This document shows positions 1 through 64,000 of a stretch of DNA of 64,000 nt, piece after piece. The stretch comes from Paludibacter sp. (GTDB lineage Bacteria > Bacteroidota > Bacteroidia > Bacteroidales > Paludibacteraceae), in NCBI GenBank assembly GCA_024710005.1, contig JANJVQ010000014.1, forward strand, positions 1-64,000. Reading direction: 5' to 3'. The position numbers and the translations under genes were made by a program. A model generated the notes under the pieces. That model saw nothing but the letters and a program-made list of their open reading frames with translations, ran no database searches and had not been told where the DNA came from. Numbering within the stretch: position 1 is the first letter of the stretch; each line of letters starts with the position of its first letter.

Positions 1-112
1 CTTTCCGCTTTCCGCTTTCCGCTTTCCGCTTTCCGCTTTCCGCTTTCCGCTTTCCGCTTTCCGCTTTCCGCTTTCCGCTTTCCGCTTTTCGCTTTTCGCT
101 TTTCGCTTTTCG
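1..112. repeat. Heptamer tandem array (CTTTCCG)n
   Basis: Twelve perfect CTTTCCG heptamers (1-84) are followed by four CTTTTCG heptamers (85-112). The array starts at the window edge and may continue further left. It lies 40 bp beyond the typA stop codon. Related 7-bp arrays occur at 1994-2021, 2044-2070, 7208-7235, 55166-55221, 61012-61053 and 61065-61120, so this belongs to a dispersed family of short tandem repeats. No function is visible. Confidence 0.95.
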
Positions 113-152
113 CTTTATAAAACGGCCTGCAAAGATACAAATTTTTTACAAA

Positions 153-1952
153 TTATTTTTTCGACATTCTTTTTCTGTCGTTTTCGTCTAACAATATCTT
201 CCTGAGCCTGATGCTCGAAGGCGTTATTTCCACATATTCATCTTCCTTGATATATTCCAGGGCTTCTTCTAAGCTGAAGATGATGGGCGGCGCCAGTCTG
301 GCCTTGTCATCGGCACCCGAGGCGCGCATGTTGGTGAGTTTTTTCGATTTGGTAACGTTTACCACCATATCGCCTTCCTTGGAACTTTCACCTACCACCT
401 GACCGGCATAGATATTATCCTGCGGATGGATGAAAAATTTACCGCGTTCCTGTAGTTTGTCAAGTGCATAAGCGTATGCAGTACCGCTTTCCATCGCGAT
501 AATGGATCCGTTAATTCTTTTTTCGATTTCTCCTTTATAAGGCTGATATTCAACAAAACGGTGCGACATGATGGCTTCGCCAGCTGATACCGTCAGCACG
601 TTGTTTCTCAGTCCGATGATGCCGCGGGAAGGTATGTGGAATTCCAACTGAACACGGTCGTTCTTAATTTCCATGCTGATCATTTCGCCCTTTCTGGTCG
701 CAACCATCTCGATGACTTTTCCGGAGCTTTCTTCCGGCAGGTTGATAGACAGTTGTTCGACCGGTTCGCATTTAACCCCGTTGATTTCTTTGAAGATAAC
801 CTGCGGCTGACCGACCTGCAATTCATAGCCTTCGCGGCGCATGGTTTCGATGAGGATAGACAAGTGCAATACCCCACGGCCATATACGGTCCACACATCG
901 GCATTCAGGTTCTTTTCAACGCGTAATGCCAGGTTTTTGTCGAGTTCTTTTACCAGCCGGTCGTGGATGTGTCGGGAAGTAACGAATTTACCTTCTTTTC
1001 CGAAGAAAGGAGAGTCGTTGATGGTAAACACCATGCTCATCGTAGGTTCGTCAATCGCGATAGGCTTCAGCGGTTCCGGATTTTGGATGTCGCAGATTGA
1101 ATCCCCGATTTCAAAACCATCGATACCAACTAACGCACAGATGTCTCCCGATTTAACCTCGGTAGTTTTCGTACGGCCAAGACCGGTGAAAGTATGCAGT
1201 TCTTTGATTCTGGATTTAATGACTGATCCGTCGCGTTTCACTAAACTTACGTCCATGTTTTCACGGAGTATGCCGCGGTGAATACGTCCCACCGCGATAC
1301 GTCCCACGTAATTGGAATAATCCAATGACGTAATCAGCATTTGGGGTGTTCCTTCTAAAAACTCAGGAGCCGGAATGTATTTGATAATCGCATCCAGCAA
1401 AGGTCTGATGTTGTCGGAAGGCGTTTTCCAGTCCTCCGCCATCCAGTTGTTCTTGGCTGAACCGTAAATGGTATGAAAGTTTAACTGTTCTTCAGTAGCA
1501 TCTAAGTGGTACATCAGGTCGAAAACCATTTCATGCACTTCGTCGGGACGACAGTTCGGTTTGTCAACTTTATTCACCACCACGATGGGGGTAAGTCCGA
1601 TTTGCAACGCTTTTTGAAGTACGAACCGGGTTTGCGGCATCGGACCTTCAAAAGCATCCACCAGCAACAATACGCCATCGGCCATGTTCAGCACCCGTTC
1701 TACTTCCCCGCCAAAATCGGCGTGACCCGGGGTGTCGATGATATTTATTTTATAGCCCAGATAGTCGATCGAAACGTTTTTCGCGAGGATGGTAATACCC
1801 CTCTCACGCTCCAGATCGTTGTTATCCATAATCAATTCACCCGTCGTTTGATTGTCGCGGAACAGGTTGCCGGCCAGTAGCATTTTATCTACCAGGGTGG
1901 TCTTTCCGTGGTCAACGTGGGCAATGATGGCGATATTTCTGATTTTCTGCAT
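153..1952 (-). CDS. typA: Ribosome-associated translational GTPase TypA/BipA
   Basis: A 599-residue translational GTPase of the TypA/BipA family, which binds the ribosome and helps ribosome assembly and stress or cold adaptation. The N-terminal G domain opens with the P-loop AHVDHGKT (residues 11-18), followed by DTPGHADF (G3) and NKVD (G4). EF-G-like domains and the TypA-specific C-terminus with the GIIGLRN region follow. The reading frame stays open 28 codons upstream, but that extension is encoded by a heptamer repeat array and lies upstream of the -7 box at 1977-1984. The ATG at 1952, giving [10 protein letters not shown], is therefore the start. The length fits the family. Confidence 0.96.
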
Positions 1953-1976
1953 GTAACACATTCTTTTTTGAGGGCG

Positions 1977-1984
1977 CAAAGATA
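1977..1984 (-). promoter_or_regulatory. typA promoter, -7 element
   Basis: On the minus strand this reads TATCTTTG, a perfect match to the Bacteroidota -7 consensus TAnnTTTG. It lies 24 bp upstream of the typA ATG at 1952, so the 5' leader is short and the in-frame upstream extension cannot be translated from this transcript. Confidence 0.75.
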
Positions 1985-1993
1985 GTGAAAAAA

Positions 1994-2070
1994 GCGGAAA
2001 ACCGAAAGCGGAAAGCGGAAAATGAATTTCGCACAACCAATCGGCTTTTCGTTTTCCGTTTTCCGCTTTC
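1994..2070. repeat. Two heptamer arrays facing each other
   Basis: Four heptamers of the GCGGAAA type (1994-2021) are followed 22 bp later by GCTTTTC/GTTTTCC heptamers of the complementary orientation (2044-2070). Together they could fold into an imperfect stem-loop just downstream of the LytTR gene stop (2073) and upstream of the typA promoter. The fold could act as a terminator or insulator, but this is inference. Confidence 0.85.
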
Positions 2071-2072
2071 AG

Positions 2073-2894
2073 TTATAGACTTAGTTTCTCCCGCAACAAT
2101 TTATACCCCGCCTGGCTTACCTTGATTTTATCGCCGTTTTTCAGCATTAGTTGCTGACTTTGTTTTTCGTATAATTCGATACGGGAGATGGCCTCGACAT
2201 TGACGATGCAGGAACGGTGCACGCGGATAAACTGATTTTCAGGGAGATGAGTTTCGAAATACTTCATCGTTTGTTCTTTCAGGAATTTCCCTTTCTCGGT
2301 GACCACCTGCACATAATCTCCATCAGCAATCAGACAGATAACCTCGGCTATCGGCACAACATGGATTTTGGTGCCCGATTTAACAGCAATCCTTTCGATT
2401 GGTGATGTGTTGTTTGGTTCAATCCGGGTATTTTCGGGCTCTTCGCTGCTGTCATTTTTTTCTTCATCGTTTTTTTCCTGTTCTTTTTCATATTTCAGAC
2501 AAAGCAGCAGGATCAGCAGGTAAGCTAACACAGATGAAAAGAAACGTACCGGTATCAGGGCATAAAAAATAGTGCGATAATCTTCCTTAAAAAACAGAAA
2601 TTCTATTGAATATCCAATGCCGATGGTAAGTCCGAGTGTTACCACCCCCAACGCGACATAATTCACGACCCTGACGGGAAGTTGGAGCACATTCATATTC
2701 CCGAACCGGATTACATTCAGCAGGGGAACTGCGATAACAAAGTACAAGATGCAGTAAATGAATGTGTCTAATAGCAGGATAAGGAAAGGCAAGGGTACGA
2801 CAAGCGTGTGGAGTGACAAGGTTTGCAATATCGCGAACCCTGCCAACCCAAAGAGAATAAGCCTTAATTTATTTTTGATGACGTCTAATAACAT
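2073..2894 (-). CDS. Membrane-anchored LytTR-family DNA-binding regulator
   Basis: 273 residues. The N-terminal ~140 residues hold about four hydrophobic segments (near 10-30, 35-60, 75-100 and 108-135). A charged linker rich in Glu, Lys and Asn (~138-168) follows, and then a C-terminal LytTR domain (~170-270) with VPIAEVICLIADGDYVQV and FIRVHRSCIVN, typical of the family. LytTR domains bind direct repeats in promoters. The membrane-fused form has no receiver domain, so it may sense a membrane signal directly. It is the second gene of a pair, 30 bp after the LiaF-like gene, and both probably use the promoter at 3727-3734. The signal and target genes are unknown. Confidence 0.85.
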   Translation of the reverse strand: MLLDVIKNKLRLILFGLAGFAILQTLSLHTLVVPLPFLILLLDTFIYCILYFVIAVPLLNVIRFGNMNVLQLPVRVVNYVALGVVTLGLTIGIGYSIEFLFFKEDYRTIFYALIPVRFFSSVLAYLLILLLCLKYEKEQEKNDEEKNDSSEEPENTRIEPNNTSPIERIAVKSGTKIHVVPIAEVICLIADGDYVQVVTEKGKFLKEQTMKYFETHLPENQFIRVHRSCIVNVEAISRIELYEKQSQQLMLKNGDKIKVSQAGYKLLREKLSL

Positions 2895-2924
2895 CTGTTG
2901 ATGGATTAGTTATAAAAGAAAAGG

Positions 2925-3701
2925 TTAACCAACGATTTCTCCACCACCGAATATGCAGGATCCTTTCACGATCAGCCTGCGTGTTTTGTCTACCGGCTCA
3001 ATGATTCTGCGTTTATCATCAAAACCTCCGAAAACCGCATCCAACTGAGAAACAACCGTCCAGTCGCCCGGAATATACAAGGTAATTCCTCCGAAGATCG
3101 CGTTTATTTCCAGGTAAGTATCACCTTCCGGCAGTGTGGTCCGGCGCAGATCCAGTGTTGCTCCCCCGAAAATCGCGTTCATTTCTCCACCCTTAAACAC
3201 TTCGTCTAATATAATATGCTCTCCGCTTCCAAAAATAGTGTTTTTTTCGAAACCGGATGATAAGTTACCGGTAGATTTTTGATGGTAGTGATGCGTTTTG
3301 TTTTTCCAGTAGTCGGACCAGTCTTTTTTTGGAGCCAGAAAGCGGAAGGTAATGAAAATCAGACCAGCGCAAATGAGCAGCAAGGGCCAGTAAACAGCCG
3401 CGAAATTATCTCCGATGCCCGGGAATGTTTCGGGGAAGGCTTTGAAGATTTTCGGCATCAGGAAAAATGCCCCCACGATAACCCAGACAGTTCCCCAGGC
3501 AAACTGGTGTTTCTTCCGGAAGTGGCACAATCCGATCAGGATAACGACAGAAGGCCAGGAGAAAATAATGCCTTTATAAGCTTGCGGAATAAATCCAAAG
3601 TTAATTCCGAGTAAAACGGCTCCTACTAATATTAATAGTATCCCGAAGCCCAATCCGCGAAAACGACGCGGGTAACCAGTGTTGTTTGTTAATGTTTCCA
3701 T
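2925..3701 (-). CDS. LiaF-like / DUF5668 membrane protein
   Basis: 258 residues. The N-terminal half has four predicted membrane segments with GFGILLILVGAVLLGINFGF and related stretches (DUF5668 / LiaI-LiaF-like transmembrane region). The C-terminal half is a soluble beta-rich domain with repeated 'NAIFGG' and 'VFGG' motifs (about residues 155-258), typical of the LiaF C-terminal (DUF2154-type) domain. LiaF proteins modulate envelope-stress signalling. In Bacteroidota such genes commonly sit next to LytTR regulators, as here, so a sensor/regulator pair for envelope state is likely. The specific cue cannot be inferred. Confidence 0.82.
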   Translation of the reverse strand: METLTNNTGYPRRFRGLGFGILLILVGAVLLGINFGFIPQAYKGIIFSWPSVVILIGLCHFRKKHQFAWGTVWVIVGAFFLMPKIFKAFPETFPGIGDNFAAVYWPLLLICAGLIFITFRFLAPKKDWSDYWKNKTHHYHQKSTGNLSSGFEKNTIFGSGEHIILDEVFKGGEMNAIFGGATLDLRRTTLPEGDTYLEINAIFGGITLYIPGDWTVVSQLDAVFGGFDDKRRIIEPVDKTRRLIVKGSCIFGGGEIVG

Positions 3702-3726
3702 TTTTGTCGATTTTAATTTTTTGTGA

Positions 3727-3734
3727 CAAAGGTA
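3727..3734 (-). promoter_or_regulatory. LiaF-like/LytTR operon promoter, -7 element
   Basis: The minus strand reads TACCTTTG, matching TAnnTTTG, 25 bp upstream of the LiaF-like ATG at 3701. The 124-bp gap to the ATPase gene (3702-3825) shows nothing else recognisable. Confidence 0.65.
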
Positions 3735-3825
3735 TGGTGCGTGTGTCAGGTATTCAAATAAAAATCGATAAATAAAGGATTTTTCCCGATGAGTGAAATT
3801 ATTTTCCTCAAGTCCTGAATCTAAT

Positions 3826-5022
3826 TTAGTACATCAATCCAAACATCCAGAGTGGTATATGATTGCCCCAGCCGGTTTCTATATTGTCTTTAGCAAGATA
3901 AGCATTGTTTAAATTTTGTATTTGTCGTTCTGTTTTATCTTTCCCTCCGATTTCGAAATGATAAAGATTGTCAACTATAAAGTCAGTCTCATCAGAATAG
4001 GATACTGAGTTCGTGACTTGTACTTGCGAGAAAAAGAAAGTTTCTCTAACGTTCCCTATATCAGCATTGTTTCCTGAAAAAGCATAAGAATAATTGGTAT
4101 TAGCGAGGTAAATTTTTTCGGGTTTCACTAACTTCTTTATCCCATTTGCCTTTTTGTCGAGCAAGAGCAGAACATGAGCGTTGTGGAGCAGGATTAAGAA
4201 ATTCATCAGAGCCGGGCGGGTTACTTCGATTTGAGAAGCAAGTTTTGTGATATTGGGTGTAAATGGAACAATGGATGATATGATGGACAATAACTTTTTA
4301 ATTTTCATAAGGGTAGCATGTTCCATACTCTGAGATGCAGGTAAGTCAATGTCAATGATCGCGTTAATTGTTTCCAATACCCTAAAATGGTATATTTGTT
4401 TATCTTCTTTGTAATAAGGAAAATAACCATACCTGAGAAATTCATTAAACGCGACAAGAGGCTTTATCTGCTTATTTATTTCCAATGAAATTTTCACATG
4501 CTTTTGTAATAAGTCGGATAAACTAAGTTGATTGATTTTTATACCATATTCATAGTCAATAAATTCCCGAAATGAGAGCCCGTGCAAAACATAAGTAGCC
4601 GCCCTACGACTCAGGTCTGCTTTCGCTTTATGTATTTCAAGGATGGATGATCCTGTGAAAACAATCTTCATTTCCGGGAAAGAATCATAAATATTTTTAA
4701 TCACCTGCGACCAATCAGGATATTTATGTACTTCATCCAGAAAAAGTCTTTTCCCTCCATGATTGTGAAAATCAACAGCGAGGTCCCATAATGAGCCTGT
4801 CGTAAACCATATATGATCGAGTGAGACGTATAAGACTTCTGTTGAGCCTGTTGGGTAATTTTGCTTAATATACTGAAAGAGCATCGTGGTTTTCCCTACA
4901 CCTCTTGACCCAACAATGCCAATTAATCTGTTGTTCCAGTTTATTTGATGATAAAGATATCGTGTATAAGTCAGATCTGTATTTTCAACCAGATAATAGA
5001 ATCGGGAAAAAAGTGTTTCCAT
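3826..5022 (-). CDS. AAA-family ATPase (ATPase/DUF4143-like)
   Basis: 398 residues. The Walker A motif is GSRGVGKT (residues 38-45) and the Walker B-like motif is RLFLDEVHKYPDW. The sensor region reads IVFTGSSILEI. A C-terminal DUF4143-like region follows, including the winged-helix-like stretch ITKLASQIEVTRPALMNFL and a late VDNLYHFEIGGK segment. These are standalone ATPases common in Bacteroidota and archaea. Their cellular role is not settled; some are proposed to be orphan toxin-antitoxin or mobile-defence ATPases. Transcribed alone. The promoter at 5042-5049 is overlapped by two identical palindromes, which suggests tight regulation. Confidence 0.85.
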   Translation of the reverse strand: METLFSRFYYLVENTDLTYTRYLYHQINWNNRLIGIVGSRGVGKTTMLFQYIKQNYPTGSTEVLYVSLDHIWFTTGSLWDLAVDFHNHGGKRLFLDEVHKYPDWSQVIKNIYDSFPEMKIVFTGSSILEIHKAKADLSRRAATYVLHGLSFREFIDYEYGIKINQLSLSDLLQKHVKISLEINKQIKPLVAFNEFLRYGYFPYYKEDKQIYHFRVLETINAIIDIDLPASQSMEHATLMKIKKLLSIISSIVPFTPNITKLASQIEVTRPALMNFLILLHNAHVLLLLDKKANGIKKLVKPEKIYLANTNYSYAFSGNNADIGNVRETFFFSQVQVTNSVSYSDETDFIVDNLYHFEIGGKDKTERQIQNLNNAYLAKDNIETGWGNHIPLWMFGLMY

Positions 5023-5041
5023 AAATTACATTTTTAGACAA

Positions 5042-5107
5042 CAAAGATAGATTGTATTTTTGAAAATACAAAATAAAACACAAATTGTATTTTTGAAAAT
5101 ACAAAAT
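5042..5107 (-). promoter_or_regulatory. ATPase promoter with two identical palindromic operators
   Basis: The minus-strand -7 element TATCTTTG lies at 5042-5049. Immediately upstream are two identical 24-bp copies (5051-5074 and 5084-5107), each holding a dyad with 9-bp arms TTGTATTTT / AAAATACAA and a 2-bp spacer (5052-5071 and 5085-5104). The dyads are 33 bp apart, about three helical turns, and cover the spacer and -33 region. A dimeric repressor binding both sites would block transcription. The rest of the 5023-5263 gap holds only the promoter of the next gene. Confidence 0.7.
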
Positions 5108-5215
5108 ATGGATTCGACTGAACTTCCTTTGTTGATTTTAGCGTTCGCATCAACGGAAGTTTATCCATTGGCAATTTAATTTAATTCACAAGCAATGCAA
5201 TCTCAAAAAAATAAT

Positions 5216-5223
5216 TAATTTTG
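5216..5223 (+). promoter_or_regulatory. Lipoprotein gene promoter, -7 element
   Basis: TAATTTTG matches TAnnTTTG, 40 bp upstream of the ATG at 5264. Confidence 0.5.
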
Positions 5224-5263
5224 TGACTCTAAGACCTTATAAATACATTCAATATTATAAAAA

Positions 5264-6196
5264 ATGAAAACGCATACACTCGCTGTACTTGTCCTGATAG
5301 GTTTGTTAACGTTATTATCCTGTGAAAATGAAGACATAAATCTTCCTGATTCACATACGATAAATGCAGTTGTTGAGAATGGAAGCAGATATAATGCTTT
5401 TGTTTCGCACGTAAAAGCCGTAATAGATTATGGTGATGTCGAGTTTGATGTTGCTATGACTGAATATAAGAGCGGAGGATTTAAACTAACCTTGCCAGCT
5501 GTCATCCCGGACAATATGTTGGTATCAGCAGATGAACTAAGTGAAAATTCAAAGCCGTTTTTCAGGCTGATAAGCGATAAGGAAGCAAAATTTACTGAAG
5601 TAAGATTTTATGCATATAACAAACAGAATAATAGAAGTTTTTATGAATTTCGGAGCATGTCGGATAGTAGTTCCTTTAAAAATTGCAGTTATGTATATGC
5701 CGACAGGGATTTTTCCATCAGAGGAAAACTGAAAGGCTATAATTCTATAGGGACCAACGATTATTTGGAATATGATGTTGATCTTAAGAAAGGCTGGAAT
5801 GTGATGTATCAGTTGAGCAATCTTATAACAACCAAAATGCCTGAAGAATTCACTTATAAATGGCAATATACTGGGGCGATGGCTCTGAATATTGTTGAAT
5901 ATGAACATTACAAATATACTGATTCGAATCAGAATACAATCTATCTAAGGTTTCAAGGTGACAAATATATTATTAGTTTTGATGGAGAATTGAAACAAAT
6001 TGACTTTGATGCTTTTTACAACGAATATACAGGCAGGAGTTATTGGTCAAGTTCTGATTTGCAGAGTGCAGGTACATGGACTGTAGTTGGCAACGGAAAT
6101 GAAATGTATTTTTCCGGAATAATGTCTTCATATACTGCATTTATTACAGATGGAGGTGAAAAAATAAATTTTATGATTATCCGTTGTATTACCTAA
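5264..6196 (+). CDS. Predicted lipoprotein of unknown function
   Basis: 310 residues. The signal peptide ends in the lipobox LLSC (Cys about residue 20), followed by acidic residues, as in exported Bacteroidota lipoproteins. I do not recognise the mature part. It is rich in aromatic and polar residues with a beta-strand-like pattern (e.g. NDYLEYDVDLKKGW, GTWTVVGNGNEMYF), which suggests a small beta-sandwich surface protein. The last seven codons (FMIIRCIT region) lie in the terminal inverted repeat of the adjacent IS element, so the native C-terminus has been replaced or extended. AT content is higher than in neighbouring genes. Confidence 0.7.
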   Translation: MKTHTLAVLVLIGLLTLLSCENEDINLPDSHTINAVVENGSRYNAFVSHVKAVIDYGDVEFDVAMTEYKSGGFKLTLPAVIPDNMLVSADELSENSKPFFRLISDKEAKFTEVRFYAYNKQNNRSFYEFRSMSDSSSFKNCSYVYADRDFSIRGKLKGYNSIGTNDYLEYDVDLKKGWNVMYQLSNLITTKMPEEFTYKWQYTGAMALNIVEYEHYKYTDSNQNTIYLRFQGDKYIISFDGELKQIDFDAFYNEYTGRSYWSSSDLQSAGTWTVVGNGNEMYFSGIMSSYTAFITDGGEKINFMIIRCIT

Positions 6197-7175
6197 ATTG
6201 ATTTTTATATGTAACCGAGGCTATCATAAGCCTGTCGAATAAATTTTCTCCAAAATATCTTCTATTGAATTTGTAACAGAATTCATTCAGGTAGTTTTGA
6301 AGATATTCAGGTTTAATGTCGTGATAAATGTCCAGTAACATTCTTTTTGCGTTACTGATTGCTATATGAACCCAAGGCAATACTTTTCCAGTTTCATCTT
6401 TAGGTATTACTTGTGGACGGTGCTCTTTGACAATATCTTTTAATTTGACGTAGGAAGTTGAATCGTCAGAATCAATGGTCGACTCTTTGGTTATATTATT
6501 TTCAGCCAAAGAGGTGATTGTCTCTGATTTCAAGTTATTTATGACAATCATTTTGATATGTCCCACTTTTCTGGGTTTACCACTTTTGGTTGTCTGTCCT
6601 TCAACAGGTTGACTTTCGGCCATTACAAGAACTTTGCTCTTTTTCTGGCTTCCACGACCTCTTTTCAATGGTTTTTTCTTTTCATCATCAGGAGTTTCTG
6701 TTGAAAAAAATCCTTCATCTAATTCAATAACACCTGATAATGAATACATTTCATCTCTTCTACCCATAACCTCACGAAGTTTATGGAGTAAAGTCCAGAT
6801 TGGTTCATAGCGATTATGACCTAATTGACGTTGGAGTTCAGCTGCTGAAAAGCTTTTCTTTGTGCTTGTCAACAAATGAATAGCTATAAACCAATAACGA
6901 AATGGTAGTTGTGAACCATGCATTACTGTATTGGCACGTAAACTTTGACGTTTACCGCATTTCTTGCATTCATAACTCTCTTTGTCATGTTTCCAATAAT
7001 GACTTGTACCACCGCAATGTGGACAAACAACACCTTGCTGGTCTCGATACTCTTTAAATTTGACTCTACAACTTGCTTCGTCTGGGTATTGCGCAACAAA
7101 ATTTAATAAATTCATGCCGTTTCTGATTAGTTACTTCAAAGATAATCATTATAGGCGAAATATCGGATAATCATA
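6172..7175. mobile_element. IS1595-like insertion sequence
   Basis: A ~1.0-kb element bounded by a 12-bp perfect inverted repeat, TATGATTATCCG at 6172-6183 and its complement at 7164-7175, with further weak similarity inward. It holds a single transposase gene on the minus strand. A clear 8-bp target-site duplication, usual for this family, could not be identified because both flanks are A/T-rich. The left end overlaps the 3' end of the lipoprotein gene. Confidence 0.8.
6189..7115 (-). CDS. IS1595-family transposase (ISXO2-like domain)
   Basis: 308 residues. The N-terminal zinc ribbon CPHCGGTSHY...CKKCGKR (about residues 31-58) is followed by a helix-turn-helix-like segment and a DDE-type ISXO2-like catalytic domain. 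Acidic residues appear in SGVIELDEGFF and ESTIDSDDSTSY, and a late N/E region lies at LQNYLNEFCYKFNRRYF, all typical of IS1595. Its length is normal and no frameshift is seen, so it may be active. The stop codon lies inside the left end of the element and overlaps the lipoprotein gene on the other strand by 8 bp. Confidence 0.93.
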   Translation of the reverse strand: MNLLNFVAQYPDEASCRVKFKEYRDQQGVVCPHCGGTSHYWKHDKESYECKKCGKRQSLRANTVMHGSQLPFRYWFIAIHLLTSTKKSFSAAELQRQLGHNRYEPIWTLLHKLREVMGRRDEMYSLSGVIELDEGFFSTETPDDEKKKPLKRGRGSQKKSKVLVMAESQPVEGQTTKSGKPRKVGHIKMIVINNLKSETITSLAENNITKESTIDSDDSTSYVKLKDIVKEHRPQVIPKDETGKVLPWVHIAISNAKRMLLDIYHDIKPEYLQNYLNEFCYKFNRRYFGENLFDRLMIASVTYKNQFR

Positions 7176-7207
7176 TTAAAAAAAAACGCTCAAGCAATGC
7201 TGTCAGA

Positions 7208-7235
7208 AGTCTGGAGTCTGGAGTCCGGAGACTGG
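7208..7235. repeat. Heptamer array (AGTCTGG type)
   Basis: Four 7-bp units, AGTCTGG twice, then AGTCCGG and AGACTGG. The complementary strand resembles the CTCCAGACTCC stretch of the array at 61012-61053, so both belong to one repeat subfamily. It sits between the IS element and the GH13 promoter. Confidence 0.75.
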
Positions 7236-7247
7236 TGTCACTTATTT

Positions 7248-7321
7248 CAAACGTTTGCGCTTATCCCGATAGTTAAAATCAGTACAATAATATTGATAAA
7301 CAAGGCTTTCCCATATATTTG
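7248..7321 (+). promoter_or_regulatory. GH13 gene promoter with LacI-type palindrome
   Basis: A perfect 10-bp palindrome CAAACGTTTG lies at 7248-7257, with the central CG typical of LacI/PurR-family operators. A -7 element TATATTTG (7314-7321) is 46 bp upstream of the ATG at 7368. LacI-type regulators often control glycan genes, but no such regulator is in this window, so the operator call is tentative. Confidence 0.4.
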
Positions 7322-7367
7322 CAACTGTAAATAATTCAATCAGATAACTCAAAATCATTATTTAAGT

Positions 7368-10139
7368 ATGAAAAAATCAATACTTTTATTCTTGTCGGGT
7401 ATGCTGTCGTTTGCAGTTTCAGCCCAAATTATTGTAACCAATCCTGCTTTTGTAACGCGGGACTACACAGGTACAATTGAAGTGGTTTTTGATGCCAGTC
7501 TGGGTGCTGCCAAATTGAAAGATTATGCAGGCGCAGATGGTGTTTACGCGCATACAGGAGTAATTACAACTGCCAGTCAGACCGATACGGACTGGAAACA
7601 TGCGCCAACGTGGGGTGATAATGCTGCGAAATACAAAATGACTTCCTTAGGAAATAACAAATGGCAGTTGATGATAACGCCAGATATGACCTCTTATTAC
7701 GGATTGACATCGGGAGAAGTAGTAACCAAACTGGCTTTTGTTTTCAGGAATGGAACCGGAACTGGGCCAACAGGTACAACTTACATAGAAGGAAAAGATA
7801 CAGGAGATAAAGATATTTTTGTGCCGGTGTATGAGGCCGGACTCAATGTGGCTTTTTCATCTCCAACAACCAATCAGAGTGTGGCAGCGGGAGCATCTAT
7901 AAGTTTTTCAGTTGTGTCGTCCATTACAGCTGATTTAAGTCTGAAAGTAGATGAAACAACGGTTAAAACAGCAAATGCAGCTACCACGCTGACGCATACG
8001 CAGATTTTCAGTACCGCAAAGGACTATGTGGTGATCGCGGCAGCTACTACCGGAGGGGTAACTGTATATGACACGATTTTGGTTAATGTGCCTTCACCTG
8101 TGACCAATGAAGCCCGTCCTGCCGGCGTAAAGAACGGCATCAATTACAATAGCAATACTTCTGTTACGCTGGTACTGCATGCTCCGAATAAAAGCAATGT
8201 GTTTTTAATCGGAGATATGAACGACTGGTCGAAATTAAATGCTTATCAGCTGAAAAAGGACGGAGAATACTGGTGGATTACCCTCAATGACCTTACGCCG
8301 GGTCGTTTATATGGATTTCAATACCTGGTGAATGGAACCATCAGGGTAAGTGATCCTTACACAGAACTTGTGTTGGATCCATGGGGTGATGCATGGATTA
8401 ACGAACATCACAACCGTTTCCCGGATTTGAAACCTTATCCGACCGGGAAAACAGATGGACTGGTGGCTACTTTCCAGACCGCCAAAACACAATACAATTG
8501 GGAAGTTCCTAATTTCGTAATGCCTCCGCGTGAGAACATGGTTATTTACGAACTGTTGCTCCGGGATTTTACAACCGAGAAATCGCTTGAAGCAGCCATT
8601 GAAAAATTAGATTACCTGAAAACCCTGGGCGTTACGGCCATTGAGCTGATGCCTATTCATGAATTCGATGGAAATGAAAGTTGGGGCTATAATCCCAATC
8701 ATTTCTTTGCTCCCGACAAAGCGTACGGCACGCCGGAAATGTATAAACGCTTCGTGGATGAATGTCACAAACGCGGCATGGCCGTGATAATCGACGTGGT
8801 ATTCAATCATGCAACAGGCAATAGTCCGATGGCGGCTTTGTATTGGAATTCTATAACCACCAAAACAGCTTCCGATAATCCCTGGTTTAATGTGAATGCT
8901 CCTCATCCTTACAGTGTATTCCATGATTTTAACCATGAATATCAGGGGACAAGAGATTATTTCAAAAGGGTGTTGCAATACTGGATTCAGGAATATAAAA
9001 TAGATGGATACAGGCTCGACCTGACCAAAGGATTTACACAAAATGTAAGCTCAGAAAGCACTGCATCAAACAAAGACGATTCCAGGATTAATATTCTCAC
9101 GGATTATTATAATGCTGCCAAATCTGTCAAAGACGATGTGATGTTTATCCTGGAACATTTTTGTGCCTATGAAGAAGAACTTGAGCTGGCAAACCGCGGC
9201 ATGTATTTGTGGAGAAACATCAACAATGCATTTTCGCAGGCAGCGATGGGCTTTCAGTCGGATAGCGATTTTGGCGGATTAAATTCACTTCCCCGTCGTT
9301 GGGTCGGTTATGCAGAGAGTCACGACGAAGAACGTAACTTTTATAAAGCTAAAACCTGGGGATCAGGAACGGTCAAAACAGATTCTGTTTACCGGATTAC
9401 CCATCGGGTTCCATTGAACATCGCCTTTACAACCCTGGTTCCCGGTCCCAAAATGCTCTGGCAGTTCCAGGAAATCGGATTCGATTATTCTATCGATGCT
9501 TTTGGTGGCAGAACGAATAACAAGCCTCCGGTATGGGATTGGCTGAATTTACCGCACAGAAAAGCAGCCTATGATACCTCAGCTAAGATTATCACCCTGC
9601 GCCGGATGTTCCCCGATGCTTTTACACAAGGTAATTTCTCGCTCCAGATTGGTAGCGGTGATTGGGAAAGCGGGCGCAGGATAGCCCTGACACACGGAGA
9701 TTTGAATCTGGTAGTACTCGGTAACTTCAAGGCCGACGCTTCCATCACGGCTTCCCCTAATTTCTCCAAAACAGGTCTTTGGTATAATGTGCTGACAGGC
9801 GAACCGGTCAATGTGACCAATACCAGCATGACTGTTACGGTTCCCAAAGGACAGGTGCTGATGTTTGCCGACAGGGTGATTACATTTCCATCAGGTATTG
9901 ATAATCCGTCAGAAGATACAAATTCAAACTTCCTGTATCCGACCGTAACATCGGATAGGGTATATGTCACAACAAATACTTATCAGCATAATATACAGGT
10001 GTACAATACACAGGGACAGTTGCTCAACACAATCGTAAACGAAAAGGAAATCGATTTGTCGGCATACGCATCCGGCGTTTATTTTATCCGTCTGAACTCG
10101 GATAAAGGAACTGCCACCGGAAAGGTGGTGAGAAGGTAG
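7368..10139 (+). CDS. Secreted GH13 alpha-glucan hydrolase with T9SS sorting domain
   Basis: 923 residues. A signal peptide (ends near SFAVSAQ) is followed by a DUF4961-like beta domain (~20-165), a second beta domain (~165-245), a CBM48/E-set-like domain (~255-345) with VFLIGDMNDW, and a GH13 barrel (~380-760). GH13 motifs seen are DVVFNH (region I), GYRLDL with nucleophile Asp551, FILEHF with acid/base Glu596, and SHDEER with Asp653. The C-terminus (~845-923) is a type A T9SS sorting domain ending KVVRR. The architecture resembles pullulanase or branching-enzyme-like amylases that act on starch or glycogen outside the cell. The exact specificity (alpha-1,4 or alpha-1,6) cannot be told. It stands alone, with no SusCD partner nearby. 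Confidence 0.9.
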   Translation: MKKSILLFLSGMLSFAVSAQIIVTNPAFVTRDYTGTIEVVFDASLGAAKLKDYAGADGVYAHTGVITTASQTDTDWKHAPTWGDNAAKYKMTSLGNNKWQLMITPDMTSYYGLTSGEVVTKLAFVFRNGTGTGPTGTTYIEGKDTGDKDIFVPVYEAGLNVAFSSPTTNQSVAAGASISFSVVSSITADLSLKVDETTVKTANAATTLTHTQIFSTAKDYVVIAAATTGGVTVYDTILVNVPSPVTNEARPAGVKNGINYNSNTSVTLVLHAPNKSNVFLIGDMNDWSKLNAYQLKKDGEYWWITLNDLTPGRLYGFQYLVNGTIRVSDPYTELVLDPWGDAWINEHHNRFPDLKPYPTGKTDGLVATFQTAKTQYNWEVPNFVMPPRENMVIYELLLRDFTTEKSLEAAIEKLDYLKTLGVTAIELMPIHEFDGNESWGYNPNHFFAPDKAYGTPEMYKRFVDECHKRGMAVIIDVVFNHATGNSPMAALYWNSITTKTASDNPWFNVNAPHPYSVFHDFNHEYQGTRDYFKRVLQYWIQEYKIDGYRLDLTKGFTQNVSSESTASNKDDSRINILTDYYNAAKSVKDDVMFILEHFCAYEEELELANRGMYLWRNINNAFSQAAMGFQSDSDFGGLNSLPRRWVGYAESHDEERNFYKAKTWGSGTVKTDSVYRITHRVPLNIAFTTLVPGPKMLWQFQEIGFDYSIDAFGGRTNNKPPVWDWLNLPHRKAAYDTSAKIITLRRMFPDAFTQGNFSLQIGSGDWESGRRIALTHGDLNLVVLGNFKADASITASPNFSKTGLWYNVLTGEPVNVTNTSMTVTVPKGQVLMFADRVITFPSGIDNPSEDTNSNFLYPTVTSDRVYVTTNTYQHNIQVYNTQGQLLNTIVNEKEIDLSAYASGVYFIRLNSDKGTATGKVVRR

Positions 10140-10157
10140 GGTTTGTTGTTCGTATTT

Positions 10158-11438
10158 TCAACCTTTTTTCTCACCATCCAATTTAAAATTGATTGGAAGC
10201 GTGTATTTTACCCGGACTGTTTGGCCGCGTTGCTCTCCCGGTGTCCAGTTGGGCATGGCGCTGATTACACGAACGGCTTCGGCATCTAATGAGGGTGCAA
10301 TGCTTCTTACAACCACGACATCGGATACTGATCCGTCACGGTTAATAACGAACTGACAGATTACCCGGCCTTCAATATTTTGCTCTTTGGCATCGGATGG
10401 GTATTTGATGTTAGTAGCTAAATACTTAAATAGTTCTTCGTCACCTCCGGGATATTGTGGCATTTTTTCAACAACCATGAATATAACATCCTGGTCGCTG
10501 ATTTCACCAACAGGCGGTGGCGGTGGCGGTGGTGGTGTCTGTTCGTTAACAGCTTTTCCGGCTGAGTTTAACATGCTTTCCGCATTGCTCGAAATTACGA
10601 GCGCCGATACGAGTGGTACAATCAACAGGTATTTCAGCATGCCTGTTTTCGGCGTTTTTTTCTGATTCATCATGGTAATTCTTTTTTTTAAAGGTGAAAC
10701 ATTAAAGTTATTTGTAAGTTTAATTTCCGGTGTTTGATACGCTAAACGTATCAGGTGGTATTGATAATTTTTTGCATCAAATCCCGATTCTATAACCTGA
10801 TTGTCAGCTAAAAATTCAAGATTTTGTCTGATTTCCCGTTTCAAAAGCCAGGCTGCCGGGTTTATCCAACAGATAATCGTCGTCAATTCTCCAATCACTA
10901 CATCGAAACTGTGTAATTGTCGTACGTGTGTGTGTTCATGAGCCAGTATCTCTTTGAGCTCAATTGCAGTATGCATCGACGGGTTTATATATACCTTGTT
11001 GAAAAATGAAAATGGAGCAATTTCTTTATCCAGTTGTATGACCTTGGTTTGGTCTATCATCACCTTTCTGCCTTGTAAATGTAAATTGAGAACTGAGATT
11101 AATTGTACAACTAACCTGATGAGAAGCAACACTGAAACCGATGCATACAACAAATAAAAGAATGTTGTGAAATTATATGTCGATGATTCTTTTGCTGTAA
11201 TGGTGATTTCCTTTAACAGGATGCTATAATTGCTTATCATCTCCTGTATAGGTAAACTTTGTTTCATCCATTCTGTGATAGTTAAAAATGGGTAGGTAAA
11301 GGAAATCAGCATACTTCCACCTAAATACATCCTCCGTAATCTCCAGAGCGTGTCGCCGGCAAAAAATAACCGGTAAAACAAGTAAAACAGGGCTATCGCG
11401 ATGTTTACTTTGATAAAATAAATCATCAGGGTACTCAT
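10158..11438 (-). CDS. BlaR1/M56-family membrane protease fused to TonB C-terminal domain
   Basis: 426 residues. Several membrane segments lie in the N-terminal ~280 residues around a cytoplasmic M56 metalloprotease domain with zinc motif HEHTH (in ILAHEHTHVRQL) and a downstream EFLAD motif. After the last membrane segment (~270-285) comes a proline run (TPPPPPPPPV) and a TonB C-terminal-like domain (~320-420) with YPSDAKEQNIEGRV. In BlaR1 the sensor cleaves the BlaI repressor. Here the penicillin sensor is replaced by a TonB-like periplasmic domain, a form widespread in Bacteroidota whose ligand is unknown. Its ATG overlaps the BlaI-like stop codon by 3 bp, indicating translational coupling. 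Confidence 0.9.
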   Translation of the reverse strand: MSTLMIYFIKVNIAIALFYLFYRLFFAGDTLWRLRRMYLGGSMLISFTYPFLTITEWMKQSLPIQEMISNYSILLKEITITAKESSTYNFTTFFYLLYASVSVLLLIRLVVQLISVLNLHLQGRKVMIDQTKVIQLDKEIAPFSFFNKVYINPSMHTAIELKEILAHEHTHVRQLHSFDVVIGELTTIICWINPAAWLLKREIRQNLEFLADNQVIESGFDAKNYQYHLIRLAYQTPEIKLTNNFNVSPLKKRITMMNQKKTPKTGMLKYLLIVPLVSALVISSNAESMLNSAGKAVNEQTPPPPPPPPVGEISDQDVIFMVVEKMPQYPGGDEELFKYLATNIKYPSDAKEQNIEGRVICQFVINRDGSVSDVVVVRSIAPSLDAEAVRVISAMPNWTPGEQRGQTVRVKYTLPINFKLDGEKKG

Positions 11439-11791
11439 TTCTTCTCAATTAATTGTATGATTTCTTTTAATTCCTCCGCTGATATTTTTTGTTTTTCGAC
11501 AAAGAAACTAACCATTTCCTTGTAGGAGTTCTCAAAATAATTCCGGACAACACCTGAAAGATACTTTGATTTGTACTCGCTTTCCTCCAGGGTGGGACTG
11601 TATTCGTAAGTGTTACCGTAAGCTTTTGCCGTGAGATAGCCTTTTCGCTTTAAATTCTTTACGATGGATGCTACCGTGGTGTAGGGCGGACGGGGTTCGG
11701 GCATCCTGTCAAGGAAATCTTTGATGAATCCTTTGCCGTGCTGAAAAATGATTAACATCATTTCTTCTTCCTGATGAGTGAGTTTTTCCAT
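11435..11791 (-). CDS. BlaI/MecI-family transcriptional repressor
   Basis: 118 residues, the usual size for BlaI/MecI repressors. The N-terminal winged helix carries LTHQEEEMMLIIFQHGKGF and PPYTTVASIVKNLKRKGYL, with the recognition helix after TTVASIV. The C-terminal half is the dimerisation region and has the position where the partner protease would cleave. It is co-transcribed with the M56 protease gene. Two abutting dyads at 11829-11866 are the likely operators, so the pair should be autoregulated. Confidence 0.94.
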   Translation of the reverse strand: MEKLTHQEEEMMLIIFQHGKGFIKDFLDRMPEPRPPYTTVASIVKNLKRKGYLTAKAYGNTYEYSPTLEESEYKSKYLSGVVRNYFENSYKEMVSFFVEKQKISAEELKEIIQLIEKK

Positions 11792-11828
11792 GTCTATGAT
11801 TGAATGTTATTTCGTTTTTATTTAATGA

Positions 11829-11866
11829 ATTACGAATGTGTCGCAATATTACGAAAAGTTCGTAAT
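11829..11866 (-). promoter_or_regulatory. Tandem BlaI-type operators over the blaI promoter
   Basis: Two 19-bp dyads of the same 8-3-8 layout directly abut. The distal one (11848-11866) is perfect, ATTACGAA-AAG-TTCGTAAT. The proximal one (11829-11847) has ATTACGAA-TGT-GTCGCAAT, six of eight positions paired. A -7-like element, minus strand TAATATTG, spans 11844-11851 at their junction. This is the classic layout for BlaI repressors, which bind two adjacent dyads overlapping the promoter. The rest of the gap to 12044 holds the next gene's promoter. Confidence 0.75.
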
Positions 11867-11948
11867 AAAACATCATTCAAGCGATATTATTAACATAAAT
11901 TATACTTTAAGCAGCCAGCAAGAAACTCTAAGTTCGGCGTTGATTAAA

Positions 11949-12005
11949 TAAAACACTTTCCTCACATTTTCGAAACACCTTTGTAATGCACCCCTTATAC
12001 TTTTG
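11949..12005 (+). promoter_or_regulatory. Candidate Pho-type promoter of the beta-helix lipoprotein gene
   Basis: The -7 element TACTTTTG lies at 11998-12005. Nine bp upstream is TGTAATG (11982-11988), and in the same 11-bp frame are CGAAACA (11971), CCTCACA (11960) and TAAAACA (11949). The match is more degenerate than at the other five phosphate promoters, but it shares their phase and 9-bp gap. Confidence 0.45.
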
Positions 12006-12044
12006 CAGCGATATTTCATGTCAAAAAATTAATTTGAAACAAAA

Positions 12045-13445
12045 ATGAGAAAATTATTGCTGAATTTTGCTGTTGTATTGCTGAGTGCAATCACCGTATT
12101 TTCTTCGTGTGAAGAAAAAGTGGATCCGGATGCCGATTTGAAAGAAAACCCTTATGAGGCTATTATCAAAACAAAGATTACCGGTACCCGTAATTTCGTG
12201 AAGGATTCTGTTTACATCCTGATCGGACAAATAAATGTAGAAGGTATACTGAATATTGAACCGGGAACCATTATCAAAGGCGATAAGAAAACGAAAGGCA
12301 CGCTGGTTGTTGTCCCCGGTGGAAAAATCTTTGCAGAAGGAACTCCAACTCAACCCATTGTGTTTACCTCACGCATGCAAGCGGGCGAAAGAGGCGCTGG
12401 TGACTGGGGTGGTATCATCCTGGTTGGAAGAGCGCCTGTTAATCAGTCGAATGCGACGGTTGAAGGGCTGTCGAGCCCGGTTGATTATGGAACAGCTACC
12501 ATTCCGGACCGGGATGAGAACGACAACTCGGGCGTGCTGAAATATGTGCGTATTGAGTATTCGGGCATTGCCTTGCAGCCGGATAAAGAAACGAACGGTT
12601 TGACGATGTGTGCAGTAGGTAAAGAAACTGAGATTTCGCATGTACAGGTTTCGTATTGCGGCGACGATTCATTTGAGTGGTTCGGTGGCAACGTGAATGC
12701 CAAATACCTGATTGCTTACCTGGGACTTGACGACGATTGGGATGTGGACTTCGGTTATTCCGGTAATGTGCAGTTTGGACTGAGCATACGGAATCCCCGC
12801 GTAGCCGACGTGTCAGCTTCTAACGGGTTTGAGTCGGACAATGATGGTAGTGGATCAGCAGCTTCCCCGAAAACATCGGCTGTTTTTTCTAATATGACCG
12901 TTATTGGTCCGCTGAAAACTACCGGCGATAAGAATGTGAATGCCAACTATGGAGCTGCCATGCATTTGCGTCGAAATACCTCGATATCAATTTTTAACTC
13001 GGTATTTGCCGGATGGCACACCGGATTGTTACTCGATGCAACTACCACCTATACAAATGCTACCAATGGCGATATGGCATTACAAAATGTGGCTATCGTA
13101 GGAACAAAAGGCAAAGCGCTAACCGGTGCTGCCGGTGTAACGGATGATAATGCCACTTCATTTTTCAATACGCCCGCTTTCAATAACTCTATCATAGCCA
13201 CTGTGGCGGATGCAAAAATTTCAAATTCATTCTTCGATGCATCAAAAGAAGGTAGTGCTGCGATTCCATCTTCTTTCCTGCCGGAAGCGGGTTCTCCTTT
13301 GTTGAGTACCGGAGCTTTTGCTCATGCTAAGTTGCAACATGTTTTCTTCGATAAAACAGCAACTTACAAAGGTGCTTTCGGTGCAACCGACTGGACTAAA
13401 GAAGCCTGGGTGAATTTTGATCCGCAAAATGCCGATTATCGTTAA
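12045..13445 (+). CDS. Beta-helix-type lipoprotein, putative outer-membrane phosphate-uptake partner
   Basis: 466 residues. The signal peptide ends in a lipobox at FSSC (Cys21) followed by EEKVDPDADL, an acidic stretch typical of surface lipoproteins. The mature protein begins with a LNIEPGTIIKGDKK and KIFAEGTPTQPIVFTS region and continues with Gly/Asn-rich strands resembling a right-handed parallel beta-helix. This family is widespread in Bacteroidota and poorly characterised. Its place next to a porin, PhoBR and phosphate transporter genes, and its Pho-type promoter, suggest that it helps capture phosphate or phosphorylated compounds at the surface. That function is inference only. Confidence 0.75.
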   Translation: MRKLLLNFAVVLLSAITVFSSCEEKVDPDADLKENPYEAIIKTKITGTRNFVKDSVYILIGQINVEGILNIEPGTIIKGDKKTKGTLVVVPGGKIFAEGTPTQPIVFTSRMQAGERGAGDWGGIILVGRAPVNQSNATVEGLSSPVDYGTATIPDRDENDNSGVLKYVRIEYSGIALQPDKETNGLTMCAVGKETEISHVQVSYCGDDSFEWFGGNVNAKYLIAYLGLDDDWDVDFGYSGNVQFGLSIRNPRVADVSASNGFESDNDGSGSAASPKTSAVFSNMTVIGPLKTTGDKNVNANYGAAMHLRRNTSISIFNSVFAGWHTGLLLDATTTYTNATNGDMALQNVAIVGTKGKALTGAAGVTDDNATSFFNTPAFNNSIIATVADAKISNSFFDASKEGSAAIPSSFLPEAGSPLLSTGAFAHAKLQHVFFDKTATYKGAFGATDWTKEAWVNFDPQNADYR

Positions 13446-13482
13446 ATATTAGTGAGCGTTTCAAATATTGCAATCAATCAAT

Positions 13483-13515
13483 AAACCTGTCAGGTTAGCA
13501 AAACCTGTCAGGTTT
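13483..13515. repeat. Palindromic repeat pair AACCTGTCAGGTT
   Basis: Two copies of a 13-bp near-palindrome (arms AACCTG/CAGGTT, one central base) at 13484-13496 and 13502-13514, 18 bp apart. It lies in the 90-bp gap between the beta-helix lipoprotein and MORN-type genes. I recall similar palindromes as dispersed elements in other Bacteroidota. No -7 element is evident here, so the next gene is probably read through. Confidence 0.7.
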
Positions 13516-13535
13516 GCATAGTTAAAACAATTTAT

Positions 13536-14003
13536 ATGAAAAAAGTCCAAATTCTTATCCTGCTGTTAACTGTATCAACCCTCTTTGCCCAGCAAAACTC
13601 AATTGTAATCAGTAATGGTGTTTTTTTTACCGATGCTACGCAGACAAAATTGTATAGCGGTGAATATAAGGAGTTTTATGAGAATGGAGCCCTGAAGGTA
13701 GAAATGAATATCCGCGACGGAAAACCCGAAGGTGCTTACATAGTCTATTTCCCCAATGGCCGTCCGAATGAGGTAAGAGCATACCGGAACGGGGAGTTCC
13801 ACGGCATCTGGAGAACCTACAACGAAGCCGGAATGCTGATTGCTGAGGCAGAATATCGTAACAATAAGAAACATGGTGCCTGGCATGTGTGGGACGATAC
13901 CGGCATCATGCGCTATGAAATGCAATACAATAACGGTAAGAAATCCGGTACCTGGTACATGTGGGATGAGAAAGGCAAATTAATATCCGAAAAACAATAT
14001 TAA
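13536..14003 (+). CDS. Exported MORN-variant (YwqK-type) repeat protein
   Basis: 155 residues with a cleavable signal peptide (ends near TLFAQ). The mature part consists of about four to five repeats of the MORN-variant kind, such as GEYKEFYENGALKVE, GAYIVYFPNGRP, GIWRTYNEAGML and GAWHVWDDTGIM. Database annotations often call this family 'YwqK family antitoxin', but no toxin gene is adjacent. Export and the phosphate neighbourhood make a periplasmic or surface structural role more likely. It probably belongs to the transcript of the upstream lipoprotein. Confidence 0.8.
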   Translation: MKKVQILILLLTVSTLFAQQNSIVISNGVFFTDATQTKLYSGEYKEFYENGALKVEMNIRDGKPEGAYIVYFPNGRPNEVRAYRNGEFHGIWRTYNEAGMLIAEAEYRNNKKHGAWHVWDDTGIMRYEMQYNNGKKSGTWYMWDEKGKLISEKQY

Positions 14004-14019
14004 TTTCATTTCATGTTAT

Positions 14020-14065
14020 TGTATAATATATGTCACATCTTTGTAATAATATCCCGTTATTTTTG
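14020..14065 (+). promoter_or_regulatory. Candidate Pho box and -7 element, small carboxypeptidase-like gene
   Basis: Three heptamers in an exact 11-bp frame, TGTATAA (14020), TGTCACA (14031) and TGTAATA (14042-14048), are followed by a 9-bp gap and the -7 element TATTTTTG (14058-14065). The ATG is at 14107. The layout is that of PhoB boxes, 7-bp direct repeats with 4-bp spacers. Confidence 0.65.
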
Positions 14066-14106
14066 TATCGTGAAAATGTAAAAATAACGACACCAAACAT
14101 ATAAAA

Positions 14107-14448
14107 ATGAAAAAAGTAATTTTATTGGTTATCGCGACATTGTTGGCATTCAGCCATATCAATGCAAATGGAAAAATAGAACAGGACATGCTTGTGGAAG
14201 TGACAACAACCGGAAATAAAATATATGGTGTTGTGCTTGATAAACAAACCAATGAAAGTCTGGCCGGTGTAGCAATCTCAGTTGGTAATCAAAAAGTTTA
14301 TTCTGATTTGGATGGTCAGTTTATGCTTAATTATACTGATAAAGGTAAATATGAGCTGAAAATCAGTATGATTTCTTACGAAGATCAGGTTTTAATCGTT
14401 GATATGAAGTCAGATGTCAGTAAAAAAGTTCATCTGAGTCAAAGATAA
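14107..14448 (+). CDS. Small exported carboxypeptidase-regulatory-like domain protein
   Basis: 113 residues: a signal peptide (ends near SHINAN) and one carboxypeptidase D regulatory-like beta-sandwich (~35-110) with IYGVVLDKQTNESLAGVAIS and a YSDLDGQFML turn. The same fold forms the N-terminal extension of the TonB-dependent receptor at 23270-26065. A free-standing copy with its own Pho-type promoter is unusual. It might be a partner of the receptor or porin. The function is unknown. A strong terminator follows at 14477-14506. Confidence 0.75.
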   Translation: MKKVILLVIATLLAFSHINANGKIEQDMLVEVTTTGNKIYGVVLDKQTNESLAGVAISVGNQKVYSDLDGQFMLNYTDKGKYELKISMISYEDQVLIVDMKSDVSKKVHLSQR

Positions 14449-14476
14449 GGAATAAAAAAGAAGACATAACATGATG

Positions 14477-14506
14477 ACGCGGGGTATTTACTCCGCGTTT
14501 TTTTTG
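14477..14506 (+). terminator. Rho-independent terminator
   Basis: Stem ACGCGG (14477-14482) / CCGCGT (14493-14498) with a 10-base loop, followed by an eight-T run. It lies 28 bp after the small carboxypeptidase-like gene and separates it from the porin gene. Confidence 0.85.
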
Positions 14507-14578
14507 TGATAACCTTATTTATGAATGAACTATGTATATGGCATTTCTAAAAGATTCTTAAGATCGTTTTAATTTGTT

Positions 14579-14642
14579 TGTAATATATATTACATTTGTA
14601 TTCTTAATGTAACACGAATATAACATCCGGTGGCTACTTTTG
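14579..14642 (+). promoter_or_regulatory. Candidate Pho box and -7 element, porin gene
   Basis: TGTATTC (14597), TGTAACA (14608) and TATAACA (14619-14625) repeat every 11 bp. A 9-bp gap then leads to the -7 element TACTTTTG (14635-14642), 39 bp before the ATG. A 16-bp perfect palindrome TGTAATATATATTACA lies further upstream at 14579-14594. The second strong heptamer sits where a -33 element would be, as expected for class II activation. Confidence 0.72.
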
Positions 14643-14681
14643 CGCCCGAATTTGAAAAATATATTACAAAAGTATTAAAAT

Positions 14682-15929
14682 ATGATGAACAGACCTTTTC
14701 GTAAGTTTTTACTTCCTTTTTTGTTTTTATGTTTTTGTTTGTTTGCTGATGCACAAAAGCTTTCTGTAACCGGGTACATGCAACCACAATGGCAATTGGG
14801 TGAAGAAACAGCAGATTTGCAAGTAGGTACTGACAAGGAAAATGATGTAAGAGAGATGTACAACCGGGCAGGTATCCGCAGGGGACGAATAAAATTTTTC
14901 TATGATGATGGTAACCTGGCTTCCGGTGGATTTCAGTTTAACGTGATTGATAAACCAGGCTTAAAAGGAGCGCAAGTGCAAATTAAAGAGCTTTATTTGA
15001 ATGTTAAATCTCCACTCAATAAAGCAAGTTCTTTCCAGGCAGGAATATTTAACCGTCCATTCAGTTTCGAGGTTAATTATTCAACATCTGAACTTGAATC
15101 TCCTGAACGTGCCCGTATTATAACCACCCTGCTGCCGGATGAATGTGATTTGGGCGGCATGTTCATACTGACTCCCTCAAAAGGTTCTCCCCTGGATTTT
15201 ATAACATTACAGGGAGGTCTGTTTGCCGGCAACGGCATCAATCCCGAAACAGACAGCCGAAAAGATTTTATTGGACAGATAGTTGCTGAAAAGCCGATTG
15301 GCGATATGCATGTTGGTCTTGGTTTTTCTTATTATAATGGCGGGGTTTACCAAACGAACAGGAATGTGTTTACCATGGGAGATGGAGGTTTTACATTCAA
15401 CAATGATGTTTCCAACGAAGGTTCTTATGCGAAAAGAGAATACCTGGGAGTTGATGCTCAATGGTATTTTAATAGTTTATTTGGACGAACACAATTACGT
15501 GGGGAATACCTTTGGGGGACTCAGCCTGGTAATGCCTTCGATAGCGAAAGTCCGAGTCGCGCTGCTTTACCTTCTCCCGAGGATACTTATATCAGACCTT
15601 TCAGCGGAGGTTATGTGTCGCTGATACACAATATTATCCATACTCCTTTGTCGGCAGTACTAAAGTATGAAGTGTATGATCCCAATACAGGAGTAAGTGG
15701 AAGTGACATTGGTTCGTTAGCCAGTTTTACAGGAGTCGCAGATGTAATGTATACTACTTTAGGTGCAGGATTCTGCTGGCAAATGACACCTGCTTTAAAA
15801 GCGACTCTTTTTTATGAAATGAACAGAAACGAAACGTCATCACTGCTGGCAAACAACGACTATACAAAAGATTATGCTTCGGATAGAAAAGATAATGTGC
15901 TGACTGTCCGGGTACAATATAAATTCTGA
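14682..15929 (+). CDS. OprO/OprP-type phosphate-selective porin
   Basis: 415 residues. A signal peptide (ends near FADAQ) is followed by a 16-18-strand beta-barrel pattern typical of the phosphate-selective porin O/P family, with GYMQPQWQLG, RGRIKFFYDDGNLASGGFQF, LKYEVYDPNTGVSG and a terminal aromatic strand VLTVRVQYKF. The family gives a diffusion path for anions such as phosphate or polyphosphate across the outer membrane. It has its own Pho-type promoter and sits directly before phoB and phoR. Anion selectivity cannot be read from sequence alone. Confidence 0.88.
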   Translation: MMNRPFRKFLLPFLFLCFCLFADAQKLSVTGYMQPQWQLGEETADLQVGTDKENDVREMYNRAGIRRGRIKFFYDDGNLASGGFQFNVIDKPGLKGAQVQIKELYLNVKSPLNKASSFQAGIFNRPFSFEVNYSTSELESPERARIITTLLPDECDLGGMFILTPSKGSPLDFITLQGGLFAGNGINPETDSRKDFIGQIVAEKPIGDMHVGLGFSYYNGGVYQTNRNVFTMGDGGFTFNNDVSNEGSYAKREYLGVDAQWYFNSLFGRTQLRGEYLWGTQPGNAFDSESPSRAALPSPEDTYIRPFSGGYVSLIHNIIHTPLSAVLKYEVYDPNTGVSGSDIGSLASFTGVADVMYTTLGAGFCWQMTPALKATLFYEMNRNETSSLLANNDYTKDYASDRKDNVLTVRVQYKF

Positions 15930-15942
15930 TTAAATCGTTAGC

Positions 15943-15999
15943 TGTAACACAAATGTAACATGTATTACATCATATCGAAACATCAACGAACTAAATTTG
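15943..15999 (+). promoter_or_regulatory. Candidate Pho box and -7 element, phoB gene
   Basis: Two identical TGTAACA heptamers (15943-15949 and 15954-15960) with a CAAA spacer form a perfect 11-bp repeat. In the same frame follow degenerate TTACATC (15965) and CGAAACA (15976-15982), then a 9-bp gap and the -7 element TAAATTTG (15992-15999). This suggests that the regulator controls its own gene. Confidence 0.7.
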
Positions 16000-16032
16000 T
16001 AACGGTTATTTATTCACGATTAATTTTTCAAT

Positions 16033-16722
16033 ATGAATCCTTACCGTATTTTAGTTGTAGATGATGAAGAAGATTTATGTGAGATTCTTCAGTTTAATCT
16101 CGAAACAGAAGGTTACGAGGTTGAAGTTGCCAATAGTGCAGAAGAAGCTTTAAAGCTGGATATGGCGTCTTTTCACCTGATTTTACTTGATGTGATGATG
16201 GGCGAAATGTCGGGTTTTAAGATGGCTCGTTTGTTACGTGACAATCCGCATACCGCGAAAATTCCGATTGTTTTTCTTACAGCCAGAGATGCTGAGAATG
16301 ATAAGCTTACCGGTTTCAATATCGGGGCAGATGATTATATAGCCAAACCATTTTCCATTCGGGAGGTAATAGCAAGGGTAAAAGCCGTTATCCGCAGGTA
16401 TGCAGCTCCTGATGAGGAAAAACAGGAAGACAGGTTGCTTGTGTATGATGGTTTGGTCATGAATCTTGGTAACAAAAAGGTAATTGTTGATGGGGAAGAG
16501 GTGCAATTTACCAAAAAGGAGTTCGAGATGTTGCGGTTGTTTCTGGAATATCGTAACCGGGTTTTTACACGTGATGAAATTCTCTCCCGGGTCTGGTCGG
16601 ATGATGTGATTGTTCTGGACCGGACCATAGATGTTAATATAACCCGTCTGAGGAAAAAGATTGGTCCCTATGGTAAAAATATTGTAACCCGACTGGGTTA
16701 TGGCTACTGTTTTGAAATCTGA
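16033..16722 (+). CDS. phoB: PhoB-type response regulator
   Basis: 229 residues. The receiver domain (1-~120) has acidic pocket Asp10/Asp11, phospho-acceptor Asp53 in LILLDVMMGEMSGF, Thr83 and Lys105. The winged-helix OmpR/PhoB DNA-binding domain (~135-229) has EFEMLRLFLEYRNRVFTRDEILSRVW and ends RLGYGYCFEI. It is co-transcribed with the kinase gene 5 bp downstream. Assignment to PhoB rests on linkage to the porin, PiT transporter and kinase and on the 11-bp direct-repeat boxes in nearby promoters, since OmpR-type regulators look alike. Confidence 0.88.
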   Translation: MNPYRILVVDDEEDLCEILQFNLETEGYEVEVANSAEEALKLDMASFHLILLDVMMGEMSGFKMARLLRDNPHTAKIPIVFLTARDAENDKLTGFNIGADDYIAKPFSIREVIARVKAVIRRYAAPDEEKQEDRLLVYDGLVMNLGNKKVIVDGEEVQFTKKEFEMLRLFLEYRNRVFTRDEILSRVWSDDVIVLDRTIDVNITRLRKKIGPYGKNIVTRLGYGYCFEI

Positions 16723-16727
16723 ATAAG

Positions 16728-18461
16728 ATGAAGCTGAATCGCAGGTTGTTTTTGTATTTCTTTTCGACTTTTTTTCTGTTGATGACTGTAATCGGTTTTT
16801 TTCAGTATCAGCGGGAAAAAGCTTTTCGTACAGAACAACTGGATCAGCTGTTGTCGACTTATAATCAAACGATTCATAAGTTTATCGAATTGAATCCGTG
16901 GGATCCCCGCGCTCTTTCTTCTTTTTTACAGGTTTTTCCCGATAGCAACCTCCGGGTAACAGTTATTGCACCTGATGGCGTTGTTATGTACGATTCCTAT
17001 GTACAGGATGTCGGTCAGCTTGAGAATCATATTCACCGGCCGGAAATTATGGATGCCATGGATAATCCTTTGGGGAAAGGCGTCTCTATACGGAAATCTA
17101 CATCAACCAATATCGATTTTTACTACCTGGCGCATAAGTTCGAACATATTTATGTCCGCAGTGCCTTGCCATATAATATAGGACTGGCAGTGATGCTGAA
17201 GGCCAATATGCATTTTCTGTATTTTATGGCTTCGGTGTTATTGCTGGCTTCGTTGCTGTTGTTCTTTATTTCCAAGAATATCACACGTTCCATCGACCGT
17301 CTTCAGTTGTTTCTTTCTAATATTGAAAATGAGAAAGTAGTTGATTCGGAAATTATTTTCCCGGGGGATGAATTGGGCCAAATCAGCAGTAATATCGTAA
17401 AGACGTATAAAAAACTATGGAAGACGAAATCGCAGGTTAAAAGAGAGCGTGAAAAACTGATTCAGCATCTTCAGATATCTCAGGAAGGGTTGGGAATTTT
17501 TTCTGCTGAGAAGAAAGAAATTCTTGTCAATTCACATTTTATATTGTACTCCAGAATACTGGCCGACACAAATCTGGAATCGGTTGATGCCTTGTTCCTG
17601 ATTCCTGAGTTTGCTGAAATTAATGCTTTTGTTGATGAAGGATTGCGAAGTAAAGAACTGAACCGGAAGCGGGTTACCATTGAAAAGAGCGGTAAAGTTT
17701 TTTTAATTCAATGCATTGTTTTTATAGATGAAACCTTTGAGATATCTATTAATGATATAACCGCGCAAGAGCAGGAGAACCGTTTGAAGCGTCATTTGAC
17801 CCAGAATATTTCCCATGAGTTGAAAACGCCGGTAAGCAGCATTCTTGGATATATGGAAAGTATTGTCAGTAATCCCGACCTTACCCCGGAAAGACAACAG
17901 TTCTTTATCGAGCGCTCCTTTCAGCAGGCGCAACGTCTAACCGCTTTGTTACAGGATATTTCAACCCTGAATAAAATTGAAGAAAGTACGGCGTTGTTTG
18001 AGAAAGAGATTGTAGATATTGCTGAAATTGTAAAAGATGTGTTGAATGATGTACATCTACAACTTGAGGCTAAACATTTTACGGTGATAAATGATTTTCC
18101 TGATGAGTTGAAAATCAGGGGTAACCGGTCATTGATATATTCAATTTTCAGAAATCTGACCGACAATGCACTGGCTTATGCCGGGACGAATATAACCCTG
18201 GAAATGAGTTGTTACCGCGAAGATGAACAGTTTTATTATTTTTCGTTTTCAGATAATGGGAACGGCGTAGCAGAAGAGCATCTTGTGAGAATCTTCGAAA
18301 GGTTTTATCGTGTTGATAAGGGACGAAGCCGTAAAATGGGTGGCACAGGTTTGGGGCTTGCTATCGTTAAGAATGCAGTCATCCATCATGGTGGAACCAT
18401 TACGGCAAAAAACATCAGTACAGGCGGACTGAATTTTATTTTCTCTTTAAAGAAAAACTGA
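16728..18461 (+). CDS. phoR: PhoR-type sensor histidine kinase
   Basis: 577 residues. Two membrane segments (~7-25 and ~160-182) flank a ~135-residue periplasmic sensor region. A HAMP-like linker, a PAS-like region (~245-345) and the HisKA domain with ISHELKTPVSSILGY (phospho-His363) follow. The HATPase domain has NLTDNALAYA (N box), FSDNGNGV (G1) and GGTGLGLAIVKN (G2). The large periplasmic loop is unlike E. coli PhoR but common in Bacteroidota kinases of this group. The gene starts 5 bp after phoB and forms an operon with it. Confidence 0.87.
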   Translation: MKLNRRLFLYFFSTFFLLMTVIGFFQYQREKAFRTEQLDQLLSTYNQTIHKFIELNPWDPRALSSFLQVFPDSNLRVTVIAPDGVVMYDSYVQDVGQLENHIHRPEIMDAMDNPLGKGVSIRKSTSTNIDFYYLAHKFEHIYVRSALPYNIGLAVMLKANMHFLYFMASVLLLASLLLFFISKNITRSIDRLQLFLSNIENEKVVDSEIIFPGDELGQISSNIVKTYKKLWKTKSQVKREREKLIQHLQISQEGLGIFSAEKKEILVNSHFILYSRILADTNLESVDALFLIPEFAEINAFVDEGLRSKELNRKRVTIEKSGKVFLIQCIVFIDETFEISINDITAQEQENRLKRHLTQNISHELKTPVSSILGYMESIVSNPDLTPERQQFFIERSFQQAQRLTALLQDISTLNKIEESTALFEKEIVDIAEIVKDVLNDVHLQLEAKHFTVINDFPDELKIRGNRSLIYSIFRNLTDNALAYAGTNITLEMSCYREDEQFYYFSFSDNGNGVAEEHLVRIFERFYRVDKGRSRKMGGTGLGLAIVKNAVIHHGGTITAKNISTGGLNFIFSLKKN

Positions 18462-18462
18462 A

Positions 18463-19668
18463 TTAGTTGCTGTAAGCTACACGGAAGCCTCTTGTGCTGT
18501 GATAACTGTCGGGGAAATGACTGCGACGCATAGCCGAACGGGAATATAAACTGTTGATGTACCAACTTCCCCCACGCGTAACCCTCATGGAACCCAATGC
18601 CGGCCCGGTTGGATTTGTTTGTGCTGTTGTCGTATACATGTCATACCAGTCTCCGCACCATTCCCACACATTCCCATGCATATCATGTAATCCCCATGCG
18701 TTAGCCGGAAATGAACCGACCTGACTTGTTCCTGTTGGCGAAGTCGAATTTACATTGGTACAGGTGCCATAAGGAAGTTTCCAGTCGTAGTTCGCATCGG
18801 CATCAGTGAGGCAGTTGCCGGTGAAAAACGGAGTTGTTGAACCTGCGCGACAGGCATATTCCCATTCAGCCTCGGTGGGAAGTCTTCCTCCGGCGTAACG
18901 GGCAAATTCGTCTGCGCCATACCATGTTACATTGACAACCGGATGGTTTTCAAAACCACTCACAGGCGCCCATCCTGTGGTAGGATTGAATGTGAGTCCT
19001 ATCCTGGATTCAGCAAGAATTAATACCTGATCCGGATATCTTCCTGTGCTGAATTTTCCGTTACCCTTGACGTTATTTGTGTTCAGAAATAGTGCAAATT
19101 GCTCATTGGTGATTTCATATTTGCTGAGTTTAAAGGCACTCAATGTCACCGTATGCTGGGTTTCATCATTGCTTCGTCCCGGCTCTGTACCCGGACTTCC
19201 CATAACAAATGTCCCTGCCGGAATGGATACTGTCGAAATTTCTGGTACATAAGTTGAAAAAGCTACTTCGTCTCCATATATGATTCCGTGCTCATTGATT
19301 GCATAAGCCCTAACATAATATCTCAAATTGGGTTCAAGACCTGTAATACTGGAAATGAAATTCCCGGGGCCAATTCCGTCGTTTGTATGGTTGTCGTTGA
19401 TAGTCGGGTTTGGGGAGTTGCTCCAGCACACACCACGTCCTGTTATGGTTACTTCGGCCCTGTTCTTGATACTTCCACCTGTATTTACAGATGTGCGTAT
19501 GGTACCTCCCGATTGGGCAGACTCAATAGTGATGTTTGAAATGGGCTTTGTGGCGATATTGGTCAGAAAACGAGCATCAATAAACGATTCACAACCGCTT
19601 AGCAATGCGACAATAAATACAGTTAAACTGTAGATTGCGTTTTGTGATGTTAAACCTCTTTTTTTCAT
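18463..19668 (-). CDS. SUMF1-domain lipoprotein with fibronectin-like domain
   Basis: 401 residues from the ATG at 19668. The signal peptide ends in a lipobox LLSGC followed by ESFID. An earlier in-frame start at 19776 lies upstream of the -7 box and has no signal peptide, so it is rejected. A fibronectin-III-like region (~45-135) with NPTINDNHTN is followed by a C-terminal SUMF1 (formylglycine-generating-enzyme-like) domain with ISTVSIPAGTFVMGSPG, GGRLPTEAEWEYACRAG and MHGNVWEWCGDW. Most lipoproteins of this family are not sulfatase-modifying enzymes; GldK-like and C-type-lectin-like relatives exist. Its role is unknown, and it is convergent with phoR. Confidence 0.85.
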   Translation of the reverse strand: MKKRGLTSQNAIYSLTVFIVALLSGCESFIDARFLTNIATKPISNITIESAQSGGTIRTSVNTGGSIKNRAEVTITGRGVCWSNSPNPTINDNHTNDGIGPGNFISSITGLEPNLRYYVRAYAINEHGIIYGDEVAFSTYVPEISTVSIPAGTFVMGSPGTEPGRSNDETQHTVTLSAFKLSKYEITNEQFALFLNTNNVKGNGKFSTGRYPDQVLILAESRIGLTFNPTTGWAPVSGFENHPVVNVTWYGADEFARYAGGRLPTEAEWEYACRAGSTTPFFTGNCLTDADANYDWKLPYGTCTNVNSTSPTGTSQVGSFPANAWGLHDMHGNVWEWCGDWYDMYTTTAQTNPTGPALGSMRVTRGGSWYINSLYSRSAMRRSHFPDSYHSTRGFRVAYSN

Positions 19669-19741
19669 TGTAAAGTATCCGGTAAAATTGTTATTAAACA
19701 GGTAAATATTTATCAATGTATTCTTTTCAATTTCCAACATA

Positions 19742-19749
19742 CAAAGATA
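19742..19749 (-). promoter_or_regulatory. SUMF1 lipoprotein promoter, -7 element
   Basis: The minus strand reads TATCTTTG, 73 bp upstream of the ATG at 19668. No Pho-type heptamers occupy the matching frame. Confidence 0.6.
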
Positions 19750-19882
19750 TGAAATTGTTATGTAATTTAACTTCATTTTAGATTTGTATTAACATTAATT
19801 TAGATAATAATCAGGTATTTAATGATTGTAAGAATAAATAACGAAGAATGCTTTAAGTTGAGCGTGTTTTTTAATTATTTTT

Positions 19883-19890
19883 TATCTTTG
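19883..19890 (+). promoter_or_regulatory. SDR epimerase promoter, -7 element
   Basis: TATCTTTG, 50 bp before the ATG at 19941. The 19669-19940 gap between the divergent genes is A/T-rich and shows nothing beyond the two promoters. Confidence 0.65.
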
Positions 19891-19940
19891 TAGTGGCTTG
19901 TATTGCTGATTTTTTTTTAATTAAATTTTTGTAATTAGTT

Positions 19941-20915
19941 ATGCGTTATTTCGTTACCGGATGTACCGGGTTTATTGGTATTCATCTTTGCAGGAAGTTG
20001 ATTGCTGAAGGGCATGAAGTGTTCGGATTGGTTAGAAATCCCGGGAAAATTCCACCTGATTTGTTGGGGAGACTGAAAGAAATCAAAGGAGGGTTGGACG
20101 TTTTCGAACGTATTGATTTGGTCTTACCTGAGGTTGATGTTGTGATACATCTTGCAGGTGTAATTACAGGTCGTAGCAGCAAAGACTATGAGCGCATGAA
20201 TTACGAATCCGTGGTTCATTTGCTCGCGTGTCTGAACCGCCAGCATTGGAAACCGAAGCGTTTTATACTGGCTTCATCGCTTGCAGCGGCGGGACCCAAC
20301 AGAAACAGCCTGAATTTACGGGAGTCGGATAAAGCGGCTCCGATTGAACCCTACGGTTTAGCCAAACTCAGGGCAGAGCAGTTGCTGAAGTCGCAACCAT
20401 TTCCAACAACAGCCTTTCGTCCACCCGCGGTAATCGGGCCCGGTGATCCGGCTATGCTGACGCTTTTTAAAATGGTAAACAGGGGTTTTGCTCCGCTTCC
20501 ATCGGGTAAGGTTCAGTTATTAAGTTATATTTATGTTGGTGATTTGGTGGAAGCCATTTACATCATGTCGAAAGAAATAAGTGAAGAGCATAAATTGTAT
20601 TTTACTACTGCTGCTGATGTAATTACCAACCATGATATAATCAGGGAGATTGCAGCTTCTTTAGAGAAAAAAGCATTGATTGTGCGTATCCCGAAAGCAT
20701 TGATATGGTTGATTATGGTTTTATCCACAGCCATATCTTATGTGTTCCGGGTTCCCAATTTCTATGATTACCGGCAATATAAGCAAATGACCACCTCGTC
20801 ATTTGTTTGTACAAGCGAATTGTTGACAGCTGAAACGGGATGGAAAGCAAAAACCGGATTGGCTGAAGCCATCCGGTTAAGTGCTTTGGGGTATAAGGAA
20901 CTAAAGTGGTTGTGA
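19941..20915 (+). CDS. NAD-dependent epimerase/dehydratase (extended SDR)
   Basis: 324 residues. The N-terminal Rossmann motif TGCTGFIG (6-13) is followed by VDVVIHLAGV and the active-site YGLAK (Tyr and Lys of YxxxK), typical of extended short-chain dehydrogenases that act on nucleotide sugars or steroids. A hydrophobic stretch near residues 254-270 (LIWLIMVLSTAISYVF) suggests membrane association, as in some 3-beta-HSD-like members. It lies between the phosphate genes and is convergent with the PiT gene (9-bp gap). Its substrate is unknown and no Pho box was seen. Confidence 0.88.
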   Translation: MRYFVTGCTGFIGIHLCRKLIAEGHEVFGLVRNPGKIPPDLLGRLKEIKGGLDVFERIDLVLPEVDVVIHLAGVITGRSSKDYERMNYESVVHLLACLNRQHWKPKRFILASSLAAAGPNRNSLNLRESDKAAPIEPYGLAKLRAEQLLKSQPFPTTAFRPPAVIGPGDPAMLTLFKMVNRGFAPLPSGKVQLLSYIYVGDLVEAIYIMSKEISEEHKLYFTTAADVITNHDIIREIAASLEKKALIVRIPKALIWLIMVLSTAISYVFRVPNFYDYRQYKQMTTSSFVCTSELLTAETGWKAKTGLAEAIRLSALGYKELKWL

Positions 20916-20924
20916 TAATTCCTT

Positions 20925-23159
20925 TTATTGTTTCATTTTTACCAATCTTTTCTGTGATTTCATCAGGTTGCTTGATTGTAGAGCAATGATTTTTGTTTCG
21001 TTCAGTAAGCTGAGGAAAAGGATGCTGTTGCGTGTACCTGAATCTTTGGATTTTGCCCTTTTGATTTGATTCCGGGTGGCCAGCGCATAGTAGTCGGCAA
21101 TGAGATGTCTCTTTTCGAGTAGATTGTCGAATCGGGAATAATCCCACGACTGAATCATCGATACGAAATCAGAGGCGACTTCAATGACCTGTTCGCTAAG
21201 CCTGGTGAGGTCGTTGATTTGTTCTTTTGTGAATCCCTCGTGGTTATCGTTGATGTACTTAAAGCTTGATTCAGTCATTACTTTCAGGGATTTGGATATT
21301 TCGTAGAAATAATCTATTACCTGAATGTAAAATTGTCCTACCTCAACCGGAGCGCTTTCAAGACGTTTAAGGGTTGGTACAACCTCATAATGACGGCGGT
21401 TTTTGTATTTACGATACAATAAATCAGCTTCTTTATTTAGTTGATTGAGTTTCTTTCTGTCTTCATTAAACAGTCCGTCCAAAGTCTCTCTGTAAATCCT
21501 GATTGTGGTCTCAATAGCTTCTTCCATCTCATTAGAACAAACATGAATTAGGTCTGTTTCGTTTTTGATTTCTAGAGTCGTTTCTTTGGCTTCTTCTTTT
21601 GCAACTCTTTTCTTGTGCACTAAGGTAAATTGGATAATCAGGAATACAACAAGAATGAGTAATCCGATGATAGCATATATACCACCATACATCAAAAGAA
21701 ACGCAACGGTTGCAGAAGCTGTAAATGCAGCTACAGCCGTAAGAAACCATCCGCTGATAACTGTTAACACGCCGGTAATCCGGTACACCGCACTTTCACG
21801 CCCCCAGGCCCGATCGGCCAGTGAAGTACCCATGGCCACCATGAATGTTACATATGTAGTTGATAAAGGTAGTTTTAATGACGTCCCGAGTGAAATAAGC
21901 ATGGCTGCGACGGTCAGGTTGACCGAAGCCCGGATAAGGTCGAAGGACGGATCGTTTGGTTCTTTCTTTTCAAGGGGTTTGAAGCGACTTTCGATAAAGT
22001 TCTTGACCTTTTGCGGAGTAATGTAATTGACAAACTTACCAATATTTAGTGCATTTCTGACCAATGAACGGGAGGCACTGGTTGAAGAGAATTGTTCAAG
22101 TCCTTCTCCCTGTCGGGAAAGATTTACTTCTGTCTTGGTTACGGAGCGGGATTTTTTGTTGAACCATAATGCCAGTACCATAACAACTCCTGAACCTAAC
22201 AGGAACCGCCAATCGACATTTACAGCTTCAGACAATCGTCCCATGTATAAATTATCTATGTTACCGCCCTGTGCTACAAATTCTCCGGCAAACTGATATG
22301 AACTCAGTCCGGCCATGAACACGCCAATAAAGTTTACCAGGTCATTTCCTGCAAACGATAATGCAAGGGCAGCTGTCCCCGTTAAAATGATAACTTTCAA
22401 AATTTTCACCTTGAAAAGATGCTGAAGTAAAGCCATCAGCCCGGTCATGCCCAGGAATGTGTACAGCAGGATGATTGCTGTATGATCATTGAGGTATTGA
22501 ATGTTTTCTTTGGAAATCAGGGTTGTGCTTTTCAGTCCTTTCAGGATAGCAAAATAGGCAATAGCCGTAAGGGCGATGCCTCCCCAGATGGCGCCGACAT
22601 ATTGAAATGACTTGTGGTAATTAAAAGAGAAAATGATGCGGGAAATATACATAACCACCGAACCTACAGCAAAGGAAATTAAAACCGAGACAAAAATGCC
22701 GGAGATGATTTTAAGCGCTTTGCCGGTGTTGATATATTGCGTCAGATCGACAACCTCGTTGTTCTGCCAGATGGTGAACAGGGAAACAGCTACGGCGGCT
22801 CCGAGTAATTCGAAAACAAGCGATACGGTTGTAGAGGTAGGTAGGCCGAAGGTGTTGAAAACATCTAAAAGTATTACATCGGTAATCATTACGGCTAAAA
22901 AGAGCATCATGATACTGGCAAAGGTAAATTTTTCAGGGTAAAACACCCCGCTTCGGGCAATTTCCATCATGCCGGTGGAGAAGAATGATCCCAGAATTAC
23001 GCCGACCGAGGCGACGGTGAGAATGACCCATAAAGGTGCGACTCTGGAACCGACGCTGGAATTCAGGAAGTTCACGGCGTCGTTTGCGACTCCTACCACC
23101 AGGTCGAGTGCTGCGAGAGCCAATAATACAAGTACGATGACAATGTAAATGCTATCCAT
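20925..23159 (-). CDS. PiT-family inorganic phosphate transporter with C-terminal DUF47/PhoU-like domain
   Basis: 744 residues. Two PiT repeats are visible: GVANDAVNFLNSSVGSRV near the N-terminus, and AGNDLVNFIGVFMAGLSSYQ with a late LKLPLSTTYVTFMVAMGTSL. About ten to twelve membrane segments run to residue ~545. The last ~200 residues form a soluble helical DUF47/PhoU-like domain (e.g. SNEMEEAIETTIRIYRE), which may act as a built-in gate. PiT carriers move metal-phosphate with protons or sodium. This fusion is twice the size of a simple PiT and is frequent in Bacteroidota. It has a Pho-type promoter at 23205-23239. Confidence 0.93.
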   Translation of the reverse strand: MDSIYIVIVLVLLALAALDLVVGVANDAVNFLNSSVGSRVAPLWVILTVASVGVILGSFFSTGMMEIARSGVFYPEKFTFASIMMLFLAVMITDVILLDVFNTFGLPTSTTVSLVFELLGAAVAVSLFTIWQNNEVVDLTQYINTGKALKIISGIFVSVLISFAVGSVVMYISRIIFSFNYHKSFQYVGAIWGGIALTAIAYFAILKGLKSTTLISKENIQYLNDHTAIILLYTFLGMTGLMALLQHLFKVKILKVIILTGTAALALSFAGNDLVNFIGVFMAGLSSYQFAGEFVAQGGNIDNLYMGRLSEAVNVDWRFLLGSGVVMVLALWFNKKSRSVTKTEVNLSRQGEGLEQFSSTSASRSLVRNALNIGKFVNYITPQKVKNFIESRFKPLEKKEPNDPSFDLIRASVNLTVAAMLISLGTSLKLPLSTTYVTFMVAMGTSLADRAWGRESAVYRITGVLTVISGWFLTAVAAFTASATVAFLLMYGGIYAIIGLLILVVFLIIQFTLVHKKRVAKEEAKETTLEIKNETDLIHVCSNEMEEAIETTIRIYRETLDGLFNEDRKKLNQLNKEADLLYRKYKNRRHYEVVPTLKRLESAPVEVGQFYIQVIDYFYEISKSLKVMTESSFKYINDNHEGFTKEQINDLTRLSEQVIEVASDFVSMIQSWDYSRFDNLLEKRHLIADYYALATRNQIKRAKSKDSGTRNSILFLSLLNETKIIALQSSNLMKSQKRLVKMKQ

Positions 23160-23204
23160 CCGAAATTAATTTATTTGATTAAAATATGATTCTTGTTCTC
23201 GGTG

Positions 23205-23239
23205 CAAAGGAATGAAATACATGTTACAAAAATGTTACA
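23205..23239 (-). promoter_or_regulatory. Candidate Pho box and -7-like element, PiT gene
   Basis: On the minus strand two identical TGTAACA heptamers (23239-23233 and 23228-23222) stand 11 bp apart. A 9-bp gap leads to TTCCTTTG (23212-23205), one mismatch from TAnnTTTG. The start codon at 23159 lies ~45 bp downstream. The layout and gap equal those of the porin promoter. Confidence 0.7.
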
Positions 23240-23269
23240 AAAACATGTAGAGTGTGTAACAAAGTAAAA

Positions 23270-26065
23270 TTATTTCAACGTCCAGTTAATTCCCAGCGAC
23301 CATGTTCTACCTGTGTTGTAGCGTTTGTTGATAAGCGTAATTGTGTGTGCTGTATCATCTTGCTGGTATTCATATACCTGCTGTGTGAGGTGATCCTGCG
23401 CCAGCAGATCTTTAATGCCGAATTTGAGTTCAATGTGTTTACCCAGTTTCTTGTTGAAAGTAAAGTCGATTACATGACGGGGCATTTCGTAAATATCTGG
23501 GACTTCTACTATGCCCTGATTTAGTTGTGCGGCAACCAGAATTCTTTTCCCGGTTACGTTATACATGAGAGAAGCAGACAAACCTTTATCTTCGGGTTGG
23601 TAATATAAACCAACATTGACTACATAGGGCGACTGACCCTGTAAAGCCCGGTTACGTTCGGTTTCCAGTTCTTCAAACTCAACCATGCTGGAGATTAAAG
23701 ATGCATTCAGGTTAATGTTCATGTCTTTTAATCCCATAAATGCAAGTGATTTCTTTAGTTCGAGTTCGATTCCGATATTGGTGGCGCCTTTGGCATTGTC
23801 GAACGAGAAGAGAGAACCCTGACCGATACTGACCATTTCTATCGGGTTTCTGAAGTGCTTGTAAAATGCAGCTAAGGTAAATGTTTCGCCGGGAGTAGGG
23901 TAGTGCTCAAAACGTAAATCGACGTTTTGAATGCTTGCAACCTGTAGACCAGGGTTACCGACTACCGAATTTTTCTCGGTAAAGTCGTAATAGGTTATCG
24001 GGGCTATTTCCCTGAACTCCGGTCGGTTGATACTGCGGGAATATGCAATCCTGAGTAAATTTTTTTCGTTAAGATTATAAGAAGTGTTCAGTGAAGGGAA
24101 GAAATCAATTGCCGGGTTGTCGACACTGACAGGGGCGCTCGCATGATAATATCCCTGTAGCATAAGGCGGTTGAACTCAGCTCTTACTCCCGCGTTGATA
24201 TTGAAATTACCTATGGGCAAAACAAGTGCGAGGTAACCTGCCGATAACCAGTTTTGGGCTGTATACGCGTTGGCAATATTGGTTTGTTCGTCGGCACTGA
24301 TTACTTTGCCGGTACCCAGATAAGGTTCTGTAAACAGCGATTCAAAAGGCAACTGGTTGATTTCGGCTGTACTCAGGTTGCCGTAAGCATTCCGGTAGGT
24401 GATACTCCTTTCCCTGAAATTCCTGGTTTTGAATTCGTTGTAAAGTCCGGCTTTTGCAGTCGATTGCTGGCCGATCAGGTTGAATTTCTTTTCCCGGTTC
24501 AGCGCAGCGGTAAGTACATATTCGTGGTTAGTCATATACAAACGACCCAGTTCGTTGATGCTGGGTACGTCGGGCAGGACATACTGGTATACGCCGGGAG
24601 ATACTTCCTTGTTGCTGCGGTTTTGACGGTCGGGCTCTATCCGATTGGCATAGGCCAAACCGATATTCCAGTCTAACAGGTTGCCATCGAGATTCTTAAT
24701 CTTGTGATTGCCGCTAAACTGACCAGAATAGGTAGTACGTGAAGAATACTGATTGCTGAAATATTGAAAATTACTCATCCTGTAGTTGTTCCATCCTTCA
24801 GCATTGGCTGTTTTATCGATGCCAATCTGGTTTAACAGGTTTTTAAATTCCAACCTTGTTCCTTCCGCATTTTGATAGGACCAATTGTGTAGTATGCCAA
24901 TTTTAAAGTCACGGGAATAGATATCTGATGTATACCGATACAAATAGATAGGTGTGTCATTTACTTCATCATATCTTTCGTACATGTAATTCAACATATT
25001 GTCGCGGGTGCTGTAAGAATTGCTATAGCTTACCGATGTCATGGTCCCGATTCGGGCACCAAGGTCTAAATTCCATTTCTTACCCATTGAAAACGAAAGT
25101 TTCTGATTGGGAAGTGCAATGAGTGGTTGAGCAACCCACCGGGACGGCAATTGTAATGCGGCAGCATCCCGTTTGGTTAGGGAGATTTCATTCAGGTTGG
25201 CCGGAAAATCAGCTGGCAAAGCACGGGAGAGCGAACCAAGACCCAATAAATCGATTGGCATTAAATCAGGCAATAGCATTTCTTTAAAAGTGGTTACATC
25301 ATTATAGGCAATCCCGTATTCTACCTGCATAAAATCATCATCGGGAATGTTTTTGGTTGTAATTTTGATGAATCCACCGGTAGCTTCAGCAGCATGCTCT
25401 GCCGCGCCGGTTTTGTATATCAATAGATTATCAATCATATTGCTGGGTATGGCATCAAAGGAAAAAGCCTTAACATCCGTCTCACTACTGGGTGTTGCGG
25501 CATTGTTAAGCCAAACGTTGTTATAGCGTTGGTTTAATCCCCTGACAATGATGAACCGATTATCCTGAATAGTTACGCCGGGTACCCTTTTTACGACTTC
25601 AGAAGCATCCCGGTCGAGTGTTCGTCCTATTTGTTGAGATGAGATGCCGCTAACTACCTGAAGCGAAGTCCGTACACTCCTGATCATTGACAGGTCGGTG
25701 TCGGTTTTCATCCTGGCCACCACCTGTACGCTTTCAAGTTCCATGGAAGCTTCTTCCATATCAATATTAAGTATCACAGGTTGATTCTTCGAAACAGTTA
25801 CATCGGTAATTTTTCGTGTAGTATAGGAAACGTAAGAAACAATCAGGGTGTATTTCCCGGGTGCAACTTTAATTTCAAAATTACCGTCAATATCCGCGGT
25901 GGTACCTGTTGTGGTTCCTTCAACCAGGATGGCGGCGCCGGTGAGCGGTTCGTTGTATTTCCGGTCGGTGACAGTTCCCCTGATTACAGACTGAGCCTGC
26001 ACAGATAAAAAAATTGAAAAGAAAAACAGGATGATAGATAAATAAAGAAATTGACCTTTCGTCAT
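23270..26065 (-). CDS. TonB-dependent outer-membrane receptor, putative phosphate-related
   Basis: 931 residues from the ATG at 26065. A longer frame from a TTG at 26095 overlaps the -7 box and is rejected. A signal peptide (ends near LSVQAQ) precedes a carboxypeptidase-like domain (~30-105, GTVTDRKYNEPLTGAAILVEG), a plug (~110-225, VVKRVPGVTIQDNRFIIVRG) and a 22-strand barrel ending in NTGRTWSLGINWTLK. It is not a SusC: it lacks the SusC signature and no susD gene is adjacent. The Pho-type promoter and its neighbours suggest uptake of phosphate esters or a phosphate-rich ligand. Confidence 0.88.
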   Translation of the reverse strand: MTKGQFLYLSIILFFFSIFLSVQAQSVIRGTVTDRKYNEPLTGAAILVEGTTTGTTADIDGNFEIKVAPGKYTLIVSYVSYTTRKITDVTVSKNQPVILNIDMEEASMELESVQVVARMKTDTDLSMIRSVRTSLQVVSGISSQQIGRTLDRDASEVVKRVPGVTIQDNRFIIVRGLNQRYNNVWLNNAATPSSETDVKAFSFDAIPSNMIDNLLIYKTGAAEHAAEATGGFIKITTKNIPDDDFMQVEYGIAYNDVTTFKEMLLPDLMPIDLLGLGSLSRALPADFPANLNEISLTKRDAAALQLPSRWVAQPLIALPNQKLSFSMGKKWNLDLGARIGTMTSVSYSNSYSTRDNMLNYMYERYDEVNDTPIYLYRYTSDIYSRDFKIGILHNWSYQNAEGTRLEFKNLLNQIGIDKTANAEGWNNYRMSNFQYFSNQYSSRTTYSGQFSGNHKIKNLDGNLLDWNIGLAYANRIEPDRQNRSNKEVSPGVYQYVLPDVPSINELGRLYMTNHEYVLTAALNREKKFNLIGQQSTAKAGLYNEFKTRNFRERSITYRNAYGNLSTAEINQLPFESLFTEPYLGTGKVISADEQTNIANAYTAQNWLSAGYLALVLPIGNFNINAGVRAEFNRLMLQGYYHASAPVSVDNPAIDFFPSLNTSYNLNEKNLLRIAYSRSINRPEFREIAPITYYDFTEKNSVVGNPGLQVASIQNVDLRFEHYPTPGETFTLAAFYKHFRNPIEMVSIGQGSLFSFDNAKGATNIGIELELKKSLAFMGLKDMNINLNASLISSMVEFEELETERNRALQGQSPYVVNVGLYYQPEDKGLSASLMYNVTGKRILVAAQLNQGIVEVPDIYEMPRHVIDFTFNKKLGKHIELKFGIKDLLAQDHLTQQVYEYQQDDTAHTITLINKRYNTGRTWSLGINWTLK

Positions 26066-26092
26066 TGCAGTATCGTGTTTGAAATTTTGCTG

Positions 26093-26149
26093 CAAAACTA
26101 CGAAACGTGTATTTCAGATATGAGAAGAAGATGTTACAATCAGGCTACA
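26093..26149 (-). promoter_or_regulatory. Candidate Pho box and -7 element, TonB-dependent receptor gene
   Basis: On the minus strand, TGTAGCC (26149-26143) and TGTAACA (26138-26132) are 11 bp apart. Degenerate heptamers CTTCTCA and TGAAATA continue the frame to 26110, and a 9-bp gap leads to the -7 element TAGTTTTG (26100-26093). The distance from the good box to the -7 element is 31 bp, exactly two 11-bp steps more than at the porin promoter, and the same as at phoB. Confidence 0.62.
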
Positions 26150-26168
26150 AGGATAGCGAGCCTGGGAG

Positions 26169-26771
26169 TCAATTGTTGTAAGGGGACTTTTCTGTTTTGA
26201 TACCGTTGAAGATAAACTCGATGATGTTGTATTTGTTTTCTTCAAAAGCCTTAGTGAGCGTTTTGCGGATATAAGGTACTTCCAGGCCTTTGATGGCATG
26301 AAATACAACCACAGAAGACAAATCCAGATCCATTTTTTTGAAGATTTTTTGCTCAATCCCTTCTTCAAGAATATCCCGAATCATTTTGATTTCAGCCATG
26401 TCGATTTTTCTCCGGGCACGTTCTACTTCATAAATATCACGAAAGAAGTCGGCGCTAAGCGAGCCGTTGCGGTTCACAATATATTTGACTGCATCCAGGT
26501 GCGTGATGGCAATGTTCCGCAGTTTGGTGTCGGGAGCATAGGCCTCTTGTGAAACCCTGGTTAGTTCTTCCAGCAGGAAAGTAAGTTCTTTGTCGATAAC
26601 TGCCTTAAAGATTTCTTCTTTATTATTGAAATAAGTATAAAGCGTACGTCTCCCTTTTTTAGATGCTTCTGCAATATCATTCATGGTAATATTACGCTTA
26701 CCGTGGGTGGCAAACAAGTCGCGGGCGACTTCAATCAGCATTTTCTTGGTTTTGGAGATTTTTTTCGACAT
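26169..26771 (-). CDS. TetR-family transcriptional regulator
   Basis: 200 residues. The N-terminal helix-turn-helix spans ~10-55 with MLIEVARDLFATHGKRNITM and EASKKGRRTLYTYFNNKEEI, the standard TetR signature. The C-terminal ligand and dimerisation region is unlike well-known subgroups. The gene has its own -7 element at 26793-26800 and reads toward the TonB-dependent receptor gene, 103 bp before the latter's start. It may regulate that gene or itself. No palindrome of the TetR type was recognised nearby. Confidence 0.9.
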   Translation of the reverse strand: MSKKISKTKKMLIEVARDLFATHGKRNITMNDIAEASKKGRRTLYTYFNNKEEIFKAVIDKELTFLLEELTRVSQEAYAPDTKLRNIAITHLDAVKYIVNRNGSLSADFFRDIYEVERARRKIDMAEIKMIRDILEEGIEQKIFKKMDLDLSSVVVFHAIKGLEVPYIRKTLTKAFEENKYNIIEFIFNGIKTEKSPYNN

Positions 26772-26792
26772 ATTGATTCAGTTAAAGCTGTG

Positions 26793-26800
26793 CAAATATA
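26793..26800 (-). promoter_or_regulatory. TetR gene promoter, -7 element
   Basis: The minus strand reads TATATTTG, 21 bp upstream of the ATG at 26771. The 26772-27036 gap is very A/T-rich and otherwise holds only the divergent operon promoter. Confidence 0.65.
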
Positions 26801-26989
26801 CTATAATTGCTCAGATTAACAAATTTTGTGTTGAAAATAATAAACTCAGATATAATGTGATTCGCATTATTATTAAAAATGTGATTTGAAATAAATTTAG
26901 TGTTGTAATTTGTTAGCTGTTGACTAATATTTCATACCAATTGATTAAAAAATATCCATCATTTATCTTTAGAAAGAAATACTTTTGTG

Positions 26990-26997
26990 AAATATCT
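26990..26997 (+). promoter_or_regulatory. Sulfated-glycan operon promoter, -7 element
   Basis: TACTTTTG matches TAnnTTTG, 39 bp before the first gene at 27037. No other strong promoter was seen in the short gaps downstream, which fits one long transcript ending at 41389. Confidence 0.6.
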
Positions 26998-27036
26998 GAA
27001 AATAGAAACTTAAATATAATACAAACATAGAGGCTC

Positions 27037-28485
27037 ATGCGAAAAGAACTTTATATTGTCATGTTGTTGATGCTTATAATTACAAATTTATTTAGCCAAC
27101 AAGCTGAAAAAATTGTAATAGATACCCAACAAATGCTGGCTCCTGTGAGCAAAAACTTTTGGGGCAGTAATTTTTTGTACTGGATAGAGGACGACACCTC
27201 GCTTGCAGATGGGAAATTAGCACAACTGCTGAAAGAAAACAATTGTCCGGTACTCCGCTATCCAGGCGGAACGGTTGCTGATAATTTTCACTGGAAAACA
27301 GCTGCTTTAGATAATCCGTTTATGTTCCCATATGAAAGTGGTGAAGCTGAGTCTGATTTCGAGGAGTTTATGGCATTCTGCAGGAAAGTAGGTGCTGAAC
27401 CAATGTTGGTTGTGAATACGCAATCGTGGTTCCTGGATGGTAAAGTAGAGGAAGGCGCTCAGTATGCTGCTGACTGGGTTCAGTACTGTAAAGACAAAGG
27501 TTATCGGGTGCGTTACTGGGAGATTGGAAATGAAACCTATTGGCACCATGTAATGACTGCACGTGAATACGGCGCTTTGGTCGCTAAGTATGCTAAAGCC
27601 ATGAGAAAAGTGAATCCGGATATCATAATCAGTGCTAATGGTCATTGGGATATCAATATGGTGGGAGCAAAAGAGAGAACGGATAAGCAATTTCTTGCGA
27701 CTTTCTTCGAGTCGATAAAAACTGCGGATCAAAAAGAAAAAGCCAGGCTGATGAAAGAGGGTAAGGAAATGCTTGTAGAAAAGAAAATTACCCGGGGAGA
27801 AGAAAAATGGTGGGATAACGTGTTGGATGAATGTGGAAATCACATTGATATGCTTTCTGTTCATTGGTATTATCACGAAAATAGGTTGTTTGATATAGAG
27901 CCGAAATTGCAGGAGCTGAAATCTTTTGTTACAAAAAAAATGAATGGCAAATCATATAAGTGGGCTTTGACAGAATACAACTGTAATACAGATAATGATT
28001 CACAACGGGTCTCCGGTTTTGCTGAAGGGATTGGTAAATTCCTGAATTTCGGATTTGAGGTGGCCACTCACTGGCCGATGCGCATTGGGGGTATGGAGCA
28101 CCGTTCGATGTTTTCTTTAAAGGAAATAAAGCCTCAGTATCCTTATCAGGTATTTAAACTTTTTAGTAATGAATTGAAAGGCAATATGGTGAAGTGCGGT
28201 TCGTTAAAAGATGTTTTTGCTTTTGCGTCAGTTTCAGACAGTCAAATTAGTATTGTATTATCGGGAACAGAAGTGGATACAAAGAAGATGATAACTGTTG
28301 AGATACCCGGGGTGATATTATCTTCAAAAAAGATTGAATCAATGAAGTGTTTTGCTGGTATATCAGGGAAAAGAACTGTAAATCTGATCTCAGAGCCTGT
28401 GCTAATCGATATAGCCGATAATATGCTCAGTCTGCCGGTTGAGCCGGATAGTTTTGTTTTTATCAGCTTAAAAGATAGAAAATAA
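27037..28485 (+). CDS. Clan GH-A glycoside hydrolase, alpha-L-arabinofuranosidase-like
   Basis: 482 residues with a signal peptide (ends near NLFSQ). The TIM-barrel carries RYPGGTVADNFHW near residue 71, YWEIGNE with likely acid/base Glu166, and ALTEYNC with likely nucleophile Glu313. The 147-residue spacing is typical of clan GH-A families such as GH51, GH39 and GH30. A short beta domain follows. The Gly-Gly-Asn and WEIGNE contexts most resemble GH51/GH39 arabinofuranosidase- or xylosidase-like enzymes, but the family is not certain. It is the first gene of the operon and a paralogue of the gene at 29856. Confidence 0.75.
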   Translation: MRKELYIVMLLMLIITNLFSQQAEKIVIDTQQMLAPVSKNFWGSNFLYWIEDDTSLADGKLAQLLKENNCPVLRYPGGTVADNFHWKTAALDNPFMFPYESGEAESDFEEFMAFCRKVGAEPMLVVNTQSWFLDGKVEEGAQYAADWVQYCKDKGYRVRYWEIGNETYWHHVMTAREYGALVAKYAKAMRKVNPDIIISANGHWDINMVGAKERTDKQFLATFFESIKTADQKEKARLMKEGKEMLVEKKITRGEEKWWDNVLDECGNHIDMLSVHWYYHENRLFDIEPKLQELKSFVTKKMNGKSYKWALTEYNCNTDNDSQRVSGFAEGIGKFLNFGFEVATHWPMRIGGMEHRSMFSLKEIKPQYPYQVFKLFSNELKGNMVKCGSLKDVFAFASVSDSQISIVLSGTEVDTKKMITVEIPGVILSSKKIESMKCFAGISGKRTVNLISEPVLIDIADNMLSLPVEPDSFVFISLKDRK

Positions 28486-28519
28486 ATTTGTTAGTGGTAT
28501 TTCTCCATAAATTTAAAAC

Positions 28520-29803
28520 ATGAAAAGTACAATCGAAACAATCCATGCAACAAAGATAATTTTAATAATTCTGCTTGGTGTGAATAGCAGTTTCACGTTG
28601 CTCGCACAAAAAAACCGCTATGGTATGTCCTTAACTGGTAGTGCAGGAAATTATTCACTTACAGATGAATCGAAAATCTGTCCACTTATTCCGAGCGGAT
28701 GTGGAACGCTGCCTGCTGATGCATATGAAGCTTATGCCGGTTATCAGCCACAGTTCATTGGCGATTATGATTATGCACATTGTACAACATTGAAATTTAC
28801 CTTTAAAACCTATAGCTCCCACAGCCTGAGTCTGGAGGTCGACATCCCCAAGCTGACAGTCGGACCTCATCCTTTTGTCATTTGGGTTCACGGTGGTGGC
28901 TGGAGCGGCGGAAACAACAATGCATTTTCAAATCAGTCGCGTTATTTGGCGTCACGCGGCATTGCGGGGGTTAGAATCACGTATTCGTTGATGTCACAGG
29001 ACGGTGATTTTGATATTGGCATGCAGGAGCTGGCTGATGCTTTTGCGTTTGTGCAGTCCCACGCTGCTGAATGGGGATTGGATATGACCCGTTTCGGTTA
29101 TGCCGGCGGTTCTGCAGGGACACCCTTATCATCGCTTGCAGCCATGAAGCACAACGGAAATGGTTGTAAGCTATTTATAGGGTGTAACGGTATTTATGAT
29201 TTCGAAAACCACATGACCGGTTCATTCGCGTCAGGTACATCCAAATATTTAAAGAATTACCCAACCAGAGAAAGTCGTGATGTCATTTCTGCTATTAATT
29301 ATATTCCGGATAACCCGATTAATATCCCTGCTGTTGCTGTTTTTCATGGTACAGCCGACTTTACTATTTCCTATCTTCAGTCAGTAGCCTTCTGTGATTC
29401 AGTTCTCAGCAAAGGTGGACGTGCAGAAAAAAACATTTATGATTATTATGTACATGGCTTTTTTAACCGGGGCAATTCAGATTTGTTTGAAGATGTAGTG
29501 CTCAAAATGTATGCATTTGCAAAATCTGTTTTTAATACGCCGGATGTCATGCTGCCTCCATCAGGGACAAAAGAAACTAAAGATGTTCTAAGTCAAATCA
29601 AAATTGGTACGGGTTATCGTAGTTTATTTCTGCAACACTTCCCTTTTGCCGGTTTAGATGGTTACGACCAGTCAGGGAAACATGTTTTCAGTTACTCGGA
29701 TTTGCCGGATAATTTTCTAATCAGTGAATTAGATGCTGGTATCTACCTGCTGAAAATAAGGACGGAAGATGAAGTAATTGCTAAAAAAGCAATGGTGTTC
29801 TGA
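28520..29803 (+). CDS. Secreted alpha/beta-hydrolase carbohydrate esterase
   Basis: 427 residues. The signal peptide is followed by an alpha/beta-hydrolase fold with the oxyanion motif VHGGGW, nucleophile elbow GGSAG (Ser198), Asp280 in FHGTADFT and His312 in YYVHGFF, forming a full triad. This matches the bifunctional acetyl/feruloyl esterase type (BD-FAE-like). The C-terminus (~355-427) looks like a short T9SS sorting domain (DLPDNFLISELDAGIYLLKI). It probably removes acetyl or feruloyl groups so the neighbouring hydrolases can act. The gap to the previous gene is 34 bp. Confidence 0.82.
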   Translation: MKSTIETIHATKIILIILLGVNSSFTLLAQKNRYGMSLTGSAGNYSLTDESKICPLIPSGCGTLPADAYEAYAGYQPQFIGDYDYAHCTTLKFTFKTYSSHSLSLEVDIPKLTVGPHPFVIWVHGGGWSGGNNNAFSNQSRYLASRGIAGVRITYSLMSQDGDFDIGMQELADAFAFVQSHAAEWGLDMTRFGYAGGSAGTPLSSLAAMKHNGNGCKLFIGCNGIYDFENHMTGSFASGTSKYLKNYPTRESRDVISAINYIPDNPINIPAVAVFHGTADFTISYLQSVAFCDSVLSKGGRAEKNIYDYYVHGFFNRGNSDLFEDVVLKMYAFAKSVFNTPDVMLPPSGTKETKDVLSQIKIGTGYRSLFLQHFPFAGLDGYDQSGKHVFSYSDLPDNFLISELDAGIYLLKIRTEDEVIAKKAMVF

Positions 29804-29855
29804 TACAACCAGTGTAAAACTTCCCGGTTAACCGGAGACTAATATTATTGTGTTA

Positions 29856-31601
29856 ATGGAAAAAAGAAAAGTTATATTTACATTATTAATACTCGTATTT
29901 CTCAATATAAATACATTTTTAATTGAGGATGCTACTGCAAGCAGAACAATATCAAATGCATTGTCTGATGGTGTGAGACAGAATTTTACAATCAGCCTGA
30001 ATCAGGTAATTGGGACAGTGAATCCGCTGTTTTGGGGTGCAAATTTCTTATTTTGGATTGAAGACGATGAAGCATTATTGGACGGTAAAATAGAAGAAAG
30101 TTTGAAGAAGTTACCGGTAAAATCATTGAGATACCCTGGTGGAACAGTAGCTGATAATTTTCACTGGAAAACAAATATGCTGGAGAATAAATTCAGATTT
30201 CCTTATCAGGAAGGCGAGAGTGAAACCGATTTTGATGAATTTATGGCTTTTTGCATGCGTGTCGGTGCTGAACCTGTTTTGGTTGTTAATACAGAATCAT
30301 GGCAGATTAAACAGGACTTGGATAGAGGAATACAGGAAGCTACTGAATGGGTTCAGTATTGTAAAGATAAAGGGTATAAAGTAAAATACTGGGAGATCGG
30401 GAATGAAACCTATTGGCATCCATTTTTTACTGCCCGCGAATATGGACAAGCTGTTAAGCGATATGTACAGGCCATGAAAGCAGTTGATCCCACAATCAAT
30501 ATTTCAGCAAATGGTCATTGGGATGTTAATATGGTTGGAACTAAAGAACGCACCAATCAGTCACAATGGGAAACAATTCGCCAGATGTATTTGAATATTG
30601 CCTCCAAAACAGATACAGAAGCAGCAGATGCCTATGCCGATTCATTCAAAGATACAGATATCAGGAATGGTACCGAGAAATGGTGGTCGATTGTTGCGGA
30701 TGAGTGTGGAGCTTATATTGATATGATAAGCGTACATTGGTATTTCAGTGGGAGTACCAATATGGGGAGCATGACTGAAAACCTCAATCAAATCAGACAA
30801 TTGTTTAAATCCAAATATCCGGATAAAAATTATACCCTGTGTATGACAGAATATAACTGTAATCACAATGATCACAAACTGGCCATTTCCGGTCTGTTCG
30901 ATGGAATTGGACGCTTTTTGAATGCAGGAGTGGAGATTGCAAATTTCTGGCCCTTGCGAAATTCAGTGGATGGCAACCGCAGGTCTATGATGCACATTAA
31001 CACCAAAGAAGAAGGATATGCTTATCAGGTTTTACAATTGATGGGTAACAACCTGAAAGGAGATATGCTACAGACTGTATCCGATAAGCAGATTTTTCCT
31101 GTTGTGACCTATGATGGGAAGCAACTGACTGTATTAATAAGTGGTAGGGCAATTAGTGCTCAATCTGTTGATGTAACCATGTTTTTGCCGGAGATGGAAC
31201 AGTTTACCCTGATTGATGCTAAAGTCTATGATGCTCCTGCCATGAATACTGTGCCTATCCGGTTGATTGAAAATGATTTGCCGGTAAGTGTATCTGGAAG
31301 TTCATGCTCCTTTAGTATAGTGCCTGTGCAAACCGCGATACTCAACTTTATTAATAATCAGTATCTGGCTGTAAATGAGGTGTCTGTAGACTTGGAAATA
31401 AGCGTAAATACCGAAGGTGAATACATTTGTGTGAAAGCGGATGACTGGCTGAAAGTGTCTGTTTATAACATGCAAGGTGTACGCATAGCACAACAGGAAG
31501 GTATGAAGGAAATCAGTATTAAAATTAAAGATAGAGGTATTTACATTGTAAAAACCAGTTTCTCTGAAAATGGTACGCAAATGAAGAAGATTTTCTTTTA
31601 A
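29856..31601 (+). CDS. Clan GH-A glycoside hydrolase paralogue with T9SS sorting domain
   Basis: 581 residues from the ATG at 29856; a GTG at 29850 is less likely. It shares long stretches with the gene at 27037, e.g. RYPGGTVADNFHWKT and YWEIGNETYWH. Catalytic residues are Glu184 (acid/base) and Glu332 in MTEYNC (nucleophile). It differs by a C-terminal ~90-residue T9SS type A domain (DDWLKVSVYNMQGVRIAQQ). The pair are tandem paralogues with an esterase between them. One is probably surface-exported by T9SS and the other is periplasmic, which suggests stepwise degradation. Confidence 0.75.
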   Translation: MEKRKVIFTLLILVFLNINTFLIEDATASRTISNALSDGVRQNFTISLNQVIGTVNPLFWGANFLFWIEDDEALLDGKIEESLKKLPVKSLRYPGGTVADNFHWKTNMLENKFRFPYQEGESETDFDEFMAFCMRVGAEPVLVVNTESWQIKQDLDRGIQEATEWVQYCKDKGYKVKYWEIGNETYWHPFFTAREYGQAVKRYVQAMKAVDPTINISANGHWDVNMVGTKERTNQSQWETIRQMYLNIASKTDTEAADAYADSFKDTDIRNGTEKWWSIVADECGAYIDMISVHWYFSGSTNMGSMTENLNQIRQLFKSKYPDKNYTLCMTEYNCNHNDHKLAISGLFDGIGRFLNAGVEIANFWPLRNSVDGNRRSMMHINTKEEGYAYQVLQLMGNNLKGDMLQTVSDKQIFPVVTYDGKQLTVLISGRAISAQSVDVTMFLPEMEQFTLIDAKVYDAPAMNTVPIRLIENDLPVSVSGSSCSFSIVPVQTAILNFINNQYLAVNEVSVDLEISVNTEGEYICVKADDWLKVSVYNMQGVRIAQQEGMKEISIKIKDRGIYIVKTSFSENGTQMKKIFF

Positions 31602-31618
31602 AAAAATAAAGAATTATA

Positions 31619-34087
31619 ATGAAAAGAAGTATATCAATTATTGCATTAACAGTATGTTTTATCTTGTTTGCAGACTTACAGGCAACAGAAAAAATCAATT
31701 TTGATTTGCACTGGAAGTTTATACAGGAAGATGTAAAAGGTGCAGAACAAGCTGGTTATAATGATCAAAAATGGAGGTCATTAAATGTGCCACACGACTG
31801 GAGCATTGAAGGCGAGTATAAAGAAACAGAAAATGGAACCGATTGGCAGTCGGGTTATCTGCCTGTTGGAGTGGGATGGTACCGGAAGACATTCGACATG
31901 GATAAGAAGTGGGCAAACAAAATGGTTCAACTGATGTTCGATGGCGTATATCTGAACAGCGATGTATGGATTAACGGTCATCATTTGGGACATCGCCCGA
32001 ATGGTTATGTCAGCTTCTATTATGATATAACGCCGCATCTGAAAAAGAAAGGAAATGTTATTGCTGTTAAAGTTGATCATAGTAAGCCCCTTACCGGTCG
32101 CTGGTACACGGGTTCCGGGATTTACCGCTCTGTTTATTTATTGGTGCATAACCAAACATACATAGATCCATGGGGCGTGTTTTTTCAAACGCCTGAGGTA
32201 AGTAAAGAAAAGGCTGCCTGTAAGGTTGATGTCGAATTTGTTAATTCCACAGGAAAAGCGCTGACTGTGAAAACAGAACTGATTGATAAATCAGGAAAAG
32301 TGGTAAGCTGCGATGAGAAAGTAACTTCCGTGAAATCAAAAGGGAAACAACAGCTGGCTTTATCAGTAGATGTGAAAAATCCCCGGTTATGGTCGTCCGA
32401 CAATCCTTATGTGTATACACTCAGGATATCTTTATCTGTAAAAGGAAAAATCTTAGATCAGACGGAGCAACTGGTGGGAATCAGAAAGTTGAGTTTCTCC
32501 GCAACAGAAGGGTTTAAATTGAATGATGTCTCCATGAAGATTAAAGGAGTTTGCGATCACCATACTGCAGGAGCCGTAGGTGCAGCTATTCCCGACGACG
32601 TATTGTACAGAAGATTAAAGTTGCTGAAGGACATGGGTTTGAACTCCATTCGTACCGCGCATAATCCCTATTCGCCAACTTTCTATGCCATGTGCGATAC
32701 CTTAGGCATCATGGTAATGAATGAAGCTTTTGATGGATGGGAAGCTGAAAAAGCAGAACATGATTACGGCAATTTCTTTGAAGAATGGTGGCAACGCGAC
32801 CTGACGGATTTTATCAAACGGGATAGAAATCATCCTTCGGTAATTATTTGGAGCATTGGAAACGAGGTGCGTAAAGCAACTCCGAAAACACAGAAAATGC
32901 TGGTAGATGCAATACATCAATTAGATCCTACCCGCCCGGTAACACAGGGTGGTACTGATCCAACGCGGGGTATGACCGTTGATTATGATAAAAATTTTCA
33001 GTATCTCGATATTGTAGGATTTAATGGAAACGGAGAAGAAGTCGGAGAGTTTGAAATGTTTCAGTCAAAGAACCTCAATCGTCCGGCAATAGGTACAGAG
33101 GTGCCGCATACCTATCAAACCCGCGGTGTATACCGAACCAAAACAACCTGGCGTCGCAGGGATTTTCCCGCTCCCTGGGAGTTGAAGAATATTATTCCCT
33201 GGGATAAATTCAAAGATCGTGTGTTTGAAATTCCTGATTTAACGGAAGAGGAAGTATTCCCGGAAGAAATTGAAAATAAATATTACCAGTCATCTTATGA
33301 CAATGCCTCTGTACGCATCAGTGCCCGTCACTCCTGGCAGCGAACTACGTCATTCCCGTTTCTGATGGGAGAGTACCGCTGGGGAAGCTTTGACTATCTG
33401 GGTGAAGCGGAATGGCCACAACGTTGCGGAAACTTCGGTATTATTGATATCTGTGGTTTTCCCAAAGATCATTATTACCTTTATCAGAGTTTATGGTCTG
33501 ATAAGCCCATGGTACACCTGTTGCCTCACTGGACTCATCCGGGTAAGGAAGGCGTTGAAATACCGGTCGTGGTTTATACCAACTGCGATGCTGCCGAATT
33601 GTTCCTGGACGGGGTATCCTTAGGTAAAAAGGATTATGTCGGGGAACAATTGGTCTGGTTGGTGCCCTATCAGCGAGGTGAAATATCAGTCAAAGCGTAT
33701 AAAAACGGAAAAGAAGTTGCCTCAAAAGCATATCACAGTGCGGGTGATGCCGCCGGTTTTGATGTGAAAGCGGATAAGAAAATTATCCGGGCCAATGAGA
33801 AGGATGTTATACATCTTGAGATTGATGTGGTGGATAAAAATGGTTATATTTGCCCTTTGGCTTCCAATCTTGTCGAGGTTGAAGTGTCGGGTCCGGCTAC
33901 CATACTGGCGATGGATAATGGTGACCCCATCGAATTAACGCCTTATAAAGTCAATCAGAAAAAAGCTTTCAGGGGAAAGTGTTTGTTGATGTTGCAATCA
34001 ACAACTCAAAGCGGTACTGTAACCGTAAAACTTAAATCTCCCGGACTGGAACCAAAAATAATTCAGTTTTTGGTTAAAGCAATGTGA
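31619..34087 (+). CDS. GH2-family beta-glycosidase
   Basis: 822 residues. The signal peptide is followed by the GH2 sugar-binding domain (~25-170, SLNVPHDWSIEGEY), an immunoglobulin-like domain and a TIM barrel (~290-600). Acid/base Glu416 is in IIWSIGNEV and the likely nucleophile is Glu494 in GTEVPHTYQ. C-terminal beta domains include DUF4982 and an invasin-like Ig (~700-820). These features are typical of GH2 beta-galactosidases/beta-glucuronidases of Bacteroidota PULs. Specificity is not certain. The gap to the previous gene is 17 bp. Confidence 0.9.
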   Translation: MKRSISIIALTVCFILFADLQATEKINFDLHWKFIQEDVKGAEQAGYNDQKWRSLNVPHDWSIEGEYKETENGTDWQSGYLPVGVGWYRKTFDMDKKWANKMVQLMFDGVYLNSDVWINGHHLGHRPNGYVSFYYDITPHLKKKGNVIAVKVDHSKPLTGRWYTGSGIYRSVYLLVHNQTYIDPWGVFFQTPEVSKEKAACKVDVEFVNSTGKALTVKTELIDKSGKVVSCDEKVTSVKSKGKQQLALSVDVKNPRLWSSDNPYVYTLRISLSVKGKILDQTEQLVGIRKLSFSATEGFKLNDVSMKIKGVCDHHTAGAVGAAIPDDVLYRRLKLLKDMGLNSIRTAHNPYSPTFYAMCDTLGIMVMNEAFDGWEAEKAEHDYGNFFEEWWQRDLTDFIKRDRNHPSVIIWSIGNEVRKATPKTQKMLVDAIHQLDPTRPVTQGGTDPTRGMTVDYDKNFQYLDIVGFNGNGEEVGEFEMFQSKNLNRPAIGTEVPHTYQTRGVYRTKTTWRRRDFPAPWELKNIIPWDKFKDRVFEIPDLTEEEVFPEEIENKYYQSSYDNASVRISARHSWQRTTSFPFLMGEYRWGSFDYLGEAEWPQRCGNFGIIDICGFPKDHYYLYQSLWSDKPMVHLLPHWTHPGKEGVEIPVVVYTNCDAAELFLDGVSLGKKDYVGEQLVWLVPYQRGEISVKAYKNGKEVASKAYHSAGDAAGFDVKADKKIIRANEKDVIHLEIDVVDKNGYICPLASNLVEVEVSGPATILAMDNGDPIELTPYKVNQKKAFRGKCLLMLQSTTQSGTVTVKLKSPGLEPKIIQFLVKAM

Positions 34088-34136
34088 TTATAAAATCATT
34101 ATCAACAATAGCCTGAAAAAATAAATTACAAAGTAT

Positions 34137-35663
34137 ATGAAAGTCCCCGTTTTATTATCAACATCATTATTTGCATTCGCTTCCTTTTCATTCACTGAAG
34201 CCCAAAAGCCTAATATTATAGTTATTCTGGCCGATGACCTTGGATATGGCGATGTCAGTGCACAGGGTGCAACAACCATAAAAACCCCTAACCTGGACCG
34301 GTTAGCCAACGAAGGGATTCGTTTTACGAATGGCTATGCTACATCAGCTACTTCAACCCCCAGCAGGTATGGAATGATGACCGGTATGTATCCCTGGAAA
34401 AATGACAAAGCGAAGATCCTTCCCGGAAATGCTCCCCTGATTATAAAGGAAGACCAATATACCCTGCCAAAAATGATGCAGGAAGCGGGTTATGCCACAG
34501 CAGCTATTGGGAAATGGCATTTGGGTATGGGCGATGGCAATGCCGATTGGAATAAAACGGTTAAACCCGGAGCAAAAGAAATTGGCTTTGATTACTCGAA
34601 CCTGATTGCTGCGACCAACGATCGGGTTCCCACAGTATATGTTGAAAATGGGAATGTTATCGGACTGGATATGACAGATCCACTTCAAGTGAATTATAAG
34701 AAGAACTTTGATGGCGAGCCAACAGCGCTTACAAATCCTGAAATGTTGAAGATGCATTGGTCTCACGGGCACAATCAGTCCATCCATAACGGCATACCCC
34801 GCATTGGTTTCCAAAAAGGCGGTAAAAGCGCGATGTGGGTCGATGAAGATATGGCAGACTATTTTACAGGTATCGCGAAAGATTTTATGACGAATCATAA
34901 AGACAAACCATTCTTCCTGTATTTTGGCTTACATCAGCCGCATGTGCCGCGTGCGCCGCATAGCCGGTTTGTCGGTAGCAGTGGAATGGGGCCTCGTGGG
35001 GATGCTATTCTCGAAGCTGATTGGAGCGTGGGTGAACTCATGGCTCACCTGGATAAATTAGGCTTACTTGAGAATACGCTGGTGTTTTTTTCCAGTGATA
35101 ATGGCCCGGTGTTGGACGATGGATATAAAGATCAGGCGGTTGAGTTGCTTGGTCAACATAAGCCGGCCGGACTATTAAGAGGCGGAAAGTATAGTTTATA
35201 CGAAGCCGGAACACGCGTGCCATTTTTCGTGTACTGGAAGGGTGAAATCAAACCCGCGGTTTCTGATGCGATGGTTTGTCAGTTGGATATCATGGCGTCG
35301 GTGGCAACATTAATTAAGAAAAAACTGCCTGCTGAGTTAGATAGTCAGAATACCTTGAAAGCCTTTATGGGCAAATCGAAAAAAGGTCGTGAAGAACTTG
35401 TTATCGAAGCCAATAGTAAACTTGCATACCGTGCCGGTGACTGGGCTTTTATTCCTCCTTATAATGGAGCTGTCAGAAATCAAACCGGCAACGAGCTGGG
35501 TAATTTGCCCGAAGGTGGACTGTTTAACCTCAAATCGGATTTGGGGCAGGAAACCAATGTAGCCAAACAGCATGCAAAAAAATATAAACAGATGGAATCA
35601 CGTTTCCTCGAAATAACGAAAGGATACTTTAAAACCAATGTGAAGGATATTGTGCTGGAATAA
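34137..35663 (+). CDS. S1-family sulfatase, Ser-type
   Basis: 508 residues. Signal peptide (ends near FTEAQ) then PNIIVILADDLGYGDVSAQG (metal-binding Asp pair). The formylglycine site is STPSR with Ser73 to be modified, followed by YGMMTG. Further motifs are IGKWHLG and FFSSDNGPV. Ser-type sites need the anaerobic radical-SAM maturase (anSME), which is not in this window. It removes sulfate from a glycan, probably the one targeted by the GH2 enzymes next to it. Confidence 0.92.
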   Translation: MKVPVLLSTSLFAFASFSFTEAQKPNIIVILADDLGYGDVSAQGATTIKTPNLDRLANEGIRFTNGYATSATSTPSRYGMMTGMYPWKNDKAKILPGNAPLIIKEDQYTLPKMMQEAGYATAAIGKWHLGMGDGNADWNKTVKPGAKEIGFDYSNLIAATNDRVPTVYVENGNVIGLDMTDPLQVNYKKNFDGEPTALTNPEMLKMHWSHGHNQSIHNGIPRIGFQKGGKSAMWVDEDMADYFTGIAKDFMTNHKDKPFFLYFGLHQPHVPRAPHSRFVGSSGMGPRGDAILEADWSVGELMAHLDKLGLLENTLVFFSSDNGPVLDDGYKDQAVELLGQHKPAGLLRGGKYSLYEAGTRVPFFVYWKGEIKPAVSDAMVCQLDIMASVATLIKKKLPAELDSQNTLKAFMGKSKKGREELVIEANSKLAYRAGDWAFIPPYNGAVRNQTGNELGNLPEGGLFNLKSDLGQETNVAKQHAKKYKQMESRFLEITKGYFKTNVKDIVLE

Positions 35664-35738
35664 AAGTGTATATGTAATTCACTTCAGGATGTCATTCTTA
35701 TGTTCACTCATGTGGTAAAATAATTTAAAATTTAAGAA

Positions 35739-38189
35739 ATGGGACTGCTAAAAAAGTTTTTCATTGGTTTTTTTCTGTTATGTTTTGTGTCTCTGAATGG
35801 TCAGGAGCGAGAGCTTATGTTACTCGAATCAAACTGGAAGTTTTATAACTCAGATGTCGCCAATGCAGAAAATACGGATTACAACGATTCAGGTTGGGAA
35901 AGCGTTAATGTGCCACACGACTGGGCTGTAAGAGGTCACTTTGATATGAACCTGGATGCTCAGCTGGTTCAGGTAGTGGAAGATGGAGAGCAGGTTCCCC
36001 GTTTGAGGACCGGAAGAACGGGCGCTTTGCCTATATTCGGCGTGGGATGGTATCGCAAGGTATTACCCGTTTCAAAAGCCGATGCCGGAAAACGTATTTT
36101 TATTGAATTTGACGGCGCCATGAGTCTCTCAAAAATATTTCTGAATGGGAAATACGTGGGTGAATGGCCTTATGGATATTCCTCTTTTTCATTTGAACTG
36201 ACCGAATTTGTGAAGTTTGGAGAAGATAACCTGTTGGCGGTTCGCCTTGAAAACAAGCCCGAATCATCCCGCTGGTATGCCGGTGCCGGTATCTACAGAA
36301 ATGTGAGGTTAGTGAAAGTGCCGTTGACACATGTGGCTCATTGGGGAACTTATATTACAACACCTGTGGTGAATACAAAAAGGGCAGATGTGCTGATTAA
36401 AACAGAAGTGACCGGTATGGAGGGTAAATCTGCTCAGGTAAAACTTGAAACAGAAATCTACCAGCAATCAGGCAAAAAAGTGGGTGTTGTTAGTTCAAAA
36501 CAGTCGATGCAGGCAAAGATGCTTTTCGAACAAGAATTCCGTATCAGTAATCCATTGTTATGGGATATTGAATCTCCGCATCTATATAAGGCAGTGACTA
36601 AGGTTTATATTGACAATGTATTGAAAGATCAGTATATCACCCGGTTTGGTTGCAGAAGTCTCCGGTTTGACGCTGACAAAGGCTTCTTTTTAAATGAAAA
36701 ACCGGTTAAATTGCAGGGCGTCTGTATGCACCATGATTTGGGACCGCTTGGCGCTGCTGTTAACTTCAGGGCAACTGAACGGCAGATGGAAATGATGAAA
36801 GAAATGGGTGTGAATGCCATCCGGACTTCTCACAACCCTCCGTCACCTGAATTGCTTCAGATATGCGACAGCATGGGCCTGCTTGTTCAGGTGGAAGCTT
36901 TTGATGAATGGAAATACGGGAAAAATGCAAATGGTTATCATGTCTATTTCGAAAAATGGGCTGAAAAGGACTTGCGGAATATGATCCGTCGCGACCGCAA
37001 TCATCCTTCTGTAATCATGTGGAGCATAGGAAATGAAATCCGGGAACAAAATAAAGGAGAAGAAGGAAAAGAGATTGCCCGTTTTCTGGCGGAAATATGC
37101 AGAGATGAGGATCCTACCCGTCCGGTTACTGCCGGTTTTAACAACCATACAAGCTCCATTAAGAACGGTTTGGCTGATGTGGTAGATCTGGTAGGGTTTA
37201 ATTATAAGCCCTATGATTACAAGAACAAAAAGGATGAAAATCCACATTATATCATTTATGGAAGTGAAACGGCTTCAACGGTAAGTTCCAGGGGTGAATA
37301 CAAATTCCCTGTTAAGGAGGTGAAAAGTCCCTGGTATCAGGATTATCATGTGTCGAGTTACGATATGGAATATCCTCGCTGGGCTTCTACACCTGATACG
37401 GAATTTGAAATGCAGGATGACAATGCATTTGTGTTGGGTGAGTTCGTGTGGACAGGTTTTGATTATCTCGGAGAACCGACTCCCTACAACGAAGGTACGC
37501 CGGCCCGAAGCTCTTATTTCGGGATTGTGGATCTGGCCGGCTTGAAGAAAGATCGCTTTTACCTGTACCAGAGTAAGTGGAGTAATACTCCTGTGTTGCA
37601 CTTGTTGCCTCATTGGAACTGGCCGGAAAGGGTCGGACAAAGTGTGCCGGTTTATTGCTATACCAATTACCCTAAGGCAGAATTATTTGTGAATGGTAAA
37701 AGTATGGGGGTAAAAGAAAAAGACAAGTCCAATAAGTATACCCGTTATCGTTTGATGTGGGACAATGTAATTTATCAACCGGGAGAGATAAAAGTGGTAG
37801 CTTATAATGAAGCAAACAATCCGCTTGCACAGCAAGTAATCAAAACATCCGGTGAACCTAAAACATTTAAACTAACCGCTGATAGGGAAACGATTAAAGC
37901 CGGTGGTAAGGATTTATCTTACATAACAATTGAAGTGCTGGATGAAAATGGGAATTTGTGCCCCAGAGCAGCGAACTTAATGTTTGTAGAAGTCAAAGGC
38001 CCCGGAAAACTAATAGCGCTTTGCAATGGCGACCCAACTGATCATACTTCGTTTGCATCCAACTACATGAGAGCTTTCAATGGAAAATTAGTGGCTACCA
38101 TTGAATCGGGTGAAGAACCGGGTGAATTGGAATTGGTGGTTTCTGGTGGTTTATTAAAAAATGAATCGCTGAAAATAGTTATAGAATAA
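35739..38189 (+). CDS. GH2-family beta-galactosidase-like enzyme
   Basis: 816 residues with a signal peptide (ends near SLNGQ). Same domain order as the GH2 enzyme at 31619. Acid/base Glu433 in IMWSIGNEI and likely nucleophile Glu510 in YGSETAS, the classic GH2 pair. The late FVWTGFDYLGEPTPYNEGTP segment is typical of beta-galactosidases. An extra segment (~70-95, ending RTGRTGALPIFGV) is found in many Bacteroidota members. The C-terminus has DUF4982/Ig-like domains. The two GH2 genes alternate with sulfatase genes in the operon. Confidence 0.92.
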   Translation: MGLLKKFFIGFFLLCFVSLNGQERELMLLESNWKFYNSDVANAENTDYNDSGWESVNVPHDWAVRGHFDMNLDAQLVQVVEDGEQVPRLRTGRTGALPIFGVGWYRKVLPVSKADAGKRIFIEFDGAMSLSKIFLNGKYVGEWPYGYSSFSFELTEFVKFGEDNLLAVRLENKPESSRWYAGAGIYRNVRLVKVPLTHVAHWGTYITTPVVNTKRADVLIKTEVTGMEGKSAQVKLETEIYQQSGKKVGVVSSKQSMQAKMLFEQEFRISNPLLWDIESPHLYKAVTKVYIDNVLKDQYITRFGCRSLRFDADKGFFLNEKPVKLQGVCMHHDLGPLGAAVNFRATERQMEMMKEMGVNAIRTSHNPPSPELLQICDSMGLLVQVEAFDEWKYGKNANGYHVYFEKWAEKDLRNMIRRDRNHPSVIMWSIGNEIREQNKGEEGKEIARFLAEICRDEDPTRPVTAGFNNHTSSIKNGLADVVDLVGFNYKPYDYKNKKDENPHYIIYGSETASTVSSRGEYKFPVKEVKSPWYQDYHVSSYDMEYPRWASTPDTEFEMQDDNAFVLGEFVWTGFDYLGEPTPYNEGTPARSSYFGIVDLAGLKKDRFYLYQSKWSNTPVLHLLPHWNWPERVGQSVPVYCYTNYPKAELFVNGKSMGVKEKDKSNKYTRYRLMWDNVIYQPGEIKVVAYNEANNPLAQQVIKTSGEPKTFKLTADRETIKAGGKDLSYITIEVLDENGNLCPRAANLMFVEVKGPGKLIALCNGDPTDHTSFASNYMRAFNGKLVATIESGEEPGELELVVSGGLLKNESLKIVIE

Positions 38190-38203
38190 TACTGAAGACG
38201 AAT

Positions 38204-39859
38204 ATGCATAAAAAATATATGATTTCGGCTTTACCATTGTTAATGGCTGCCGGTCATACTCTACAGGCTGAAAACAAAGCTGCTGAAGGGCGTCCTAACA
38301 TCATCCTGATTCTGGCTGATGATATGGGCTTTTCTGATTTTGGATTTATGGGTGCAGGTATCGAAACCCCGAATTTAGACAAACTGGCAGGCAACGGTTT
38401 GCTTTTTACAAACTTTTATAATGCAGGAAGAAGTTGCCCGACAAGGGCTTCATTACTTACCGGACAGTACGCGCATCAAACCGGTCTGGGATGGATGACC
38501 TCAGCAAATCTCGGACATTCCGGGTATACCGGAGATATGAACAATCAAGCTGTTACCATAGCACAAGTGCTTAAAACGGCAGATTATGCTTGTTATATGA
38601 CCGGGAAATGGCATGTAACCTATGATAGTTTTATGAAACCGGAGGGTCCCAAACACAACTGGCCGCTGCAACGGGGCTTTGACCGTTTCTTCGGACAATT
38701 GTCGGGTGGTGGTGGTTATTTTAAAACCGCGACATTGACAAGTGATAACGAGCATGTTAAAGCACCTGAAGGATTTTATCTAACTGCAGCGGTAACCGAT
38801 TCAACTGTATCCATCCTCAATCATCATTTTCATAAGAAGGAGCAAAATCCGTTTTTCTTCTATGTTTCTTACTATGCTCCTCACCGCCCATTACATGCAT
38901 TACAGGAAGATATTGCCAAATACCGGGGGAAATTCATGGATGGATGGGATAAGCAAAGGGGAAAAAGATACAATAAAATGAGAGAACTGAAGATTATCAC
39001 TGAAAGTGATGTGTTGAGTGAACGTGATCCGCAAATTCCTGCATGGGACGAATTACCGGAGGAAGACAAGCAAATCTGGGATGCCAGGATGGCTGTCTAT
39101 GCAGCTCAGATTGATTGTATGGATCAGGGTGTTGGTAAAATTATTGAAACACTTGAAGCAAACAATGCACTTGAAAATACCCTCATATTATTTTTGTCGG
39201 ATAATGGTGGTAATGCGGAAGGACAGGGTGGTAAATTAACCCTCGATCAGTTGCCCTTACTGGGTAATAATGAACCAGCACAAAGTTACAGAGCTAATTG
39301 GGGTAATGTGAGTAATACCCCTTTCCGAGAATACAAAAAAAACACCCATGAAGGGGGGATAGCAACACCATTAATCGCTTATTGGCCTGCCAAAATAAAA
39401 CAGGGTGGGAGGATGAGTGCTCAGCAGGGTCATGTAATTGATTTTATGCCTACTTTTGTCGAACTGGCTGATGCGGAGTATCCGAAAGTATATAATGGTT
39501 ATGATATTCATCCCATGCAGGGCATCAGCCTGTTGCCTTCAATTGTAAAGGAAACGAAAACAAAACCCAGAACATTGTATTTTGAACATGAAGCTAACAG
39601 GGCATTGATTTCGGGTAAATGGAAATTAGTCTCAAAATCGACAAAGGAATATCCCTATGTTTTAGATTGGGAGTTGTATAATTTGAAGAGGGACCGGACA
39701 GAAACACGAAACCTAATAAGAAAATATCCCGGGAAAGTTGATAAAATGATCAGAGAATGGGATAAATGGGCAAAAGAAAATAAGGTTTACCCGCTCGATA
39801 ACAGTGGTTGGGCTGAGAAATCAGCAAAAGATCATGGTGCTCCAAGTATAAATAAATAA
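38204..39859 (+). CDS. S1-family sulfatase, Ser-type
   Basis: 551 residues. Signal peptide, then PNIILILADDMGFSDFGFMG. The formylglycine site is S-C-P-T-R with Ser77 in the modified position, followed by ASLLTGQYAHQTGLG. The maturing residue is therefore Ser, although a Cys follows it. MTGKWHVTYD and LFLSDNGGNAEG motifs follow. It resembles large arylsulfatases (S1_4 type), but the subfamily is not certain. The gap to the previous gene is 14 bp. Confidence 0.9.
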   Translation: MHKKYMISALPLLMAAGHTLQAENKAAEGRPNIILILADDMGFSDFGFMGAGIETPNLDKLAGNGLLFTNFYNAGRSCPTRASLLTGQYAHQTGLGWMTSANLGHSGYTGDMNNQAVTIAQVLKTADYACYMTGKWHVTYDSFMKPEGPKHNWPLQRGFDRFFGQLSGGGGYFKTATLTSDNEHVKAPEGFYLTAAVTDSTVSILNHHFHKKEQNPFFFYVSYYAPHRPLHALQEDIAKYRGKFMDGWDKQRGKRYNKMRELKIITESDVLSERDPQIPAWDELPEEDKQIWDARMAVYAAQIDCMDQGVGKIIETLEANNALENTLILFLSDNGGNAEGQGGKLTLDQLPLLGNNEPAQSYRANWGNVSNTPFREYKKNTHEGGIATPLIAYWPAKIKQGGRMSAQQGHVIDFMPTFVELADAEYPKVYNGYDIHPMQGISLLPSIVKETKTKPRTLYFEHEANRALISGKWKLVSKSTKEYPYVLDWELYNLKRDRTETRNLIRKYPGKVDKMIREWDKWAKENKVYPLDNSGWAEKSAKDHGAPSINK

Positions 39860-39893
39860 TATTTCTTATCAATTCCAGATACCAGTTAAACGC

Positions 39894-41333
39894 ATGAAAA
39901 CAAAAACAATTTTAAAAAGCATGGGAGCGCTTTTAATCGCATCAACTTCCTGTGCACAACAAAAGACACAACAACCCAATATCATTTATATTCTGGCAGA
40001 TGATTTGGGATATGGCGATTTGGGTTGTTACGGACAAGAAATTATTCAAACACCGAATCTGGATGCAATGGCTGCTAACGGGATCCGTTTTACGCAACAT
40101 TATGCCGGTTCAACAGTCAGCGCTCCCTCCCGTTCGGCATTGATGACCGGGTTGCATACAGGGCATACCTTCATCAGGGGAAACAAGGAACATAATCCGG
40201 AAGGGCAATATCCCCTGCCTGCAGACACCTATACCATCGGAAAAATGTTGCAGGAAGCAGGTTATGTAACCGGAGCTTTCGGGAAATGGGGCTTAGGGTA
40301 TCCCGGTTCAGAGGGTGATCCTAATAACCAGGGATTTAATGAGTTCTTCGGATATAACTGTCAGCGTCTGGCTCATCATTATTTTCCGGATCACCTGTAT
40401 CACAATCAGGAAAAAGTGATCCTGAAAGGTAATCAGGGTTTGAAGAAAGAGCAATATGCACCGGATATTATTCAGGAAAAAACGCTGGAGTTTATCCGGA
40501 CGAATGCTGATAAGAAGTTCTTCCTGTTTGTTCCTCATATCATACCCCATGCCGAATTAGTAGCTCCCGACGATAGCATTTATGCGCTGTACAAAGGAAA
40601 AATTCAGGAAGTGAAATCATACAAGGGGGTTGATGGCGGGGAGAATTATAAAAACGGACCTTATGGTTCGTCGCAACTTCCACGAACTGACTTCGCGGCT
40701 ATGGTTACCCGACTCGATATGCATGTTGGACAAATTGTAGCGGAATTGAAACGGCTGGGAATTGAGAAAAATACCATGATTATTTTTAGTAGTGATAACG
40801 GTCCGCACAGGGAAGGTGGTGCCGATCCTGATTTCTTCAAGAGTTACGGACCATTACGCGGAACAAAACGTGATTTGTTTGAAGGAGGAATTCGTGTCCC
40901 GATGATTGCCTACTGGCCCGGAAAAATAAAAGCCGGCGGCGTTTCAGATCACATCTCTGCATTTTGGGATATGTTGCCTACTTTACGGGAGCTATCTGGT
41001 AGCAAAACTAAAGTTAGAACCGATGGGATTTCTTTAGTTCCTACATTGTTGTCGAAGAAAGGTCAGAAGGCGCATCCTTATTTGTACTGGGAATTCCACG
41101 AACAGGGAGGTCGCATCGCGGTCAGAAAAGGAAACTGGAAAGGCGTGAAACTAAATTATGCTAAGAAACCGAACGCGCCGATGTTATTATTTGACTTGTC
41201 AACTGATTTGCGCGAAGAAAATAATATTGCCAATCAACATCCGGAAGTTGTAGCAGAACTGGAACAAATCATGAAGGAGTCGCATGAACCTTCAAAGGTG
41301 TTTAATTTTGGATCGCCGACGATAATTCAGTAA
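39894..41333 (+). CDS. S1-family sulfatase, Ser-type
   Basis: 479 residues. Signal peptide with a possible lipobox ASTSC, then PNIIYILADDLGYGDLGCYG. The formylglycine site is SAPSR with Ser76, followed by SALMTGLHTGH. FGKWGLGYPG and IFSSDNGPHREGG follow. It is the last gene of the operon, and a strong terminator follows at 41357-41389. Confidence 0.92.
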   Translation: MKTKTILKSMGALLIASTSCAQQKTQQPNIIYILADDLGYGDLGCYGQEIIQTPNLDAMAANGIRFTQHYAGSTVSAPSRSALMTGLHTGHTFIRGNKEHNPEGQYPLPADTYTIGKMLQEAGYVTGAFGKWGLGYPGSEGDPNNQGFNEFFGYNCQRLAHHYFPDHLYHNQEKVILKGNQGLKKEQYAPDIIQEKTLEFIRTNADKKFFLFVPHIIPHAELVAPDDSIYALYKGKIQEVKSYKGVDGGENYKNGPYGSSQLPRTDFAAMVTRLDMHVGQIVAELKRLGIEKNTMIIFSSDNGPHREGGADPDFFKSYGPLRGTKRDLFEGGIRVPMIAYWPGKIKAGGVSDHISAFWDMLPTLRELSGSKTKVRTDGISLVPTLLSKKGQKAHPYLYWEFHEQGGRIAVRKGNWKGVKLNYAKKPNAPMLLFDLSTDLREENNIANQHPEVVAELEQIMKESHEPSKVFNFGSPTIIQ

Positions 41334-41356
41334 AAATTAATGCTTTATATTACACG

Positions 41357-41389
41357 AATAGGGGAATGAATAATTATTCCCCTATTTTT
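41357..41389 (+). terminator. Rho-independent terminator of the sulfated-glycan operon
   Basis: An 11-bp perfect stem AATAGGGGAAT (41357-41367) / ATTCCCCTATT (41376-41386) with an 8-base loop and a T-run. Confidence 0.9.
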
Positions 41390-41426
41390 GGTTAATTCTT
41401 ATCTTATGAGTTTTTTTTATCTGTTT

Positions 41427-41434
41427 TATATTTG
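41427..41434 (+). promoter_or_regulatory. Promoter -7 element of the broken T9SS gene
   Basis: TATATTTG, 60 bp before the ATG at 41495. Confidence 0.55.
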
Positions 41435-42892
41435 CATGTAACCTTCCGTAGTTTAAACTGATTTTTATTTTTCAACCAAAAAACTAATTCTATCATGAGA
41501 AAAAAATTACCTTCATTTAAGAGAAATGTTGTTAGCTGTTATTGCTTAACATTTTTATTTCTATTTTCATCATTTACTGTGCTGAATGCCCAGGATGTAT
41601 TGCTGGGTCAATATGAGTTTACCACCGGGGCCAATCAGGACAAAGCAACAAATGTTGTCAGTGGTTTAACTTTTTCTGGTGCGTTGGAGTATACGAGTAG
41701 TATCTACATTACAGCTGTTTATGAAAATGATGCTGTCGTTACAACGGGTTGGCTGGCCTCAAGTCAAAATATTGGTAGAGGACAATGTATTCAGTTTACA
41801 ATCAACAAGGATGTGACGCTGGACCAATTTCAAGTGTCGACTATAAAAGTATTATATAAAAGAGGAGGTGCCGATGCAAATCAGAAAAACACCTTAAGTG
41901 TTTCATCATCTGTTAATGATGGCGCCTATAAAATTTGATCTGCTGTGGTAGTGCCGTATGTTGGACCTGATTTTGATACGCTCACCATTGAGTCAGCTAC
42001 CAATCCTTATCCAACAGTAACAGATAACAATCCCCGTTATTTCTCATTTGTCCCACAGGCATCTAATCCTTTTACAATTGATAAAATCGAAGTTTGGGGA
42101 ACATATACAGTTGCAACTGATCCTGCAATTACAACGGATATTACTTCTAAAACACTGACAGCATCACATCAGCATCCTTACACTTTTCCAGTGAAGCTTT
42201 CCGGTTTGTATCTCGATCAAACAACAACTTTAAGTCTGACAGGAACGGACAATGCCTATTTTGAAGTAGATAAATCTTCTTTGACAGCAGAAGAATTGAA
42301 CGGTCAGGATGTTACTGTCAATGTAACCTACGATGCTTCAGTACTTACCTACGATCCGGCTACAACAACCAATACTCCACATCAGGCAGTTTTGCAAATT
42401 GAAAATCCGGGTCTGACTACGATTGAAATTCCCATCACAGCTACTTGTTATGTGTTGTTTGAAGATTTTTCTAATTATAACAACACTACTGCGGCTGGTA
42501 CCGACTTGAGTTTATTGCCTGTAATCCCGGGCAATAATATACTGACCCTCACTCCCAATTGGACGGGAGCTTATTTATACGAATCAAGAGGTTCAAATGC
42601 GGATATTCTCGGATGCCTTTGTTTAGGCTCTACTGCAACCGATTCAGCATATATTGTAACGCCGGAATTAGACTTAAGTCAACCCTTTGAATTGCAATTC
42701 CACATCAGGAGTTTAGTAAATCCATCTGATGGCAGGGTTCGTGTATATGTTGATGATCAGTTGTTCCAAACAGCAGTTCAAACAAATGCCTCAATGAATC
42801 TTAAGACATCAGATGCATCCATTGGCACAGCAAACAGTAAACTAAGATTTACGGGGATAAAATTGGATAACAATCAAATTTTAATTGATTCA

Positions 42893-44461
42893 ACTTTCGC
42901 AAGCTCCATTAGCCCGCTTGCGGTAGGCTTTTAAAATTTAAGTATTTTGTAAGTTTTTCATTTTCAGAGAATAATTTTTCCATTAACATTTCATTATCTA
43001 TGTTGAAAATTTCGGACAATTCGGCTATAAGTTCAATGATAATCAACCATATCTGTTCAGCTATTGTAAGGCTGAGAGCATCTTTCTGTGATGCCCGAAA
43101 CAATTCGCCAAGTGTTTCGTAATCATTGAATCGTTTTACAACCGAAAGCAGGTTGTGTTGCATCATACAAAGCGTTGTGGATGCAATCTGAGCATCAAAA
43201 TCCTGTGCCTGACATTTACCTAAACCAAGGTGTTGTTTGCATTCTTTGAAAAACACTTCTACCGACCAGCGGGTTGAGTAGATTTTGTAGGCTTGTTCAA
43301 AAGTTAATTCCATATTGGTTGTCATCATGCCGTTCCAGTTGCCTTTTTTAGAGGATTTACAAAAATATAGCTTTACCTGTACGCCTTTGAAATCAACGAT
43401 TGTTTCAGCATAATAATATCCAAGCAGTTTGGATCGTTTCGTCATTTTTTTGCGACGAAGCAAATCAACTATTTCTTTGGAAGTTAAATTTTTGCCAAAA
43501 GCGCTATAACGTGTTTTCCCCATTTTTATCATACCGATAAAATGGCAACCGATACGTCGCGTAACAATGAATTTGACTAACTCGAAGCAAGTAAACCAGC
43601 TGTCGGTAAGCACATAATCGAAACGAATGCCTTTTGCAATGGCAAGACCAATCATCTTTATCATGGATTCTATCTTGCTTAAAAAGTATTCATCGACACG
43701 CTTACTGCCCATGCTTGATTTGTCGCGCTTTTTGCTGTAACGCTTTTTGCTTTGCGAGGGAGTGAGTCCATAGGGTTTATTTTGGTTTTTGCCTTTTTCG
43801 CCGTGCAGACTAAAATCTAAGGAGAAGAAACTTTTACCATCATGGTAACCCATGAAAAGCCCTTTAAATCCCAAGTTGACCGTGTGCGTTACATGCGAGA
43901 AGATTTTACCAATCAACTCAATTTGGCGACCGGTTTTTGGCAAATCAGTATCGTCAACAATCAAGCAGCGTGGATTAGCATTATCCTCCTGGCAATTGTT
44001 CTGAACTTTACGGATTAACTGCATGGTCAGACTATATGCAAGATTGCGCCAGTTAATCGAAGCATCGTTCATTAAACGGTAGAATATATCTTTACCGCAA
44101 CAAAGAAAACGATACAGGGCTGAATCAGCGTAATGCCACGAGGTTTTAATCTCGAAAAACGGAAACAGCAATAACAACACGAGTTTGTTGTGATTACTAT
44201 ACCGGAGATTGTTAGCTTGGGGAAAACCAAATCTTTTGTCCGAAAATGTCAAAGAGCGTATGAAACTAAAAATTGTTTCCATGGCTTTTTCACTTGAAGT
44301 AAAAAAGCTATTTATCTCTGAAAGTATTATTGTATCTTTGTGTCGCAGCATATTGTTTTGGTTTTGTTTTGCGACTTAAAGTTACTGAATATCAGTGACT
44401 TTACCAAAATTTTATGCTGCTTTTTTGTTATATATCAGCAAGTTATCATACTTGCGAAAGT
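42893..44461. mobile_element. IS4-like insertion sequence inside the T9SS gene
   Basis: A 1569-bp element with 11-12-bp perfect inverted repeats, (A)ACTTTCGCAAG at 42892-42903 and the complement at 44451-44462. It contains one full-length transposase on the minus strand. The flanks show no exact target-site duplication, although both contain TTAAT/TTGAT-like sequence. The element length is a multiple of three and its removal leaves an open frame. Confidence 0.85.
42909..44351 (-). CDS. IS4-like DDE transposase
   Basis: 480 residues. DDE_Tnp_1-type features: first Asp in LIVDDTDLPK, second Asp in YVLTDSWFTC, catalytic Glu in RWSVEVFFKECKQHLGLG (the YREK-like region). The C-terminus reads to the left inverted repeat. 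It is intact and likely functional. Confidence 0.9.
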   Translation of the reverse strand: MLRHKDTIILSEINSFFTSSEKAMETIFSFIRSLTFSDKRFGFPQANNLRYSNHNKLVLLLLFPFFEIKTSWHYADSALYRFLCCGKDIFYRLMNDASINWRNLAYSLTMQLIRKVQNNCQEDNANPRCLIVDDTDLPKTGRQIELIGKIFSHVTHTVNLGFKGLFMGYHDGKSFFSLDFSLHGEKGKNQNKPYGLTPSQSKKRYSKKRDKSSMGSKRVDEYFLSKIESMIKMIGLAIAKGIRFDYVLTDSWFTCFELVKFIVTRRIGCHFIGMIKMGKTRYSAFGKNLTSKEIVDLLRRKKMTKRSKLLGYYYAETIVDFKGVQVKLYFCKSSKKGNWNGMMTTNMELTFEQAYKIYSTRWSVEVFFKECKQHLGLGKCQAQDFDAQIASTTLCMMQHNLLSVVKRFNDYETLGELFRASQKDALSLTIAEQIWLIIIELIAELSEIFNIDNEMLMEKLFSENEKLTKYLNFKSLPQAG

Positions 44462-45053
44462 TTAATAATTGATAATATAAAAGTTAATTATACCACTGCT
44501 CCCGCACTCAACGTTTATTTAAATCAGCAATCCGATTTTGGCAAGGTAACTCCTCTCGGAAATAAGACTGTCAACATCCCGTTGAAAGGTTACAACCTAA
44601 CGGGTGATGTAACCCTGTCACTGCAAAATGGAACAAATTTCAGTATAAGCTCTGGTGCGACAATTTCTCAGGCAAGTGCCTTGGCCGGTGCGAACATTGA
44701 TGTTCAGTTTACAGCACCTGCAAGTACAGGAGATTATAATGATGTCCTCACGTTGACTACTTCAGGCATAACACGAACAATTGAACTTGTTGCCAGTTCG
44801 GATACCGGCACCGGAGTCAATAATGTTGGTGATGGAATAATAAAAGTACTTGCCGATGCTATCAAGGTTTCGGGATATGAAGGTTATCACGTGGAAATAT
44901 ATACCCTTACAGGTGTTAAGTTGAGTCAACGTCAACAAATTTCGGCAGATGAGATAATACCATTAACAAATAAGGGATGCTACATCTTAAAAATATATAA
45001 TGGTATGGCTAATTTCCGGGAAATAATCAGGAAAAACTGATAAATAATAGTAC

Positions 45054-45353
45054 ATGTTAAGAATGAACATGTTACTGTTGTTGATGCTATTTCTGCTTGG
45101 TTTAAATTCGTGTTCAAACGCACAGGAAGTCAGAAAAATTGTGCTTCCTGCATTTATCGTGCATGCTACCACCGACAAAGCCGCACCTGTTCAGGGCTCC
45201 ATCAGTTATTATTTAAAACTGACAGAAAACGGGGTGCCTGCAGAGATGCATATCTTCGGTGAAGGTGGACATGGCGGAATTGGATTTAGAAACAAGAAGA
45301 ATCCTGAAGATGAGTGGGTGAATTTGCTCCTGCGATGGAAATATCTTTATTAG
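45054..45353 (+). pseudogene. Remnant of a secreted esterase (signal peptide joined to C-terminal piece)
   Basis: 99 residues. A lipoprotein-type signal peptide (lipobox near LNSC) is joined straight to the C-terminal segment of an alpha/beta-hydrolase esterase, with PAFIVHATTDKAAPVQ (catalytic Asp context), NGVPAEMHIF and GEGGHGG (catalytic His context). The central part with the oxyanion hole and Ser nucleophile is absent, so this looks like an internal deletion product. It is probably inactive. It lies 13 bp after the broken T9SS gene. Confidence 0.75.
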
Positions 45354-45362
45354 TACAAAAAA

Positions 45363-45418
45363 AGATTGAATCCTCATAATCAGTTGTTTTTATATGCCTG
45401 ATCTTGAGGATTCAATCT
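45363..45418 (-). terminator. Long hairpin, minus-strand terminator
   Basis: 14-bp arms AGATTGAATCCTCA (45363-45376) / TGAGGATTCAATCT (45405-45418) with an inner paired ATCAG/CTGAT. On the minus strand the hairpin is followed by seven T's, so it fits a terminator for the EF-hand gene (45461-45796). The plus side lacks a T-run. Confidence 0.8.
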
Positions 45419-45460
45419 AATTAATTAGAATCTCCATAGTGGAACTGATTCGCACATAGT

Positions 45461-45796
45461 TTATTCTCTTCTGTCACAAATCCCATTTTTATTGGCGTCT
45501 ACAAATTTACCGGAACCATTACCTTTGCCGTCTCTCAGTCCTTGTCCGTTACCCATCCTGCGGCCTTTGCCGTTTTCACGACCACTACCATCTTTCAGCC
45601 GAACACCGTCACCTTTGGGATTGTTTCCACCTTTTCCTTTTTCAAAGTTGTCACACTTACCGTTCTTGTCGGCATCAACATAATACGCACCGCGATCGGG
45701 ATCATTAGTCTGTTTTTGCTGGTTGTTGTTCTGTGCCATAAGGCTTCCTGTTAAAGCAACCATGGCTGTTGCGATAAATAACACTTTTGTTTTCAT
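45461..45796 (-). CDS. Small exported protein with two EF-hand-like loops
   Basis: 111 residues. A signal peptide (ends near GSLMAQ) is followed by two Asp-rich loops of the DxDxNGxCD kind, DADKNGKCDNFE and DANKNGICDRRE, separated by a Gly/Lys/Asn-rich linker. Such loops bind calcium or other divalent metals. The gene lies 39 bp after the CpxP-like gene and may be part of the ECF operon, though this is inferred from distance only. Confidence 0.8.
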   Translation of the reverse strand: MKTKVLFIATAMVALTGSLMAQNNNQQKQTNDPDRGAYYVDADKNGKCDNFEKGKGGNNPKGDGVRLKDGSGRENGKGRRMGNGQGLRDGKGNGSGKFVDANKNGICDRRE

Positions 45797-45835
45797 ACCT
45801 TGAAATTTTTAAAATTGTTGATGTTTATTTTTTAT

Positions 45836-46342
45836 TTAATTAATGTCTTTGTTACGATGTCTTCCTCCCTGAATGGTGTTTTTGAATAATGGGTGAAACA
45901 CTTCTTCGAGCTTATTGCACTGCTCTTCATCGCATGCTTTTTTAATTTCTAAATAAAACCTGTTGGTGATATTTTTCAATTCCTTGTGCTGGGTGCCGAT
46001 CTTTTCTGCAATTTCAAACAGTCTTACTGTATCAGATTTTTTCTTCTTTAATTCATTAAATTGTTCCTGTTTCAATGAATCAATTGTGAAAATAATCTGA
46101 TTGGCAGCTGGTTGGAATTTGCGGTTTGCTTTCCGGAATGCTTCCATTTGCTCATCATCAAATCCTATAACTTGTCGGAAATACCGTCCTGTTAACCTGC
46201 TGTCGTTTTGCACATCCAGTATCAATGCCGGCTGTTCTTCTGCCAGCTGATCATAGTGATGGTAAATAAGTCCCCCGATTGTGCTGAGATTTAAAATCAG
46301 CAACAGGGCAATAATCCAATATAACAGGCTGGTTTTATTCAT
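45836..46342 (-). CDS. CpxP/Spy-like periplasmic sensor protein
   Basis: 168 residues. An N-terminal membrane anchor (~8-27) precedes a highly helical, charged periplasmic part with QMEAFRKANRKFQPAANQI and EQFNELKKKK, as in the CpxP/Spy/CnrX (LTXXQ-like, heavy-metal resistance) superfamily. It overlaps the preceding anti-sigma gene by 8 bp. In CnrYXH-type systems a protein of this fold senses metal and controls the anti-sigma factor. Confidence 0.72.
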   Translation of the reverse strand: MNKTSLLYWIIALLLILNLSTIGGLIYHHYDQLAEEQPALILDVQNDSRLTGRYFRQVIGFDDEQMEAFRKANRKFQPAANQIIFTIDSLKQEQFNELKKKKSDTVRLFEIAEKIGTQHKELKNITNRFYLEIKKACDEEQCNKLEEVFHPLFKNTIQGGRHRNKDIN

Positions 46343-46652
46343 GAGATTCAGTTTGATAATAATGTAACATTTCGATGTGACTGTCGTTGATGACTAATCC
46401 TTTTTCCTGCGCGACAGTCGGATTATATAAGTTGCTGAGCTGAAATCCGGTGAAAATAACCAGACTAATGCTTATAGCAGCAAATATGGTATGCCAGACA
46501 GGAGTTCGTTGTACAACATCCTTTTTTTCGATGGATGCCATAATTCTGGTTTTCAAATAAGGATTGGGCTCAAGCTTTTTTTCCTTTTCAATATATTGGT
46601 TGATGTAATCTTCGGTTTTCATTCTGAATTGTGTTGTTATATGATTAGACAT
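46335..46652 (-). CDS. Putative single-pass anti-sigma factor
   Basis: 105 residues with a ~65-residue cytoplasmic N-terminus, one membrane segment (~60-80, IFAAISISLVIFTGFQL) and a short periplasmic tail. It sits 8 bp after the ECF sigma gene and overlaps the CpxP-like gene by 8 bp. The size, topology and position match the CnrY-like anti-sigma group. It has no clear zinc motif, so it is not a ZAS-type anti-sigma. Confidence 0.65.
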   Translation of the reverse strand: MSNHITTQFRMKTEDYINQYIEKEKKLEPNPYLKTRIMASIEKKDVVQRTPVWHTIFAAISISLVIFTGFQLSNLYNPTVAQEKGLVINDSHIEMLHYYQTESHE

Positions 46653-46660
46653 ATGTTTAT

Positions 46661-47218
46661 TTATTTTCCTACTAAACCTGATAATTTTTTCTGAAGTTTT
46701 ATTTTGGCTCTTTGCAGATGTTGTTCTACTGCCCCTTCTGATAGTTGCATGATTTCAGCAATTTTTTTTTGTGGCAGTTCGTTGTATTTGCTGAGAATGA
46801 AAGCCGTGCGTTGTTTTTCCGACAATTGATCGATTGCTCTCTGAATCAGGGAGTCTGTTTCGTTTTCTATGATTTGTTCTTCCGGATTGATGCTGTTGTC
46901 CCGTTGGTTGAACAAAATTTGCATCTTATCTTCTGCAAAGTCAAGCAATTTCTGAAACCGGTTCTTTTGAATGAAATTTAAGCTGGTATTCACCGCAATA
47001 CGGTATAACCAAGTTGAGAAAGCGGCTTTTTCCTGATAATAATGCAGCGATTGATAAGCATTGATAAAAACTTCCTGTGTAAGATCTTCTGCATCTTCTT
47101 TGACATGTACAAACCCCATTATTGTTCGAAACACCATTTGCTGATGTTGCTCTACCAACAGTTTGAAAGACTGTATATCGCCGTTTTTGATGCTATGAAT
47201 GATTTCTTTTTCTGTCAT
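46661..47218 (-). CDS. ECF-family RNA polymerase sigma factor
   Basis: 185 residues. Sigma-70 region 2 (~20-90) has DAEDLTQEVFINAYQSL, and region 4 (~125-180) has QLSEKQRTAFILSKYNELPQKKIAEIM with the recognition helix after. This is a normal ECF factor without regions 1 and 3. It is the first gene of the module. Upstream is an inverted repeat TTTGTCT/AGACAAA at 47222-47246. It may transcribe its own operon. Confidence 0.93.
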   Translation of the reverse strand: MTEKEIIHSIKNGDIQSFKLLVEQHQQMVFRTIMGFVHVKEDAEDLTQEVFINAYQSLHYYQEKAAFSTWLYRIAVNTSLNFIQKNRFQKLLDFAEDKMQILFNQRDNSINPEEQIIENETDSLIQRAIDQLSEKQRTAFILSKYNELPQKKIAEIMQLSEGAVEQHLQRAKIKLQKKLSGLVGK

Positions 47219-47385
47219 TTTTTTGTCTTATGTCTGTTTAGACAAAGAAAAAGTGAATATCCTACTAATAAAGTTGAAAATTCAAAAGTAAGCATTCTGT
47301 TTATAAAACTTGTAATGCTTTGTGTGTAATTATTTCGTGTGTAATATTTTCAGTTTTTTCAATTGCCTGATACGCATAATTTCAC

Positions 47386-47393
47386 TATCTTTG
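47386..47393 (+). promoter_or_regulatory. purL promoter, -7 element
   Basis: TATCTTTG, with a TTG at 47363-47365 at the usual 20-bp spacing, 28 bp before the purL ATG at 47422. No Pho-type heptamers are in frame and no riboswitch was recognised in the 47219-47421 gap. Confidence 0.7.
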
Positions 47394-47421
47394 CGGCTTA
47401 AAAAATTGAAATATCCTCACC

Positions 47422-50400
47422 ATGATTCAATTCTTCCAAACCGCTTCGCAACACATCTATGCTGTACAATCGGCACAAACGCTTTCGGAACAAGACGTTC
47501 AAAAATTAAGCTGGTTATTCGGGAATGCCCGAATGCTTGAACAGCAAACACTTGAAAGTAATTACATCGGTCCCCGCCGTGAAATGATTACGCCCTGGAG
47601 TACAAATGCCGTGGAGATTACCCAGAATATGGGCATTCGCGGCATTTTGCGTATTGAGGAGTTCCGGCAGGTTCCGGTAATGCCTTCCGTACAGGGCGCT
47701 ATCGACTACGACCCGATGTTGGAAAGGGTGTACTCAACACTGACACAGGAAATTTTTACAATCGACAAACAACCCGAACCGATTATTTACATCGAAGATA
47801 TCGCGGCGTATAACGAGCAGGAAGGATTGGCGCTAAGTGCCGATGAAATTCAGTATCTGAATGAAGTCAGCGAAAAAATTGGAAGAAAACTGACCGACTC
47901 TGAAGTGTTTGGTTTCTCGCAAGTGAACTCGGAACATTGTCGCCATAAAATTTTCAACGGTCAGTTTGTGATTGATGGGGAAGAAAAAGAATTTTCATTA
48001 TTCAAACTCATACGCAAAACATCGGAAGAAAATCCGAATCAATTGGTATCAGCTTACAAAGACAATGTCGCATTTAATGCCGGACCGAAGATGGAGCAGT
48101 TTGCCCCTAAATCGGGCGATAAACCTGATTTCTTCGAAACAAAAGAAATTGAATCGGTTATCTCGCTTAAAGCCGAAACGCATAACTTCCCGACTACCGT
48201 GGAGCCTTTCAACGGTGCGGCAACAGGTACGGGTGGTGAAATCCGTGACCGTCTCGGCGGTGGTAAAGCCAGTTTGCCGATTGCAGGAACGGCGGTGTAT
48301 ATGACTTCTTACCCGAGAAGCCTCCCCCCAACCCCCTCCAAAGGAGGGGGAGTTGAGCGCCCATGGGAAGCTGCTATTCAGCCAAGGAAGTGGTTGTACC
48401 AGACTCCCGAGCAAATCCTGGTCAAAGCTTCGAACGGAGCTTCTGATTTTGGGAATAAATTTGGTCAGCCACTTATTTGTGGTTCGTTGCTGACTTTCGA
48501 ACACGAGGAAAACAACAAAAAATACGGATACGACAAGGTTATTATGCTGGCCGGAGGTGTCGGTTTCGGTAATCGCAAAGATGCGCTGAAAGGAACGCCA
48601 GAAGTAGGAGAGAAGGTTGTGGTGATGGGTGGTGATAACTACCGCATCGGTATGGGTGGTGGTGCTGTGTCGTCGGTAGATACCGGTCATTATGACAATG
48701 CGGTGGAACTAAACGCCGTGCAGCGTGCCAATCCCGAAATGCAAAAGCGTGTGGCCAATGTAATTCGTACCCTGGCTGAAGCAGAGGTAAACCCGATCGT
48801 GTCGATTCACGACCATGGAGCAGGCGGTCACCTCAACTGTTTATCAGAATTGGTTGAAACTACCGGAGGTAAAATTGATGTTTCGAAACTACCCGTTGGC
48901 GACCCAACTCTGAGCGCCAAGGAAATTGTGGGCAATGAAAGTCAGGAGCGCATGGGCTTGCTTATGAAAGCAGAAGATATCGACATGGTGCAGAAAATTG
49001 CTGAGCGCGAACGTGCACCAATGTATGTGGTGGGTGAGACAACCGGCGATATGGACTTCGTATTCGAACAACCTGACGGTCAGAAACCCATTGACCTGAA
49101 GCTGGAACACATGTTTGGTAAGCCACCCAAAACGGTGATTACCGACAACAGCATAGCAGAAAAATTTGCACCCGTTGAGATTGCAGAAGAGCAACTTCAG
49201 TCGTATATCGAAAATGTATTGCAGGTAGAGTCGGTGGCTTGTAAAGACTGGCTTACCAACAAGGTCGACCGCTCGATTACCGGTAAAATTGCCCGCCAGC
49301 AGTGTGCCGGAGAGATTCAGTTGCCGCTGAATGACCTGGGTGTGGTCGCGCTGGATTATCGGGGAAAAGCTGGTATCGCGACTTCGATTGGACATGCACC
49401 GCTGGCTGCTTTGGCGAATCCTGAGGCAGGTTCAGTGTTGGCCATTGCCGAAGCGCTGACCAATATCGTGTGGGCGCCGATGAAAGACGGCATCGAGTCG
49501 GTTTCGCTGAGTGCCAACTGGATGTGGCCCTGTAAAAACCCGGGTGAAGATGCCCGTTTGTACAAAGCCGTTGAGGCTTGTAGTGATTTTGCCTGCTCGT
49601 TGGGTATTAACATCCCTACCGGTAAGGATTCGCTGTCGATGACCCAGAAATACGGTGACGAGAAGGTGTTCTCACCCGGAACAGTTATCATATCAGCTGC
49701 CGGAGAGGTTTCTGACGTGAAGAAAACGGTAAAACAGGTGCTCGTGAACGACCCGAAAACGGCTGTTTACCATGTTGATTTTTCTTTCGATAAACAAAAA
49801 TTAGGCGGCTCGGTATTGGCACAAACCATGAATAAAATCGGGGATGAAGTGCCTACGGTGCAGGAACCGGAATATTTCAGAGCTGCTTTTGATGCGATTC
49901 AGGAACTTATCAGCAAGAATCTGATTTTAGCCGGACATGATATTTCTGAGGGAGGTATGATTACTGCTCTGTTGGAAATGTGCTTTGGTAATGCCCAGGG
50001 CGGGTTGTCCGTTAAACTCGATTACCTGGAAGGAAATTCGTTGGTTACCAGCTTGTTCGCCGAAAATCCGGGTGTGCTGATTCAGGTGAAAGACAGAAAA
50101 GAAGTGGAGAAAGTGCTTACTTCTTATGGCGTTGGTTTTGCCCGCATTGCTACTCCAATTGAAGAAAGAAGAATCGAAATTCAAAAGAAAAAAATTGCAT
50201 ATACTTTCTCCATCAATGATTTGAGGGATGTCTGGTATCGCTCTTCCTATCTGCTGGATAGAAAACAAAGCGGCGAAGCTTGTGCTCAGGCTCGTTACGA
50301 AAACTATAAATTTCAGCCGCTCGAATTCAAATTCAACGAGGCATTTAAAGGTAAATTCTCGCAGTTCGGACTGAGTCAGGACAGAAAACCAAGTGGTATC

Positions 50401-51159
50401 AAAGCCGCTATCATCCGTGAAAAAGGGACGAATGGCGATCGAGAGATGGCTTATTCACTGTATTTAGCCGGTTTCGATGTAAAAGATGTACACATGACCG
50501 ACCTGGCAACCGGACGGGAAACGCTGGAAGATGTGAATATGATTGTATTCTGCGGCGGTTTTTCCAATTCTGATGTGCTGGGTTCTGCCAAAGGCTGGGC
50601 AGGCGCTTTCCTCTACAACGAAAAGTCGAAATTAGCGCTCGATAATTTCTATAAACGTGAAGATACACTGAGTTTGGGTATCTGCAATGGCTGCCAGTTG
50701 ATGGTTGAACTTGGTTTGGTAACTCCCGAACACGATGTGAAACCACGCATGTTACACAACGACTCCCATAAGTTTGAATCCGGCTTTGTCGGACTCACCA
50801 TCCCTGAAAACCATTCCGTGATGTTTGGGTCACTTTCGGGCAGTAAGTTGGGTGTTTGGGTGGCACACGGAGAAGGTAAATTTTACCTGCCGAAACAAGA
50901 AAACGACTACCATGTTATCGCGAAATATTCACACGCCGGTTACCCCGCGAATCCCAACGGTTCGGATTATGCAACTGCCGGTATTTGTTCTGCTGATGGT
51001 CGGCATCTGGCCATGATGCCCCACCTCGAAAGGGCGATATTTCCCTGGCAATGGGCGCATTATCCGGCAGAGCGGATTAACAGCGATCAAATCACCCCGT
51101 GGGTAGAGGCTTTTGTGAATGCAAGGGAGTGGGTGGAAGCCCGTTTGGGTAAGAAATGA
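47422..51159 (+). CDS. purL: Phosphoribosylformylglycinamidine synthase, single-chain
   Basis: 1245 residues. Catalyses the fourth step of purine synthesis, FGAR to FGAM, with glutamine. N-terminal PurS-like region, two AIRS-like ATP-binding halves (FSQVNSEHCRHKIF; KAETHNFPTTVEPF; GAGGHLNCLSE), and a C-terminal class I glutaminase with GICNGCQ (Cys1088) and WVAHGEGKFY. A ~12-residue insert at ~300-312 (SLPPTPSKGGGVE) is encoded by a perfect palindrome and is not a family feature. The sequence otherwise fits a working enzyme. Confidence 0.96.
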   Translation: MIQFFQTASQHIYAVQSAQTLSEQDVQKLSWLFGNARMLEQQTLESNYIGPRREMITPWSTNAVEITQNMGIRGILRIEEFRQVPVMPSVQGAIDYDPMLERVYSTLTQEIFTIDKQPEPIIYIEDIAAYNEQEGLALSADEIQYLNEVSEKIGRKLTDSEVFGFSQVNSEHCRHKIFNGQFVIDGEEKEFSLFKLIRKTSEENPNQLVSAYKDNVAFNAGPKMEQFAPKSGDKPDFFETKEIESVISLKAETHNFPTTVEPFNGAATGTGGEIRDRLGGGKASLPIAGTAVYMTSYPRSLPPTPSKGGGVERPWEAAIQPRKWLYQTPEQILVKASNGASDFGNKFGQPLICGSLLTFEHEENNKKYGYDKVIMLAGGVGFGNRKDALKGTPEVGEKVVVMGGDNYRIGMGGGAVSSVDTGHYDNAVELNAVQRANPEMQKRVANVIRTLAEAEVNPIVSIHDHGAGGHLNCLSELVETTGGKIDVSKLPVGDPTLSAKEIVGNESQERMGLLMKAEDIDMVQKIAERERAPMYVVGETTGDMDFVFEQPDGQKPIDLKLEHMFGKPPKTVITDNSIAEKFAPVEIAEEQLQSYIENVLQVESVACKDWLTNKVDRSITGKIARQQCAGEIQLPLNDLGVVALDYRGKAGIATSIGHAPLAALANPEAGSVLAIAEALTNIVWAPMKDGIESVSLSANWMWPCKNPGEDARLYKAVEACSDFACSLGINIPTGKDSLSMTQKYGDEKVFSPGTVIISAAGEVSDVKKTVKQVLVNDPKTAVYHVDFSFDKQKLGGSVLAQTMNKIGDEVPTVQEPEYFRAAFDAIQELISKNLILAGHDISEGGMITALLEMCFGNAQGGLSVKLDYLEGNSLVTSLFAENPGVLIQVKDRKEVEKVLTSYGVGFARIATPIEERRIEIQKKKIAYTFSINDLRDVWYRSSYLLDRKQSGEACAQARYENYKFQPLEFKFNEAFKGKFSQFGLSQDRKPSGIKAAIIREKGTNGDREMAYSLYLAGFDVKDVHMTDLATGRETLEDVNMIVFCGGFSNSDVLGSAKGWAGAFLYNEKSKLALDNFYKREDTLSLGICNGCQLMVELGLVTPEHDVKPRMLHNDSHKFESGFVGLTIPENHSVMFGSLSGSKLGVWVAHGEGKFYLPKQENDYHVIAKYSHAGYPANPNGSDYATAGICSADGRHLAMMPHLERAIFPWQWAHYPAERINSDQITPWVEAFVNAREWVEARLGKK
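48332..48350 (+). repeat. Palindromic repeat inserted inside purL
   Basis: Arms CCCCCTCC (48332-48339) / GGAGGGGG (48343-48350) around AAA, within a longer C/G-rich block (48322-48353). It is read in frame as LPPTPSKGGG. This type of palindrome is a known dispersed element of Bacteroidota genomes, usually intergenic. Confidence 0.85.
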
Positions 51160-51255
51160 TGTTATTCTCAACCAGTTGGTTTTTTGTTCATTACTTAATA
51201 ATCTAAATTCGCGTTAATAGTTATTAAATCAGGATTTTGAGATATTTTTTTATCG

Positions 51256-51263
51256 TACATTTG
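51256..51263 (+). promoter_or_regulatory. Bat operon promoter, -7 element
   Basis: TACATTTG, 36 bp before the moxR ATG at 51299, with a TTTTG (51235-51239) upstream. Confidence 0.55.
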
Positions 51264-51298
51264 TTCCACTTTTTACAAAAATATTTTATACAAAGTAT

Positions 51299-52294
51299 AT
51301 GGAACAATCTGTTGATATTCGCGAACTTAACGAGAAAATAGAAAAGCAGAGTTATTTTGTGGATGCCTTAGTAATGGGCATGGATAAAGTAATTGTGGGT
51401 CAGAAGCATTTAGTTGAATCCCTGATGATTGGTTTGTTGTCCGACGGGCATATCTTACTGGAAGGGGTTCCCGGGCTGGCTAAAACGCTGGCGATTAAAA
51501 CCCTCTCTGACCTGATAAAGGGAGATTACAGCAGGATTCAGTTTACGCCTGACCTGTTGCCGGCTGACGTAATCGGGACGATGATTTACAGTCAGAAGAA
51601 AGAAGAATTCAGCATCCGTAAAGGTCCTGTTTTTGCGAATTTTATCTTAGCTGATGAAATTAACCGTGCTCCGGCCAAGGTACAGAGTGCTTTGCTGGAA
51701 GCCATGCAGGAACGTCAGGTGACCATCGGCGATAGCACCTATAAACTGCCCGAGCCATTTTTAGTGTTGGCTACCCAAAACCCGATTGAGCAGGAAGGAA
51801 CTTATCCGCTTCCCGAAGCACAGGTTGACCGTTTCATGTTGAAGGTGGTTGTTAACTATCCCAAAAAAGAAGAAGAAAAGTTGATTGTCCGTCAGAACCT
51901 GAAAAAGGAAAAACCACAGGTTACCCCTGTGCTGACTCCCAAAGAAATCATCGAAGCCCGCGATGTGGTTCGTCAGGTTTACATCGACGAGAAAATCGAA
52001 AAATACATCATCGATATTGTTTTTGCTACCCGTTTCCCGCAGGAATATGGTTTAAATACCCTCAAGGAAATGATTTCCTTCGGCGCTTCTCCGCGTGCAT
52101 CAATTAATCTGGCGCTGGCTGCCAGGGCGTATGCTTTCATTAAACGTCGCGGTTACGTGATTCCTGAAGATGTGCGGGCGGTATGTTACGATGTGTTGCG
52201 CCACCGCATCGGACTGAGTTATGAAGCGGAAGCCAACAACATGACTTCAGACGAAATTATTACCGAAATTTTAAATTCTGTTGAGGTGCCTTAA
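51299..52294 (+). CDS. MoxR-family AAA ATPase
   Basis: 331 residues. Walker A GVPGLAKT, Walker B FILADEINRAPAK, sensor 1 LATQNPIEQEGTYPLPEAQ, and sensor 2 with DRF. It is the first gene of the Bat operon. MoxR ATPases act as chaperones with VWA-domain proteins such as BatA/BatB. It is followed after 3 bp by the DUF58 gene. Confidence 0.95.
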   Translation: MEQSVDIRELNEKIEKQSYFVDALVMGMDKVIVGQKHLVESLMIGLLSDGHILLEGVPGLAKTLAIKTLSDLIKGDYSRIQFTPDLLPADVIGTMIYSQKKEEFSIRKGPVFANFILADEINRAPAKVQSALLEAMQERQVTIGDSTYKLPEPFLVLATQNPIEQEGTYPLPEAQVDRFMLKVVVNYPKKEEEKLIVRQNLKKEKPQVTPVLTPKEIIEARDVVRQVYIDEKIEKYIIDIVFATRFPQEYGLNTLKEMISFGASPRASINLALAARAYAFIKRRGYVIPEDVRAVCYDVLRHRIGLSYEAEANNMTSDEIITEILNSVEVP

Positions 52295-52297
52295 TGT

Positions 52298-53164
52298 ATG
52301 GAGACGAGCGAAATCATACAAAAAGTCAGGAAGATTGAGATAAAAACACGTGGATTATCCAATCATATTTTCGCGGGAGAATACCATTCTGCCTTCAAGG
52401 GTAGGGGTATGACTTTCTCGGAAGTTCGTGAATATCAGTATGGTGACGATGTCCGTTCGATCGACTGGAACGTGACAGCACGCTTTGGTCATCCTTATAT
52501 CAAGATTTTTGAAGAAGAAAGGGAGTTGACCGTGATGTTGCTGATTGACGTTTCCGGCAGCCGGGTTTTCGGTACGGTTTCACAACTGAAAATGGATATC
52601 TTCACAGAAGTGGCGGCAACGCTTGCTTTTTCAACCATTCAGAATAATGATAAGATCGGGGTGATTTTCTTCTCAGATAAGATTGAGAAGTTTATTCCTC
52701 CGAAGAAAGGGAAAAAGCACGTCTTACACATCATCCGCGAAATGATTGATTTCAAGCCGGAAAGTACGCGGACGAATATAGCAGAAGCCCTGCGTTATTT
52801 CACAAATGCCATCAAAAAGCGTTCGACTGCTTTTGTAATTTCAGATTTCATAGATAGGAACTTTGAGAAGGAGCTTACGATCGCGAACAGAAAACACGAT
52901 GTGGTTGCGTTGCAGGTGTATGACATCAGAGAAACTGATTTGCCGGATGTAGGATTAATGAAGTTGAAAGATGCAGAAACTGGAAACCGGATTTGGGTAG
53001 ATACTTCAGATAAAAGGTTGAGGACAACCTACCGGCATGCCTGGGGAGAGAGTCAGCTTGAATTGCAGAAGACATTTACAAAATCAGGCGTCGATTCAGT
53101 ATCGATGAGTACCTCGGAAGATTATGTAAAGACCCTGAAAAAACTCTTTAAAATGAGAGCCTGA
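52298..53164 (+). CDS. DUF58 protein (VWA-like)
   Basis: 288 residues. The central DUF58 signature is GMTFSEVREYQYGDDVRSIDW, with a MIDAS-like LLIDVSGS. It is the usual partner of MoxR in Bat and related operons. It has no membrane segment, so it is probably cytosolic. Confidence 0.92.
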   Translation: METSEIIQKVRKIEIKTRGLSNHIFAGEYHSAFKGRGMTFSEVREYQYGDDVRSIDWNVTARFGHPYIKIFEEERELTVMLLIDVSGSRVFGTVSQLKMDIFTEVAATLAFSTIQNNDKIGVIFFSDKIEKFIPPKKGKKHVLHIIREMIDFKPESTRTNIAEALRYFTNAIKKRSTAFVISDFIDRNFEKELTIANRKHDVVALQVYDIRETDLPDVGLMKLKDAETGNRIWVDTSDKRLRTTYRHAWGESQLELQKTFTKSGVDSVSMSTSEDYVKTLKKLFKMRA

Positions 53165-53201
53165 TTGCTTGAGTTTACCTTTTGCACGGATGTAAAAAGA
53201 A

Positions 53202-54182
53202 ATGAAGATGAGAAAAAGGATTACAATTTTTATACTGTTGACAACCTTGCTGTGCAAGATGGATATCCTGGCACAACAAGTTACGGTAAATGCAGGTATT
53301 GACTCTATTCAAATCTGGATTGGGCAGCAGACGCAATTGCATTTTATATACAGTCAGCAACCTGACCAGTTTGTACAAACTCCCATTTTTTCTGATGCCA
53401 TAGTCGAGGGGCTCGAGATTGTTGATCGTTTGAAGAGCGATACCGTGAAAGCTGCGGATGGTCACCTTGATATCACGCAGACTTATGTTGTGACTTCGTT
53501 TGAAGATACTCTGTTGTTGATTCCCCCTTTCCCATTCATTTCAGGAGAAGACACAACCTGGTCGAAAGATTTGTCGTTGAAAATTATCCAGCCTTTTCTG
53601 ATTGATACGACCGATATTCAGGTAGCCGACATCAAAGATGTATTCAAACCGCAATTCAGTCTGAAGTATTTTCTGAAGAAGTTATTGCCCTGGTTGATTG
53701 GTGCGGTATTGCTCGCGGCGCTGGTTTACCTGATCGTGATTTTATTGAAGAGACGAAAAGTGGTGACTACGGAAGAGGTAAAACCTAATATCCCGCCTTA
53801 TGAGTTGGCTATCAGTAAGCTCGAGAAAATCAGGCAGGAGAAACTATGGCAGCAGAACAGGCATAAAGAATATCATTCCGAACTGACGGATGTATTGCGG
53901 GAATATATCGAAGAAGTATTCGAAATTCCGGCTATGGAAATGACTTCAGATGAGATTCTGACACAATTAAACTTCCTTAGAATAGAAAAGAAAGCAGTTT
54001 ATCAGAAACTGCAACAAATTTTGCATTTGGCTGACTTAATCAAGTTTGCCAAATGGAATGTGGGTCCCGATGAACATGAACTGAGTTTGAGCAACGCTTT
54101 CGTGTTTGTGAATGAAACCAAAATTGAGGAAGAGCAAGAACCTAAAACAGAAGAGGAGATAAAGGAAGATGACATTTCATAA
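53202..54182 (+). CDS. Bat operon membrane protein of unknown function
   Basis: 326 residues. Signal peptide (ends near DILAQ), ~150-residue periplasmic beta-rich part, one membrane segment (~162-186, LPWLIGAVLLAALVYLIVIL) and a cytoplasmic helical part (~190-320) rich in Glu/Lys. It overlaps batA by 14 bp. It resembles BatD's tail plan on a smaller scale. The function is unknown; it is found at this place in Bacteroidota Bat operons. Confidence 0.7.
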   Translation: MKMRKRITIFILLTTLLCKMDILAQQVTVNAGIDSIQIWIGQQTQLHFIYSQQPDQFVQTPIFSDAIVEGLEIVDRLKSDTVKAADGHLDITQTYVVTSFEDTLLLIPPFPFISGEDTTWSKDLSLKIIQPFLIDTTDIQVADIKDVFKPQFSLKYFLKKLLPWLIGAVLLAALVYLIVILLKRRKVVTTEEVKPNIPPYELAISKLEKIRQEKLWQQNRHKEYHSELTDVLREYIEEVFEIPAMEMTSDEILTQLNFLRIEKKAVYQKLQQILHLADLIKFAKWNVGPDEHELSLSNAFVFVNETKIEEEQEPKTEEEIKEDDIS

Positions 54183-55152
54183 CCCCGAATATTTATTTGC
54201 GCTGTTGATTCTGATACCGGTTATTTACTGGTACATCAAAGAATTATATAAGTCGGATGCCAGTCTGCAGATTTCATCGCACCGGAACCTGACAAGCACA
54301 CCGAAGAGCCTGCGGTTGAGGTTGCTTCATTTGCCTTTTGTGTTGCGGGTGTTGGCTGTTATCCTGATCGTGATTGCAGTGGCGCGCCCACAGGCTTCCA
54401 ATTCGTGGCGGACGGAAAATACCGAAGGAATAGACATTATTATAGCACTTGATATTTCAGGCTCCATGTTGGCGGAAGATTTTCGTCCCAACCGTCTCGA
54501 GGCTTCTAAGTCGGTCGCCAACGAATTTATCCTTTCCCGCCCAAATGATAATATCGGTCTGGTACTTTTTGCCGGAAAAAGTTTTACCCAATGTCCGCTC
54601 ACTACCGATCATGCCGTGTTGGTGAATCTGTTCAACAGCATTGAATACGGGATGATTGAGGACGGAACGGCAATTGGTATGGGACTGGCAAATGCGGTAA
54701 ACAGATTAAAAGACAGTGAAGCCAAGTCGAAAGTTGTGATTTTGCTGACAGATGGAGATAACAACAGGGGAGACATTGCTCCCGTTTCTGCCGGAGAACT
54801 GGCTCAGGCTTTCGGTATTCGTGTATATACCATCGGTGTAGGTTCGTACGGGAAGGTAAATATACCCATACAGACACCGCTGGGCAGACAATATCAGCAG
54901 ATTGAGTCGGCTTTTGATGAGAAACCTTTGGAAGAGATTGCCTCTATGACCGGAGGAAAATACTTCAGGGCTACAAATAATGAGAAACTGAGAAGTATAT
55001 ACCAGGAAATTGATCAAATGGAGAAAACCCGGATCAGTGTCAGAGAGTATAATAAAAAATACGAGGAATATTTCATTTTTGCCCTGGCAGGTTTTGTGCT
55101 GCTGTTGATCGAGATATTGCTCAGAAATGCGTATTTGCGTAAAATACCGTAA
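54169..55152 (+). CDS. batA: VWA-domain aerotolerance protein BatA
   Basis: 327 residues. N-terminal membrane segments (~5-25, 55-72), a VWA domain (~88-280) with MIDAS ALDISGSM and DGTAIGMGL, and a C-terminal membrane segment (~305-325). Bat proteins support aerotolerance and outer-membrane integrity in Bacteroides. After its stop codon comes a repeat array and a palindrome before batB (55166-55253). Confidence 0.9.
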   Translation: MTFHNPEYLFALLILIPVIYWYIKELYKSDASLQISSHRNLTSTPKSLRLRLLHLPFVLRVLAVILIVIAVARPQASNSWRTENTEGIDIIIALDISGSMLAEDFRPNRLEASKSVANEFILSRPNDNIGLVLFAGKSFTQCPLTTDHAVLVNLFNSIEYGMIEDGTAIGMGLANAVNRLKDSEAKSKVVILLTDGDNNRGDIAPVSAGELAQAFGIRVYTIGVGSYGKVNIPIQTPLGRQYQQIESAFDEKPLEEIASMTGGKYFRATNNEKLRSIYQEIDQMEKTRISVREYNKKYEEYFIFALAGFVLLLIEILLRNAYLRKIP

Positions 55153-55165
55153 AATACCGTAAAAA

Positions 55166-55253
55166 GCGGAAAGCGGAAAGCGGAAAATGGAAAATGGAAA
55201 ACGGAAAACGGAAAATGGAAAACGTAGAGACGCCCTAATAGGGCGTCTCTACG
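55166..55253. repeat. Composite repeat: heptamer array plus 13-bp palindrome
   Basis: Eight heptamers of GCGGAAA/ATGGAAA/ACGGAAA type (55166-55221), then a perfect inverted repeat CGTAGAGACGCCC (55223-55235) / GGGCGTCTCTACG (55241-55253) with a 5-base loop. It fills most of the 122-bp gap between batA and batB. The palindrome could weaken read-through, or could be a mobile REP-like element. Confidence 0.88.
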
Positions 55254-55274
55254 GGGACAAAACACAATTTTTAT

Positions 55275-56309
55275 ATGTTTAGATTTGCAGAACCGGAATA
55301 TTTATATTTGTTGTTAGTAGTACCCCTGCTGACCCTGATTTTTGTATTCTACAAAATCCGGAAACGCAGGAATATAGCTGCATTCGGAGACCCGGACTTA
55401 CTGAAGGGCTTGATGCCGAACGTATCCACGGTCAGACCAACTGTGAAATTTGTCATGCAGATGGTAGTGCTGATGTTGTTGGTGGTTGTACTTGCCCGTC
55501 CGCAATTCGGGACCAAAGCCGAAGAAGTGAAACGTCAGGGTATTGAAGTGATGATTGCGCTTGATATTTCAAACTCCATGATGGCTACGGATGTTGCACC
55601 GAGTCGGTTGACCAAATCAAAACAGATACTTTCGCAGTTAATCGACAACATGAGCAACGATAAGGTAGGTTTGGTTGTTTTTGCCGGAGATGCCTTTACC
55701 CAGTTGCCGATTACTGCCGATTACGTGTCGGCCAAGATGTTTCTCAGTACCATTTCACCCAAACTGATAGCCCGTCAGGGTACGGCCATCGGTTCTGCTG
55801 TTGACTTAGCCATTAAATCCTTCAACCCGAAAAGCACGGCCTCTAAAGCCATCATCCTGATTACCGATGGAGAGAATCATGAGGATAATGCGGTAGAAGC
55901 TGCACGGTTAGCTCAGAAAGAAGGTATCGTGGTGCATGTAATCGGCATGGGTCGACCCGAAGGTGCGCCCATTCCTGTTGACGGAACCATGAGTTTTTGG
56001 AAAGACAAAAACGGTAATGTGGTCGTGTCGAAATTAAATGAAGCCATGTGTAACGATATCGCGAGTGCCGGTCAGGGCGTATATGTGCGGGCTGATAATA
56101 CCAATGCAGCCTTGCGGGCAGTGTCGAAGGAGCTGGATCAGTTAGCTAAAACGGAATTGACTACAACTACTTTTTCTAATTATAATGAACAATTTCAATC
56201 ATTCGCTATCATTGCGCTGGTGTTGTTGCTAATGGATATTTTTATCCTTGAAAGAATTAATAAACGTTTCAGCAGATTGAAAATATTTGATTTAAAAGAG
56301 AAGTTATAA
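55275..56309 (+). CDS. batB: VWA-domain aerotolerance protein BatB
   Basis: 344 residues. Same plan as BatA: two N-terminal membrane segments (~8-25, 57-75), VWA domain (~90-290) with MIDAS ALDISNSMM, a QGTAIGSAVDLA motif and a DGENHEDNA motif, and a C-terminal membrane segment. It pairs with BatA and BatC. Confidence 0.9.
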   Translation: MFRFAEPEYLYLLLVVPLLTLIFVFYKIRKRRNIAAFGDPDLLKGLMPNVSTVRPTVKFVMQMVVLMLLVVVLARPQFGTKAEEVKRQGIEVMIALDISNSMMATDVAPSRLTKSKQILSQLIDNMSNDKVGLVVFAGDAFTQLPITADYVSAKMFLSTISPKLIARQGTAIGSAVDLAIKSFNPKSTASKAIILITDGENHEDNAVEAARLAQKEGIVVHVIGMGRPEGAPIPVDGTMSFWKDKNGNVVVSKLNEAMCNDIASAGQGVYVRADNTNAALRAVSKELDQLAKTELTTTTFSNYNEQFQSFAIIALVLLLMDIFILERINKRFSRLKIFDLKEKL

Positions 56310-56316
56310 GGGGCGT

Positions 56317-56994
56317 ATGGAAACAAAAAAGATGATATTATTCATGGTGATTTCGTGCATGACCTTACCGGTTGTCGCACAGGAAGAGAATGCATATATC
56401 CGCGAAGGCAACCGGCATTATAAGTCGAACAAGTTTACAGAAGCTGAAATCGCTTACCGGAAAGGATTACTGAAAAACTCGAAATCGCTGGAGGCAACCT
56501 ACAACCTGGGTAATGCCTTGTTCAAGCAGGAAAAATATGCCGAGGCGCTCGAACAATATCAGAAGATTGTTCCGACGGATAAAATACCGAAAGAAAAGCT
56601 GGCAGCAGCCCTCCATAATACAGGAAATGCTTTGTTGATGCAACAAAAAGTGGCTGAAAGTATTGAAGCCTATAAGAATTCACTGAAACTGAATCCGAAA
56701 GATGATGAAACACGTTATAACCTGGCGTTGGCACAGTATCTGTTGAAGAATCAGGAAAATAACAAGGATCAGAATAAAAAGGAGGAAGAAAAAGAACAGC
56801 CTGAAGAGGATAAAAAAGAAAAAGAAAATAAACCCGACGAATCAAAGCCTCAGGAGCAAAATCAGCCGAGAGATATGTCGAAGGATAAGGCAGAACAAAT
56901 CTTGCAGGCCTTGATGCAGGATGAGGACGATACGATGGAAAAGGCTAAAAAGATGCCCCCAAGTTCCAGACGATCTGTTGAAAAAGATTGGTAA
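56317..56994 (+). CDS. batC: TPR protein BatC
   Basis: 225 residues. Signal peptide (ends near VVAQ), three TPR motifs (~20-145), and a charged low-complexity region rich in Glu/Lys/Pro/Gln (~150-200) with a tail rich in Met. It is found with BatB in Bacteroidota. The gap to batB is 7 bp. Confidence 0.88.
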   Translation: METKKMILFMVISCMTLPVVAQEENAYIREGNRHYKSNKFTEAEIAYRKGLLKNSKSLEATYNLGNALFKQEKYAEALEQYQKIVPTDKIPKEKLAAALHNTGNALLMQQKVAESIEAYKNSLKLNPKDDETRYNLALAQYLLKNQENNKDQNKKEEEKEQPEEDKKEKENKPDESKPQEQNQPRDMSKDKAEQILQALMQDEDDTMEKAKKMPPSSRRSVEKDW

Positions 56995-57019
56995 TTAATG
57001 ACCTGAAAAGCAAACTTGT

Positions 57020-58861
57020 ATGGACGTTATGCGAAAAATAGGGAATAAAATAATGCTTGTAGCAGTTTTCATGCTGACTGTTTTCAGTCTGGCTGCCAAT
57101 GATGAAGCCAAACTTTCAGCATCTGCTCCCGGTACGGTTATCATGGGACGCCCCTTTCAGATAACCTACACGGCCAATGCCAAAGTAACGGATTTCCGGG
57201 CGCCGGCTATTACCAATTTTGATATCCTGGCGGGTCCGTTTAAATCGGAAAGCTACAGTTCGCAGATTATCAATGGGAATATGTCCTCAACGGTTTCCAT
57301 AACTTTCACTTACACATTACAGGCACAGAAAACAGGAACGTTCACCATCCCCTCGGCAACAGTCACCATTGACGGGCAAAAAGTGACTTCCAATGGGTTG
57401 AGCATTAAGGTGCTTCCGGAGGATGATAAAAGTTCTTCTTCATCATCTTCCTCTTCGCAATCATCTGCTGCCGGTTCCTCCATATCGGCATCCAATCTGT
57501 TTATCAGACCTATTATTTCACGAAACAATGTATATGAACAGGAAGCTGTGAAGTTGACCTATAAGTTATATACGACTTATGATGTAATTCAGTTCAGCAA
57601 CAAGGGGATGCCCGATTTCAAAGGATTCCTGAAGCAGGAGTTCGAACAGACCGGCAATACCCAGTTGGCTTATGAAAGTTACAATGGTCGCAATTTCCTG
57701 ACGGCTGTACTATATGAGGTAATCCTTTACCCGCAGACATCCGGTGAACTGGTTATCGATAAAGCGACTTTTGAAGCCATCATTCGCGTTCAGAGTAAAC
57801 AGCCGGTACGCAGCATATTTGATGATTTTTTTGAGTCGTATTCAAATGTTGCCCGCAGCATAGAAGTTCCGGCAACCAGAATACATGTAAAGCCTTTGCC
57901 TCAAGGTAGACCTGTGTCGTTCTACGGGGTGGTGGGACAGTTTAGTCTGACTTCCTCTGTGTCGGCAAACCAGGTGAAAGTGAATGATGCGGTAACCTTG
58001 AAAATCAACATCGGAGGAAGTGGCAATATGAAGTTGCTGAAAAATCCGGATATCAAATTTCCGGATGCTTTTGAAGTATATGATCCGAAAGTTACCAATA
58101 ATTTCAAGACATCCGCAGCCGGATTGACGGGGAATAAAATCGTCGAAATCATGTTTATCCCGCGACATGCCGGTACATTTGAGATTCCTTCCACGGAAAT
58201 TGCTTATTTCGATCCGAAGGAGAATCAGTACAAAACAATGCGGACACCAAACTACAGTATTCAGGTGTTGAAGAGTGATGGTACAGTGGAAGAAAATCCG
58301 GTTGTCAGCAATTTTACCAACAAAGAAGATGTTAAACAGATTGGAAACGATATCCGCCATATCTACACCGGAAATATCAAGCTAAAACAAGGAGAAGTGT
58401 ATGTGTTTGAACAGTTTGTTTTCTGGTTGATATTTATCATACCGCTGTTGATTTCACTTGTATTGTATTTGTTGTTCAGGAAACAGGTCAAAGACAATGC
58501 CGACCTGAATATGGTGAAAAACAGGAAAGCCAACCGGATTGCCCGCAAGCGTCTGAAATTTGCTCAGAAACTGCTGCGTGAAGGCAATAAGGATAAATTC
58601 TACGAAGAAGTGATGAAAGCTGTATGGAGTTACCTCAGCGATAAGCTGATTATTCCGGTAGCCGCTATTAACAAGGAAATCGTGATCGAAAGATTAACTG
58701 GGAACCAGGTCGGCGAAGAGTTGATTGGTCGCCTGAAGAACATCCTGAATACTTGTGAATATGCCCGCTTTGCGCCGAACTCAGGACAACAGGAAATGGG
58801 TAATCTGTATGAAGAAACAATCGAAGTCATCAGTCAACTCGAAGATGTCATTAAAAAGTAA
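57020..58861 (+). CDS. batD: BatD (oxygen-tolerance) protein
   Basis: 613 residues. Signal peptide (ends near SLAAN), long periplasmic beta-domain part with a serine run (SSSSSSSSQSSAAGSS near residue ~140), one membrane segment (~472-490, FVFWLIFIIPLLISLVLYLL), and a cytoplasmic helical tail (~500-613). It matches the BatD/DUF3999-type family. The gap to batE is 7 bp. Confidence 0.9.
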   Translation: MDVMRKIGNKIMLVAVFMLTVFSLAANDEAKLSASAPGTVIMGRPFQITYTANAKVTDFRAPAITNFDILAGPFKSESYSSQIINGNMSSTVSITFTYTLQAQKTGTFTIPSATVTIDGQKVTSNGLSIKVLPEDDKSSSSSSSSSQSSAAGSSISASNLFIRPIISRNNVYEQEAVKLTYKLYTTYDVIQFSNKGMPDFKGFLKQEFEQTGNTQLAYESYNGRNFLTAVLYEVILYPQTSGELVIDKATFEAIIRVQSKQPVRSIFDDFFESYSNVARSIEVPATRIHVKPLPQGRPVSFYGVVGQFSLTSSVSANQVKVNDAVTLKINIGGSGNMKLLKNPDIKFPDAFEVYDPKVTNNFKTSAAGLTGNKIVEIMFIPRHAGTFEIPSTEIAYFDPKENQYKTMRTPNYSIQVLKSDGTVEENPVVSNFTNKEDVKQIGNDIRHIYTGNIKLKQGEVYVFEQFVFWLIFIIPLLISLVLYLLFRKQVKDNADLNMVKNRKANRIARKRLKFAQKLLREGNKDKFYEEVMKAVWSYLSDKLIIPVAAINKEIVIERLTGNQVGEELIGRLKNILNTCEYARFAPNSGQQEMGNLYEETIEVISQLEDVIKK

Positions 58862-58868
58862 ACGGTAT

Positions 58869-59621
58869 ATGAGAAGCGTAATAATATCATCCATTTTGAT
58901 GTTTATGATAGCCGGGTTTGTCCGTGCCGAAGTAGCTACCGTAGAAGACGCCAACAAGTTGTATGCGGACAAGAAGTACGCGGAGGCAGTCCTGAAGTAC
59001 GAAGAGATTCTGGCAAAAGAAGGAGTTGCCCCTGAACTGTATTACAACCTGGGGAATGCCTATTTCAGGATGAACGAACTGGGCAAAGCCATCTTAAATT
59101 ACGAGCGGGCCCTGCGTCTGGCGCCACGTTATGCCGATGCCCGCTTTAACTTAGAATTTGCCAATCAGAAGGTGATTGACAACATAGAGCTGTCTGATAC
59201 CTTCTTTCTGAAAAAATGGATAGGAGCCATCATGAGACTGATGACTTCGAACGGATGGTTTTATTTCGCGGCAGTTTTCTTTATTCCGGCACTGGCAGCC
59301 TTGCTGTTGTTTGTTTTCGGGAATACGAAAGTGCTACGTAAAACGTCTTTCTATATAGGTTCTGTTCTGATGATTATCAGCATAGTATCTCTTGTTTTCT
59401 CAGGTATCAGGAAAAATCAGATGGTGAATCATGAAGCCGGTATTGTCATGACAGGAGCGGTTGTAATCAAAGGCTCTCCCGACCGGAGCGGAACTGATTT
59501 GTTTCAGTTGCATGAAGGAACGAGGGTTGATGTTGTAAGCACTTTAGGCGATTGGTTTGAAGTGAAACTTGCAAGTGGGAGTGTAGGTTGGGTAGAAAGT
59601 AAATACGTAGAAAAAATATGA
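58869..59621 (+). CDS. batE: TPR and SH3 protein BatE
   Basis: 250 residues from the ATG at 58869; a longer frame to 58755 overlaps batD and lacks a signal peptide. Signal peptide, two to three TPRs (~25-105), two membrane segments (~130-155, 160-180), and a bacterial SH3-like domain (~190-250) with LFQLHEGTRVDVV. It overlaps the PAP2 gene by 4 bp. Confidence 0.88.
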   Translation: MRSVIISSILMFMIAGFVRAEVATVEDANKLYADKKYAEAVLKYEEILAKEGVAPELYYNLGNAYFRMNELGKAILNYERALRLAPRYADARFNLEFANQKVIDNIELSDTFFLKKWIGAIMRLMTSNGWFYFAAVFFIPALAALLLFVFGNTKVLRKTSFYIGSVLMIISIVSLVFSGIRKNQMVNHEAGIVMTGAVVIKGSPDRSGTDLFQLHEGTRVDVVSTLGDWFEVKLASGSVGWVESKYVEKI

Positions 59622-60205
59622 GTTTTATTGATTGGTTGTTGTTACAGGATACGAAAGTGTTCCTATTCCTGAATGGATTACATACACCTCTGTTGGATGA
59701 GTTTATGTACATCATCAGTAAAGTCTGGGTTTGGATACCGTTATACCTGGGTGTTATTGCTTTTATCATTAAAAAATGGAAAATGGAAGCAATCTGGATT
59801 ATCCTGTCGATCGTTCTTTGTGTGGTGTTGACAGACCAGCTGACGAACCTTACGAAAGCGTTTTTTGAGAGGTTACGACCCTCGCATGAACCGGCACTGA
59901 AAGGACTGGTACACCATGTGAATGGCTATTTAAGCGGAAATTTCAGCTTTGTGTCGGGGCATTCGTCCAATGTGTTTGGCTTTGCCTTGCTGAGTTCACT
60001 CATACTGAAACAAAAGGTATATACCTGGGCGATTTTCTTTTGGGCTGCTATGGTTGCTTATTCGCGAATATACTTAGGTGTGCATTATCCGCTGGATATA
60101 TTCGGTGGTGTGGTGTTGGGCATGGGTATCGCACTTATCATATACACCATCCTCCGTGGATTTCAAAAGAAATTATTAGCTGAAATAAAATCCCGGTTCT
60201 TTTGA
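59618..60205 (+). CDS. PAP2-family membrane phosphatase
   Basis: 195 residues, five to six membrane segments. The PAP2 motifs are KAFFERLRP, VSGHS and SRIYLGVHYPLD. It may dephosphorylate undecaprenyl diphosphate or another lipid phosphate. It starts within batE's last codons (4-bp overlap), so it is co-transcribed with the Bat genes. Confidence 0.9.
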   Translation: MSFIDWLLLQDTKVFLFLNGLHTPLLDEFMYIISKVWVWIPLYLGVIAFIIKKWKMEAIWIILSIVLCVVLTDQLTNLTKAFFERLRPSHEPALKGLVHHVNGYLSGNFSFVSGHSSNVFGFALLSSLILKQKVYTWAIFFWAAMVAYSRIYLGVHYPLDIFGGVVLGMGIALIIYTILRGFQKKLLAEIKSRFF

Positions 60206-60215
60206 AACCGGGATT
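60189..60215. terminator. Shared hairpin between the PAP2 and hisF genes
   Basis: A 10-bp perfect stem AATCCCGGTT (60189-60198) / AACCGGGATT (60206-60215), overlapping the PAP2 stop. On the minus strand it is followed by a T-rich tract, fitting a terminator for hisF. It may act in both directions. Confidence 0.7.
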
Positions 60216-60247
60216 ATCAATGTAATTATGTTTTATTGACGAAGTTA

Positions 60248-61000
60248 TTATCGTACAACAATACCTTTTTCTTTCAAAAACGATTTCAACTCCGGAATAC
60301 CGATTTCCTTATAGTGGAAAATGCTGGCTGCCAACGCAGCATCGGCTTTACCATCGGTGAAGACATCCACGAAATGTTCCATGTTCCCGGCGCCACCACT
60401 GGCGATGACCGGTACATTTACCGCTTCCGAGACTGCACGGGTGATGTCTAATGCAAATCCATCTTTTGTGCCATCGTGGTTCATCGAGGTCAGCAGGATT
60501 TCTCCGGCGCCTAATGCAACCGCTTCTTTTGCCCATTCGATGGTTTTTATTTCGGTTGGAATCCTGCCCCCGTTAAGAAAAACATACCATTCGCCGTCGA
60601 TACATTTGGTGTCGATGGCCAATACCACACACTGACTGCCAAACTGACCTGCCAGATCTTTGATGAGTTGTGGATTGCGTACGGCGGCTGTGTTGACTGA
60701 TATCTTATCGGCCCCACAGGAAAGCAGGTAAGATACATCTTCCACGCTGGATATACCTCCACCAACGGTAAAGGGGATGTTGATGTGCTTTGCAATGCGG
60801 GTCACCAATTCAGAAAGCGTTTTACGTTTCTCGTTGGTAGCCGTGATGTCTAAGAATACCAGTTCATCTGCTCCCATAGCGGCGTATAATGAACCCAACT
60901 CCACGGGGTCGCCCACATCCTTGATGTCGAGGAAATTGATGCCTTTTACTGTTTTTCCGTCTTTGATATCCAGACAGGGGATGATTCGTTTTGCTAACAT
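60248..61000 (-). CDS. hisF: Imidazole glycerol phosphate synthase subunit HisF
   Basis: 250 residues, the usual length. TIM-barrel with catalytic Asp11 in CLDIKDGK and Asp130 in VVLAIDTK, phosphate loops VGGGISS and ASGGAGN. It forms IGP and AICAR from PRFAR using ammonia from HisH. No other his gene is in the window, so it is separated from its pathway genes here. Confidence 0.96.
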
Positions 61001-61011
61001 AATATTTAATT

Positions 61012-61120
61012 GTCTACGGTCTACGGTCTACGGTCTCCAGACTCCGGTCTATAGAAACCTGATCGTTATTCACTATTCGCTATTCGCTATTCGTTATTCG
61101 CTTTCCGTTTTCCGCTTTCC
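61012..61120. repeat. Two heptamer arrays between hisF and mtaB
   Basis: First array (61012-61053): GTCTACG three times, then GTCTCCA, GACTCCG, GTCTATA. Second array (61065-61120): eight units of GTTATTC, ACTATTC, GCTATTC (twice), GTTATTC, GCTTTCC, GTTTTCC and GCTTTCC. The second array runs into the 3' end of mtaB. Confidence 0.88.
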
Positions 61121-62424
61121 GCTTTTAACGCGTTTCCTTCATCATTCCAATCCCCTAATTGCACCATTTCCACCGTGTTAATGCGGTTGCGGTCAGCTGG
61201 TTTTTCGACACGGATGTAATTGGAGGTGAAACCTACCATGTTATCGCCGTGATTGCGGCTTTCCCATAATACAGGATAGGTTTTACCCCGATGCTTTTCG
61301 TAGAACGCTTTTGTTTTTTTCTCTGAAAGCAAATGCAGGATGTCGCTTCTTCTTTTCTTTTCGGTGACAGAGTTGTGATGCTCGATTTCCAGCATTTTCG
61401 TGCCGGCTCTTTCCGAATAGGTAAACACGTGCAGTTGTGAAATATCTAATGAATCGATGAAACGACAGGATTCTTCAAACAGTTCGGCAGTTTCTCCATG
61501 TACTCCTACAATCACATCCACTCCGATGAAAGCATCCGGCAACACAGACTTGATTTTCTCCACCCGGCGGGCAAAGAGTTCCCGGTCATACTTCCTTTTC
61601 ATCAGCTTCAGTACCTCATTTGTTCCCGATTGTAGCGGGATATGGAAATGCGGCATGATTCTTTTGCTTTGCGACACAAAGGTAATAATTTCATCCGAAA
61701 GGAGATTGGGCTCGATGGAAGAAATCCGGAAACGGACATCAGCTTCGATATTATCCAGCGCTTTGACCAAATCGAAGAAACTTTCACCCGTACTTCTGCC
61801 AAAATCACCGATATTCACACCCGTAAGTACAATTTCCTTTGCACCTTCGCGGATGGCTTCTTTAGCCATTTCAACCGTTTCGGCTACCGAAGCGCTGCGA
61901 CTTCTACCCCTGGCCATCGGGATGGTGCAATAGGTACAGAAATAATCGCAGCCATCCTGTACTTTCAGAAAGTAACGGGTACGATCGTCACGGGAGCAGG
62001 AAGGCTTGAATTCTCTCACCTTTTTCACGGAACCATGGTGTATAACGGCGGAATCGTCTTTGTTTAAATTACGCAGGTATTCCAGGATACTGAACTTCTC
62101 GTTCGCTCCCAGTACTAAGTTTACTCCTTCTATTTTGGCAATCTCCTCCGGCTTAAGCTGGGCATAACAGCCTGTAACCACCATCAGGGCATTCGGATGC
62201 TGACGGTGTAATTTACCAATTGCCTGGCGGCATTTGCGGTCGGCCACATCGGTCACCGAGCAGGTGTTGATGACGCAAACGTCGGCTTGTTCACCGGATT
62301 TTGCTTTGACGAAGCCCTCTTCGCGCATCTTTTTTCCGATGGCAGAGGTCTCGGCAAAGTTCAGTTTACACCCAAGCGTGTGAAAGACAACCTTTTTATT
62401 GTTGAATACAGAATGATCGATCAT
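61087..62424 (-). CDS. mtaB: tRNA (t6A37) methylthiotransferase MtaB
   Basis: 445 residues. MiaB-like radical-SAM enzyme: N-terminal UPF0004 domain with FHTLGCKLN and VINTCSVT, radical-SAM CxxxCxxC in GCDYFCTYC, and a TRAM-like C-terminus. It makes ms2t6A at tRNA position 37. The last ~12 residues ([12 protein letters not shown]) and the stop codon are encoded by the heptamer array, so the end of the gene has been replaced by repeat DNA. Confidence 0.93.
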
Positions 62425-62466
62425 GAAATGAAAAAATGAGCCACAAAGTTACGTTATTTTGGCGAT

Positions 62467-63099
62467 TTACAGATACTCAAACAATTCCTGCGTGCTTTTT
62501 CTTACTTTCGGCAGGCGTGCGTTGTAGTCAGTTTCCTCGTCGCGGTAACCGATGGCGAGCATGCAGACAGAACCTAAGTTCCGTTCGTGTAAATTTAAGA
62601 GTTTGTCCAATGCTTCAGGACTAAAACCTTCTATGGGTACAGAATCCACCTCTTCATCCGCAGCAGTTGCCAGTCCGAATCCAAGGGCGATATAGGCCTG
62701 ACGGGCAGCCCACTGGAAATTAGCATCAGCCGGAGCGCCTACCAATCCATTCATCATGTTGCGGTAAGCTATCACCTTTTCTTTTGCTAACATCGGCCGG
62801 GTTTTGTTAATCAGTTCGAAGTAGGTGTCTAAGATTTCATCCGTCACCTTTCGATAGCAGGCAAAAATAATTACCTGCGAGGCATTTGGAATTTGTGGTT
62901 GTCCGGGTGCAGCCACTTCGAAAATTTTGTTCTTTATCTCCTGAGATTCAACCACTAAAATTTTATAAGGCTGCAATCCCATCGAAGTAGGGGCTAAACG
63001 GATGGATTCGAGTATGTTGTCAACTTTGTCCTGCGGTAACTTTTTACCGTTCATTTGTTTGCTTGCGTAACGCTTGCTTAGTTTTGTTATCAATGTCAT
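62467..63099 (-). CDS. Nitroreductase-family protein
   Basis: 210 residues. FMN-dependent nitroreductase fold with LSKRYASKQMNGKKL, RLAPTSMGLQPYKILVV and a late SVCMLAIGYRDEETDYN. Uses NAD(P)H to reduce nitro compounds or quinones; the natural substrate is unknown. Its -7 element is at 63142-63149. Confidence 0.9.
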   Translation of the reverse strand: MTLITKLSKRYASKQMNGKKLPQDKVDNILESIRLAPTSMGLQPYKILVVESQEIKNKIFEVAAPGQPQIPNASQVIIFACYRKVTDEILDTYFELINKTRPMLAKEKVIAYRNMMNGLVGAPADANFQWAARQAYIALGFGLATAADEEVDSVPIEGFSPEALDKLLNLHERNLGSVCMLAIGYRDEETDYNARLPKVRKSTQELFEYL

Positions 63100-63141
63100 T
63101 TGGGTTTTAAAAATAAAGAAATTATTCAGTAATCATAAACA

Positions 63142-63190
63142 CAAAAGTAGGCCTTTTGTTTAAGAAATACATCATTTTTTTGTACTTTTG
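63142..63190. promoter_or_regulatory. Divergent promoters of the nitroreductase and ffh genes
   Basis: Minus-strand TACTTTTG (63149-63142) serves the nitroreductase gene, 42 bp upstream of its ATG. Plus-strand TACTTTTG (63183-63190) serves ffh, 45 bp before its ATG. Both match TAnnTTTG. Confidence 0.6.
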
Positions 63191-63235
63191 CATCGCTTTA
63201 ATATTTTGAAACAAGAATACAGATAAAGATACAAT

Positions 63236-64000
63236 ATGTTTGAATCGTTAAGTGAAAGATTAGATCGGTCGTTTAAGATACTGAAGGGCGAAGGCAGAAT
63301 TACTGAAATCAACGTGGCAGAAACGCTCAAGGATGTGCGGAAAGCGTTGTTGGATGCCGACGTGAACTTCAAGATTGCCAAGACTTTTACCGATACCGTG
63401 AAGGAAAAGGCGTTGGGTCAGAATGTACTCACCTCAGTGAAACCTTCTCAATTGATGGTGAAAATCGTGCACGATGAGCTGGCAGAACTGATGGGCGGTC
63501 AGAGTGTTGACATAGATTTAAAAGGCAATCCGGCCATCATCCTGATGTCGGGCTTGCAGGGTTCCGGTAAAACGACTTTCTCCGGTAAGTTAGCCAACCT
63601 GCTGAAAAACAAGAGAGGTAAACGTCCGCTCCTGGTGGCGTGCGACGTGTATCGTCCCGCTGCCATTGAGCAGTTGAAGGTGTTGGGCGAACAATTGCAA
63701 GTGCCGGTATATTCAGAGCCTGAAAGTAAAAATCCGGTGGCTATTGCAGAAGCTGCCATCAAATACGCGAAACAGCATTACCATGATGTGGTAATTGTCG
63801 ATACAGCCGGTCGTTTGGCGATTGATGAGATGATGATGACCGAGATTGCAGCCATCAAGAAAGCCTTGAAACCACAGGAAATCCTGTTTGTAGTCGATTC
63901 CATGACCGGTCAGGATGCCGTGAATACAGCCAAAGAGTTTAACGAGAGACTCGATTTCGACGGTGTTATCCTGACGAAGTTAGATGGTGATACCCGCGGT
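63236..64000 (+). CDS. ffh: Signal recognition particle protein Ffh, 5' part
   Basis: The first 255 codons of an open frame cut by the window end. N-domain (1-~95) with [13 protein letters not shown] and [15 protein letters not shown]-domain P-loop GLQGSGKT (106-113), [17 protein letters not shown] and [10 protein letters not shown]. This is the SRP54 GTPase that targets membrane proteins to the translocon with FtsY. The rest (late G-domain and M-domain) is beyond the window. Confidence 0.95.

Follow-up and report, generated by a model that had tools for sequence, protein, structure and literature searches.

The question raised by this locus is whether the heptamers close to TGTAACA that recur every 11 bp in front of six of its genes are Pho boxes, through which the PhoB encoded among those genes would control a phosphate-acquisition set. 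Within the window (the whole stretch of 64,000 nt that was analyzed), the phoB- and phoR-like genes that the preliminary description had placed in the middle of the cluster were found to pass the NCBIfam equivalog cut-offs for Bacteroides PhoB and PhoR: the response regulator gene phoB (16033..16722, plus strand) scored 364.5 bits against NF053854 (cut-off 270) over profile positions 1 to 225 of 225, and the sensor histidine kinase gene phoR (16728..18461, plus strand) scored 781.2 bits against NF053855 (cut-off 500) over positions 2 to 583 of 583. The other genes with repeats encode: (i) a probable beta-helix-type lipoprotein (12045..13445, plus strand), homologous to a lipoprotein encoded beside the Flavobacterium TonB receptor; (ii) a small CarboxypepD_reg_2 protein of 113 aa (14107..14448, plus strand; Pfam PF13715); (iii) a porin-like protein (14682..15929, plus strand), whose Porin_O_P match (PF07396, 16.5 bits) falls under the cut-off of 20.9; (iv) a PHO4-family phosphate transporter of 744 aa (20925..23159, minus strand; PF01384, 96.3 bits, cut-off 33.7), with its best PHO4 stretch at residues 25-333 and no second Pfam family reported; and (v) a TonB-dependent receptor (23270..26065, minus strand) with CarbopepD_reg_2 and Plug domains, homologous to the phoB-adjacent receptor of Flavobacterium. 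No Pfam family scored above cut-off for the 12045 protein; its structural model (mean pLDDT 75.5, pTM 0.79) is nearly all beta. Among the 50 Foldseek neighbors listed (of 384), tailspikes, pectate lyases, and polygalacturonases are frequent; we take these to be parallel beta-helices, and none of the listed neighbors is at E ≤ 0.001. Before the phosphate cluster, the product of 10158-11791 (minus strand) has matches of BlaR1-like and TonB C-terminal type, and its gene adjoins that of a BlaI/MecI-type repressor. Elsewhere in the window, the intergenic regions at 61010-61110 and about 7150-7330 are rich in short repeats like GACTCCAGACTCCAG and CTATTCGCTATTCG.

The repeats were examined in relation to the presumed core promoters. 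The preliminary description had placed phase-locked, TGTAACA-like repeats of 11-bp period before all six genes, with the frame ending 9 bp before the −7 element in each; all six frames are present in the window sequence, and the gap between the last frame unit and the −7 element is exactly 9 bp at 6 of 6 promoters. Before phoBR (15943..15999, plus strand), an exact TGTAACA pair at 15943 and 15954 is followed by the degenerate units TTACATC (15965) and CGAAACA (15976) and by the −7 element TAAATTTG (15992-15999). The array of the PHO4 transporter gene (23205..23261, minus strand) consists of TGTTACA (23255-23261), CTACATG (23244-23250), and TGTAACA (23233-23239 and 23222-23228), with TTCCTTTG at 23205-23212 as its −7 element; that of the TonB-dependent receptor gene (26093..26149, minus strand) consists of TGTAGCC (26143-26149), TGTAACA (26132-26138), and degenerate units at 26121-26127 and 26110-26116, with TAGTTTTG at 26093-26100. 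Shorter arrays precede the 14107 gene (14020..14065, plus strand; TGTATAA, TGTCACA, and TGTAATA, then TATTTTTG at 14058-14065) and the porin gene (14597..14642, plus strand; TGTATTC, TGTAACA, and TATAACA, then TACTTTTG at 14635-14642). The −7 elements read TAnnTTTG at five of the six promoters, the exception being the PHO4 transporter element (23212, minus strand), which is without the A. Good pairs reach the 9-bp point at 14107, 14682, and 23159 and stop 31 bp short of the −7 element at 16033 and 26065, as had been described. The array of the 12045 lipoprotein gene (11949..12005, plus strand; TAAAACA, CCTCACA, CGAAACA, and TGTAATG, then TACTTTTG at 11998-12005) is indeed weaker than the others, its units matching the heptamer at 5, 5, 4, and 5 of 7 positions.

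The 9-bp frame was also recovered blindly. For each promoter, the best two-unit pair was chosen from among all TTTG words up to 130 nt from the gene start, combined with all spacers of 4 to 14, and spacer 9 received 5.0 of the 6 votes (0.5 expected) at a mean best pair score of 12.5 out of 14. Four promoters chose it outright; 14682 tied 9 with 10, and 12045 tied 9 with 7. For comparison, 19 further gene starts in the window were selected as controls, of which 15 had a TTTG in range; these gave spacer 9 a total of 2.3 votes (1.4 expected) at a mean score of 7.9; among the controls, the SDR gene start at 19941 scored 9 at best (at spacer 5), and the SUMF1 gene start at 19776 had no TTTG in range. 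Because its best frame ties spacer 9 with 7, the 12045 array would not stand alone.

On the 3.24-Mb genome, the strict forms of the motif are nearly confined to the phosphate cluster. TGTAACA-N4-TGTAACA was found with at most one mismatch at three sites, all of which lie inside the cluster, the exact phoBR pair among them; the reversed-pattern control gave none. With N9 and TANNTTTG appended and up to three mismatches allowed, four of the five sites were in the cluster, and the control gave one. The pair alone at three mismatches was detected 446 times versus 362 for the control, such that the signal drowned in the background. At exactly two mismatches there were 36 places, two of them opposite-strand readings of exact window sites, and among the 25 examined only 14107 and 26065 were intergenic and in frame. 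Loose scanning of the genome thus provided no convincing further members; a weak in-frame match before an era-like GTPase gene (L008, a name read from sequence) is probably due to chance. Since looser settings merge with the background and the examined two-mismatch places add only 14107 and 26065, the part of the regulon that is recognizable in this genome is this cluster.

The exact TGTAACA pair was then sought in 60 genomes (36 of the same genus, including this one, and 24 of other families) irrespective of gene positions. It was present in 23 of the 36 same-genus genomes (own included) and in 1 of the 24 from other families, compared with a single reversed-control match in all 60. Twenty-six of the 42 places were kept after dropping the own genome's two, 13 of one genome (G009), and one place without a locus of its own in another (G015). 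Fifteen of these 26 adjoin a phosphate gene or a counterpart of the cluster's porin or TonB receptor gene: PHO4 (7 cases, one of which, L034, is cut by a contig end and was assigned from its first codons), pstC (5), phoB (1), the porin gene, divergent from pstC (1), and a homologue of the window's TonB receptor (1; L023, where the pair faces an unassigned outer-membrane-like protein). No phosphate gene was assigned to the other 11. L017 hardly differs from the own genome, L019 and L034 belong to one genome, and the relatives are not mutually independent. When −7-like elements were located within 100 bp downstream of the pairs, 16 of 20 were found at 9 + 11k bp, as opposed to 0 of 10 on the upstream side; the corresponding P-value, about 7 × 10−14, assumes uniform and independent phases, an assumption that related genomes violate. 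The 13 exact pairs of G009 (L029 and L036), 11 of which read TGTAACATCTATGTAACA and some of which are closely opposed, have the look of a dispersed repeat. At L010 and L033, exact pairs precede the genes of two small proteins (154 and 121 aa) that look secreted and resemble each other by eye; these are a possible further target, and the L010 protein matched no Pfam family above cut-off.

The reverse approach, from genes to promoters, led back to the same frame. PstC matches (E ≤ 10−60) were found in 20 of the 60 genomes and PHO4 matches in 32. Two pstC matches were left out (L127 for lack of upstream sequence and L138 as partial). The array is present at each of the 11 close orthologues of pstC whose upstream DNA was available (84 to 100% identity), with the −7 element at 20 or 31 bp; no array was detected in the seven more divergent pstC upstream regions, one of which offered only 42 bp. 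Within the genus, the box accompanies pstC in genomes with Pst. Of the 36 genomes of the genus, 17 gave a PHO4 match, 14 a PstC match, 3 both, and 8 neither. In weighted voting, spacer 9 received 11.0 of 11 votes for pstC, 10.0 of 13 for same-genus PHO4, 5.8 of 13 for PHO4 of other families (whose words include TTTAACA and CTTAACA), and 10.2 of 17 for phoB (18 best-scoring Bacteroidales loci). For PHO4, the own place (L139), a partial one (L153), and four without a locus were dropped from 34, and the voting also set aside L140, which is nearly identical to the own genome. For phoB, the own place and two that lacked a locus were dropped and L073 was added, giving 30 promoters, of which the voting leaves out the 12 lowest-scoring, including L305 (61% identity, no array). 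One PHO4 and one phoB promoter were likewise dropped from the voting, having no TTTG in range. By a cruder three-unit measure, 13 of the 30 phoB promoters score at least 15 of 21, 7 of them in frame. An in-frame array at its own promoter was seen for none of the 12 Bacteroidales PhoB homologues with the lowest scores. When the consensus word was permuted, the observed mean was reached by 1 of 200 words for the PHO4 set (all families pooled), by 0 of 200 for the pstC set, and by none for the 30 phoB promoters. A phylum search with NF053854 (E ≤ 10−70) returned phoB-like loci mainly from other classes, which were compared with the window proteins; before the phoB-like genes of other class members, TTAAC-like repeats were seen by eye.

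The arrangement was compared with that of known Pho boxes. The textbook Pho box is built of 11-nt direct-repeat units with 7 conserved and 4 less conserved nucleotides, and its consensus differs between species (PMC4415409). The repeats examined here have this 7 + 4 build, stand at phosphate-acquisition genes (11 of the 26 blind places being without an assigned one), and end at a fixed 9 bp before the core element in all six frames, as in Escherichia coli K-12, where 7-bp words of 11-bp period likewise end exactly 9 bp before TATAGT (phoA), TATTTT (pstS), and CATAAT (phoB), −10-like hexamers that were picked by position and not from annotation. The preliminary description had noted the general likeness to the PhoB-box layout, and E. 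coli phoA, pstS, and phoB do have the same geometry. In E. coli pstS, moreover, the row has four units, one of them degenerate (TTACATA); phoE is a less clear case, its TTTAACA word being followed at the corresponding position by TAAAAA. The two systems differ in their letters, TGTCAT(A) in E. coli and TGTAACA in the window, such that the units are not of the CTGTCAT sub-type, and in their core elements, a TATAAT-type −10 as opposed to the Bacteroidota −7 element TAnnTTTG. The layout is thus not new but that of the classical Pho box, and the repeats are very probably a familiar device written in Bacteroidota letters. Motif-first searches reach phosphate genes and gene-first searches return to the motif in the same frame, which supports the earlier proposal of a candidate Pho regulon. 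We consider it highly probable that the repeats are Pho boxes, tandem predicted sites of the PhoB encoded at 16033 that would control the phosphate-acquisition set.

Flavobacteriaceae provided a comparison for which expression data are published. A scan with Flavobacterium PhoB gave 80 named loci; F. johnsoniae is absent from these and was reached through synteny with F. hibernum, whose gene order (glycosyltransferase, OprP-like porin, phoR, phoB, TonB receptor, and lipoprotein, with the first two named from PMC8115612) is that of Fjoh_0541-0546. The TonB receptor of the window is 25% identical to its Flavobacterium counterpart (E = 10−38), and the 12045 lipoprotein is 36% identical to its Flavobacterium homologue (L201; E = 3 × 10−41); a homologue of the lipoprotein was found at 49 of the 80 Flavobacteriaceae loci. 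By synteny, the receptor and lipoprotein correspond to Fjoh_0545 and Fjoh_0546. As in the window, these two genes stand beside phoBR in F. johnsoniae, and they are strongly induced by Pi depletion, with listed changes of 8.02 and 9.91, respectively, next to 3.06 for phoB (PMC8115612); the column was read as log2 because the threshold in the text is log2FC > 4. In the same listing, OprP (−1.3, FDR 0.25) and phoR (0.76) are not significantly changed, although the porin gene of the window has an array. The listing also includes ECF sigma factors and a PhoX-like gene with the PhoX Pfam accession (PMC8115612); a PhoX-family search of 61 Flavobacterium genomes gave 0 matches at E ≤ 10−40. At 41 of the 80 loci the TonB receptor gene is divergent from phoB, and the 39 without a usable divergent TonB gene were dropped. 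The 41 promoters, when anchored on TTTGC, have TAAC cores every 11 bp and match TAACA at 3.87 of 5 positions per unit at spacer 9, versus 1.19 to 1.89 at the ten other spacers; anchoring on strict TAnnTTTG left only four promoters, with apparently wrong anchors. The box letters differ, NNTAACA in Flavobacteriaceae and TGTAACA in the window. In each of four named Flavobacterium genomes, a strict three-unit array retrieved the TonB-receptor promoter; the four other array matches in these genomes equaled the four control matches, and other Pi-induced genes were not retrieved. Because the array search found only the TonB-receptor promoter beyond the control, we do not claim the array for the whole F. 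johnsoniae Pho regulon. The terms "Pho box" and "motif" are absent from the main text of PMC8115612.

These data also bear on the extent of the regulon. In one alternative, the PhoB sites are real, their members are 14107, 14682, 16033, 23159, and 26065, and 12045 is not directly regulated. The low unit matches and tied frame of 12045 favor this shorter list, to which we give rather less than even weight. Against it, the last 12045 unit likewise lies 9 bp before its −7 element, and the F. johnsoniae counterpart is strongly Pi-induced (PMC8115612), though there the gene is a neighbor of the TonB receptor gene, and the two may be transcribed from one promoter.

The letters of the box were also compared with the protein that would read them. 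The recognition helix of PhoB aligns as DVHIRRLR in E. coli, DVNITRLR in the window, and DVHIRKLR in Flavobacteriaceae, and these residues presumably contact DNA. Among 12 array-bearing Bacteroidales loci (one of them doubtful), 11 have NITRLR and one HITRLR. Among the Flavobacteriaceae loci, RTIDVHIRKLR gave 80 matches in the 80 named ones and 30 in the 30 unnamed ones. Several Bacteroidales with NITRLR had no array at phoB (L290, L294, L299, and some more distant ones). We infer from these alignments that the change in the helix may explain the change in the letters. It is an even question whether the architecture as a whole (11-bp head-to-tail units and a 9-bp gap) is ancient and common to Proteobacteria and Bacteroidota despite the differing core element, such that only the helix and the letters would have drifted, from DVHIRRLR with TGTCATA in E. 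coli to DVNITRLR with TGTAACA in Bacteroidales and DVHIRKLR with NNTAACA in Flavobacteriaceae.

The preliminary description had known of no Bacteroidota Pho box of this form, and within the open-access literature searched this stands for the spacing, though not for related letters. A conserved TTTAACA was reported by DAP-seq for PhoP of Riemerella anatipestifer, likewise a Bacteroidota regulator, which is upregulated in phosphate starvation and for which a binding site of 35 nt lies ahead of its own operon (PMC9603813). In Bacteroides fragilis, the PhoB protein BF1576 shifts a 512-bp pstC promoter fragment, and the genes dependent on this protein include pst genes and those of phosphatases and a phosphate permease (PMC3547664); the words "consensus" and "motif" are absent from the main text of that paper. 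We found no description of the TGTAACA box with its spacing in the open-access literature that was searched.

A second alternative is that one or more other regulators of the OmpR family, with tandem sites of about 11 bp, bind the repeats, whose presence at phosphate genes would be PhoB's work only in part. Similar motifs can be read by other regulators, the Riemerella PhoP motif having been likened to that of E. coli ArcA in a paper whose account of the motif, in the text available, includes neither array geometry nor distance to a −7 element (PMC9603813). Even so, we regard this as improbable: the targets found without regard to genes are largely phosphate genes, phoB itself included, the strict set of the own genome surrounds phoBR, and from Bacteroidales to Flavobacteriaceae the PhoB recognition helix and the box letters change together, although this is a correlation of two groups. 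The last alternative, that TGTAACA-like words of AT-rich promoters fall in frame by accident, could draw on the near-background count at three mismatches and the tied 12045 frame and is scarcely credible, as controls with reversed patterns, with permutations of the consensus word, at other spacers, on the far side of the motif, and at other window promoters make such an origin unlikely for five of the six promoters, reversed patterns, the upstream side, other spacers, and the control promoters all failing where these five succeed, and the same frame recurs in other families.

For the reading of the repeats as Pho boxes, we infer PhoB binding and phosphorylation, contact with the polymerase, and induction at low phosphate. 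On phosphate shortage, PhoR would phosphorylate PhoB, which would then line up head to tail on the 11-bp TGTAACA repeats. The gene-proximal PhoB would be fixed 9 bp upstream of the −7 element, roughly at the position normally taken by a −33 element, and would recruit RNA polymerase, and the extra and degenerate upstream units may lengthen the PhoB row. A compact set would thereby be switched on, comprising the TonB receptor, the porin, the PHO4 transporter, the small CarboxypepD protein, phoBR, and perhaps the lipoprotein. How phosphate is sensed is a separate matter: PstC was not found in the own genome (E ≤ 10−60) though PhoBR is present, which puts in doubt sensing via the Pst transporter, as in E. 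coli.

Bacteroidota are an abundant phylum in the gut, soil, and sea, and to our knowledge few of their regulator-binding codes have been described. The results predict an operator of exactly defined spacing for the response to phosphate starvation in the Bacteroidales and Flavobacteriaceae, or at least in a part of them; therefore, members of the phosphate regulon can be proposed from sequence. They also suggest that a TonB receptor and a beta-helix-like lipoprotein are tied to phosphate uptake beyond Flavobacterium. If the architecture is ancient, with drift confined to the helix and the letters, there would be a readable Pho-box code for a phylum whose regulons are hard to predict.
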